The notes under the pieces are model-generated. The model ran no database searches, had not been told where the DNA came from, and saw only the letters and a list, made by a program, of their open reading frames with translations. The translations under genes and the position numbers were made by a program. 64,000 nucleotides of DNA from Tetrahymena thermophila SB210 (lineage: Eukaryota; Ciliophora; Oligohymenophorea; Hymenostomatida; Tetrahymenidae): the NCBI RefSeq assembly GCF_000189635.1, contig NW_002476157.1, forward strand, positions 558,001-622,000, read 5' to 3'. Positions 1-64,000 of the stretch are shown one piece after another. How positions within the stretch are numbered: position 1 is the stretch's first letter; every line of letters starts with the position of its first letter.

Positions 1-819
1 AATAAAACACTTTTGTTTTGTAATAGAAAGCCTTTTTAGGCTAAAGATTTATTTTTTACCTAATTATGAAAAAAGATTGATTAACTTATGATTTTTAACA
101 AAATAATTTGTGCCTTATTTTTGATATATTTATATAAATATAAAATTCTGACTAATCAAATATCACTTGTTTAAAACTTTTGTTTGCATCCTTCTTCTTT
201 TTTCTCTTTTACTTTTGGTTTTAAAATTAGAAAGTTTTATGATTCAAAATATTATCTATCATAATTTTACAATATAAATTCTTAAAATATTTTTAAAAAT
301 AATAAAATATACATCAACATTTTTTTCTTATTTATAATAAAATTAAAATAAATTAGCTTTTGTTAAATTTTGACTTTGATTTTATTACTTATTTTTAATA
401 TTTAAAAATGTTTCTAGATGCTTTTTCTTTTATTAAATTTACAAATTTCTATGAGAAGTGTCTAAGTATATTAACAAGAGTTGTTTTTTTAAAGTTTTAA
501 TCAGAATTAATTAGTTTTAATTTTAAAATTCATTGATTTTTATAAATGTATTTTTTAACCATTTTAAAAAGAAAAAAATGGCTCATTAAAGAATATTTTA
601 AAATAGCTGAATGGTGAAACAAAATCTTTTTGTAAGCATTTTTAGTCAACAGTTTTTATCAATTGAAAAGTATGAAATATTTTTAAGAAAAAAAATTTGT
701 TGAAAAAAAAATAAAAGATATTATTTATTCACTTTGATTACCAGCAAAAACAGTAATAAAGATATTTATTCAACAGAATATTAGGTTAGAAAGCATATTT
801 TATTATTATAAATCATAAA
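1..819. other. AT-rich intergenic, no gene seen
   Basis: Very AT-rich sequence with many homopolymer runs. I read both strands with TGA as the only stop and found no stretch with the higher GC and mixed codon use seen in the real genes nearby. It probably holds flanking and 3' regulatory DNA. Confidence 0.5.
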
Positions 820-1014
820 ATGAATGATATTCTATATTATGTTTTAAATATATATCCATTATTCTAGATAGGTTCCTAAAAAGCATAATGTTCAGAATAT
901 TAATAAAAATATTAAGACTTAGAAAAATTGAAAGAATTGAAGATAGATCCCTAATATTTATAGATTCATAATATAAACATCTAAAAAGAAAAGTATTATT
1001 CTTACTTTTGTAAG
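820..1014 (+). CDS. possible small exon or short gene
   Basis: An ATG-led frame of 65 codons, read with TAA/TAG as Gln, begins MNDILYYVLNIYP and continues with a hydrophilic stretch (KYQDLEKLKELKIDP). Its amino-acid mix looks more like coding sequence than the surroundings. A plausible intron donor (GTATAACC) follows the last codon. Without an intron the frame stays open to about 1388 and would run into the 3' end of the convergent minus-strand gene. No domain is recognisable. It may be a short gene, one exon of a gene I cannot complete, or chance, because random AT-rich frames are long when only TGA stops. Confidence 0.25.
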
Positions 1015-1174
1015 GTATAACCAAAAATAGAATTTTTTATGATAAAAAATTAATTTAAAATAAAAAAAAATTTAATTCAAAAATTGTTCAATTTTTATTA
1101 ACAAAAACAAAAATATAAAAGAAAGTTAAAAATCTTTAAACCAAAATAATTTTATATTTATAAATTTTTATTTA

Positions 1175-4100
1175 TCAGAAAACTTATACTCTTAACATAA
1201 ATTTGTTTATATTTTCAGTTTCTTAGGTAGAAAAATTGTAATCGCTTTTTAAAATATATTGTATTATATATCTCGCATCTTCGTATTGACTTTATTCTAT
1301 AATTTTTGGCAAAATATATAAAAATTTCTAGAAATTAATGTTGCTTTATTCTTTTGTTTCTTTCAAACCTTTAATATTTTCGATACTGATCATAGCTTTA
1401 GCGATTATAAATGAAATATTAAAAAACTAATAGTCAGAATTCTTAGATTTTTATTTAGCTTCAAATTTTTTCAGCAAATCAGATATTAAACTTATTTACT
1501 CAGGAGTAATATAATCTTTACAATGTCTCACAATTTTAGTTAGGAAATTATTAGCAACTGTACCAATCAAAAATTTACTGATATATTTTTCATCAGATAT
1601 AATATCAAAATAAATTTAACTTATAATTGGATATACTTATGGGTTAATCTCAAAAAAATCATTAAATCCTACAAGACATAATTCAACACTTTCCATATCA
1701 GCAAAAATAGGTCGTTTTAAGATTTCGTCTCTGTAACTTTCTTGATAGTATAAAAGGTTTTAATAAACAATTCTATGTCTCAGTAGTCCTTAAATAACTA
1801 AGTATGGCATTTTGATACCCTCTATAATTTTATCTGGTAGTTTTTAGAATAGGGTTGTTAAAAGACTAAGTACATTTATAATGTGCATTTTGTCTAATCT
1901 GATTAGTTAGAAAATCATTTTCATTATAGATTCATAAAATTATTAATATAAAATTAAAATTATTTATTTATCTAAAGATTTTATAATGTTTGATATTAAA
2001 ACGGTTAAAAATGTTTCGTAATCTTCTGATTTATCTTCTTATTATTTTAATATTTAATACACTGTAATCTAATACATCTAAAATATTTCAATAGCTCCTT
2101 ATTCAAGGATTTAAGAATTTCCTTGTGATTAAATTTCTTCTTGATGCTTTTTTAGGTAGTAGACTTAAGTAGATTTAATTATTTGTAAAATTATGTCCAT
2201 AATAAAGTGTATGCTTTTTTCGAAAATGAGTTCATATTACAAATTTTACAAAAATAAGTTAAAAATGTCAAATTTTTTATAATCTATGAAAATTTCTGTT
2301 GACTCCTTGCAAAAAGTCAAGATCACATTTAGAGCTTCTTCAACAAAATTTTATTCTTAAAAGCTAGGTTCGTAAATGAGTTACTCTTATTCTTCTTCTT
2401 CCTCTTCATTGTCTTCTTCTCCAATAAAATGAGCTTACATATCAACATTAAAATTCATATTCTAAATAGCAGGGTTTGGGTTTTGTTAATTTTGTTGATT
2501 TTAATTTTCTTCTACATCTTCAAAGCCATCGTCAATTTCCCCCTAAGTTATTTTATATTAAATTAATTTATGTACTAAAATTCAGTAAAAAGTTCATTCA
2601 TTTTTCAGTTTATTTTTATGCCAAATGCGAAAAGTTTATTTTTTTAAAAAAATTATTTTTATCAACAATTACTTTTTTTAATAAAGAATTAATTTTAAAT
2701 TACTTGCTATATATTTGGTAAGTGCTCTTATTAATCTAAATCAAGCTCGTCTAATTCTTCATACTAATATTAAATATTTCTGCTTTTAATTATAATCGGA
2801 CAATTTTTGACTGAACCATCTTTCAAAGCTGATGGCAAAACTTAAAGAAAAACAGAATCAAAACACTATTGAGACCCTAGTATTTCCACACTTAAAATTT
2901 TAAAAAATTTATAGTAGAGGGTTTTTTAGGCATTGCTTATTTTATTTGATGAATTGTATATCTTTTAAGCTAAATCTTCAGCTATGGTTTTGATGTTTTA
3001 TTTTAGCTCATTACATTCTAATTTTAACTTTTGCTTTATTTTTAAAATAGCACACAGGCAGATTTAATGATTCTTTTCAATTAAAAACTCTCTCTTTTCA
3101 TGATCAACATTCATTTATAAGAAAAATTTCTCAATCTTTTGAATTTCATCTTCTAGATACAATTCAATATCTTCCAAATCCAAAATTTATTTTATAAAGT
3201 TTTATATTCCATCTGTTAGAGTAATATCTTGTTTAAAAAAATTTTCATGTGTGTATTCCTTAATTAAAATATGAAGTAAATCTTTTGCGTATGGATACAA
3301 CTAAGATTGATCAATTTTTTGGAGATCTTAAAATATATTTAAAAATACATCTAAAGCAAAAATCTTTGATTAACAATCATTTATTTTAAATACTTCTATT
3401 AATTGTGGAATGAATTACTTATGTTGCAATAGAATATACTATTTGAAAGATATTACTAATTAAGCAGCAATTCTTGCTGTAAAGTTATATAAAAAAGGAT
3501 CAAAGAGCATGTAGCTAAAGAATTTGAAAAATAAATCTACTTCTTTTAGCTCAAATTCTTTTGAAAGTATGCTACTCAATGTTTAAAAGCAGCCTATCAC
3601 TTAAAATTTATCACTTTTATTAACAACAAGTATATCTTCCTAAATTAACTTCTAACTGTAATCTGTTTGAAATTCTTAATTTTAACTTATTACTTAGCTT
3701 TTGCTAATAATAGAACATCTCTTTTCAATATCATTTAGCTCCTTGTATATAAAAGCTATGACCTTATTTTCATTAATTCCTGTTAATACTAAATTTATTA
3801 TTTCTTATAATTTCAAATAAACTTCATCGTTAAAAGAAAATTTATCTGCAATAGGTAATTGCTCAAAAAACCCTAATTTAAATACTTATATAAGAAGTTG
3901 TAAATACAATTCTTTTTCTTATTTTACAAACATATAGTAGGAATCACTTGTTAGTATGACTTAAACTATATCTAAGCAAATGAATTAATAAAGCTGAAAA
4001 TGTTAATCTTTTGCTTCAAATATATTTTTAACTAAATATTTTTCTTCAAAATTATTTTCTAAATTTAAAATTTATTCTGAAAATAAGTTAATTTTGTCAT

Positions 4101-5022
4101 ATAAGTATTTAATTTACTCTAATCTTTAGTCTTCAAGAATCAGATAAATTTCTTTTTTAGTATTTTGCTCAACTTTTCCATAATTGATATCAACATTTTA
4201 GAAATATGCATCATTCAAATTAGTTATCACATTTAATAACTTTCTATGCTATTAAGGAGTTATAAATTCTGTTTAGTTTTATGTTAGAATGAAGAGATAT
4301 TAGCATATTATAGCAAAGTTATACTAACAAATAATCTCTATGTCCTAAAGATTATTGTAAAGTATTTTCTTGAGCTTAGAAAATTAGGTTTTACTCATTT
4401 ATTTGCGTAAAAATAGTAAACAATTAATTGCCAACGCATTAACTTCTTCTATTTAATTTTTTTAGAAAACTCCTTTCTAAATCTAAGTTTTATTAGATAT
4501 TTTTAGAAGCTCGTCTATAAGCCTAGATGGCTCTTATATTTTAACTAGGCTAATCTATTAAATATTCTCCTGTTATATAATTAAATCGAAGGAATCTTTC
4601 TAATTTTCTCTCTTTTTTAAAACAACACTTAAGAATATGAGTACCCTTAAGCATTATTCTGAATTTTTCTAAATTACATATCTTATTAAGCTATCTCCCT
4701 CTATGATAATCTATTGATTAAAGTAAGTAGCTAGAACATATAAAGTTTAAATATGTTTCAAGCTAGAGTCTGATGAAATATAATTTGTTAAAATGCTGTT
4801 AAAAGTTTTTTGCAGCATAAAATTATCTTAAGAGCATTCTTTTATCAATAGAGAAGTTAAAATAGAAGAAATTTATGTGTAATTATCTGAATGCTCTTAT
4901 TTAAATAGGGCATCAGTTAACTATTAAATAATTTCAAACTTATTCTCCTTAAACTAAGAAACTATGTCTTTATATTGCTTGTTGATATTTTAAAAGTCAA
5001 AACTATTTAAAAATGAAGTCAT
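1175..5022 (-). CDS. large helical-repeat protein with acidic loop, possibly karyopherin-like
   Basis: Two exons (5022-2704 and 2542-1175) encode about 1228 residues. The intron starts GTAATTT and ends CTTAG, and both exons are whole multiples of three. The protein starts MTSFLNSFDFQNINKQYKDI and ends LRVQVF before TGA. Most of it is amphipathic helix in 35-45 residue units (for example FDSVFLQVLPSALKDGS), as in HEAT/ARM solenoids. Either side of the intron, about residues 750-815, is an acidic linker (ELDELDLDQQE, then FEDVEENQ, then GEEDNEEEEEEQE). A long solenoid with one acidic loop near the C-terminal third is typical of some importin-beta family transport receptors. That is an inference from shape; I could not match a specific member. 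Unusual pyrimidine-rich runs near 2390-2415 on the plus strand are simply the Glu-rich codons. Confidence 0.75.
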
Positions 5023-5671
5023 GTCTTAATCTAAAGATTTGATTTAATAATTATATTTTTATTTATGTTTAGAGATTAGTTATGACTATTTTAGTATCAA
5101 AATCAAAGAAAAATAAATTCCCTCTACATATTTTATCAGAATTCCAATAGATAGCAAGACAATAAAAGATATTTTAACATTTGATATTGAAATCTAATTT
5201 TTTTATTTATTCATAATCCATCCTAAAATATTGATGAATATTTATTTACTACCATAGTATTATAAATACTATAATAGAAATATCTCATCAATATAATTAT
5301 AGAAAGACATTCATTAAAATTATTTGATATTTTATTAAAAATTAAGCTAATTTTTTATTTAAAATATTTTTTTTTATTACATTTTAAAATTATAAGTAAT
5401 AAATATTGTTTAAAATAAATATTTAAATGATTAAAAATAATGATTGAGAGAGTAGCAATAATAAAGAATAATAAGCAGTGATATTTTTGAATTTGTTAAT
5501 GACTGAAAGAATCTTTTAACTTAATTCAGTATCTATGTAAATTATTCATCACTAACTCACTCACTTTTGTTTGAATTTCAATTTTTATTTAATTTTTATT
5601 AGTTTTTTTCAAATTGATTTAAAAAGCTAATAAATAAAAAAGTTATTATTTTCATCTGTTTATTTTAAGAA
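5023..5671. promoter_or_regulatory. divergent intergenic region (two promoters)
   Basis: The 649 bases between two divergently transcribed genes must hold both promoters and 5' leaders. The sequence is AT-rich with A and T runs and no motif I can name. The leader nearest the plus-strand gene ends TTTTAAGAAATG, a typical A-rich ciliate start context. Confidence 0.4.
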
Positions 5672-8600
5672 ATGTAGCAATAATTAAAGAAAAAAGTAAA
5701 GGAGAAAGTAGAAGAAGTTTATCCAAACAAAAATACTCTTCTAAATGAGCTACGCAATGAAAACAATAAAAAATACATTTAGCCTGAATGCTTGACATTA
5801 ACTTATAAATAAATAGAGAAGATTGAAGAGCAAGGAATACCGGATATTTTTACAAGCATTCCTTATGTTCATTTAAGTCATAATAAAATAAGTAGTTTAA
5901 AAGGTATTTAATAGTTTAAGAATCTGCAGGGTTTGTCTGTTTCTCATAATTTGTTAGCTGATTGGACTGAGTTGCTGAATATTGAGGATAAATCTCAAAT
6001 TTAATTTCTTAGAGTAAGAAGAAACCCGCTTTGCAAAAATCCCAATTATCACTCTAAATTATTGGAAGCATTTTAAAATTTAGAGAAGCTTGATGACATA
6101 AAAATAGATGATAAATGCCATTAAATAAAATATTAAACTTAACATGCTTCATAGCCATATGTTATGCAGCTATTTAAAGTGCTACAAATAGAATTTGAGA
6201 AAATAGAGCTGAAAGTTTAAGGTTTATATCCTCATCTATTTGACGAACAAGCCCCAACTAGTTAAAAAATGAATTAAATTGCTCAGTTAAACAAAAATGC
6301 TTAAACTGCAAGCACAAATAATATTTTAGGCGAGCTAAATAGGTAAAAGGCTAATAGCTATAGTTTCATTAATTCCAAAGGAGTTTCTAATGTTACAATA
6401 AACTAATAAAATTAATCTACTAATAGATCTAATTTACAATAAGGTCTAAATACAAGTATTTCTGTTACATAGGCTCCGCCTATACAAAGCTATAACTAAC
6501 TTAAAAATTAAATAGAAGATGTAAATTATGACTTCTTTGATCATTTAATTGCATTCTTAAATAATGATCCTACTTTGAAGTTGAAGAAAAGTGCAGGTTC
6601 TATTCTTTTAGGTGGATTTTTATTGAGATTATGGAGAATGCTAGGAAATTTTATGCTAGACCCTTTTTATAAAAATATGATGAATATATACGATTTGCAA
6701 ATAGATTTGTTTAGTAGGATTATGAAAAAATACAGGGAGAGGCATGACCACACAATTGAATAGTTTCTTTAGTAATAATGTGAAAATAATCCAAAAGTTG
6801 ATAAATAGCGTCTATTTTCTGATTTAAATTATGGCTATGCATGTTTTTTCTAGGAATTATTCAAAATTTCAGAATCACCAATTATTGAAGAATACGAATT
6901 TGTAAAAGATCATTTGGGAATCATCGAAAGATAATCTTTCTAAGAGTAAGAACAGGTAAAAAATATCAATAATCAATCAAAATAATAGGCAAATTTAGTA
7001 CCATCTTAGCCAGCAAATTTATAGTCATAAAATATTAATTAAAATGAACTAGATTAACATTTATAAGGAGTAAGACCTGCTTCTCAATAGTATAATCCAC
7101 AAACATTTGCAAGTTAAATGAGTTAAAGTATAATGGAGGACTATAACAAGGAATAAAAAAAAGTAAACTAATCTCAAAGTCATTTCAAGAATTAATCAGA
7201 TCTTTCTCCAAAAAATGTTAACTATTTTATCAGTAAAAATGAGCAATATTAACAGTAGTAGCAAAGTCAGGCAAATGCTAATTAGGCAAATCTAGAAAAA
7301 GCTGCTTACTAAGCAGAAATTATGATAATACAGAATTATTTCCCTTTATTCTTACTAAATCAAGATTATATGGAAATTGTATTTGAATGTGTTGTTGAAA
7401 AGTTAGTAGCCTTACTTCATGGTTACGAAATAATGATGTATGGAGAATTAGAGGACGATGATGAAGTTTTTTATAAGTTTTAAAATGTATAAAAAATTTT
7501 TATGATTTATAATCCATAAGAAGAAATTTATCAGTCAATATAAAATATTGGAAAGCAATAAGCAATTAATGAGTCTCGTTTGGAAAATTAATCTAGAACA
7601 AAATCAGAAAAAAGCATAAACAACTTAAAAAGGAGATCTAGTGCCAATTAGAGTGCCCTTTCAAATAGGAATAATGCTTCTTAAAATTAAAAATCAAGAC
7701 TTTCTAACAGATAAATAGATGCATCTTCTTATGTTAGCTAGTCAAAAACTAATATGTCAGTTCGCTCTATGAGACAGTAAACAGCTGAATCAATAGGAAG
7801 TAGAAAGACTCTATAATAACAATAAAAAGATAGGTCACAATCAGTTATTGATTAATTGAATAATACTCTGACAAGGCTTAACTCAAAAAGAGGACTTACA
7901 AACTCTTTTATTTAAAATAAATCAGCACTTAATTTAAATTAAAATACTACTTATCAATAGTTATAGCAGTAATAACAACAACAGTTGAATAATAACTATA
8001 CTAGCAGATCAAATGGAAATATTGTTCCTGATTTATCTCCCATTAACTAAATAGGAAATAACTATAATACAAATCTGTTAAATACTTCTCAAAATTAGAC
8101 AGGTCTCAATATGTCTAGAGAATAAATGTTTTAGTCTTTAGGTTAATAAGGGTAGTAATAGTAAAACTATTAAACCTTGTAATTAACAGATTATTCTCCT
8201 TTAAATTAATAAGGAAATCATAGTATTTCTCAAAACTATTAAAGTACAAATATTTATGACTAAGCGAATAACTCACCATTTAATATTTAATAGCAACATT
8301 CATAATAATAAGAATAAGAAAATGCTTTTTCTAAATCTATAAATTAAAATCAATATAGCAATAGCTAAAGGCAAATTAATAATGGAACTTTACCGTCTGA
8401 AGAAATTTAACAAGGATAAATTGGAACTTCATATTTCATGCAACAGAATTTGAGTTCAAAAGAAAATAATAGCATAGATCATTCTTTTAATAAGCAATAA
8501 TCGTTTAGCAAATTAAATTAAAGTAAAAGTGCAGCAAATTTTAACCAATAAAATTATTTGTCTCATCCTGGATAGCATATTGGAAATTATGATTCAAAAG

Positions 8601-9571
8601 AATACTCCTCATATAAAGAATACATTTTGAGGTAACAAATACCTTGGAGCTAAATGGAGCAATACAAAAGGTCACTGTAAAAGAGTCAGTATTTTGTAAC
8701 AATATTGAAGAATATCATTCAATTACATACAATACCTTAAATGAAAACTTTCTTCTTGAAATTAAAACTAGCTTCAGATAAAAAGTTACTGAGCTTATAC
8801 AATATTTTGCAAAGAAGAATGAAAATGAATGCTTTTAAGTTCTGGCACAGATAAGTTAGGAAATGCACTAAAAACCTATTATTTAATCTTATGATAAAGC
8901 AAAAATTCTTTAATATTTTAAGGAAAAATGCATATCTACAAAAAATATAAGCTGAAAAACATAGCAATTTACAAATTAAATACAAAGTATTCTATGGGTT
9001 GGTTAAAATACTAAGAAATAAAAGAAAAATTAAGAAGGGACTAAGAAAAATAAAGCGTTTAGTTTTGAAAAAAGCTATTTTACCTATATTTTAAAAGCTT
9101 ACCTTATACTACTTGACAATCCCTAGAAATCACACAGTATAAGAAATAAATTATAACAAAATTCATTAGAAAAGTAAGCAACTCTTCAATCAACTATCAA
9201 TACACTTTAAAATTGAAGATGATTACAAAACTTTACAGCATTAAAAATAAGAAGTTATTTTATAATCACTAAAATCGTAAATTATAGATTAACCGAAATA
9301 AAGTCTTTAAATTAAAGATTCATTTAAGATTGCATAAGAATAAATTGATATCCTAAATCATCAAAGTAGAATACAGCCAGATAAAGGAATCCTTTCACAA
9401 AGAAATTCTGCTATTTTAAACAATAATAAGAAATATACGAAAGATGACGAAGATAATAAAAAAACTATAAAATAAAAATAACAACCTTCAAAAAGTTAAA
9501 TATAAAAAATATCTCAAGATAAGACATTTAAATAATCTCAAACAAACTCTCAAAATTAAACCAGAAGATGA
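5672..9571 (+). CDS. LRR protein with Sfi1-like C-terminal helices, probable centrosome/basal-body type
   Basis: A single open frame of 1299 residues, intronless, with TGA at 9569-9571. Residues about 55-145 form a short leucine-rich-repeat cap (VHLSHNKISSLKGI, then LQGLSVSHNLLADW, then FLRVRRNPLCKNP). The middle is low-complexity, rich in Q, N and S, with two conserved-looking helical blocks (around residues 285-340, KKSAGSILLGGFLLRLWRML, and 545-600). Residues about 980-1160 are basic, very helical, and contain Trp/Phe-Arg spaced units such as AFKFWHRQVRK and VFYGLVKILRNKRK, resembling Sfi1-type centrin-binding repeats. An N-terminal LRR plus C-terminal centrin-binding helices recalls centriolar proteins such as CEP97, so a basal-body role is plausible but inferred. 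TAA/TAG Gln codons are very frequent in the Q-rich region. Confidence 0.85.
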
Positions 9572-10193
9572 GCTCTAAATAAATTTTGATTGTTTTTTGA
9601 ATTTATATTTTGATTATTTGTAATTTGTATATATTAAAATAAAAATAATTGCTTTCTTACTTTTATCAATTTCGCATATTTTTAAAACTAAAAAAAGTTT
9701 TTAAACAATTGGTTTTAAATTAATTAATAATTTTATTTATGTATTTAAAACCATAAAAAGTAAATTTTATTAAAAAATTTAATGAGATAGCCAAATAATA
9801 AATAATTTATTTAAGAAAATTATTTTTTTTTTTAATATTATTAATGTTTTTAAACGAGCATATAAACACAAAAATATTATTTGAATTTATTTTATAAAAG
9901 TGTTTTGAAAAGATAAAAAATAAAATTTAGTTTTCTTTAAATAATTTTAGTTAGAAGCATGGATTATAAAAAATAATTAGTTTATCAAGTAAATTTTAAA
10001 TATTTTTCATAAAAATATCTTAATTATGTAGAACTTTAATTTTTTATGATTAAAGTATCAATCTTCTTTTGAAAATACAATTTTATTTAATATTTTTAAG
10101 AAATTTAATATGAGTTAGTTAGTTAATATTAAGGATTTACTTAAGTATAAACAAATGAAATAACAAAAATAGTTAAATTTCTAAAATCTATAT
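9572..10193. other. AT-rich intergenic between convergent genes
   Basis: This stretch separates the 3' ends of a plus-strand and a minus-strand gene. It is AT-rich with T and A runs, and I see no gene in it. It should contain both polyadenylation regions. Confidence 0.45.
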
Positions 10194-11990
10194 TCAAGAG
10201 TAAGCATAATTTTTTAATTCATTAAGTTGCTCTTTTACCTATTTTTTATTGGAAATAAATAAATTGTTTATAATTAATTAATTTAAAATTACATCATTTA
10301 TTTTAAAATCAAAATTTTATTTCTATGTCTCCAAGAATTCTAATCTTTGTATTTAATTTATCTCTTTTTCAATCTTTTGCTCCAGAATTCCTTTTAATAT
10401 AAAGTTTTTTAAAAATTAAATAAAACTGCTTATAATTACTTATAGCTTGAGCTGATTTTGAGAATTTTTGGCGAATGTTTTCAAGATTTTTTCTTAAAGT
10501 GATGTTTTCTTCACAAAGGGGATTATTTTTTACAGTTGTTTTTAAATCTGTTTCATACTTTTAGAGCATTGATTCGTATTCTAATTATTATTTTGATATT
10601 AATTCTTTTTATTTATTGTGCTCTAGTATTTCATTTATATGTGACTGTAATTTTTCATTTTGTATTTTGCTTACTATTCTAAATAAAATTAAAATATTTT
10701 TAAAATTGAATTGGAGTTGTTTATTAATAAATCATATTACTAATTAATTATGTATTCAATTTTTTTCTTTTCAGAAACAACCAGCTAATATTAATTCTCA
10801 AACATTTTGTTTTCTATACTTGACAAATTTTGCTATTAAATATCTATTGTTTAAGTTCTTAACTTATCTATGACCTTTTACTGATTAAATATTTAATTTT
10901 TTTGCTTCTCGTTTTCAGAGAACAAGAGAGCCATTTATTTTTTATTTTATGCATAATAATTCTCTTTTAAATTCATTTCATTCAAAATTTCTTATGATTA
11001 TTTTTGTGCATGTGCTTTCTCTTATTACAGTTCATCTATTTTTATAAGCAGCTCTTTTTCCCTCTCTTTCCACTCTTCTCCTTCGTTGTTAAAAGAATAA
11101 AACTACTTTTCCATATTAGAAAGCTTTTAAGTTAGAATCCTATTTTCTTATCTTTAAAAAATTAAATCTTCAACATGTGAATTAGTTATTTTTGTTTCAA
11201 AAATGTTGTTTTAAGAATGATAAGTGGTTTTATTTACCTGATATCGCTGTATCTTTTAAAAACAAAGATTGAATCAGATAATATAAGGCTAAACATCTCA
11301 AAATTAGCTTAAATCTATTAAGAAAGACCAATATCTTCACTTTCTAACAATTCAGTAAGTATCGATTTTGCTTATGATATATTTTACAAGTCTTTTTGAA
11401 TTGAAGAAGGAATCTTATCAAAAAATTCTTTAATTTAGGCATTGATTTTCTTAATCTAATCCTTTGAAATTTCAAAGTCTTCTAAAAATTCTCTACCCTT
11501 CTTTTTCAGCTCACTTCTCTCCTTATTCACATTTGAAAGATGTTCATCAACATTTAAATACTCTTTTTGCAAATGGTTTATCTAAGGGAACAAAGAAATA
11601 ACATTTTTTCAATTCGTTTCACTTTAAAAAACAATAATTTACTTTTTAGGTTAAAATGTGGTGTGTTTATTATTATTTATGTAATGAGTCCTTACTCAGC
11701 TTATTCTACTCTAAGAGTTCTGTATATTTCTAAACAATCTATTAGTTTTAGAGTTATAACTTTGCGTTTTCGCTTTAAAAATGGCTATTCTATTGCTGCA
11801 AAAACTAATTTTCATCTAAAATAGATTGGTAGTTTCTATCTAAATCTTGCAATTTTAAAGTTTATTATCTGAAAGCCTCTATTTATACACTATAATTTTA
11901 ATGCAATTCTTAGTAATTTTATTCTTATCTATCACGTTCCTGTCTAAGATCATTTAATTTAGTTCTTAGCTATGTAATTTCTTCCTGCAT
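10194..11990 (-). CDS. coiled-coil protein, multi-exon, function unknown
   Basis: The gene starts at ATG 11990 (MQEEITQLRTKLNDLRQERD) and ends at TGA 10194-10196 (NELKNYAYS). I can follow about five introns in phase. Examples are 11582-11642 (GTAAAT...CCTTAG), 11152-11237, one around 10680-10740 (GTAATATG...TTTAG), and two short ones nearer the 3' end of 47 and 54 bases. Joined exons give a continuous heptad-like, E/K/Q-rich protein of roughly 460 residues (LEQKIEKEINQIQRLEFLE near the end), probably one long coiled coil. There is no enzymatic motif, signal peptide or membrane segment. Such proteins in ciliates are often cytoskeletal or ciliary, but nothing here proves that. The standard-code open frame on the opposite strand at 11567-11824 is a shadow of this gene. 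Confidence 0.75.
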
Positions 11991-12763
11991 TTTTTGATTT
12001 ATTTTAAAATTAATTGAGTTGATAGATAGATAGTAAAAATTAACAAATAAATTTCAAATTTTTATTTATAGATTTTGAAGATATTATTTTTATCATTCAA
12101 AAATTATAAAATCAAACGTATATAGATAGATTATGATTTATTTCATAAATAATATTTAGTTTCAGTAAATTTTTTATTATTTTTTATAATAACTTTTAAT
12201 ATAAAGAAAAAGAATATTATTTTAAAAGCATTAAATTAGGTTACTATAAACATTGATAATTTCTCAGCAATTAAGATATAAATTTGTAATATCAAATGAT
12301 AAAGATGTAGATAGATTATTTGTTATAGTCAAATTATAGATTAAAATTTATGGTTTAAAGCACTTTTCCTTATGAAAACATTTATAAAAAAGTTAAATTA
12401 ATTAATTCTTTTAACTTTTTAAATTGCTTCTTACTATGATTATGTAAAAATTTTCTATAGAAATGCAATGTATTACTTTTAATTTTGAATATTTAATTTA
12501 TTATGAAATCTTTAATAATACTCATTCAAAAATTAACATTGTTTAACTATTGGTTAAGGAGATTGATATTATTTTATTACGCAATTATACAAAACTCTAA
12601 AGATCAATAAAAGTTTAACAATGAAATTAAAAAAATTTTTGATTTTTTTAACATTTTGTTTATACACAAAAGCATAATTATAGACTACATCTTATTTTAA
12701 AGTCAAAAACTTTTTCCAATTTTTTAATTTTATTTTCTCATAAGATGCCATTTGAAATGCTTT
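11991..12763. other. AT-rich intergenic, no gene seen
   Basis: AT-rich DNA between two minus-strand genes, serving as promoter of the coiled-coil gene and 3' region of CIAPIN1. It includes a short GATA tetranucleotide run near 12018-12032. I see no coding signal on either strand. Confidence 0.45.
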
Positions 12764-13889
12764 TCAAATTGCAAGCTTTACTTTGCCACCTTCAACTTTA
12801 ACATCACCTTCCTTTTGTTGAGACTATTATATAAATTGTAATATAAACGATTAATCATGAAAATATTTCTAAAATGTATTTTACTGATGAGGCATCGTTA
12901 AAACCTAAGTCTAATTTAACTTTATCACCAGGCTTGAATGCAGGTAAACCTTTTTATTATATAGATAATTTGTTATTTTTTTATATCAAAATTAATAAGT
13001 TTAAACCTTTGTAAGGACAGCTAGCACATCTGAAGGCATCTCCTAAATAACAATTACCACAGCTAGATTTAATATCACCCTTTTCAAGAGCTTGGAGAAG
13101 CTAATCATCAGATAAACCTTGTCTATTTTATATAATTAAAAATAATTACAATCGATTTGCTTTTTTCATTGTGTTTAAAAGTGTTAAAATTAATTTATGC
13201 TGTTTGAAAACATTATTAAAATTTTACTCTTTTTCTTTTCTTCCACAAGTGCAGTTCTTGCAAGCTTTTGGCTTAGTAGCACAACTTTCTTCAGTAGGGA
13301 CAACAACATTAACTTTATCATTGTTTAAGAGAGCATCTTCATCAACAGTGTTGTTGTCGATTTTTACTGCCTAGAAAGCATTTTTCTTTTTAATTTAAGG
13401 TTCAACTTGAACAACAGGACTATGCATATATTATCCATAAACATTGTTTTAAGTTTCAGTAGTAGCAGTAGTGCTATTTTAATTTTAAGTAGCATTAGTA
13501 GAGGCTACTTCTCTCTTAAGAGAAGCAGCTTATTAAAATTCAGGCTTAACAAAAACTAATTAGTTTGAAGTAGCAGTCTAAGCAGGATTGCTATTCTTAA
13601 AACCAGTAGCTTTCAATAATTTAACAAACTTTTCAAAATCTTCCTAATTAATTGAAGTGAATTTAATAATAATTTATCCTTCATTAGCCAAAATTCTATA
13701 TATGTGTCCAAGAGTTTTCAATGGTAATTCGCTAATGTTATCAACTTAAGCCAAAAATAATTTAAAAGAGTTGTCTCTTAAATATTCAATCAAAATTGTG
13801 GAGTCAGCAACAACTGTTTCCTTAATGTTTCTTGTTTCTAAAAGTGATTCTCTTTATTCCTTGCTTGCAGCGAAAACGACTGTATTCAT
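12764..13889 (-). CDS. CIAPIN1: anamorsin / CIAPIN1 (Dre2), cytosolic Fe-S cluster assembly
   Basis: Four exons (13889-13228, 13122-13007, 12949-12885, 12823-12764) join in phase to give 300 residues, close to the roughly 310 of animal CIAPIN1. The N-terminal methyltransferase-like domain starts [18 protein letters not shown]. The two diagnostic cysteine clusters are present: [17 protein letters not shown], the [2Fe-2S] site, and then [19 protein letters not shown], the twin CX2C site, followed by [12 protein letters not shown], which is near invariant in the family. The family passes electrons with Ndor1/Tah18 to cytosolic iron-sulfur assembly. Introns start GTAAAA, GTTTAA and GTAAAA and end in AG. 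An opposite-strand frame at 13171-13374 is only a shadow. The identification is very secure. Confidence 0.97.
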
Positions 13890-13900
13890 TTTTATATTTT

Positions 13901-14596
13901 TCAACGAGACTATATTAAACTTTACCTAATAATAAATTTGTAATTTTGTGATTTTTATTTATTATTCTAAAAGTTTCTTTCTTTTTTGGAATTTTTCTAA
14001 TTATCTTTTTATCTTAAAGGAAATTTACCAATTCGCTCCGAAATGATTGAAATATACATTTTCTCATTTATAGCATCTATGCTTACTTTATATGGCTTAT
14101 CAGAATGGCGTATATAAAATGATAATCCTTCTTTAGAAAGCAAATAGTTATGATATAATTATTCTAGAAATCTTCTATTTATATTACAAAATCTTTTTTT
14201 ATAGAATAACTGCTAAAAATGTTTTTCTTTTCCACAATATAAAAATATCAAAATAATAGGTTTCAAAAATTTAAAAATAATTCATATAAATATATTTTAG
14301 ACATCTAAATATATATTCTAACAGAAAATAATAAAACAATTATGATTACTTTTCATATATTCTGGCCAATTAATATAATTATTATCTATTTACACTAAAG
14401 ATAATAAAATTAACTTTCAAGCTTAAATTTTAGCCTTACTTTAATATTCTATGCACTTTCAAACGTATTAGAAAAATAAAATATTATATAAAATAATGCT
14501 TATATATTTTGTGTAATTCACTTCTTTTTGGACAATATAGTGTGGACAAACTTGAGCATTCAATTTCGCGAAAGGAAATGCTGTGCTTGAATACAT
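13901..14596 (-). CDS. possible small multi-exon gene, unknown function
   Basis: Two coding-like pieces lie in order on the minus strand. A likely first exon begins at ATG 14596 (MYSSTAFPFAKLNAQVCPHY) and is GC-richer than its surroundings, with a candidate donor (GTGAAT) after codon 25. A second frame, clear from about 14215 down, reads RRFLEQLYHNYLLSKEGL, then FYIRHSDKPYKVSIDAINEK, then ISERIGKFPLRQ, and ends at TGA 13901-13903. The exon structure between 14215 and 14520 is unresolved; a piece NWPEYMKSNHN near 14360 may be a middle exon. The stop lies only 11 bases before the CIAPIN1 start, which is unusually tight for this genome, so the true 3' end may differ. No family is recognised. Confidence 0.4.
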
Positions 14597-15494
14597 TTAG
14601 TAAGTAACTTGAAAGAATAAGGAATTGCTCAAATAATTAGTAATTAATGAATTATACATTTATTACTTTTTTAAATCAAGTAGGAAGAATACTTTAAATA
14701 AAATAATTTATTCGATATCATATATATTAATTTAAATTAGATATCTAAATAAAGGATAATAAAAATATAATTTTTAATAATATTATTAGCCACTTTATTC
14801 ACTTAATAAATTACTTTTTTACTATAGTTGTGTCGATATATCGAATTTTTCAAATATCCAATCTCCATATTAAATATAGATAATTATTTATTTTTATTTT
14901 ATCAATCATTTTAGGTAAGCAATTATAAAATTTTCAAATTTTAGAACTATGACATTTTATTTTAAAAATATATGTATCTATCAATATAAAAAAATTAAAT
15001 ATTGAGAAATGTTTTTATTTAGAAATTTATGAAAATATTTATGGATTGTGTTTTTAACATGAATTAAATGTATTATATTATATGGAAAAAAATTAAAACC
15101 AAACATATAATTTAGGAATTTATGTTAATTTAAATTTATGGTTTTTTAAGTAACAAATTTTACCACAAAATTAGTAATTATTATGGATTAATAAAAGATA
15201 ATAAAGTAAGTTATTAAAATCAAATATTTTTTATTATCTCAAACTGCAGTTTAATTTTATTTAGGAACAAACTGCTATATACTTTGAGATCAAATTTTAT
15301 AAATTTTAAATTATCAGAACAATACAACAAACAAAACCACTTTTGTGAATAAATTATTAATTAATTAATTAGTAGAAGTAGGATTTTTCTTTGCGTTATT
15401 ATTAAATTAATTAGAAACAAAATAAGAGGAAATTTAAAAATTAATTTATTAATAAGTAAGTAAGTTAGTTTGTTAGTTAGTTCATTTTTTAGGT
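14597..15494. other. AT-rich intergenic, divergent promoters
   Basis: This region lies between the possible minus-strand small gene and a plus-strand membrane-protein gene. It is AT-rich throughout with no gene visible. Just upstream of the next start is CATTTTTTAGGTATG, which could also be a splice acceptor for an unseen 5' exon. Confidence 0.4.
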
Positions 15495-16877
15495 ATGTAA
15501 GAATTCTAGATAGAGTAGTCTTAAACTTCAAAAATCCAGAAATCACTCTCGTTTGGGATAGCCATCAAGCTTACATTGAGCTTTTTAGACCTTTTGGGTA
15601 GCATCGATTATATTGTCAATGCTTAGAAATGTGAATAATTTATAAACTATATGCTCTACGCCATCATTGGAATCAACCCTTTAATTTAGGCAATTTTTTG
15701 GTCTAAGATATTTCATAAATCTGCTGAGCTAGATAAATAACATAAGTTTGGTTCTTAGTATCACTTATCTTAACTTTAAAAGGAGTTGGTTTACTCTTAG
15801 AATATGAGTTTGTAAAAAGTTGTTAAATTATAAATAAAATCTTATTTTGCTGAATGCTTAGGTGAAATATTTTCAGTATTAAGGTATCTTCCTCATGGAA
15901 TAGTTTATTCGCTGGGTAGTCAGCTAAGGATACTAAACATTCTTATTTCATCCAAATATTGCAAGAATTTGACAATAACTCCTCACTTTTTCAATGTTTT
16001 TCGCTAGAGACTTAACTCATAGGGAAATGAAATATAAATTGAGACAGGCCACTATAAAACTAAACTTAATGACTAGGATGAAGTCATAGACGATAGAATA
16101 TGGCTATAGATGGATATAGAAACTTCAGTAAACAGAAGTGACAAGAGGAATACTTAACCCAGCAATTCTACCTTTAATGAGTCTCAATTACTTGAAGTAC
16201 TTTAGCCTTAAACTTTTATGGATGTCTTTACAAGCTAATAAATGAGAAGGTTTATTATGATTTCAGAGTCTATTTAATTCTTGTTTTAAAGTGTTCCTTT
16301 TATCATTATTGAAATTATTAACAACTAGATGACACAAACTTGGTTGTCTGTTGATGAAACTTACATACCAAATTTAGCTATATTCATACTAGCTTGCATA
16401 TAAGTTACTTTTACTTTGAACATTTTTATTGATCTCCTTATTACAGAAGATTCTATCTTATATTTGAAAATGTAAGACCTTCTCAAATACTATGACGAAT
16501 AATTTAAAAAAGGAGCTAACGTACATCCTTTGATATCTATTCCATAGATACCTTCTGAATTTGTCTTTTTAGACATCAAAGATGCCTTCTTATTTAACAA
16601 CATTAATCAAAAATTCAAAGATAGGATTAAGTATCTGAAATATTTGATTTCTAAATAACCAGATTTATTTTAGCATTATATCACTCTCCTTGGTTAATAT
16701 AAATGCAATAATCTCAAAAGAATTTAGTTTGATTTAAAGTAATCTAAAATATATTGCATTTGTTTCTTTTAATTTGTTTTATTAAATATTTAATTTATTG
16801 TTTTAATTAATTAAAAATCAATAAAAATAAATTTTAAATAAAAAAATACTTTGTTTTTATTGATTAAAAGTTTTTGA
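15495..16877 (+). CDS. multi-pass membrane protein, unnamed
   Basis: An open frame of 460 residues from ATG 15495 (MQEFQIEQSQTSKIQKSLSF) to TGA 16875-16877. Hydrophobic segments include IKLTLSFLDLLGSIDYI, NYMLYAIIGINPLIQAIFW, ILISS-flanked helices, FLFQSVPFIIIEIINNQ and NLAIFILACIQVTFTLNIFI, so at least five to six membrane spans are likely. The QSVPFIIIEIIN-type helix after a long loop is a little like XK-related membrane proteins, but this is too weak to name. The last 40 or so codons (after about 16750) become extremely AT-rich and lack coding character. The true end may be an intron from about 16739 that joins the next gene. The function is not known. Confidence 0.7.
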
Positions 16878-16926
16878 TTAAATTTTAAAAAGGTAAAATT
16901 AGTTAAATGACTAATCAATTGATCAT

Positions 16927-19900
16927 ATGATAAGCAAGAGCTTTGAAACACTTACAAAATGTGAGTAGCTTATTGATGTTAGTTTCGATTTTAGGTAATT
17001 AGAGTATTTAGTTATTTAAATATTTAGTAATACTTTTTTATAATGATATTAGCTAAAATGAAATCACAAAGGCTGGCTCTTAAAAACTGACAACTTACAT
17101 TAGCAAAAGATTCAAACTATAAAATCTAGAAATAATATTTAGGTAAACTAAAATCAATTCAATAATCTTTACATTTTTTATATAAATGTAAATAGCAAAA
17201 ACAATATACTTTTATAAGAGGCATATGAATCTCTTAATAGCTTTAAAGAGTACTTAAATGTTAAAGAAACTAAAATCGTCTGGTAATTATTTGTTCATAA
17301 TTAATACTGAATTAAAATGTAATAATTTGCTAATTAGGAGTGACCATTACCAAACAGAAAACATTTTATCAAAGAAATCCCTTATTGAAAATGAGAGTGT
17401 TTATGTACTACTTTACAGAGGATCTCACCCGTTGGAAAAATATAAGGAAATGATTGACAAACACCAATCTTTCCATTTAGATATATAGTAAATATTCAAA
17501 TTAATAAATTTACATATTTCCCTCCTTTTTTTTTAACTCATTTTTTCTCAAATTTGCTTTTAGTAATTTCAATTTAATTAAATGTAATAAATCGTAAAAA
17601 ATTTTTTGAGTGGCTTAAACAAAATAGTTTAATAATTAAAAATATTCCTTTAAATAATTATAATACTAATAATTAAAAGAATTGACGAATTGTAAGCAGA
17701 CCTTATATACAACTTTTCTAAATTGAAGATAAATGATGCTAGATATTCTGTTTGGTAAATTAATAATAAAATAAATTATTTTTAGAGTTTGTTTAATTCG
17801 ATTTAGTTCACATATTGAAGACAAAAGAAGCTTCACAATATACTCAGATCTTAGGAAAATCAAATATGAAGAGAAGCTTAAATCGCTTTAACATCACAAC
17901 AATATCTCAAACGGAGTTTTTATATTTGATCTACAATGCCTCCTTCTTTCTAGCAAAGACAATATAAATTCTGATAGTCTAGAAAGACTTGCTCTATAAT
18001 TAAATTAGCTATAAAAATATCAGGCTATTGTTCTTGATTTAACGTAATTAAATATAAAATTAATTCTAACTTTATAAAAATTATTTTTTTCTCTCAACAA
18101 AGGTCATTTAACATAAACTTTGACTTTATACCTAGCTTTGCTTCTACTTTCAAAGAAGATTCAGCGATCAAAAAATAAGTTCACCTTTACATAAAGTAGA
18201 TATTTTAATTTATAGTTTAATAATTTTATTAAACTCTTTAATTTAGCTATGAGTCTATAAACTATGAATCTGTAGAATAGCTCTTAAAGATATAAAACGA
18301 TTCTGTCAACTTACCAAATTCAAGTGAAAATGATAGAAGGATACTCATATTCACTAAGTAAATTTATTTATCTTTTAACTCAATTAAAAATTAACAATCA
18401 CGTTTTGTTAGGTAAAAAAATTTAAGTGAATCTTAAATCATAAACATGATCTAATCTTTTAGAAATCTTAAAGATCTTACTAGTATCTATTTGAAGTATA
18501 TAATTTAAAAATGGAAAAAATTATTGTTAAATCATTTTTTAAAATAAAAGTTTACCTAACATAGAATAAAATGGTATTAGTTTATTATCTCAAAATTTAG
18601 AGCATCTTTAAAGTCTAAAAGGTCTAGAGCTGATTTTAGGGTAGATATATATTTTGATTGTTTAAAGATGCTAATTTAATTATATTTTTATTATAGAAAC
18701 TGTGGAATTAAAATTGAAGGAATAAATAAAATTGCTTAGTCTCTCAAAAACTTTAAAAATCTTAACAATTTAGGAATTGACATAGAGTATTTATAAAAAT
18801 AATTTTTAATTATTAAAGTATTAATAAACTAATAGGTTCTTTTAGTTAAAGGAAAATGGAGTAGCTTCATTTTGCCAAGGAATAGAGGAACTAATAAACT
18901 TAAATAGACTTTTCTTAAGGATAGAGTAATTTTATTAAATGTTAAATTAATAAATTTATTTAATATTTTTTAACAGCCATGGAAGCATTGGAAATTCAGG
19001 ATTAGTTACACTTTCAAAATCTATTGAGAAATTACAAAATATTAAAGATCTCATACTCTTTTTAGGGTAATTATTTAAAAGATTTTATGTATAAATAATT
19101 TTTCTAAAAATGATTTAAAGAGCAAATAGCTTTTCGATAGAAGGAATCTAAAGTTTATCTCACTCTTTGTGCACACTTTAGAATTTGCAACAATTATCTT
19201 TGGATATGAAGTAATTTAATCATTAAAAAATTAAATTTAATTTGAGAAAAATAATATATAATAGCTCCACTAATATTGGATAAGATGGTCTAATAGAAAT
19301 TTTATAAGTTATTTAAAAAAATAAACTCTTACAATAATTTACTTTAAAAGCTCAGTAAAATATTTTTAATTTTATTAATTCTTTGCACTCAAAAATAAAA
19401 TAATAAAATATAGCTATGGATCAATATTTAAATCAGAATTAAGTCATAATATATAAGAATGCTTAAAGGAATCTCAATTAAACAAAATAGTCCTAGATTT
19501 GTTGTAATATAAAATTAAAAAAATAAATTATAAAATCTATTTAATTAAAAGTGGAAATAAGATTACAAATGATGGTTTTATTTCAATTACAAATGGACTT
19601 TGTGAACTTAAAAAGTTGGAAGATTTAAGTTTATTATTAAGGTTATTTATTTATTTTTAGCTAATATTTATTTATTTTTTAAAATATAAATAGTGATTGT
19701 GAAATATAAACTGAAGGATTGGATTATTTTAGTTCATAGTTAAACAAACTTGAAAAGTTAACAATCATAGATTTAGATTTCAGGTAGATATTTCTAAACT
19801 TACCTATTTTTATTTATAAATACTTTTTTAACTCCTCATAAAAATTTTGAGTAAGTATTCTTATTTTTTAATGTTAATTAATAAAATTGTTTTATTAAAA

Positions 19901-20875
19901 AAAGTATTGCTTTTAGAATTAATTATCTAAGTTTTTATAATTTAAAAAAAAAAATTTTTGAAAAATGAAATTAACAAACATTTTAGTTTCAACTAGAAAC
20001 ATTACTTTAAATATTATTTAATTTTTAAGAAATAATAGATTAAATCGAACAAGCATTTAAAAGATAAGCTAAGCTCTTTCAGAAATTAAAAAGTTGAAAA
20101 AAATAAACTTAAATCTTAGGTAAATTATAAATTTTAACTAATTAAAAAATTTATTCAAAACAATAAATAAAAAAAGGAACACATATTTAACTGAATTCCC
20201 TTTTTCTTGCTTAGTAGAAAATCTATGTATATTGACATAAATTGAAACTCTTCATTTGGATTTAGGGTATTTTTAAAAGAATATTTAAATACTTTTACAA
20301 TATATTTTTAACTAATTATTAAAAGGGAGAATGAATTTTTAACAAGTCCAATGAAAAATTTGCAAATAAAATCATAAAACATAACATCTTTAAGATTCTT
20401 AAAAGTTGTCATGGAGTAATAAATATATATATTTATTAAATATCTAATTCAGATAATTATTGATTTATTAAATAAATAAATAATAGATAAAGTCAATTCC
20501 TCAACAAAGATCTCGATTATTTATCAAATTTCTTGTCATAAAATAATTAACTTTTTGAATTATCAATTAATATAAGGTAATTTAATAAATTGTTTTAATT
20601 TTGCCAATTATATTTCCTTATCAACAATAGTGGGGTATATATTGAACCAGAGAGGGTTTAAAATCTTTTAAATACTTTTGAAGACTTCAATTCTAAATTG
20701 ATTAAGCTAGTATTAAAAATAGAGTAAGTTAATTATTTATTTGATTATCTTTATTTTATAAACAAAAAAATAAACAAATTAATTAATTTTATATAGTTAA
20801 TCTTTGATGAATGACATCTAATACATTTATGAGAGGCTAAAAAATAGAAAAATTGACTTTCAAATATTACATTGA
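16927..20875 (+). CDS. RNI-like leucine-rich-repeat protein, many exons
   Basis: A chain of short exons separated by AT-rich GT...AG introns, most exons encoding one or two repeats. Early exons: 16927-16994 (MISKSFETLTKCEQLIDVSF) and 17053-17142 (ITKAGSQKLTTYISKRF). Then comes a non-repeat region to about 18360 (ENESVYVLLYRGSHPLEKYK; FTIYSDLRKIKYEEKLKSL). From about 18590 repeats of the form G...L...L..L..L..L.L.. follow (EGINKIAQSLKNFKNLNN; GNSGLVTLSKSIEKLQNIKD; NDGFISITNGLCELKKLED; RTSIQKISQALSEIKKLKKI). The last exon ends DIQYIYERLKNRKI before TGA 20873-20875. This matches the ribonuclease-inhibitor-like LRR genes common in Tetrahymena, likely protein-binding scaffolds. The exact exon count (about 15) and start are uncertain; only 49 bases separate it from the previous stop. 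Confidence 0.7.
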
Positions 20876-21416
20876 TGAGAAAGAGTGATGACAATAATTA
20901 TATTAAAATTTATTTCATCAAGCAAATCTAGTTTATTCAGTTCGTTAAAAGCAGTTAATTATAATAAAATCCTTATTATTACTATTTTTTATTTAGGAAT
21001 TTTGCTGTAAATTTTTATATATAAAGTTAATTATATTATTATTTTTATTTATGTATTTTTTTTTTTTTTTTATGCTTGTTAATTGCGAGAATTTTAATTA
21101 GAAATTAAAAAATTTTTTCTGTGATTATTTGATTGAATGAATTTTAAGCTAAATCTTTTTAAGTATTTAAGAATTTTATGTGGATTAGAAAAATCTCATA
21201 ACCATACATTATTTTTACAGTAATGAATTAATTTAGTATTTTTATTATATTTATCTTGTGAGTTATGAAGTTTGGATTACTGAATATCCCAGTAAATAAA
21301 TTAAGAATAAATGCGTTTGAAAACTAATTGGTAAAATAAATATAAAATTTACTTTTTTTTGTATAATTAGCAATTATTCAATCAATTAATCAAAAATTAT
21401 AAGTAATAATTTATAA
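20876..21416. other. AT-rich intergenic with long T-run
   Basis: AT-rich spacer between two plus-strand genes, with a 16-base T-run at 21056-21071. No coding signal is seen. It should carry the terminator of the LRR gene and the promoter of the TPR-like gene. Confidence 0.45.
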
Positions 21417-23527
21417 ATGTCATTTCTAAGAAACAAAAGTTAACCAAGGCTAGCCTCTTTGAGCAAAATTAATCCTTAAATGCAGGCGTTAAATTAGTTA
21501 AAAAAATACAGAATGTTGAGTATGGATAATTCCCCTATTAATAGTTATAACAAGATTGATTAACCAGGGTTTCTTCCTTCGATTCTACCTACAAATAATA
21601 CTCTACCATTATCTACAAAAAGTAAAAAATCATCAGTTGACAATTCTATTTTTACAAATAATTCTATAATCCATAGCGAAAGCTATGCTAGAAAATTAAA
21701 GAAAAAAAGCTTAAGTACTCAAAATATCCATGATTAGTTCCAATATCTCAATAATAGCTAATTGAGTAATCAACAACAAAATGCTAAAAATAAACAAAGT
21801 GTATAGTTGCTAAAAAATAAAAATTATTCATAGATAAATATTAGTAATGCTAGTACTCTAAACGTATCGTAGAATAATAGTAAGCAGGATTTTAGTATTA
21901 TGTTGAATGAATATCAAAATTCAAAATTGACTAAGAATGCGATAAACAACTCCTACCTTTCATCTAGTATAGCTAAATCTCTTAATTCATCAAGACTTTA
22001 TGCTAATAATAGCAAAATGGTAACTGAACAAAAGATTATTAATTTTGAAAGTGAGCTCCAAAAAATGATAAACATGTATAACAATAACTAAACTCACTAG
22101 CATACTGAATCGGATAATCGAGCAAAAGCTAAAGATGACTCATTAGTCTTCGAAGAAGATAGCATTTTTGCTAATTAAATTCAAACGGATTCTATAAATG
22201 ATAAAGAAATAGCTTCAAGGACAGCTATTTAAAGAAGAGATAAACTAGATTTTTAGAAACAATAAACACGCCTCAGATAAATGGATGCACTCCATTTAGA
22301 ATATAAAATGTTGTTATCTGAGATTCAAGGAGATATTAAGAAAGATAATTTATTCAACATAATGAATTCAATCATAGAATTAAGTGAGAAATCATTTGGA
22401 AATTCTGAATTTCTAATTAAAAATTATTGTCTGTATGCTGATATTTGTAGAGACATTGGAGATTTTAATAAATCTGTGTAACTTCTTCACCATGCTAGGC
22501 TTATAAGCACAATCACTTCAAAATATTAAATTAAATTGCAGCTATATAAAAAAGTTTCAGAAATCCTTTCTTAGTCAGGCTAGAACGAAAAAGCTCTTGT
22601 CTATCTCAAAAAAATGTTGAGACTTTCATGGAAATTAAAAAATGATGATGTTGAAATAGAGGCTTATGACTTAATTGGAAAGGTACTCATGTTATTGGGT
22701 GAAGTTGATCTTGCCGATTTTTTCCATCAAAAAAGTATGAATAACGATAAAGAATTAGCTGATTCACCACTGAGAATAGCAGGTAATTAAAATCTTCAAA
22801 ATGTTCTTTTTTAATACTAAAAAATGTAAGGATATTTTCTTTTAATGAGCCAATCCATCCTTATAATTTTTAATATTATTCATAATTTTCTATTTATAGT
22901 TCTTATTAAATAAATTTTTAGTATTAGTTTATTTAATTTTCTTAATCTAATAGATCTTATTATAATTTAAACAAAAATAATTTAACAGGGGAAATTGGAG
23001 TAAAAGTTAGAATTGCAAATTAATAAATTAACGACAACTAAACCTATAAAAGTGATAGTGATGACGATTTAGATTTATAATCTTTCCCTAAATCAAAGCA
23101 AGATGAACATGCTATGAGAAGCGAAATACTGAAGCAACAAAAAAAACAATAATATTTCTCTCTACCTAAAATAGTGACTAACTATGGAAAACGTTATTAG
23201 TCTATTGGAAGAGTTAATTTACCATCTTATATTAGAGAAGAGTTAGAAATCAAAGTTTCCTAACGCCTTAGTCACATGAGCCAAAACAGAGATTTAAAAA
23301 ATTTCTATGTTTATACCTATAAAAACTAAAACTTCTGGATCAAAGATGGCGACTTTAATTAACAGTAAAGATTTTATGTGCTAAAGAAAAATTATAACAA
23401 ACACAGATCAACTGTTAGCAAAATAGTAAAAGAACTAATTGCCTAATAATTTAAAAACATGTAAGAAGTAAAGTAGATTTTAGAAACAGACAACATCAAA
23501 ATACTAAATCCTGATATTTTATAATGA
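21417..23527 (+). CDS. TPR-like helical-repeat protein
   Basis: Two exons (21417-22782, 22989-23527; intron GTAATTAAAA...TTTAACAG) give 634 residues ending in TGA 23525-23527. I chose the upstream ATG (MSFLRNKSQPRLASLSKINP) because the frame is open and hydrophilic from there; a second in-frame ATG is at 21480. The N-terminal 270 residues are low-complexity, rich in S, N and Q. Residues about 290-450 are paired helices of tetratricopeptide type (NYCLYADICRDIGDFNKSVQ, then LYKKVSEILSQSGQNEKALV, then EAYDLIGKVLMLLGEVDLAD), a fold used for protein binding. The C-terminus is basic (KNYNKHRSTVSKIVKEL). No partner or location can be read from the sequence. Confidence 0.85.
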
Positions 23528-24963
23528 AGCCATCAGTTATTACATTATAAGAGCATAAAAAATTAATCAATTTTCCACCCATAGTACCACTTTTCCTACT
23601 ATAAATTTATTTATTTATTAAATAATAAAAAATAAATTATGTTAGTTAAATCTAATGTAATAGCAAATTATGATATATTTTTATTTATTCCTTATATTTT
23701 TAAAGTTAATATTTGTTCTCATTTAAAAAAAACAAATTAATTAAATTAAATTAGTTTTTTAAATATTTTGAAAACTATCAAAATTTTTATATTAATGTAA
23801 TATGAAGTAAATCATTTTCGCTCAATCTAAATAATATCAAAATACTATGAGTTTGTATAAATTCTTAATTTTCAATCTTTCTTATTTTTTAATCAATAAA
23901 CAATAAAAATAAAATCATCATTCAATTTTTTAACATTTTATTTAAAGAAAGTTGTTTATACTATATTCTTTTGATTATTTTCGATAGTAAAATTTACTCT
24001 AATTTAAGGAATGACTAAAATAATTTTTTTAAAATATATTTCTCCTTAACATTAGTTACTTTCTAAATAATAGTTGAGAATCTAAATAAAAGATTATGTA
24101 TTCAATATTTTACATTGAAAATATATTGAAATTAAAAAAAATAACTAAAAATAAATTTATCTTTCAATTTTTAAGAGTAAATATTTAAACTGAAGCTAGC
24201 ATTTAAAATGAAATCAAAATAATTTGTTTATAGAGCAAAGAAATAGCAAAATTTTTTATACTATCTATGTTTAAGAATGCTTAAATTATTTATTTTTACA
24301 ACACTAAAAATAGAACTTTTTTTAAACTTTAAGTGTAGTTTATTATGAAAATATTCTTATTTTAGTCTTTTTAGTACAAAAGTTTTTAAAATATTAATAT
24401 CTAATTTTTGGCAAACATCACCTTTTAAGTATATAAAAATTATAAATGTTTTACAATTTCACTTTAGTTTTACCAAATTTTGGATTCAAATATTACTTGA
24501 ATAATAGAAAAAAAATCTAAAAAAATTATTATCAAAAAATTTATATTGAATAATATTTTAAATCTAATAAATTAGATTAAGAAAAAAATATTTTTTTGAT
24601 TTAAAATTAAGTCAATAATAATTATTAAAATTTACCAGATAAAATCATAAATGTTTATAAAAAGTCTATATTATAAATAAATCATCTTCAAAAGATTTTT
24701 TGAAATTATTTTGAATGGTATAAATCAATTAATCAATAAATTATTTATTTTGAATTTGAAGTATTTTACTTGTATTAATTTTAGATACAACTTTAATTAA
24801 GATGATATCTTGTAATAAATTTAGAAATCATAAAAATTTACCTGTTTTTGTTTATTTGTTTAATAATAAGTTTTTTAGATAAACAAAATAATTAATAGCC
24901 AAGAATAATAAAGGAAATAGTATTAGTTGTAGTAGTAGTAGTTTGGAGAAATTCATCTAATAT
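23528..24963. other. long AT-rich intergenic, no gene seen
   Basis: 1.4 kb of extremely AT-rich DNA between two plus-strand genes. I found no coding-like stretch, structured RNA or long repeat. Near 24925-24945 there is a short GTA trinucleotide run (AGTAGTAGTAGT). Confidence 0.45.
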
Positions 24964-27900
24964 ATGCGTTTATTAAATTAAGCTAAAATTGTAGCCTTAG
25001 CTGTATCCTTATAAATAATTTGTATTTTACACGTGAAATGTCATGATGGCTCAAAATAAGAAAGTAAAATTAAAAGGAATTCAATTTTTTCATTTATAAA
25101 ATATAAATAGTACCATTCTCATCTTAAGTTTACTAGATATCAGGATTTGTTTTAGTACCAAATAAAAATATTTTAATTTTGAGCTGTTACAATTCTGAAG
25201 TGAATTCTAATACTTTAATCAAGTATCTTAACTTACAGGATACTTCTAATAAATTAATATATGAATTTAAGCGTAAATTTATAAAATTTTGTTGAGAGAT
25301 AATCGATTTCATTTTAATCCAATATAAAAAATAAATTAGTGCATTTTGATGTAAAAACAATGAATTATTTAGAAGATACAAATAGCATTTTAGTCAGTAG
25401 CAACTAAAAATTAATATTAGTCGATCCTTATAGCTTTTCATAAATTTTAGCTGTTTAAATACCTGAATTAAACTATTTTGATAGAATTGAAAATACAGAA
25501 TATGCAATTGCTACTTCTATTTATAAATTGTATGTGTTAAGGATTAATAGTTTAGAAATAATCAAATAATTCGAAATTAAATATCAGAAATTAGACTTCA
25601 GCTATTTTTATTATAATTAATATTTTATATTTCAAAATGGAGAAACTAGTACTTATGTATAGTCTTATAATGGAATATCTCAATAGGATTAAACTAAAGA
25701 AAATATCATCTTTTAATAAATTCATAAAACATCTTAAAGTATTTTTGTATGATTAAATGATAAATAATTAACATCAAGTATTTAATTTTTAGGTGCAAGT
25801 AAGAACCGCTATGCAGATAAAGTTTAAATTATTCCATAAAATTATGACATACTAGTATGTGGAGATTCAAGTATAGATATTTTATATGTTTAGGTCAAAG
25901 AAGATAAAAATGGTGAGCTTTAAATTCTCAATCAAAAAAGTAATTAATTTATTTATAATTCTTAAAATAAACTTTTTCACACAATTAATAAACTTTTTGT
26001 AAAAATTGAGAGAGAAAAAAAATAATTATATGGTTTCCAATTAATTATTTACATTTTTTTAACAACATTCTCATTAATTAATAGATTTAAAACTTATCAA
26101 AATGCATATTTGAAGACAAAAATAAATAACATTTTTAATAATTTTAATGAAAAAATATATATTTCATAATAAGTTAGTAAAATTTAGCTATTATTTTTTA
26201 AAATACATTTTTCATAAAAGCATAATAATTAATTAATTAATTGATTGATAGATTTAAAACAAAATTAAACTAAGTGGTAAATTAAAAGATAAAAAAGAAA
26301 TTTTAAATATTTTAAAATTCGTATATTTAGAATAAAGATAGATAATCATCTCAAATTCTAGCTAAAAATATGCATACTTAATACTTAGAAATAAAAAACT
26401 TCAAATAATTAATTAATTATTTTAATGAAAAAATATTTATTATAAATAAGATTTAAGATTATTTTAATGTCAAAAATATTTTAATTAATATTTTATTTAC
26501 AAATTAGAAAATATAGATTTGACTTTTGAACTAAGACGTGATTCTGATTTCAGCTATTGTTTAGATTAATTGCCTATGTCCTGCTCTCTTTGCCCATCTG
26601 GATATAAAATGAACAGATCATATTGCTTTCAAAAGTGCACTGAGAGTACGAACTAATTGGTTAACAGAATTAATAAAAGATAGCTTTAGTCTGTTTGTGG
26701 TAATGGATTTTATTTGAATGGATCAATATGTACAGCATGTCATACTTCTTGTTAGACATGTAGTGCTGGCACAAGCAATGATTGTTTATCTTGCCCATCT
26801 AATTTATTTTTCAAATATGGATAGTGCGTTGTAACATGCGGCACACCCTTTACTTTAACTGTAGTTAACTATTTAGGTTAAACTGTTCAAATTTGCAGTT
26901 CATGTAATAATGGTTTTTATTTGTAGAACTCTATCTGTGTTACATCATGCCAAGTTGGATTTTATTTAAATAAATATTTATTCTAGTGCTCTTTATGCGA
27001 TAATTCATGTTATACATGTGCTGCAGGCACAAATAATGATTGCTTAACTTGTCCAGCTGGTTAAAAATTTAAATATGGGCAATGTGTTGCTAATTGTGAT
27101 ACTAACTAAATAATTTAAACAACAGTAAATAGCTCAGGTTAAACAGTTTAATCATGCTTAAATTGTCATTTATCATGCAAAACTTGCTTTGGAGTCGATC
27201 AATACTCTTGTACTACTTGCAATAACTTTTACTATGAGCTAAATACAACCCCAAAATAATGTGTTTAATATTGTGAAAGTAACCAGTATTTAGTTCTTGT
27301 GTCACCAGCAACAAATATTTACACATGTTAAAAGTGCCTTTGCGACTCTTGTGATGCTCAGGGTAACTGTTTATTGTGCCCTTTAGGAATGTATTATGAT
27401 TATACTAAACCACCAACTAATCCTTGTGTAACAACATGTACCATTCCTGGTACATACAATGATGACGACAACAGAACTTGCAGTATTATATTTACTCAAT
27501 CAATAATTAAAAAAATTAAATTTTCCTTTCAATTTAGATAATTTTTCTTGCTTAATTTAGTTATAAGGAATATCTTATTTTTTAATTTTAGATTTTTTAA
27601 AAAATCTTCTATATTATGAATAATTTTTTTAAAAAAAAGTCATATTTTTATCTAAGTTTTAAAATAAATTTTTATTATAATTTCTAATTTTAAAATTTTA
27701 AACTTAAAAAAATTTGTTAAACTTTATTTAAATTAACAGCCAAATGTTATGATAATTGCTTAGTTTGTGACTCAGATACTCCAAATGGGTGTAAGGTTTG
27801 CATTAATGGGTACTAACTGGCTCTAGGTTAGTAATGCATTCCAATAATAACGTGCGGTCCTAAGTAGTGGTTTGATGGCTTGCAGTGCGTTAACTGTATA

Positions 27901-30085
27901 GACAATTGTGACATTTGCTTTGCTTCAGACACTTGTTCTCAATGCAATAAAGGGTATGCATATAATACTTATACTTAAAAATGTGAATATTTGCTCATTA
28001 AATAATGTCCTATTGGATATTATTTTGATTCTAATTTAATGAAGCAATGTGTCTAGTGTCCTAGTAATTGTTTAAGTTGTAGTAGTGCTAATAAATGCAA
28101 TTAATATAAAATTTAATGCCATTATACTTGCCAAGATTGCTTTGGAACTACAGATAATGCTTGCTCTATATGCCCATAAAATAGGAATATGAATAGCTAT
28201 TTTGTTGATAAAAATGTTGGAATGTGTAGATGTTCCGATGGATACTCAGACTATGGAAGCACCTTATGCAAAAGTTTATTATTATATTTATTTTATAAAA
28301 TAATTAAATATATTTAATTATCTTTTTTTAAATCCTTTTTAAAAACTATCAAATTTAAAATTTTTAAAATTTGTTTAATTAAAATTAGAATCAAATGCAG
28401 AATAAATTTAATACGTAGCTACTGGCGTTGAGTTGATACTCTAAAGCATACTTTCTTCGTTTTTGTCGATAGTCTCTTTCTCTTCAATATATTTCTAAAT
28501 AGGTTCAGATTATTCACAATATTTAGGATAATTTTCATATGTAAATAAATTGAATAAATACTTATTTTTTGATATTGATTGATATTAATATAAGCTGAAA
28601 AGACACAACTTATTAGGACTTGATAGAACGTTATAAAATTTCAGGTATTATAACTTTAATTTACTGCTCAGAGCAACTTTTGGATATCCTCACTATGAAT
28701 CTTAGAAAAGAATGCTATACTAATCAACTACAGCTATTAGGAGCCGCTATGTTACTAAAATTGAACAGATTCATTAAAGTTATAGTTTCTTCACTTCATG
28801 CTTTTCAATTATCATCCTTGATTTAGTTTTTGCAGCAATAATGGTTATCAGTAGATATTTTAAGACTTCAGCTGATGATATGCCATAAGCACTTTAGGAT
28901 TAGCATCAAACAAAATGGAAAATAATAAGTTATTTTTAACTTTTTATTCCATCGTATGTATTTTCTTTCACTGTATAAGAATTAAGTTTATGCATTTTCA
29001 TGCAATTTCATTTATTTAATTCTTCTAGCAACGATTCATTCTAAGAGGTAGGCTTGACATTCGCTATTATATTTTTCCTGCTAATGATTGCAATAATAGG
29101 CTACTAGTTGATTTTTCTTCCAAAGAAAAATTTAAAAGATAGTTTAATGATTTAATCCTATTTTCAGTTAGTAAAGAAAGACTAAAGCTTCTTTGCAGCT
29201 CGTTTATACGGAATTTAAAATGCAAAAAAAGTATTCTATAGCTTTTTAATTGTAGTAGCTTATGAATAACCTCTTGTTCCCATTATTTTTATGTTTTTTG
29301 GTGAAATAGTTTACACCTCATTAATTATTTATTACTAACCTTACTGTCAAAATGAACTTAATATACTAACAACTTTAGTTCAGGCAATTATGATTATAAT
29401 TACATTAATAATGTTTATAATGATTGGACAGTCAGAAAACTCTTCTGTATAACTAAACGGAGTTTTTGGAATAGTTGTAATTTTTAACAGCTTGATAATT
29501 TTCTACTGCATTTATTGCATATACTTATCCATAGTCAGATTAAGAGAAAACTAATTTTTAAGCAGAATATTTCCTGAGCAAGTAAATGCACCAATTAGTG
29601 TTCCTAACTAAGACATGAGTGCTATGGAATAAGATTATTTAAAAAATAATACTAACTTTATTTCTTACACAAATAATTATGCAACTCAACTACCTTAATT
29701 TACTGATTTAAACGAACCTAAAATTGTTCAAGATTATCAAACTCGTAAGAAAATACTCTCAAACGTTAACAGAAAAAAGCTAATTAATTATGAAGGTATA
29801 AAACAAGAACATGAATTGAGCATATAAAATTAGTAGAGAGCATTAAAAGATTTACAACTAAAAGGAAAGCTTTATTAACAATAATAATTGTAATAAAACT
29901 AAGAGTATTATAATTAGCAAATAGGATAAGCTTACCATTAACAAGAATAATCAATCGTTTCTCAAATTACAAATACAGCAAATGTTCAATACTAAGAAAA
30001 TTCTCAGCCGCATAATAAAACTTAAAAAAACAAATTTTTTTAAAAATAAAAATAATAAATCAATAATCAAGAACAAAAAAATTGA
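24964..30085 (+). CDS. cysteine-rich receptor-like membrane protein (propeller + furin-like repeats + TM domain)
   Basis: Eight exons join in phase to 1319 residues: 24964-25063, 25111-25272, 25340-25738, 25793-25939, 26508-27482, 27740-28273, 28389-28540, 28595-30085. A signal peptide (MRLLNQAKIVALAVSLQIIC) is followed by about 240 residues resembling WD/beta-propeller strands (SILVSSNQKLILVDPYSFS; YDILVCGDSSIDILYVQV). Residues 280-770 are furin-like/growth-factor-receptor cysteine repeats (CHTSCQTCSAGTSNDCLSCP; CDNSCYTCAAGTNNDCLTCP). The C-terminal part has about 6-8 membrane helices (LTFAIIFFLLMIAIIGYQLI; VQAIMIIITLIMFIMIGQ) and a Q-rich cytosolic tail. This is a common ciliate surface-protein architecture; ligand and role are unknown. 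The longest intron (25940-26507) separates the propeller from the Cys repeats. Confidence 0.88.
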
Positions 30086-31189
30086 GAAAAGATATTCTTT
30101 AAATGCTTTAAACTCTAAATTTTTCATTGTTAAATTTATTTTTGTTTAAATTAAATTATTATCATAAACATAAATTAATATTTTTATATTCTTAATTTTT
30201 ATTGATTTTTGAATAAATGCTTCTATAATAATTAAAAATCAGGAATATAAGTATTTTAATAAAAGGTTGTTTACATATTTTAATATTAAATAAATTGATC
30301 GTTAAATTTATTATTTTACAATTACTTTCATGAAAAAAACAAACTGAAATTTTAATTTCTGAATTTTTTTTAATATTCAAGCAATTAAATTTCTGATATT
30401 ACTTTTCTTGAAAAGCTTGAAAAGCTTTAAGGTTCATTTACTTTTAATTAAATCAACTTAAGTAGAATTTTATTAAAATTTTAAAGTAAATAAAGGATTT
30501 AATTAAAAAATCCCAACTTTTGAATCCAAAAATATTCTAAGTTATCTCAAAAAAAAAAGAGAGAGGATTTATTTTGATTATAATTTAAATATTTTCAGAA
30601 CAGGATAATAATTATTTAAATTAATCTTTTATTGAATGCATTAAATTAAAAACATAATAGTATTTTTTTTATTCAAAGTTTTTAATTTATTTGTGTTTTT
30701 ATTAGTTCAATTAATTAATGAGCGGATATTAAAAACCTAATTTACATATCAAAGATTAAATTAAGAAAATACAAAAAAAAGATATTAAGCCTATTTATAT
30801 CATCTATAAATAGATATTACTAAAGATATTCAACTATTTATTAAATGATATTGAAAGATGAGTGAATGAATGGATTTACTTATATCTCAATAAAAATAAT
30901 CTTATTTTGATTTATTGATGATTAATGATTATTAACTAATTTAATAAATTAATTGGATAAATTAATGGTAAATTTTAATTTTCATAACCTTGATTTTAAT
31001 ATCAAGGAAATCTACGATCAAAGAATATTGCTAATTGGACAGTAATTAATTTATTGATTATTTATATTGTATTATATATTAATTTTTGTTAGATTAAGAT
31101 AATTATATAACGTGTAGGGTACTCTTTAGTGAATATCAAAATATAGTAAGTATCCCATAGACAATAATTTAGTGTATTTATAAAAAATA
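30086..31189. other. AT-rich intergenic, no gene seen
   Basis: 1.1 kb between two plus-strand genes, AT-rich throughout. A minus-strand frame at 30192-30380 is open in the standard code but has the amino-acid mix of random AT-rich DNA. Confidence 0.45.
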
Positions 31190-34100
31190 ATGAAGCCTTA
31201 AAAAAGGGACCAAAAGATTCTCCTTTAGTTGAAAGAATAAATAAATGACCCAGCTGATTCATTTTTTTTAGGACTCGCTTTAAAAAAGGAGTAGAAAAAT
31301 CACAAATCAATGTCTCAATGTTTAGAGTATTTAAATGAGTTGATTGTTAAAGTGAATGATAAATAAAAATAGCTTAACAAGCAAGACGATCAATTTTGGA
31401 AACTTTCTATATATTATGATTACTTGCAGGAAGTAGATACTGATAAAACTTGCTATCAATTCTTGTAAAAATACATCGACCTCCCAAAAGATGACACTGT
31501 AATTAAATCATAAAATAGTTGCTTTATATTTAAAAAAAAAAAAATCATAATCATGTTAGGATAAAGATTGGAATACTGAATAGACAGAAGGTCATGACAA
31601 TTTCAATCACTCGTTTCAAGCCAAGAAATAAAGACAAAATACTTTGAGCTCTAGAAATAGTGGTCATTTTTCACCATCATTCATGAGGGAAAGGAAAGCG
31701 CATAAAGATTTAGAAAATAGCTTTGAACCAAATGGTTTTTAAAAGGAAAAGCATAACAGTTAAATAGAAAATCAGCATCAATAATAAACCCATTCTAATT
31801 AAAAAGAAAAGGAATAATAGCACAATCATATTTAAGAGCAGATTTAAAAGTAGTATGAGCAAACCAAACAAAATTAGATTGATCAACATGAATAAAATTA
31901 GCATCAATAACCTTATTAATAATATGAATAAATAGAGCCTTAAACATGCTGTAAGTGTTAAAACAAAATTCATTAAAGTGATATTTTGCAACTTGTTTGC
32001 GAGCATTCTTATCATGTGAATTGTTTTAAAAAGGAAGCATCAGCATTATTAGAGTAAGAAATATTTCCCATAAAATGTTTAGAAAATGACTGCATTAATA
32101 TTCCAAATATGGATTAAATGGGTTGCTTATTAGATAAACGTAATTTTTAACTCTATCAAGACAGCTATGAAAAATATCATACAAATCAAGGAAGAGTAAA
32201 CAACTTTATTTTTCAAGATTTTATTTTTCCAATTTCCCCAATATTTGTTTTAAAATTGAAATCTAATACTAAACTGTAAATGTGTGATTACCTCAAAATC
32301 AGATTTAATTAATTATTTAGCAACATATTTTTTATATATCTTTATTGATGGTTTCGCTAACTTCAACTTAATTAATTAAATTAAATAAAATAGATAATTA
32401 AATGTCCAAATAACAACTGTAGATAAAAGATGCTTTATGGAAAACCAAAAGAAAAATTTGCTAAATGTATTTTTTGTAGCTAGGAAATATGTTTAATTTG
32501 CTACAGAATTCGTCATAATGGTTTAGATTGTGAACAAGTCTTAATGTTAAATGTAATTATTAATATTATTTGGAGTTTACTCATTAATCACTTCATCTTT
32601 TAATTTAGCCAAAATAAATTGAAGAAATAGCTGCTCAAAACAAACAAAAAATGAATAAAGAATGTCCAAAATGCAAAATCGTTCATCGTAATGAAGACTG
32701 TCTAGATCAATTGAGATGCGTTTGTGGTACTAAATTTTGCTGTACTTGCTTAAAAGATCCATCTAAATGCAACTGTTCTGCATAGGTGAATTCGAAATCT
32801 TATGTTTCTAACCATAATGCTAACATTTCTTCATATAGTTATTCATAGCCTAGATAACAAAACAGTATTTAAAATAATGGCTATAATGATTATTAAGCTT
32901 ACAAAAATAAATCTGGGTCAAGAATTAGGTCAACTGATTAATCTAAAAATAATCTTCGTTCTATGAACACAACATACTCATAGATAAATGATAAACAGAA
33001 TACTCATATAAATGCTACAAATCCATCCTCACCTCAACTATTAAATGAGTTCAATAATAAAAATGGGTAGTAAAATAATATTTAAAAGTAGCAAACCTCT
33101 TATTATCCCAATAATTTATCTTAATCTAGGGACTTTTACACTGAGAATAATACAAATTATTATCCAGATACAACAATTACAAGATACAACGAAACAAATA
33201 ATAACTAGATTTAGTCAATAAATTCAGATAAAAGAGCAAATTCTCCCCCTTACCAATAAAACCATCACTATCACCATTAATAGTATAAAAGCTATGAAAA
33301 CAACAGAAACAATCCAGAAATCAATAGTAAAAGTAACACTGTTGATATTATGAATACCTCTAACAATAATAATTCTAACAAATATCCTGAAAAATCTAAT
33401 TTACCATACAATTATAAGGGTTAATAATATAATAGTAACAACAACAATAGTCAAAACTATAACAAATAAAATTAGTAAAATGATAACTTGAATTATCACA
33501 ATTAAAGCTAAAACAGACAAGGTAATCATTAAAGTGACAATAAGTAAAATGATATTAAATAAATTTAATCCCCTCACAATGATAATTAAAATTATAAGCA
33601 ACAAAATGGTGAAATTTAAAAGAAGTAGCTAGATCATTAGTAAAAATCTCAACAAAATAATGAAAATCATTAGAAGTTTCATCATTCAAATAGCACAGAT
33701 TAGCATTAAAATAATAATAATTAGCCTCCAAATCAAAAAAGCTAAAATGAAAATAATTAGAAATTATCTAAATAGCATGAAAATTAAAATAATGTTTCTT
33801 TACATACTAATAATGCTTTAAATAAAAATTCATATAACAACAGTAAAAGTCTCGATTAAAACAATAATTCAATTTTTGAAAATAACAGTGCTACATTTAC
33901 TCCACCTGAATAATCAAAATAACAAGCAAATGAGCATACTCCTATAAAAACTAGCTAAAAAAAGTAACAAATGCACAGTTTACATCTATATCAAGATGGT
34001 GACAATTAAAGTGAAAATCCTGTTACATTTGGAGGAGAACGACACATTCCAAAAGTAAAAGAGATAGATCCTCCTCTTTTAAGTTCTAGAAGTACAAGAA

Positions 34101-34615
34101 ACTCTTAGAGAGGAGGTGGTGTAGTCCCTATGGTAGTGGCTTAACCTTCATAACAAAATAATTAAGGAACTCCATATAAATCGCTTCAATTCAGCAAATA
34201 CAATTTACCAAAACTAAACGATACATCATCATCTAAAAGAGGAGTATTTGTACAAAATACATTTACAAATTAGTAGATGAACGAAAATTTTGAAAACAAT
34301 TTGTCTTAAAGAAGTAATAACACATAGATGCAGAAATCTATATTTGATGACGAAAACTAGTAATCTGAAGAAGGATTTAGAAACAATTCCTATTTGGCAG
34401 AAAGCAGATTCAAATCAAATAACAGTTTTATAGTGACCACAACTCCTCGTAATTCTAGTCAATAAGAAAGGAGATAAACTCCTTAAAGAGGAATCTCTCC
34501 TTATAGACAATAATAATACTAACATTAGCAAGGCTATGATTTTCAACCAAATCACAACAATCCAGTCAATCAATCTTCAGGAAATAAAGAATAATATTAA
34601 AAAATTAAAGTGTGA
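31190..34615 (+). CDS. RBR-type E3 ubiquitin ligase with long Asn/Gln-rich tail
   Basis: Four exons (31190-31498, 31560-32195, 32394-32552, 32609-34615), each a whole number of codons, give 1036 residues. I chose ATG 31190 because the frame MKPQKRDQKILLQLKEQIND is coding-like before a later ATG at 31310. RING1-like cysteines start near residue 243 (CCKCQNKIHQSDILQLVCEH). An IBR-like domain follows (KCPNNNCRQKMLYGKPKEKF, then CIFCSQEICLICYRIRHNGL), then RING2 (CPKCKIVHRNEDCLDQLRC, then VCGTKFCCTCLKD). In RBR ligases a RING2 cysteine accepts ubiquitin from E2; the best candidate here is C399. The last about 600 residues are Asn/Gln/Ser-rich with no fold visible, and end EQYQKIKV before TGA. Confidence 0.85.
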
Positions 34616-36205
34616 TATGATACTTAATAATTTTTTAATAAATCAACAAAAAAAACTTTATCTTTTTCATCCCTATATTAAACCTCTGTGTAAAAATAAT
34701 TTTTCAAAATATTAAGTTTATTAAATAATATTTTATGTGTAAAGAGTAGATAACTGTGTAGGTCTATATATATTAAAATAAATAATATTATTTTAACACT
34801 TTTACTTTATCAAACTTTAAAAGTATTAACTAAACCTTCTTTAAAAATTAACTAAATTTATAATCAAGAAATATATATTTAATCATAAACTGTTTTTTAT
34901 TCAACAAAGCAAGCTCTTTATTTTTAAGTACTCTTTATTAACAAGTTATATTATATAAATTATAATTACAGTATCTTGTTTGTAATTTAAATAATATTAA
35001 ATTTTTTCTTTAATTTAATTTGTGTTTTAAAAGATATTCTATTTTAAATATATTTAAAATAAATTAGAAAACAAAAATAGTTAAGATATTAAATAAATAA
35101 TAAATTAATTAATTATTCTTTAAAAATAGAATTCTTAATGTTATTCAACATAATTAATAATTTTTCTTTAAATTTATTTTAAAAAGTTTAGCTAAGATTT
35201 CTATTTGTGTTTTAAAATATTAAATTAAGAAGTAATCTTATAAATACGAGGACAAATAAACCTTCAAATAACCAAATTTTGCACATATAATGAATGATCT
35301 GGTCTGGATAAACATTTCCATATTAAATCTTATTTTTTGTTAGTTTTAACTTCTAAATGATTAGAAATACATTAAAAATTAAGATTTTTAATAAATTATT
35401 TAAAAACTTAAACTATTATTTTATTACTTTTAATGCTAGTTATTTTTCTCTATTTTGTAATATTATGTTGTTATTTTAACTTATAATTTATTATTCTTCA
35501 TTTACAATTTGTATACATTTTCAAATTTCTTTCTTTTGTTTATCTACATTATACTAAAGTTTACTTTTGTGTATTTTTATTTTCTTTATTTTATTGATTA
35601 ATTTTTTTTGGTTTTAATTGTTTTTATAAAAACCAAAACTCACTTTTATAATTAGTTTTATAAAAAATAGAAAATTTAATTATCAAGGTTATACTATAAT
35701 GATATAATATAAAAGGAATAAATAATTTAAAAATACTTTGAAATATTATTAAGATGTTTGTTTAAAAGTGCTTAGAAATACTTTTTTGATAGAGAAATCT
35801 TTAATATACCAAGATTATAAAGCATAAACAACAAAATATAAGTAAAAAATATAATAAAATTGATTGATTATTGGCTTTTAGTTATTGCAATAAACTTTAA
35901 AAAATTTATATATTATTAAAAATTTTCGAGAATTAATATTTGAATAAAAAAATCTAAAACTTATAAAAAGGTAATTTTAGCTAAAAGATTATAACAAGTT
36001 ATAAATAAATACATGAACAGATATTTAGATTGAGAAACAAAAATAAAAAAGTAAGATAATATTATCAATTATTTATTTATTAATTAATTAATTAGTTTTT
36101 ATACGAGTGTTAATAATATAATAGTATTTTTTTATTTATTTTAGTAATTTTGAAATACATGAGATAATTGTTCTTAAATAATATTATCTTTCTCTCTAAT
36201 TTTAA
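34616..36205. other. AT-rich intergenic between convergent genes
   Basis: 1.6 kb of AT-rich sequence between the 3' ends of two convergent genes. I see no convincing gene. A short plus-strand frame from about 35290 (MNDLVWINISILN) is too short and hydrophobic to support. Confidence 0.45.
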
Positions 36206-38512
36206 TCAATTTAATTATTAGTAGTTTGGTAATATTTGAACACTATCTCCAGGACAGCGTAAGCATGCACAATAATAAAACTTTCCATCAGAGATTTGCT
36301 TGCTATCTAGGTTAATTATAAGTTCTTAATTTTCAGTGTGATTTATAAATTTTAACTTCATTTCTGAGCCAATCAAATGGCTTTGATTATTGATATTGCC
36401 TTGATTATTATTAATATTTTAGCTGTTTTAAGAGTTCATCTCATTAAGCCTCATTTCTTCATTATTTGAATTCATATTTATATTAGCAGCATTATTACTA
36501 TTTACATTATTATTTTAATTATTTAATTAACTATTTTATACACTGCTTGCAAAATTGTTATTGTTTATTGGATTCTATTCGCTATTGCCAGGAACTACTT
36601 GGTTGCTTGATGAATTTATATTTTACATGTTATTCTATGATTAGGCATTCGAAGAATTTTATAGAGCCGAAGGACCTGGTTTGAATAAAAATTAGATTGA
36701 TATTACATTGTCTATTTCAATCTAGAAAGACCTATTTTACCAATTTTCATTGGCACTATGAGAAGAGTAGAGTATTCCGTTTGCCGATATGAGATAAGAC
36801 AGATGACCAATATCGTGGTAGCGACGTGAGGAATAAACATTAGATTCGTCACAAATTCCAATTGCAAACCAATCAGATCTACGAGACAAGATTTTGAAGG
36901 TAATCTGTTGATTAGTATCTAAAAGAGGTTTATGAAAATCAACAATAACAAATCTGTCTCTTCTCTTCTTTTTGTACTCTCTAACAAGTGCTATATTTGC
37001 AGGTTGATTAACAAATATATCTTGATCTTTGTAAATCTATGAAAACTAGAAAGGTTGATTTTAATTATTTTTTGTTATTATGTTGTTAATTTTTATTATT
37101 TCTTGTTAATTTTCATTTTGAATTGATGTTAATTGTCGTTTTAATTCACGATTTTCATTTTCTAATTGGTATATTTTTTAGCTGGATGTCTTTTAGATAT
37201 TTTCAATGCAAGATTCTATGGTATGGACTGCTAGTTCTCGGCGTTTCATTTTTGTTTAACACCTATGACATAAGACTGGGATTTCCTGGCATGTCTGATT
37301 GTGAAGGAAGTGATCATTCAAGCAGCACTCATAGTTGCAGCCTTAACATCTGACTATTCTTTCTCCACAGCAGTCTTCATGATCTCTAATTTCTTTTTAT
37401 TTGATCTTTTTACTGCACCAAGAGCAATCTAAGATTAATTCAGGACATTTCTAATTATGATCCATTTAGTCTTTAAATTAGAAAATATCACCACATAAAT
37501 CACAAATTATTTCCTTCTAATCGCATGCCTCCTCATGTTCTTCAATTATCTTTTTTTTGATTTATTATTCACACCAGCGACACTTAGAAAGCACATACTC
37601 ACATTCTTCTTGAATGTGCTTATCTAATATTTTCTTAATCATCTACTATCCACAGCCTAAGACAGGACAAATTTCTATTTTATATTCGCAGCTATCTTCG
37701 TGCTTAATAACTTACTCATATCTTATTATTTCTTCACATCCGTTTTTCTTATTTGTGCAGAAAAATTATAGCTTATCAAGCATATTCTTTAACATAGGCA
37801 CACAACGCATCTCTCTAAAATTCTTGCAAAGAGGACAGGTATTAGGATGCCTAATAAGCCACTCTCTAATGCAAACTGTGCAGAAGTGATTTAAGCAATT
37901 TCCACAAGCAATAGGATTCTAATAAATATGCATACAAATAGTACATTTAACAAAATCAATATTTTCAGTTGAAACAGCAAGATTTTCTGTTCCAAAAATA
38001 AAATCCTTCTCTTCTTGATTCTAAAAAATGATGGTACTATCATTATCTGAGTCAAGAATATTGCTACTATTAATGTTGCTTTATTGATTTGAAGAAGAAA
38101 TTCCGATCGGACTCATGTTAATGACTTAGCTTTCAATAATTAGATGATTAGCTCCTCTGTTGCTGTTAGTTATATACGAATAGCTTGTAGACCTACTTGG
38201 CTACTAATTCCTCTAACCATTTCTCTCTAAATCATCTCTCCTCATAAAAATGACTCTATTATTTACCAAATTAGGATTTAGAGGATTGCTGTTAATTGCA
38301 GGTTATTGCATATTATATGCAGGATAATTATAAAAGTTAAAATTGGCAGGTTGACTATTAGCTATCTGATTAGAATTTAAATTCATATCCTGACCTTGCC
38401 TTGCCAATCTAATTTAAAAAAATTAATCATGCAGAATTCTGTTACTGCTACTAGAGTTGTTATTATGATTATTATTACTATTTGAACTAGTATTCGTGCT
38501 TTAACTATTCAT
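36206..38512 (-). CDS. RING / TRAF-type zinc finger / SPRY-like protein, probable E3 ligase
   Basis: Intronless frame of 768 residues from ATG 38512 (MNSQSTNTSSN) to TGA 36206-36208. The frame stays open and coding-like upstream to about 38660 (KKEGFSIVQAYSQIESNS) but meets no in-frame ATG, so a short spliced 5' exon is likely. After an S/N-rich N-terminus is a C3HC4 RING (CTICMHIYQNPIACGNCLNH, then FCTVCIREW and CPLC). Next are four to five TRAF-type zinc fingers (CEYKIEICPVLGCGQQMIKK; CEYVLSKCRWCEQQIKKKII; CDQKEIICDLCGDIFQFKDQ), a coiled coil (YQLENENRELKRQLTSIQNE) and a SPRY-like beta domain (RSDWFAIGICDESNVYSS; GHLSYLISANGILYSSH). An Asn/Ser-rich insert of about 100 residues interrupts the last domain before its final strands (GKFYYCACLRCPGDSVQIL). 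The RING implies ubiquitin ligase activity; substrates are unknown. Confidence 0.87.
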
Positions 38513-40575
38513 AGAGAAATCGATGTCTCTTTTACTTTAATTGGAATAATTTAGAGAAAAATTTTTTTCTTCTTTTTTTTAAATTATTTTCTGATTTTTG
38601 ATATTCGAATTACTTTCAATTTAACTATATGCCTGAACAATCGAAAACCCCTCCTTCTTATTTCTAATAATTTATTTAGTATAGGTTGATATATTAATTG
38701 ATTGATTAATTTAATGAAGGTATTTTTCCTCAAAATTATATTTATTATTTATTTATTTGTTAACTTTTTTTCTTTATATTTTATTAGCTAATCAAAATTG
38801 TTATGATAATATCAAAAATCTTTTACATATAACTTTTTTCAATGTTAATATGCTGACATTAATTTTAAATTTTTAAAAGCAAAAGACTTATTGATGTTTT
38901 TTTTTTCATTTCTGATGCTTTATTTTATATGTGTCTCTTTCATTTAATTTCTTTTTTATAATATTGAGTCATGTAACAAAATCCTTTCAAATTAAAAATA
39001 AAACCTGATTGACTGGCTAATCATCTTGTTTGTTTTTTAATCATATTCTTAAGTAAAAATGCATTTATGAATGAATGTTGATAAAATTTTATAAACTAAT
39101 AATTATAATTTAGTATTAAATACTTTTTAAATTTTTTCTCTAAAAGTAATAAAAAACTACTACGTTTGTACAAAATTTCATGAAAATTTTTTATTTTAAT
39201 TTATCATCCTTTATTTTTTTTTACTTTATTTAGCCAAACTTGATCTATTTATAGACTTTTAAGAAAGGAATAAAAAATAAATATCTTAATTAATTAAAAG
39301 TATTAGTAAATTATTAATTAAAGAAATTAAATTTTAAAACAAAAAATTATTTTATTAACTTTAAAATGTATTTTATTATTTTATTTTCATTTAAATTAAA
39401 CAAGAAAATTAATTTAATAATGAAATTGATTGATTGAATAAACTTTGTTAACCTTTAAATTTTTAGAATTTTATTACTTTTATTAAATTTCTCAAATATT
39501 AATTTATTAATAGTTCAAGAACAATAATAAGCAACTAAAGTGTTTATCAAATTCAAGTAAAATAATATATTTTAAGTAAATATAACTAAATTTAATTTAT
39601 AAATTACTAATTGCTTGCCAAACATTTGGTAGTTAAATAAGTTAATTAAATTTTCAAGGTAGAAGCATATGAATTATTATTTTTTATTATATTATATCAC
39701 AAATCAAAATATATTTTAAGTTCTCTATTACAAAATAATGCTTAGTAATGTTTCCTATATGTAATATTATGTGTACTAATCTTTCTCATTAATTTCTTTA
39801 ATTTCTCAAACAATAAGATATAATTAAAAAATATATCATATAAATATTATTTTTTGATTCTCTTATTAAAGTGGTTATCCTAATTCTAAAAAAATATATC
39901 AAAACAAAGCAATTAATTTGTTTGTTAAAAAATAAAATTAATATTACTTTATGCATCTAAAAATAAGTATTTTTTAATTAAAATAAACTTATTTTTATCA
40001 TTTATGAAATTATAATAAAAATTCAACCTAATATAATTTTATTTTTTAATAAATTTAGATTAATATTAAAGAATTTGTGGTAATTAAAATTTGTTGATTT
40101 ATTAAACCAAAAATTAATAAAATAACATTAAAAAATTAAAAAATTTATTTTATTTATTAAAAATTTTTTAATTTAATTTTATAAGAACTGAAATGAATAT
40201 ATTTGGAAGTGTTGAAATGTAATTTTATTTAAATTAATACAAATTTTATGAATTAATATACACTTTATTGAAAGCATAGTTTAAATTGAAATACAGAGTT
40301 TTTTAATATGGGTTTGAGTGTTTGTTTTGTGCAAAAAATTGAATTATTTTTAATTATCTTTTGTTTCTAAAAATACTACTAAGATATTTTATCTTTTTAG
40401 TGTTTTTAATAATTTATAATACTATTTAATTATTTAATAATTAATGTTTGATTATTTTGTTAAATTTTTAATAGCCTTGAGTTTGATAATTACTTTAATT
40501 AGTTTTGGATTATCTATGGAAAAATATGGATGGATTATTTTTTATTTGCTTTTTATTTAGGTTATTAATTGATTT
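38513..40575. other. AT-rich intergenic; first ~150 bases probably 5' coding
   Basis: About 2 kb. The part at 38513-38660 is probably the missing 5' coding end of the RING/TRAF gene. The rest is extremely AT-rich with no gene seen. A short plus-strand frame near 40473-40612 (EFDNYFNQFWIIYGKIWMDY) looks a little coding-like but overlaps the 3' end of the next gene, and I do not call it. Confidence 0.4.
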
Positions 40576-41973
40576 TCAATTAGAAATTAACTTAAAATCA
40601 AATTAATAGTTAATTCTGATGATTGAGCCAAGAGTAGAACTCTTAACTTCAGTTAACCAATTAGGATAAGAATTAATCAGATCGTTAAGCTTGGTTTCTG
40701 CTATTATAAAATTAGTATTTGTGTTTTTGGATATGTAGTCAATAATATTCATTTTAAAGATGTTGCTAACGTTTCTGCTTTCAAAGTACTCTCTTACACA
40801 GGTAGCGATGGCTGAGAGAGGAACTGATGAAATCATTTGTTCTTAGTTTTATTATGCCAAAAGGAGAGTGAATTCGTCTTTTAATTAATTCTACTTTTAT
40901 TATAAACCCTCCTTAATTGTTTCTGTGAGCTTTTAAGAAATGTAAGCAGGTTACTCACTACTAGCATTTTAAGCTTGTTTTTCAGAATAGTAGAGGCGTT
41001 GCTTGAAATCAGCTAAACGGGATTCTTTCCATGACTGATAAGAACCAATATTTTCTAAAAATGACAATTCAACAAACATATCTTGTTATTTATATTTATT
41101 TAATTTCAAACTTAGTTGGTAGAGGTTTGGTTAAACGTTCATTATGGATTACATTTTCAAAATTGTTAAACCGTTGATTTAAGAAATTAATTCGCTTAAG
41201 TAAGCACAGTTTTTTCTCATCATTATTTCATCAATTTTGCTCATCAAAGTTAATAATTCCTAATTTTATGCATTTTTTAATTCTACTGCTTTTGATCCTA
41301 GTAGACTTCTGTAACGATCTTTGAGAGATCCACGGTTAAGAATGGCGTTTAATTTATTGTTACGGGCTGGACTAAGTGCTTTTTTAGTTTCATCCTTATT
41401 GCTTTGGATTTATGAAATGAGTTTGGAAACATTCTCAGAAAGAGTTGTTGATTTTTTATCATCAACGAGTAAGGATTTGACTGAATCAAATTTATTTATT
41501 TTAATGCTACATTAGCTACTTCCTTTCTTTAATTGCTTATTTTTACTGATACCCTTAATGAGTTTTAAAGTTTTAATATTTTAAATATCTTCTTCTTCAT
41601 CTTCTTCTTTATTACCTTTTAAGTGGTTTAATTTATTGTAAGGCTTTTCAAGAGTCATTTCTGATGGCATCTCATTAAAAAATGATTCATTTACGCCATC
41701 ATCTTAATCCTCAAAGAGTGTTTTATTATACTTTGAGTCAATTGGGATTGAACTGTGACTCTTCTTGAAAGATAAGAGGCGTTGAGTCATTTAACTTTCT
41801 TCGTTACAAGTTGAAGGTTCTTCCTCCAATTTGTTAATTTTTTGTTACAAATTTTAATTTTCTAAAGTGGTTGTGGAAGGAGGAATGGAGGAGCATTGAG
41901 CAGGAAGTGTAACTTCCTTGCTTTCTAGTTTAGTTGGGGTAAAGTAGAAGTATAAGTTGGTTTGGTTCATCAT
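40576..41973 (-). CDS. Cdt1-like DNA replication licensing factor with N-terminal PIP box
   Basis: Intronless frame of 465 residues from ATG 41973 (MMNQTNLYFYFTPTKLESKE) to TGA 40576-40578. I chose this start for its A-rich context (TTAAAAATGATG). The frame remains open to ATG 42249 (MSKKWRLQRYGKKIQSYL), so a form about 92 residues longer is possible. The C-terminus (AIATCVREYFESRNVSNIF, then ETKLNDLINSYPNWLTEVK) fits the Cdt1 C-terminal winged helix, where the pattern ...L..LLPDWL... is conserved. The middle (residues about 220-400) is helical. Residues 4-11, QTNLYFYF, fit the PCNA-interacting consensus Qxx(I/L/M)xx(F/Y)(F/Y), and a Lys lies four residues after it. In animals such a site makes Cdt1 a CRL4-Cdt2 substrate in S phase. 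The family call is moderate; the motif is seen directly. Confidence 0.65.
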
Positions 41974-44266
41974 TTTTAACAGCTCAAATCTGGAAATGTT
42001 TGTTGGTGTGATTTATAATTGATTTACACTTACTTATTGCTTTGTTTGTGAATGCAAAAAGATATAGCTTTTCTCTTCCAGGTTTGATCGTATTTGTATT
42101 TTATTTGTAATTAATTATTTCCTTTGATATTTTTCATTCAATTCTAATATTTATTAACGTTTTCTTCGTACCTATAAATCTTCTCTTTCCCCCTCCAAAT
42201 AACTTTAAATTTTTTTTCCATACCGCTAAAGCCTCCATTTTTTGGACATTGCACCTCTCTTAATATTACACATTTATTGTTCTCCCTAGATAGAAAACTT
42301 GCTCTTTATGTGTTCTGATCACTTTTTTAAAATTGTTTTCTTACAAATATTCAAACATTTAACGAATTCAAATTTCATTTTTTTTAGGTGGATCTAAATA
42401 TCTTTCTTATAATAATTATTTTTTCTCGCGGGCGCGCAATTAGATTATATTAACTTAAGGGTAATTGCATTCATTTGAGCAAAGAAAAAAAAAAACACAC
42501 CGAAGATTCTTAGTTTTGATCAAAAAGATTTAAAACAATTTTCAAATTTTAATTTTGTTTGATTTAAAAAAATAAATTTAAAATTAGTTTTTCTTACTTA
42601 TTTTTGACCGTTAAACTTCAACAACATCTAAAAGCAATTATTTTATCTATAAAAATTCAAGGAAATAATTTAGATTGTTTTCATATCTATTTCGCTTCTC
42701 AAAAAAAAAAAAAATTAAATTTATTTCCCTCAATTTAATAATTATTCAAATTTATTTTAATTCGACATAAATTTGACAAATCTAAACTTTAACTATCAAA
42801 TATTAAATGTTGATATAAATTTAATTTGATTTTGTTTAAATCTGCATACTTTGTTGATATTCAATCTCACTTTAGCATGTTTTAAATGTTAAAAAGTATT
42901 TATTGATTATATTTTGTTAATTATTTTTCTAAGTGAAATTTTAAAAATAGTTAAAAATAATAGAATATTTTAATAAAAATTGTATTTTAAATTTTACAAC
43001 AAATAGTTTTAAATTAGAATCAAGAATTTAGAACAATAATATTAAATACAATTTAATATATTTAAAATTAAAAATCTATATTTTATCATCATACTTTATT
43101 AGTATTAATGATATTTAAAATTAAAATTAATGATATTGATAAATAAATATACTTACAAATAAAAATTTTAAATAAATTTAAATTTAGTCTTAATTATTTG
43201 AATTTTGAATAGTTTATTTATTTAACTATACTTTGAAAATTATTTTTTACCAATTTAATTTAAACTTTATATAATAAAAATTTAATAAAATTTAAATAAT
43301 TTATCTTAGATATTTAAATCAAAATTTAAATTTAAAAGTTTAAAAATTATTAACAAAGTTGCTTTTAATAATTTTAAATTTATTAAATTAATATTGATTG
43401 AAATATTAAAATAACAATAGTCAAATGGTTATTTTATTTGTTTTTTATCATAAAATTATTATCATTAATATTTAAAATAATTTCCACTTTAATTTAATTA
43501 AATAAAGTTAACAATTTATATTGTGCTGAGAAAATTATTTTAGGAAATTAATTAAAGATATTTGTGAAAATAAAATAATTTACTTAAAAAAATAATTTAT
43601 TTAACAATCAATAAGTTTTAAAATATTTAAAATAATATAAACTTATTTAAATAGGTTTTCTTTAATTAGTATTAAGAAATAAATAAATATTTTAGTTAAA
43701 CAAAAACAAAAATATTTTTGGAAACAGTTTTAAATTCTATTATTTTCTATGCAATTATATTTTTTATTAATATGTTAAAATTTTAAATTGTTATCTTCTA
43801 TAAATTTGTAATTTTATTAATTTATTTACTCTAAAATGAAGTAGTTATTGTTGATGATTAATTCCAAGAAACCTAATAATCTGAGAATATTTTTTTACTC
43901 TCAAGAAAAATTAAAATAAAGGTTTTCTAAAGAATGATAAAAAATAAGAGGGAAGTAAAATTAATTAGATAATGTTCTTCTGCTTTTTATTTCTTTAAAT
44001 AAATATAAAAAAATTAGTTTACACTGCAATCAAAATTATAAAAAATTAAAAGAATAAATACCAAATGATTAATTTTTTAAAAGTTGATTTATCTTTTTAA
44101 TTTCTCTACAAATACAACTTTTTAACTAAAAAATGATAAATATTTATTTAGAATGAAAACAATCCAAAAATATTAATAAATATATAAATATAAAATAGTG
44201 TGAATAATGTATTGTTTTATTATTGTAATTTAATGATATTTTGATTTTTATAACATTTTTAGTGGC
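41974..44266. other. long intergenic region upstream of Cdt1-like gene
   Basis: 2.3 kb. The first 280-330 bases are pyrimidine-rich on the plus strand and open in all three minus-strand frames, so they are either leader or extra N-terminal coding. A GC block lies at 42425-42437. Beyond about 42480 the DNA is extremely AT-rich with no gene seen. Confidence 0.45.
42425..42437. promoter_or_regulatory. isolated GC block, E2F-like site
   Basis: CTCGCGGGCGCGC is 12 of 13 G/C within DNA that is about 80% A/T. Read with its flank it gives TTTCTCGC on the plus strand, one mismatch from the E2F consensus TTTSSCGC. It lies about 450 bases upstream of the Cdt1-like start at 41973 and 176 bases upstream of the alternative start at 42249. 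Cdt1 genes are E2F targets in animals. The link here is inference. Confidence 0.35.
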
Positions 44267-45973
44267 TCAAAGATCTTCGTATAAATCATATACAACTAAA
44301 TTCGGATTATTTATAAGAAATGAAGATATGTTGTTTTTGAAGGCTATTTAAAAATAAAGGGTTTCATGAACTATTTTATTGAAACTTTCTGATACTTTGA
44401 CAATCTCATTGAAATTATTATATTATTTGAAATAATTTATTATTTATTATCTTTTTTGGATATGTTTTTACTCATTTTCTATGACGTTATTTTTAAGCAC
44501 ACTGATTAGAAATAGATTAATTTCTTTTTTGTATTACTGTTCCAAAATAATATCAATATTAATGGATTTTTTTGTTTCAAGGGCTGCTAAATATAATTTT
44601 TCTGCTTATTTACTTTAATTGATACAATTGAAAATGATCTCTACATGTTAATTTACAATTTGTATCAGGAATTGATTATTATAGCAAATTGATATAAACC
44701 CTTCATTTTATTCGAGTAGCTGATTTATAATTTCAAAGTCGCTATCAAGTAATAAATTTTGTTTTAAATTACAGATATAAATTTCAAAGTGGTAGAATCC
44801 TCTAACGCATTTAATATCAATTTAAGATAAATTGGATACTGATAATTATCTATTTTAAATTTTAAAATATATCCAAATAATTGATTTACATATCATCAGT
44901 AAGCTATTAAAAATTAAAATTACTAAGTAGATTTATTTATAATCTTGGATTTCTGTAAACTCTTTTTCATGTGTTATTAAAGTTATCAATTATATCTAAA
45001 TTACTGTTTAGAAGAGAGTAAAAATTCCTACATTTATTTTATTCATCTAGACATAAAGGAGCATATAAAGTTAATTGAAGTCTTTTTTAAGTAATGGCAA
45101 CAAATAGCATAATTACCCTCCTAGGAGTAATTAATCAAGTGATCCTACTATAAAAGAATCAAAGACATTTGAAGAGCTGGATAAGATCTTTAAATAAATA
45201 ATTTAGATACTGAATAACGCAACTAGATAGGAGAGATAATTAATTTATACTATAGCAACAACAAATGTTAATGAAAATCCAAAAGAAAAGATGGACTCAA
45301 AAACAATTAGCGCAGTTTCAAAAAAATTATAATTCTTCTAAAATACAAACATCTTTAGATAATTTAGGTTAGTAATGAAATAAAAAATCAGGCTAGCTAT
45401 CAATAATAATTAATTTATTTAAGTCAAAACTGAATCATTTAGTATAAGTTAAGTCATCAAAAGTATTCCAATTAATGCAAAAAAATACCTTTTTAATTAC
45501 AGTTAACAAACGAGAGTTTTCTAAATCTAAATTAACTATTAGTAATCATATGAAAGGTAAAATAAGTTTCTATTTAATTATGATTATTCTGAAAGAGTAA
45601 AAAGAGTATAGTCAAATTATAACAAGCAGCAGAAACTCTAGAAAAAAGTCTATTTTAAATTATAGTGATTCTCAGAGTATTTTTAATAAATTAAAATCAG
45701 TTAAATTAATAAAGAAGTGAGGTTTAAAGCAAATAGAATGTCATTGTAGATGTTTTATGGATTTTGAAAAAACTCTATAGTTATTAAAATTTTAAATATA
45801 AAATCCCCCAAAGCAATTATTTTAAACAATAATCCAGCTTACTAACTAGCTCTTATTTGATTTATGATAAGTTCTTTGAGATAGCCTTTTTCATCTAATG
45901 TATAGTTGGGTTTTAGAATCTAGCAACTTGAGTCAATTACTTAGTTGTTTAGCTCTATTTAATTAGGAATCAT
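44267..45973 (-). CDS. multi-pass membrane protein, array member 1 of 7
   Basis: Intronless, 568 residues, from ATG 45973 (MIPNQIELNNQVIDSSCQIL) to TGA 44267-44269. Hydrophobic helices run from about residue 60 to 400 (FKIIALGDFIFKILITIEFF; YFFALIGILLMTQLIL; LLLIASLIFYFITNLNYLKM; TALIVFESIFSFGFSLTFVV). The family centre is DQLLLGGQLCYLLPLLKKDF, and the tail ends NNPNLVVYDLYEDL, matching the other six copies. It is among the more diverged copies. A plus-strand frame across 44969-45668 is its antisense shadow. The family has no name I can give; shape suggests a channel, transporter or receptor with a cytosolic C-terminal domain of about 170 residues. Confidence 0.88.
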
Positions 45974-46943
45974 TATGTTTGTTAATGTACTTTTTAATTA
46001 TTTTTATATTTATGAATATTTATTTAATTAAAATAATATAAATATTTATTAGCTTTTTGTAAATTTATAAAGCACAAAAGCTCTTAAAAGAAACATTTAA
46101 TATAATAATTTAATAACTCATTTACATAATTCAACCATTCAAGATTATTCCCTAATCAAGCTAATCAATTGAATAAATTTCAATTGTAGAATTCAATATA
46201 AAGTTAAATTAATTTTTCTAAATGCTCATCTTTTGTTTTTGTTGCTGTAAAATTATTGCTAATTTATTTTAAATTTTAAAACTGCGTTATAAATTCATTA
46301 TTATTTTTCTTTTGAATTAAAATCAGAAATCATTAGATTCGAGTTATATTAGAGTAAAAAAAATAATTCTAATTAATTTTGATATTTAAATAAATTTAAA
46401 TTTTAAATTTCCGTTACAACTGCACTACTGTTAAGTAAGGAAAAATTCTTTCTATAAAGGATAGTTTTGATAATAAAATAGAATAAGGTGAATTCATTAG
46501 CTTATTACTCAGTAAAATTTATGCGATTATATAAAAAAAATATAAAAACTAAGTAGATTATAATTAATTAATTGATAGGAAATATTTATGTAGATTTTTT
46601 CTATTGTTAGAGGAAGTAGTAAAGTAGATATCAAAGGTTGGCTTTTTAAACATGCTTCAAATAATATTCAAAAATATTCAATTAATTTAGATTTAATCAA
46701 TTCTCTATTTATTTTTAAATTTGCTACCTTTTTTATTATTTTCAAGTAAAATGATAATTTGATATAAATTAAATTAAAATACTTTATAAATAAAATACAA
46801 AATAAAACAGATTTATGTTTTTTGTTAATTTTTTGGATAAAAATCATTCAAATTATGATTTTTTATAAATAAATTTATTATAATTAAAAGTTAAAGAAAA
46901 ATTTCATTGAAATCATTTTTTAAAGATGAGTTTGTAAATTATT
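45974..46943. other. AT-rich spacer in the membrane-protein array
   Basis: Spacer between array members 1 and 2, holding the promoter of member 1 and the 3' end of member 2. It is AT-rich and no gene is seen. Confidence 0.45.
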
Positions 46944-48695
46944 TCAGTCATCAAAAAGGTCATAAATTAATGAAGTAGGATTATTATACAGGAGTGGAGA
47001 AATCTGCTTATTAAAGGCGTTCATAAAGCAGATTAAACTCTCTTTGTTGTAACTCTAAAGAATTTATTCAACTTTTACATAGTTTTTTAATGGAAGCAGA
47101 TTTTCAATAATCTAACTCTTCTTATTTATACTTATTAACTCTTCCTTGTTTACCATATTTTTTAGCTATTAAAAGTTAAATTTTACTACAAGTTGTTTAT
47201 CTTCTGTTAAATTTTTGCTAAGTAACACATTTATAGATTGGCTCTTATTAGTGCTTACTAATTCTTAATAAATCTAATAACTTAATTATAGGCATTTGGA
47301 GTCTTAAATTTCCATTTAAAAGTTTCCGTACTAGTTAATTAGGATGAGAGATTATTTGAATATTATTTATGTATATCTTTTATTTTCTCTCATTACTTAA
47401 GCTATAATTTCAATATTTTTTTTATCTAGCTCAAAATGAGAAGTATTATACAATATCAAATTAACAATTGAGTTTTTCATATTGTTTATAATTGAAAAAC
47501 TCTCTTTATCTACAAATGTCAATTAACTTACATAACTAGATTTCTTATACTGGGCTATGTAAGATTTTAAAATGGCTATAAAGCTATTTAAGACAAACAA
47601 GCCTAATTAGATTTCTTAAACAGAATACTCTTACAAAAGATTGCTTTCAGTAAAAAATAGAAATCCTAAATTAATAAAGTAATAGATGTAGAAGAGGACT
47701 TAATTTATCTTATTAAATTTGTTAAAGTAGATCATGTCTATTTAGTTAATGTCTTTTTGCATGAGTGGAAGTAAAAGACTTGTTTTACATCCAAAGAACA
47801 TTTATTCAACTAAACTGATTGTTCTAGGGTCAATAATTTCAGTGCATTAAACTTGCTCTTTGACTATGATTAAACTCAGAAAATAAAGGATACAAGCAAC
47901 AAAGATTATACTTTTTATTTCTAATATGTAAAAGCAAAATAGAATAGACTAGCAGAATTAGAAAGAAAGCTCAATAATATTAGCTATTATGTGTAAAGCT
48001 CTTTGTTTTGAATATAAAATACAAATCTAATAGTAGCTACTGTTTACATAAATAAATGAGACACAATTCCAAATTAAAATTGCCCCGAATAAAAATCTAT
48101 TTAAGGAATCATCAGTTGCAATATTTAAGTCTAAAAGAATAAATATTTTAATTACTGAGAAAAACCTTCTAAAAAAGAACCAGCTAGTTATTTAATTAAA
48201 TTATTTTTTAACATCTTCAATTTCTAATTATTAAAAGCATTGATTTTTCACGATTTAGTGAAATTTCTTTGTTTACTTTATAAAATAAGAAAAATCATCT
48301 TGGATCAAGATCTTCATAAATATTTAAAATTTTTGTTATGCAGTCAGAGTCAAATTTGTGTACAGTGTTTTATTTACAAAAGCTGGTGAGAATGTGATTG
48401 TGTGGAAAGACATGATGCTAGTTTACATTAGAATACAAATAAAGAGATTTAATAAAATGCATGAGTCACTTTCATAATAATATAAGTTTATAAAATAGCA
48501 TAGGACTACTAAAAATCTAGCTACAGAGTCAAATTAGTAGATACATTTGTCAACAGTATTCATATCATTAATTTTTTCAACTACTCTCATACATCTTTAA
48601 ATGAACATCCCAGTAGTATCCTAAAATTTAGGGTTTTCATTTTATTAAACTTTAATTTTTAGTGGAATTTCCTTTGGAGCAATTTCTAAATCCAT
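46944..48695 (-). CDS. multi-pass membrane protein, array member 2 of 7
   Basis: Intronless, 583 residues, from ATG 48695 (MDLEIAPKEIPLKIKVQQNE) to TGA 46944-46946. It is the longest and one of the most diverged copies. Membrane helices include SVARFLVVLCYFINLYYY, LNLFICILMQTSIMSFHTI, FFGAILIWNCVSFIYVNSS-type and IIFVACILYFLSLIIV. The family centre reads EQMFFGCKTSLLLPLMQKDI and the tail PTSLIYDLFDD. A cytosolic C-terminal domain of about 180 residues precedes the tail. Downstream of it on the same strand is member 1; upstream lies the unrelated amidotransferase-like gene. Function is unknown. Confidence 0.88.
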
Positions 48696-50488
48696 TTTGC
48701 TAATTTTTTATTTTTTTAATTTTAAATTAATTATTAGTCATACTTATATGAATATTCGATCCATAAAAACAATAATAAAGGATAAATTTGAGTTAAAATT
48801 GTTAATCATATTTTTTAATCTGATGATTTCAATTATGTTATACTATAAAAAAAGTAAATCATTCTCTAAATTTCTAAAATAATAAGTAAAATCTTTTATT
48901 TAATTTTAATTTTTAAATTAATTTACTTCTAACTTTTAACATTTCAAAATTGTTTTATTATTTATTTTTAAAGAAAATTAACAACTATGTTAGTTATTAT
49001 ATAAATTTTTTAAGATAGACAATCTTTTACTTTTAACTTTTACTAGTAATTTATTTGCCTTGTCAGATTGAGCCCACCTTATAATAAATACTTTTTATTT
49101 ATTAAATCATTAAATTATGCAATAATGTAAATATCTTATATCATTACATACCTTATCTCTTTTATTTTAAGGTGGTTAAATGACATAATTCAGCCTATTT
49201 CATTCATTTTAAGTCATTTGAATTTATGTTTAGCAAGTAGTTGCTTTGAGTATGTAGAATAATCAGAAAAACTCTAAAATTATCAATGTATTAGGTTTTC
49301 TGTAAAAAAGAATTTCACTATTCTTTGATAAAAAAATCAAAGAAAAATGTAAATTATTTTAATTTTTAAAAATTAACTTCAAAAAAACAAAATATTTTTA
49401 ATTTAATTTGCTTTGAAGGAGAAGTTTATTTAAAAAAAGCTAGAGTAAATTTTATTTATTTGATTAATTCTAAATACAAAAATATTTATTTTAGCCACTA
49501 AATTATATAATTTATATTTTGCTTTAAATATATAAAAATCTTGAAAATTTTGAGAAGTGATAAATTGATAGCTGAATATATTAAATGCAAATTAAATATA
49601 TTAATCTAAAAGTTAAAATTATATATAAAATTCATTACTTGATACTATAAATATTCGTATGCAAAATAACAAGAATAATTAGGTTATAAAAAATTTAATT
49701 AATTATTTTTGATGGATGGATAGATAGATGACACAATATTAATAATGCATTAAAAAATAAATATTAAATATTTTTACAATTGGAATTGCTCTAATATTAT
49801 TAATACGTATTTTAAACCAATTATATAAAAAATGCATTATATCTAAATTTTAAAACAAATGTAGCTTGGTTAAGCTATATTTTTCTACTTATCAAATAAC
49901 TCTCCAAAATTTAATTAATAAACTATAAATTCCAAATATTGTCTTAGACAAATATGAAGGTTTCAAATCTCGAAACATTAATTATCACTAAAAAGTATAT
50001 TTTTGTGGCTTAAATAAATGGCTATTTTTACTTTTCATATATTAAATAGCTGTAATATCACTTTGGAACTAATTTTATACTTAAGAAATGAGGTAGTAGA
50101 ACTATTTATTTAAATGACTGCTTTGGTCTATTATATTAATATAAACTAATTAATTTATTAGATACTAATTTATTTTCAATTTACAAAAACCTTTTACTAG
50201 CAATATTTCAATGACGAAATTTTAATTTAAAGCAGTCTTTAATAACCCTTGGTTAAGTTTTACACTTTTATATTTACACGAAACACTTATCATTTATTAA
50301 AGCACAATTGTTTAGAGTATAATTACAAATTTATTAAATTCATAACAAAAAATTAAAATAAATAAATTTAAAAAAAATATTAAATTATTTGTATTTAAGT
50401 TAATAATAATTAAATTTATTTTATAAACACTAAATATCAATATATTATTAAAAATATTTTTATTCTTTTTTAATAAAATGTTATTATT
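48696..50488. other. AT-rich spacer, no gene; small repeats
   Basis: 1.8 kb of AT-rich DNA between array member 2 and the amidotransferase-like gene. It holds a GATG/GATA microsatellite (49711-49730) and a 9-base inverted repeat (50116-50124 with 50229-50237). A plus-strand standard-code frame at 48697-48882 is very hydrophobic AT-rich noise. There is no trace of an eighth paralog in this gap. Confidence 0.45.
49711..49730. repeat. GATG/GATA tetranucleotide microsatellite
   Basis: The run GATGGATGGATAGATAGATG is five tandem GATR units in intergenic DNA. It is a simple repeat with no gene attached. Confidence 0.8.
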
Positions 50489-51747
50489 TCAAGATGCTAA
50501 AAATTTCTTAAGCTGAGCATTTAAATACTTGTTAGAAATGTAAGCTTCTTAGCTGAAGCTGTTAATTGCCTTTTATACTATTTCTTGAATTTCTGGAAGG
50601 TTTTTAGATTCATCTAAAATCTTGAAGAGAATCATTTTATTGAACTCTGGATGGAACTAGAATGTAAGTGCTCTATTTCTGATAGACATTCCCTCTATCT
50701 CTACTTTATCTGAAAAAGAAATTAACTTAGCTTCTCTTGCTAACTCATAAACATAATCACCATGGCATTTGATAGAGTAAAAAGGCTAGGGTAGAACTTT
50801 GCTGAGATTAAGTTTATCATTAACATCAATGTCGTTGAATTTAATTTAATCTCTAAATTTGTAAAAGTTTTTATGAGGCATTCTAGAAGCTTTTCCACCA
50901 CATCCATGACCAACTGCTTGATGACCCCAGCAAACTCCAAGTAACTTTTGATCCTATTTTGTTAAATAAAAAGATAATTTTAACAGATTTTATTGAAATT
51001 CAATTATATTACATTTTCTTATTCAGGATATATAATTTTGTTAAAGATATCATAAGAGAAAGGCACCCAAGGCATAGAGGTATCATAAGCATCATAATGG
51101 CTTCCTGTAATAACAAATCCTTTAATTTTTTTAAAGAGCTCTTCTTCGAATGGTTTCATTTCTAATAAATTAAATGTTATCCATTTTTAGTTCTCACCTT
51201 GCAAAAAACCCTAAAAAAGTCCTTCATACATATTTACCCAATGTTTTTTGTCTTCTGAATTTAAAATGCAAAATAGAGTCTTTTAAGCTTTTAAATTTTA
51301 CTTTGCATATTCTATTATATTGTGATCTTAGAAGAATTACTTTGTTTATTATTACACATTTTCTGAATTTAATTCAGCCTTATGAAGTGGAAGCTTTTCT
51401 TCGAAGAATTGATTGTAATTTATATAATAAATCTTGAAATTTTATCCATCTATTAAAGTGTCGCAGTCATTAATTTCTTTCAATATTGCTGAAAATTTGA
51501 AGAAGTGCTCATCTGAGTTCAATAATTTTATGTAATCTTCTTAATTATTCACCTCATAAGAGTAAATTTTTGAGTATAAACCTCTAGCTAAAGCAATGTT
51601 GAGAGAAGGGTCAAGGTCCTCAGACAATAAGTCTAATTAGATGTGATTAAGCTATCCAGTTGTCTTATCTTAATCTAAATAGAAATCTAAATTTTACTGT
51701 TGATCAGTTTATCTGTAGAAAATTGCAGATACAAATTAGCTAGTCAT
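50489..51747 (-). CDS. class I glutamine amidotransferase-like protein
   Basis: Two exons (51747-51013 and 50953-50489; intron GTAATATAATT...AAAATAG) give 399 residues, MTSQFVSAIFYRQTDQQQNL to KKFLAS. Residues about 155-385 form a class I glutamine amidotransferase domain. They include KTLFCILNSEDKKHWVNMYE, then IKGFVITGSHYDAYD (oxyanion region), then GVCWGHQAVGHGCGGKA with nucleophile C253, then FYSIKCHGDYVYE, then FQFHPEF with H346 and E348 completing the triad. The conserved Q344 is encoded by TAG. The layout resembles plant gamma-glutamyl peptidases (GGP) and related stand-alone GATase1 proteins, which act on glutathione-type gamma-glutamyl bonds; the substrate here is unproved. The N-terminal 150 residues are an extension I cannot assign. 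The gene sits inside an unrelated membrane-protein array. Confidence 0.92.
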
Positions 51748-52861
51748 ACTTATTTTGAATTTTAATAATTTTATATACTCCTTTTACTAATGATTAAATC
51801 TTTTAATGAATAAGATAGTGATATTTATTCTTTATAAAGTTAGATTCTTTATTAAATCTGTTGTTTTTCTATTAGATATTTTGAAATAAATCAATCAGTT
51901 TTCGATACTTTTTGACTTCTATTGACGTAAAGATTTTTAAAAATGTGAAATTACTAGAAAGTAGCTATAAATTTTAACAGAATTATTTCTTAAAAAAATC
52001 TAAATAAATGTCTAAATAATAAACAAACAAAAAGATCAAATTATAATCAATATGACATATTTAAAGTTATCTAAGTATTTTTTATACTACCTATTTTATT
52101 TCTTTGGGTAATATGATCAATAATTTTTTGAAAAATAGCAAATGGATGAAGTTCATTAAACAAAAAAATCCAAAGCTTATAACATAAAATTTTACAAATA
52201 AATTTATAATTATTTATTTAGCTGTTTAAAATAATTCGATTTATTTCATTTTTGAAAAATATTTATATTTATATCAAAAATATTAAATTGAATAAAATTA
52301 TATCATATTTTATTTTCTTAACTAATACAATTTACCAAATATTTCATTTTCATAATGTAAATATTTGATTTATGTTTATTTATTTTAGCTTTAGTGTTTT
52401 TTAGTAGTTTATACTTGATACTTATAAATATCAAAAAAATAAATTACATTTAAGTATTATTAATTTTAGCTATTTTAGGAGAATAAATAAATTTTTAATA
52501 TTATTTATCATTCCAACAACAAAAACCTTTTATATAATTAAAGAGATTAATTTAAATGAACCTTAGAAGCTCCTTCTTTTTTTTGGATGAACTATGGTAT
52601 TTTTATATGTTGTAATAAATAATCTTAATAATAAATGCATTTTAAAAAATAATGAAAATTTAATTCATTAATTAATAAATTTAAATTTTAATTTTTATAT
52701 ATTTTTGAATAAATTTAAAAAATAAATAAAGAATTTGCTAATTATATTTATAAATATAGTGATGATTTAAATATTTTAAATAGTAAATAGATAAGTTATT
52801 AGTGTATCTCAAATATTTTAATTTAACTAACCTCTCTCTATAAATTAATTTGATTTATTTT
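51748..52861. other. AT-rich spacer, no gene seen
   Basis: 1.1 kb between the amidotransferase-like gene and array member 3, AT-rich, with no coding-like stretch or paralog remnant found. Confidence 0.45.
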
Positions 52862-54553
52862 TCATTCCATATTATCATAGAGATCAAAAAGTATCAAACC
52901 AGGGTTAATAATTTAAAATATGGATATATTTTATTTGTATGTAATTATGTGCAAAATGATTTGTTAGTAGTTATTTTCTTTAAGACATTTAATTAAATCT
53001 TTAGAAATATTGGTATTGTAAAACTATTTAGTTATGTCAGAATTTTCTATGTCGAAGATGCTTTAATCAGTGATTGATGTTTATTTTAGAATTAAAAATA
53101 GCTATTCTATACACTTCTTATCTATTAACTGTTATTCCCTCAAATTTAAATGTAAGCTAAGTTTTTTTGAATTTTTTAACATAATTGTGTAGGCTTAGAG
53201 TAGGCAAGAAGAGTTTAAAGAGAATATGCGCATAGTAGAATATCCATTAATTTATTGTAAGCTAAACTTCTTATCAATATAAATGAAATCAAATTAATTT
53301 TTAAAATCTATGTAATTAGCTAAATTATCATTTTATTTAAGGTTTTCTTTTACAAAAATTACATTTCTACATTTTTAAGTAGATAGTTAGGCATCTATAT
53401 CTGAAATAGATTAGACATATTGCGATTTATTTTGGACATATAGTTTTATCACGTATTATAATTTAAATAAAGCAATTAGGATATAATAGAAGATAAGTAG
53501 AAATTGAATCACTATTATTGATTGTGGTAATTAATAACTATCCTACCAGTAAAATAAGCAGCAAGCTATTATAAAATAGAGTTAGCTAGAGCAATATTAA
53601 GCTAAGTTTTTATTGTTTTAAAATATTATTTCAAATTATACGATATCATCGTTGTGTAAAGGAGAAAAATATATTAAATTGTGACCCATAAGTATTTGCT
53701 AAAATATATTAACATGAAGCGGGTTGTAAATATCTCTGTACTATAATATGCAGCTTAAAAAGCAAATATAGACAAGCATAATAGCTACAAAAGCGAATAA
53801 CTGAACCAAGTTAACAATAATTTAACAAACATAGCAATATGATTGAATTAAGCAAAGTGCGGACTCAATGAATGTAATTGCTTTTTAAAATAGAGTTTAT
53901 TTCTTTTGAAAAATGAAAATATTAATGTATAGCGTGTGTAGTATTAAGTATTGAATCGAAAGATAAGCTAATATACCAATGTAAAAAATAAGTTTGCAAT
54001 CCTGTTGGTACCTTACTACAATCATGATATAAACAATAATTGAATGAGCTTTTATCAAAATAAAGAGTTTTTTAGTACTGAACCATTTAATGAGAAGGTG
54101 ATAGTATTTATATTACAAAAGGTTTTCATTAAAGTTTTGATGATCTTAAGTTAGTTCTGTATTACAAAACCTTAGGAAATAAATGTAGTCTTGATAGAAA
54201 GCAGACATAAATAAATTTGATATGATGTGAATGAAAATACTTTCTAATGATTGTTTCTATTTATTTTTTATGAGGTAGCTTACATTTTATATTTAAGTAA
54301 AAAATAATTAAATCATGTAGATTATAAGAATAAATCTTATATTATTATTAAAATCATCAGTCAATAGTAGAGTTATAAGAGCAATCACAGATAAAAGCTC
54401 AAAAAAAAAGATAATTCCAAATAATTTTTTATGCTATAATATTTATTTTAAGCAAGCTCTGTAGGTGTTCAGCATAAATCCATTTATTTAGCTATAATTT
54501 TGAAAAATACCTGCCTATCTAATGCAAGTATAATTATGAAATTAATTATTCAT
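52862..54553 (-). CDS. multi-pass membrane protein, array member 3 of 7
   Basis: Intronless, 563 residues, from ATG 54553 (MNNQFHNYTCIRQAGIFQNY) to TGA 52862-52864. About ten hydrophobic helices span residues 50-390 (LFGIIFFFELLSVIALITLL; LLIKWFSTKKLFILIKAHS precedes one). The family centre is QQILMGHNLIYFSPLHNDDI, followed by VQFEIIFQNN. The tail is NPGLILFDLYDNME. It is the sister of member 4: in the last 79 residues the two agree at 64 positions by my hand count, and their 5' flanks also match. The close copy points to recent tandem duplication. Function is unknown. Confidence 0.92.
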
Positions 54554-54799
54554 TTGTTTTGTTTTGCTTTATTTTTAGGTCAAGTATATCTTTTTGTTTG
54601 ATATAATTTATTAAGTTTTAAATTTATAATAATTTATGGAATCAATTATACTTTATTTAATACAGTAAATACAAAAATATAAATTTATTAATTATCTTTT
54701 TTAACTTACAGCGCTGAATTAGGTATAGGCTGTAAGCAGCAGATAATTTTAATTTAATGTTATTTTTATGGCATTAATTTAATTTAATTTATTTATTTA

Positions 54800-56488
54800 T
54801 CATTCCAAATTATCAAAAAGGTCGAAAAGAATCAAATCAGGATTGATAATTTGAAACATAGATATGTTTTATTTGTATGCGACTATGTGTAATATGATTT
54901 GGAAGTAGTTATTTTATTTAAAGCATTTAATTAGATCTTAAGAAATATTGATACTGTTAAACTATTTAGTAATGTCAGAATTTTCTATGTTGAAGATGCT
55001 TTAATCAGTAATAGATGTTTGTTTTAAAATAGTAAATAGCTATTCCATACTTTACTTAGTTATTTATTATTCCGTCAAATTTAAATGTAAGCTGAGTCTT
55101 TTTGAATTTTTTAACATTATTGTGTATGCTTAGATCAAGCAAATAGAATTTAGAGAGAATATGTGCATTGTAGAATATCCATTAATTTACTCCAAGCTAA
55201 ACTATTTATCAACATGAATGAAATCAAATTAATTTTTAAAATCAATATATTGTGATAGTCTATCAGATAATTTAAGCTTCTCGTTTACAAAAATTACATT
55301 TCTACATTTTTAAGTCAAGGCTTAAGCATCAATATCTGAAATAGAAGTAACAAATTGCGATTTACTTAGAATATAAAGTTTTATTGTGTAATATAATTTA
55401 AGTAAAGCAGCCAATATAGAATAGACAATAAGCATTAATTAAATAACTATTATTAAGTAAGGTAATTAATAGTCGTCATAGAAATAAACTAAGTAGCAAG
55501 TTATTACGAAATAGAACTAGCATGAGCAAAATTAAACTAGATTTTTATAATTTTAGAAAATTATTTCATATTGTGCGATATCCTTATTGTATAAAGGAGA
55601 AAAGTACATTAAATTTTAACCCATAAGTATTTATTGAAATATATTAATATGAAGTGGGTTGTAAATATCATTGTATTATAATTAGCAGCTCAAGAAGCAA
55701 GTGTAGACAAGCATGACAGCAATAAAAGCGAATAACTAAATCACATTGAGGATGATTTAACAAACGTAGAAATATGATTGAACTAAGCAAAAAACAGATT
55801 CAAAGAATGTAATTACTTTTAAAATGAAATTTTGTTTCTTTTGAAAAATGAAAATATTAATATACATTGTATGTAGGATTAAGTATTGAATAGAAAGATA
55901 AGCTAATAAGCCAATGTAAAAAACAAGTATGTAATTCTGCTCACTCTTTACTACAGTCACGATGTATATAAATATCATATGAGCTTTTATTAAGGTAAAG
56001 AGTTTTTTAGTGCTAAACCATTTAATCAGAAAGTGGTAGTATTTATATCTCAAAAGGTTATCATTATAATTTTAAGAATTGTAATTTAGTTCTATCCTGC
56101 AAAATCTAAGGAATAATATATAGTCTTGATAGAAAATTGACAATAAAACGTTTGAAATAATGTAAATGTAAATATTCTCTATAAGGTGCTATTCTTTTTT
56201 TCTTTTGTAATAGCTTCCATTTTGAATTTGAATAAAAACTAATTATATAGCATACACTATAAGAATAAATCTTATGTTATTAGAAAAGTCATCAACCAGT
56301 AGGAGAGTTATCAAGACAATAGTAGACAATAGCTCTAAAAAAAAAATAACCCCAAGTAATACTTTATGCTATAATATTTATTTTAAACTATTTCTGTAAG
56401 CATTCGGCATAAATCCATCGATCTAGCTATAGTTTTTAAAAGTACCCACCTAGTGTATATCAGCATAGTCATCTTATTGATTATTCAT
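54800..56488 (-). CDS. multi-pass membrane protein, array member 4 of 7
   Basis: Intronless, 562 residues, from ATG 56488 (MNNQQDDYADIHQVGTFKNY) to TGA 54800-54802. Membrane helices include VLLGVIFFLELLSTIVLITL, NIRFILIVYAIQLVFIQIQ, ILVFYIGLLAYLSIQYLILH, QLFAFIAVMLVYTCFLS and LPYLIIVIQLMLIVYSILAA. The family centre is QQILMGQNLMYFSPLYNKDI, then AQYEIIFQNY. The tail is NPDLILFDLFDNLE. Only 246 bases separate its stop from the start of member 3. A piece of this gene is visible in the standard code at 55757-56053. Topology suggests a cytosolic C-terminal domain with no recognisable catalytic motif. Confidence 0.93.
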
Positions 56489-56527
56489 TTGTTTTATTTT
56501 ATTTTGTTTTACTTTGTTTTATTTTAA
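56489..56527. repeat. degenerate TTTTA/TTTTG pentamer run
   Basis: About seven imperfect pentamer units directly abut the start codon of array member 4. Member 3 has a shorter version of the same run at the same place, so the repeat has probably changed length since the two genes duplicated. Confidence 0.6.
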
Positions 56528-57188
56528 GTTGAAATAAATCTTTTTGTTTGATAACAATTTATTAAAATTTAAATTAATAAATAAATAATTCATAGATACC
56601 TTAAAATAGAAAAGTCAATTCTTTCTATACCAAAAATAATTAATTAATTTCTAATAAAATAGGCTTATTTTTACTGAACTGAGTAAGATCAAGTATATCA
56701 TATGAGTCTTTAAAGATCTTTTATTAATTAGAGTACACTTTTTATTTACATTCTAAGTATTAATCAGAACTCTTATTATCTCTTGATATATAACTTATAT
56801 TTTTATATATTAAATTAGTTTTATTTTATTTATTTTTTAATAATTAAAACTACGAAATAGTTGAATTGGTTTTTTCAAAAATGAATTTTACTTTTTTTCA
56901 CAATAAATTGTTTTTAAAAATATTTATTTTAATTTGTTTTCTTGGTATTAATTTAAATATAAAATTATTTAAACAATATTATAAATTTTTACAGAATAGT
57001 TTAAAAATATATTAAAATGTGTAATCAAAATATTTTGAGAAATGTTCAGGGAAAAAAAATATAAAAAAAATATTATGATAATTTGAATATTATTTTATTG
57101 TTACAAACTATTAATAAAAAAATTTATGAAACGCAACAAACAATTTAAATATTAGCAAAATTTGTCCCAAGTAGTTATAATTTTTAAA
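56489..57188. other. AT-rich spacer with pentamer repeat
   Basis: Spacer between members 4 and 5. Its first 40 bases are a TTTTA/TTTTG-type pentamer run (56489-56527). Beyond it is CTTTTTGTTTGATAACAATT, which has a counterpart upstream of member 3. The rest is AT-rich with no gene. Confidence 0.45.
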
Positions 57189-58883
57189 TCAATTGTCGTG
57201 TAGATCATATGCTATCAATTACGGATTTATTATTTGATATTTAGATAATAATTTATAATATGATGTTAAATTCAAAATAGTCACTTCTGAGTTGAATTAT
57301 TTTAAAAATCCTAATAAATCTTTATAATAATTTTGATTTCTAAATGATAAAATGAGATCAGAATTTATTAATTATATCTTTTTTTAGTCAGATATAGAAA
57401 TTTATTTTAAGCAATCAAATATTTTACTACAAACTTCACTGTTAAAATGTTATGGTTGTTCTATTTGCACAATTTCAACTGTTATACAAACAGATTTTGA
57501 GAGAAAATACCTAAAAAGTTAGCTTATTTCTTGAGATTTTAAGTCAATAATCTTGAATGTACAATATCCATTAATAAACTCGATATTTATTTGGTTTATA
57601 AAAGTTATTTACAAAAACTAAGGCTGTGAGCTTAAGATTTTCAATAGTTTCTTAAAATCATTTTATTTTAAATCATAATTTAAATTAAATATAATCTTGC
57701 ATTTTGCATTAAAATTCAATTAGTCCAATTCATCTAGTGAATTCAAGTTATAGATTTGGCTTTCCTTTTTAATTCTTTTTATTAAAAAGTATTTGCTTAT
57801 TATTTACAATCCATTTATTAAGCAAAATATTATTTACATAATTATTAATTCAATAGGGAAATTTTTGGTGTTAAGATAAAAAGTGATTATGCTTATAGCA
57901 ACAAAATAGATCTAAGAGATAAAAAATTAAAACTAATTCCTTTTATTTTCTATTATTGTTTCATATTAAAATAAATCGCAATTGTAAAGTTAGGAAAAGA
58001 ATGTTATCTTAAAGCCCATATAGATTAAAGCTATGGAGCTAACGTTCATAGGATTAAACACATATTTTACTTGGTACTATTAGCAGCAATAATATTAAGT
58101 TATTTGCTAAAAGGCAATCAAAATTAGTAATGCATATATTAAATATATGCTATAAAATATTAAATATATTGTGAAATATGCCTAAACAATTTCTACTGTT
58201 AATTCAAGGGCTGTAAACAGCTGCTAAAAAAGAGTCTATCGTTTTAAAAAAACAAACATGTTTAGATAAAAAAGATGGATTATTATATTAATCAAAGCAT
58301 TTATCAATAAGTACCCAATCATCACATAAAAGACATAGTCTCTATTACCTTAAATGACTATAAATATATTAAGCACTAGAGATCGAATAAAAATAAAGAA
58401 CATCTTGATAATAAATTTACTAACTAAAAAATATATGAATCTTTTAGAAACTATTTCTTTGTCAAACCTTCTATTCTAAATTTCTTTCTATTCTATTATA
58501 CAAAATCTAATAAATATTAGTAGATCAAGAGACATTATAGAAAGGACTAATGTTGAAAGAGCATAAATTAAAGGTTTGCCAAGTGGTGAGCTAGTTTTTT
58601 TATAATACAAGCAATTTTGCATAAATTAAAATATGGCTGAGAATATCTAAACTACTATAAAAGATACAAAGCCGTCTAATTTATTAGAGAAATGGTAGAA
58701 ACATATTAATGATATGCAAAATATACTTTCTAAAAGTGAAATAATTATAAACAAAATCTTGAAATTATTTATATTATCTAGCGCCTTTTTATATTTATCC
58801 TGAATAAACCCATCTATTTAAAAGCAACTGAAATATGACCCTGCTTAATTCAAAAGGATATCATTTACATTATTTATATTCAT
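57189..58883 (-). CDS. multi-pass membrane protein, array member 5 of 7
   Basis: Intronless, 564 residues, from ATG 58883 (MNINNVNDILLNQAGSYFSC) to TGA 57189-57191. Helices include FKILFIIISLLESIFCISLI, YLLINALINIIIHLFYLNMF and IFYSIYLIYALLILIAF. The family centre is YMGFKITFFSQLYNCDLFQY, then ETIIENKRNQF. The tail is NPQLIAYDLHDN. Its centre is closest to member 6 (both MGFKI..., LFQYE), so members 5 and 6 form a second related pair. It shows the usual cytosolic C-terminal domain and no known catalytic motif. Function is unknown. Confidence 0.91.
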
Positions 58884-59864
58884 TTTTATTATTATTATTA
58901 TTATTAATTTAGCTAGTTAGTTATTCAGTATAAATACTATTATTTACTTTTACTTATTATTGAATTAATATTTGATTAATTTTATAATTTTTAATAACTC
59001 AAAACTTAAGTTTTTTAATAAGTTTGTTCTAAAATTATCAAATTATTTTAATTTTGTATTTCATTTTTTAGAAATCCTATTTTATAAAATCACAAAAAAA
59101 TAAGTTTCCATGAAATGAATTTAAATTATTTATGAGACAAATTATCATAAAGAATATTAAATTTTTTATAATTAGATTCGATTTTCACCATTGCAAATTT
59201 AAATACTGTTCAAAAATTAAATATAAATTTTTTGAAAACTTTTATATAGCATATTTATCAAATAATCTATAATTTACCCTAGCTCCTCATTAATTAAGGT
59301 AATCACTCACTCTCTCCTCCACCTAACTTTGGAATTTTCTTTTTAATATATATGATTTTAATCAATCTTCAGTTGGCTCAGTACCTTTATCGAATTATAA
59401 GGTATAAGCAAAATAAGATAAAAAAGAAAATTTTAATAATTGAAGTAAAAACATAGCTTTTTCTCTAAATACTCTAATGTTTTTATTATTAATATTTAGC
59501 AAGTTTATTATATTTTTTATATTTCAAAAATAATTAAACATATTTACTGTAAAAAACTTAAAAATTATATTGTTATTTTTATGAAGCATTCATATTTCAA
59601 TACAAAAAAGTAAATATTTATATAATTTTTGATTATTATGTTTATTAAACAAAACTAATTTGTATAAAAATTACAAAAAATATACACTTAATATTTAAGA
59701 TTAAAGTAAATTGTAAAATAATTTAGATTTGATGATTAAATAGTCAATTTTATGTTCATTCTTCATAATATTATATTTGATATTATCTTCTTTATAGAAA
59801 CGTAGAAATCAAAGAATTATAAATTAAATTGCAAAGTTATATCTAATATTATATTTTACTATTT
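58884..59864. other. AT-rich spacer with ATT microsatellite
   Basis: About 1 kb between members 5 and 6. An ATT trinucleotide run (about 58887-58906) lies directly upstream of the member 5 start. A slightly GC-richer patch near 59280-59330 (CTCACTCTCTCCTCCACC) shows no coding frame I can support. Confidence 0.45.
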
Positions 59865-61559
59865 TCAGATATCAAAGAGATCATAAACTATATTAGAAGG
59901 ATTAACGAACTAGGTGAAAGAGATATACTTATAAAACGTGACCAAGTTTAGAACGATATTTTCCACATTAAATTACTCCAAGAAATTTTGAAGATTTAGA
60001 AATTATTTTTAATTATGAAGGACCAAGAGCAGATCAGAGTCTCTAATATTAAACTTTACTTAATCTGTTATGGATATTTACCTAAGACAAGAAAGTATTT
60101 TTGAGCATATTTAACTGTTTATAATTAAATCTTGATTTAATTGTTCGATTTAAACTGAAAAAAATTATGATTTTGATATAAAATAACCAAAAAACTCGCT
60201 AATTTCTTCAGAACTTAAATCAAATATTTTCATCCTACAAAAATTATTCACTGATTCAATAGAGAATTAATTAAAAAATTTTATCTAGTAAAATTAATAG
60301 TTGAAATTTGAGTTTTGATATTTAATGAATTTTTAAAAATCACCCTTTTGAATTCTACTTTCAAAATTTATAGACAATCTACAATATGATTTAGGGACTA
60401 CTTAGGTAATTTCTTCTAATGAGTTAAAATTATTAATACTACACTATTTAGTCATTTTTATTATTAAAATAAATTTAATTATGAAAAATACTCCAGTGAA
60501 TCCTCCAAAAACAATCAATAAGTTAGCTATAGGTTAAGGAAAAAATCCTTAAAAGATTTAAAATACAAAAGCATAAATTCCTCCAATATAAATATTGGCA
60601 AATAAGAGAATAAACTAATTCTTCTTGTTTTAAATTAGCATTTCATACTAAAATAAATCACTATTGTAAAGAGAAGAAAGGTAGGAAATCTTAAAACCCA
60701 TCAAGATTAAACCAAATATAGATTAATTCATAGGATTGTATAGTAAATTAATTTTGTAAGATTTAAAGTAGAATGAAATTACTTGTACTGCAATCATCAT
60801 AATAAGAGTAATCTATATCAAAAAAATGAAGTATATGTAGATCGACATAATACAATATGATTAAGATATTTCGATTAGTATCTCAAAAACGGTTAAGATT
60901 TACTGCTTTGTAGATTATTTTACTGAGAAAACAAAAAGATTTAAATACTAAAATTATAAGAAAATCATAATTATCATATTTAAGATGATGTAAGCCAGTG
61001 TATAATAAAAATATTCATTCACAGCATTATTTAATACGATTAAAGTGATAAAAAAAACTGATTTAACGAAAACAAAAAATATTTTCACAATAAATCTTCC
61101 TGCTAATTTCAGAACCAATTTCTAAACTAAAATAATCTTTTCAGTTTTTTTAACACTTTAATTCCTCTCAATCTTACAATATCTTAAAAACAGAAATATA
61201 TCTAAAGTCAAAGCAGAAAGTATCAAATCAAATAGAAGGTAAGCCCAAAAGTTTCCTATTATCTATTTAGTTCCTTAATAATAGTTGCAATTTTGATAAA
61301 AAGAGATTAAGGTTTGTACACCTAAAATAGCTATTAAACCAATAAAGGCATTAAAATTTTTAAAGTATTACAATACTATAGCAGAAGTGCAAATTAAAAG
61401 CTCTAAAAATGCAATTAATTGATACAGTCTTTTCCTAGAATATATCTAGATACATACTTGGCTATACTTATCCTATGCGTATCCATCAATCAATAATGAA
61501 TTAAAATAAATGCCAACATTGAACCCCTAAATCTACTCTATATTTTAATTATTGTTCAT
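59865..61559 (-). CDS. multi-pass membrane protein, array member 6 of 7
   Basis: Intronless, 564 residues, from ATG 61559 (MNNNQNIEQIQGFNVGIYFN) to TGA 59865-59867. Helices include FIGLIAILGVQTLISFYQN, YLLFDLILSALTLDIFLFL, YTLAYIILNMIIMIFL and LIQITLIMMIAVQVISFYF. The family centre is LILMGFKISYLSSLYNSDLF, then QYEMLIQNKKNQF. The tail is NPSNIVYDLFDI. It pairs with member 5 by its centre. One further segment, FPQPIANLLIVFGGFTGVFF, is a glycine-containing helix not obvious in the other copies. Function is unknown. Confidence 0.91.
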
Positions 61560-62626
61560 AATTATATTTTAATGTTTCTTTTTAGAATTAAATAAAAGAA
61601 CTCTTTAAAAAAAACAAATCAACAAAAATATTAATTATTATTTTTTAGTCAAAACAAATTTCTTTGAAATTAATAATAATAATATAGACAGATAAATATT
61701 ATAAAAATAATATGAACAGTTCATTTATCTTAAATTTCTACTTAAATAAACTTAAAAAACAAAAAAATTTCTATATAAAATTTGAACAGTTTTGTTGTTA
61801 AAGTAAGATACATACTTTTCCTTTATTTTTTCAAACAATTTTCTTTGAAATTAAAAATAATAAATATAAAGTAATCTATATCCTTAAAATAATCTGAACA
61901 ATAATGCGTTTGTTTAACTATTCTAAATAAATTAACTGATAAAAGAAATCAAATATTCCTAAAAAAAATTAAATATTATTATATTTATTGAATACTAAAG
62001 TAAAGCATAGCAATAGATACAATCATACTAAAATATGCTTTTATTTTTTTAAATTTTAATTTTCACAATCAAAAATACTCTCATCTTTTATTCATAAATT
62101 AAAAAGGTGGTTATTAATTTACATAAGTGAATTCATAATTTAAAATTACCCCAGAATTTTAAATATACAAAGTAGCAAAATATGAATCTAAAATGTTTCT
62201 AAATCATTAAAATGTATAAGTTAAATGTTATTCATAAATAGATATAGATTTAAATTTTAAATATTTAGTCAAAACAATTTAGTATAAACATTAAGTAATT
62301 CCAATTAAATAAAAAAAATTTTTTTATAAAAAAATAATTAATTTAAATTTTTGTATTATTTTTGTAAGAAATATAAAATTGAGTGTTTTTATTTACTAAT
62401 TAAAAGCATTCTAAAAACTTAACAAAAATAAATAATTTTATTATGCGAAAATAGTATGAATAAATAGTTTAAAAAATGGTATAAATATTTATAAAGATAT
62501 TAAATTAAATACTAATTTAGTAAAGTTTTATAAAAAAACATAGAAATAATAAGTGATAATAATTTAGATAATTATCAAAACCAATTTATTTACAAGATTT
62601 TATAGAGTATTTTTTTTTAATTTTAA
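61560..62626. other. AT-rich spacer, no gene seen
   Basis: 1.1 kb of AT-rich DNA between members 6 and 7. No coding-like stretch is found. Two short similar segments (near 61660-61690 and 61840-61870, each with TTTCTTTGAAATTAA and AATAATA) suggest a small local duplication. Confidence 0.4.
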
Positions 62627-64000
62627 TCAATAATTTGATTCATATAAATCAAATAAGATCATTGAACTGTTAAGATATTGATATTGAGATAAATGATTGT
62701 AATAGGCTATAGTTGTTACCATTATTTTTTTATAACTATATTAATTTAAAAGTTAATTTAACTATTTATAATAGTTTTCATTTTTAAAATATTTAATTAA
62801 ATCTGAATTTTAGATATTCTTTTTAACTTAATCATCAAGAGAAGCATTCTTAAGAAAATTGAAAAGGAAGGATTTAGCTTAAGTACTACTTGATTAAATT
62901 AAGTTTTTATTTTTATGGTTTATACAAATCTAAAAAGATGAAGAATCTTTCATAAGCTCATTGAAAACTTTTTCTAGGCAAGCAGATTTAAAATTATTAA
63001 TTTCTAAAATTCTGTAATTAAGAATTTTAATAGCTTTAAATTGTCCATTCAAGCACAAGTAAAATTGTTTACAATCAATTTGAAAATATTTTTCAATTTG
63101 TATCCAATCTTTTTCTTCTAATTTCTATTCAGTATAGATTTAAAGTTTTATTTTTTTAGAAGATAAATTCTCGCCATCAAGTTATTAAAGTTTTTCTACA
63201 TAGTAGGATTTATCTTCATAGAAAATTTTTTTGATTTGACGTAATTTTATAGGAAGTAATGTCATCATTATTAAAAGTAATATAACCTATAAAATTATTA
63301 AATATTAAGGAAAGACTTATGCTTACTAATAAAAGACTAAAATAACGTTAACTAAGAAATAAATTTGCACTGTTGAAAATTAAATAATGTTAAAAACATT
63401 ATTAAATATCATTTCTTGTTAGTTTAGATCACGATTACAAAGACTTGAAACATAGGTAAGCTTTTACCCCATAAAAATCTACTGAATAATATCAACGCTA
63501 AGATTATTAAAATATCCTTAGTTCTATAACTAGCATTTTAATATCGTTATATACAATATAACTAGGCAGACAGCTGTAATCCTTAACTCAGCAAAGTAAA
63601 TTGCAGATATGAAATAGCAATAAGATTAACCATATTGAGCTGTTAGTTCAATCAGAGTAAGCAAATCAAACCCAAAAGTTAATTTTTGTTAGAATACAAA
63701 CGTCTTTAAATAGAAATGACTTAAGATTATAAATAAAGCACTTGAGTAAGCTAGATAAATAATTAGTATACTTTTGTTAATGTTCAAAGCATGTATCTAG
63801 TCTAAAATTAAAAAACCTAAATAGATGTAGCACTTAAAAGTTAAGTAGAACTTCCTCAAAGTGTGCCATTGAATTAGTTAGCTTTAAAGAATCTTAAGAT
63901 TTTTGAATTATATTTTTTTCTATTCAAACAGTGTAACCTATTTTATTTGAACTTTGCAGTTTTGGTAAAAAAGAATGAAATCTACTTACAGAAAGCTATA
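62627..64000 (-). CDS. multi-pass membrane protein, array member 7 of 7 (5' end outside window)
   Basis: Open, intronless frame running from the window edge to TGA 62627-62629; the visible 457 codons are the C-terminal four fifths. Helices include INKSILIIYLAYSSALFIIL and SYCYFISAIYFAELRI. The family centre is QQIFMGQKLTYVSSLCNRDL, then NQQEMIFNN, and the tail is LNSSMILFDLYESNY. The start and first helices lie beyond 64000, and more copies may follow there. Function is unknown. Confidence 0.88.

Follow-up and report, generated by a model that had tools for sequence, protein, structure and literature searches.

A row of seven genes in the 64,000-nucleotide stretch of Tetrahymena thermophila DNA analyzed here (the window) encodes membrane proteins that are assigned to no sequence family and are predicted, from a structural model of copy A5, to share the fold of the XK-related (XKR) proteins. 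We consider this fold assignment for the array proteins quite probable. Taken together, the data are most readily interpreted as XK-fold membrane proteins with a C-terminal domain, most likely regulated lipid scramblases, although this joint reading is about evenly balanced.

Organization of the gene array

The paralogs occupy positions 44267–64363 of the minus strand, as read from open reading frames in code 6 and the fetched flank of the window (Table 1). Each of the seven copies is a single uninterrupted frame running from ATG to stop and aligning lengthwise with the others. This agrees with the original prediction of seven intronless paralogs in the same orientation, and the lengths expected for their products (about 562–583 residues) were recovered as 562–583 AA across all seven. 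The A7 gene was read to its full length from the stretch adjoining the window end.

Consecutive copies are separated, from A1 to A7, by gaps of 970, 4166, 246, 700, 981 and 1067 bp. The 4166-bp gap between A2 and A3 contains an apparently split gene (50632–51747, minus strand) with a likely intron whose GT..AG ends are visible. The paralogs therefore lie side by side as predicted, but the array is interrupted once and is not strictly tandem. Judging from its motifs, we take the interposed gene to be class I glutamine-amidotransferase/gamma-glutamyl-peptidase-like; its unspliced frame had no Pfam match over the cut-off. Within 16.6 kb past A7 no further copy was present among frames of at least 250 residues, and none was listed by the genome searches either.

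Most neighboring genes had been described as split. In a spot check this applied to the interposed gene and to a WD-repeat-like gene outside the window, which is broken across frames, but not to two ORFs (5618–9571 and 40576–42318) that are long single frames. The ORF at the latter place (40576–42273, minus strand) encodes 565 residues in a single frame directly downstream of the last stop of the array, on the same strand, and showed no Pfam match at E 0.01. Elsewhere in the window, a plus-strand ORF (26429–27619) matches the profile of Giardia variant-specific surface proteins (PF03302, E 4.2e-20), and a minus-strand ORF (36206–38791) gave RING and TRAF/Sina-type zinc-finger matches, mostly under the Pfam cut-offs.

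Table 1. Array genes and protein features mapped on copy A5 (window positions).
Feature	Position	Strand	Remarks
Copy A1	44267–45973	minus	568 AA; member of the predicted XK-fold family; code 6 ORF listing
Copy A2	46944–48695	minus	583 AA; code 6 ORF listing
Copy A3	52862–54553	minus	563 AA; 72% identity to A4
Copy A4	54800–56488	minus	562 AA; C-terminal domain modelled separately
Copy A5	57189–58883	minus	564 AA; full-length protein modelled
Copy A6	59865–61559	minus	564 AA; of the array copies closest to the two C7 copies (58% identity)
Copy A7	62627–64363	minus	578 AA; window part 62627–64000; 5′ end outside the window (contig C332:622363)
Predicted XK-fold membrane domain	57768–58799 (A5 residues 29–372)	minus	A5 model
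Second partly inserted helix	57954–58037 (A5 residues 283–310)	minus	D303 in 10/10 members
C-terminal domain	57192–57761 (A5 residues 375–564)	minus	weakly STAS-like; low confidence past residue 506
Tail motif [YF]DL[YFH][DE]	57195–57209 (A5 residues 559–563)	minus	10/10 members

Coding evidence, family size and selection

Translation with code 6, as originally proposed, is supported by the alignment of ten family members, in which in-frame TAA/TAG stand opposite CAA/CAG glutamine codons 3.8 times more often than background. Among the other partners of TAA/TAG in these ten members, lysine is the commonest by raw count (enriched 1.6-fold) and glutamate is enriched 2.1-fold. The dN/dS ratio lies between 0.14 and 0.34 in all five pairs computed; for the three older pairs the ratio is rough because of high dS (1.4–2.4), and that of the pair on contig C7 is based on 8 differences. 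With nonsynonymous change far under synonymous, chance ORFs could be ruled out.

Searches of the genome (101 Mb, 445 contigs) with six members as queries (A1, A2, A3, A5, A7 and the C308 gene) revealed at least ten family genes: the seven array copies, the C7 pair and one distant gene on C308. The two C7 copies are 99.5% identical and lie within a duplicated block, in which the family gene and a neighbor occur twice about 15 kb apart (L011 5092–9793 and L013 650–5071) in pieces that are 97.9–99.4% identical, which points either to recent duplication or to an artifact of the assembly. The neighbor, named by eye, is alpha/beta-hydrolase-like. Within the array pairwise identity ranges from 18 to 72%, and outside A3/A4 (72%) and the set of A6 and the C7 copies (58–99.5%) identities are 18–39%. 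In the tree A3 was joined with A4, the C7 pair fell with A6 within the A5 group, and A1, A2 and the C308 gene were joined, a grouping that is unsure given the program's warning on long branches.

The picture is that of an old array under purifying selection, and of neither a recent nor a hypervariable expansion. We take it to have arisen by old duplications, after which an A6-like gene was copied to a different contig, unless the copying went the other way. Tandem duplication is described as common in Tetrahymena species-specific genes (PMC6564038).

Sequence searches

The original prediction had recognized no known family, and profile and sequence searches likewise placed the members in none, nor in a well-described transporter or channel group (Pfam, NCBIfam, PHROGs). 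At E 10, the XK-related profile PF09815 matched none of nine members (all but the C308 gene), and the STAS entries of Pfam-A also gave 0/9. Pfam returned weak matches only, the best being EAL in one member (E 0.008), PHROGs searched with three members gave a single match (E 0.13), and nothing was obtained from NCBIfam, by sequence from the PDB, or among viral contigs. The A4 query was without its first residue in the PDB, Pfam and NCBIfam searches, and one Pfam search used an A1 query with two extra leading codons. Among the matches listed, the open-licence literature on XK-related proteins and scramblases in Tetrahymena, ciliates and protists held no account of this family.

Predicted fold of the membrane domain

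Structure prediction, run on A5, gave an XK-type fold. The model comprises eight helices that span the membrane and two that are partly inserted, arranged as two repeats of four plus one: residues 42–65, 69–96, 104–137 (broken), 142–178 and 183–211 in the first part, and 218–245, 249–266 (low confidence), 283–310 (broken), 314–337 and 344–374 in the second. XKR9 is likewise reported to consist of two related repeats, each of four spanning helices and one partly inserted helix (PMC8298096), and the inserted helices of the XKR fold are placed between TM2/TM3 and TM6/TM7 (PMC10495444). The prediction of ten hydrophobic helices holds as ten segments in the family-averaged hydropathy at a low threshold, but in the model two of the ten are only partly inserted; scans of single proteins at a stricter threshold gave 5 to 8 segments.

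In a structure comparison of the A5 model all five best rows belong to the XK family, with Z falling from 15.8 to 8.1 directly after them, and residues 29–371 aligned to XKR8 7–342. Both observations on the ranking argue against a transporter, channel or receptor family of its own, likewise helical, whose model, built on a shallow alignment, looks XK-like by chance. We regard that explanation as unlikely, although it would accommodate the middling quality of the model, the low pLDDT of its TM6 region (249–266), a Foldseek E value of only 0.17 and the lack of a sequence profile match. A BFVD fold search gave a best E of 0.23 and no coherent matches. Also against a chance resemblance is a weak internal repeat in the sequences themselves. 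A half-vs-half profile alignment, independent of the model save for the cut point between the halves, covers 79 columns and pairs positions 52/227 and 120/303 (P 0.02); its score was reached by 2/150 block-shuffled controls and by 0/150 of both the fully shuffled and the reversed and locally shuffled ones. This is modest evidence that the repeat may lie in the register expected of the XK fold.

The original prediction had suggested chemoreceptors, channels or variable surface functions. Chemoreceptors or ligand-gated channels resembling insect odorant/gustatory receptors now appear very improbable, and so do proteins with a variable surface role, as the averaged hydrophobic segments number ten and not seven, the XK rows score about 9–10 Z units above such receptors, and dN/dS is low in all five pairs. 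The earlier interpretation is thus supported in part.

Six charged positions of the membrane domain are kept in 10/10 members (an acid at 52, D120, a base at 160, E227, D303 and K364), which suggests that the membrane part itself does something. The shared central motif noted earlier was found to coincide with the second partly inserted helix, which carries D303. Position 52, in TM1, is E or D in all ten, and XKR proteins are described as having a conserved acidic residue in TM1 (PMC10495444; PMC8298096). In contrast, the characteristic acids of the hydrophilic TM3 of XKR proteins (PMC8298096) have no counterpart here: no TM3 column holds six or more acidic residues among the ten members, and a basic residue occupies position 160 in 10/10 and position 167 in 9/10. 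XK also carries a VPS13A-binding hairpin, where its own structure is a prediction (PMC9436381); no strand was predicted at A5 96–142. Since PF09815 is not matched, TM3 is basic and the hairpin is not predicted, we do not file the proteins as XK-related family members but describe them as proteins of XK-type fold. A conserved TM5 E..Q pattern was considered as an XK signature and rejected, as structural ranges put it elsewhere.

The C-terminal domain

Past the membrane part lies a C-terminal domain that measures about 190 residues, longer than the roughly 170 first estimated. Among the eight top-ranked rows for its model, seven are entries for SiaC, RsbS or an anti-sigma-factor antagonist, and SiaC is counted here among the STAS-fold proteins. 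The likeness to STAS-fold proteins (SpoIIAA, RsbS, MlaB; SiaC) comes via these best rows, and Foldseek on the domain model gave a best E of 0.17. A STAS-like nature of this alpha/beta domain is conceivable, if somewhat doubtful. The domain has 6 invariant columns in the seven window proteins, and as the sole query in the genome search it recovered 8/10 members and nothing else. The A5 model does not place the tail, residues 507–564 having pLDDT <50.

Proposed function and mechanism

The animal caspase-activated scramblases XKR8, XKR9 and XKR4 resemble the array family in predicted fold, helix order and partly inserted helices, and also in the TM1 acid and a conserved-ended C-terminus past the last helix. 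They differ in that the array proteins have no profile match and a basic instead of an acidic TM3, and carry the long C-terminal domain where XKR8 and XKR9 have a short caspase-cleaved tail. The same predicted membrane fold is shared with XK and XKR2, both of which have the lipid-transfer protein VPS13A as a partner. We infer scrambling from the predicted fold only, and the chance that family members scramble lipids is about equal either way.

We find it rather improbable that these are XK-fold proteins of another kind, i.e., scaffolds, receptors or subunits that work mainly through the C-terminal domain, comparable to those XK relatives for which no activity is demonstrated. The fold is reportedly common irrespective of function, which is often elusive (PMC8298096), and the missing TM3 acids and the domain's own invariant residues would fit; the six charged membrane-domain positions kept in all members speak against it.

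For regulated scrambling, XKR8 and XKR9 offer a comparison. Their C-terminal tail is reported to occupy a cytoplasmic groove or pocket and to hold the protein inactive, and activation is attributed to cleavage or release of the tail (PMC10938166; PMC8298096); three of the nine human XK members are described as switched on by caspases (PMC8298096). Residues lining the XKR8 groove include Y261, in helix 8, and F274, in the next loop (PMC10938166). Judged by the aligned ranges, the second inserted segment of the array proteins would lie near XKR8 residues 260–280. The conserved end motif and this conserved segment near the groove are therefore candidates for contact. In the proposed mechanism, the membrane domain would provide the path for lipid head groups. 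The C-terminal domain, ending in [YF]DL[YFH][DE], would keep the cytoplasmic side shut until a signal frees it. A folded domain would substitute for the caspase-cleaved peptide, with the logic of the short tail of XKR8/XKR9. Such tail autoinhibition is a tentative proposal. Equally speculative is a wider picture, in which the family would be a separate, sequence-unrecognizable ciliate branch of XK-fold scramblases, where a fused STAS-like domain with a YDL-type end replaces the caspase-cleaved tail, scrambling is reversible and signal-controlled, and differently tuned copies are kept in one array.

Other lipid-moving genes in the genome

When the genome was searched with PF09815 at E 0.1, among the best candidates scored one place was found, on contig C212 (19.5 bits vs. 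a cut-off of 24.8). This XK-like gene (L034), whose PDB match to XKR9 covers 46 residues (E 0.0017), is of a more conventional XK type than the array genes, split over frames and with a charged repetitive tail. Alignment of the array family with its exons by hhalign gave no signal and no detectable sequence relation. The XK-like place (L036 3032–4593, ~667.0–668.6 kb) is followed about 2–3 kb downstream on the same strand by a VPS13 N-terminal gene (L036 7465–9582, ~671.5–673.6 kb). As XK and VPS13A are described as physical partners in animals (PMC9436381), this neighborhood may or may not be due to chance.

A VPS13A of Tetrahymena is described as residing in the phagosome membrane and being required for phagocytosis (cited in PMC8325632), and one scramblase candidate is reported for T. 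thermophila ciliary vesicles (PMC12029339). The VPS13 N-terminal profile exceeded its cut-off at seven places in the genome, and anoctamin-family matches were obtained on six contigs (C394, C220, C113, C81, C443 and C184). Together with the C212 gene these matches imply that XK-fold proteins would act beside other lipid movers.

Significance

Ciliates are not known to have caspases. If the proposal is true, it would suggest that the fold is much older than caspase-driven apoptosis, and perhaps also that a cytoplasmic C-terminus has served as a switch for that long. XK-type scramblases have been studied in animals (PMC8298096), and the array would add an easily grown model for how membrane lipids are controlled during phagocytosis, mating or the shedding of vesicles. 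The predicted XK-like fold, found despite the absence of a sequence family, makes the proteins testable as lipid scramblases, and a nameless row of membrane proteins may thereby become a set of genes with a specific, testable activity.
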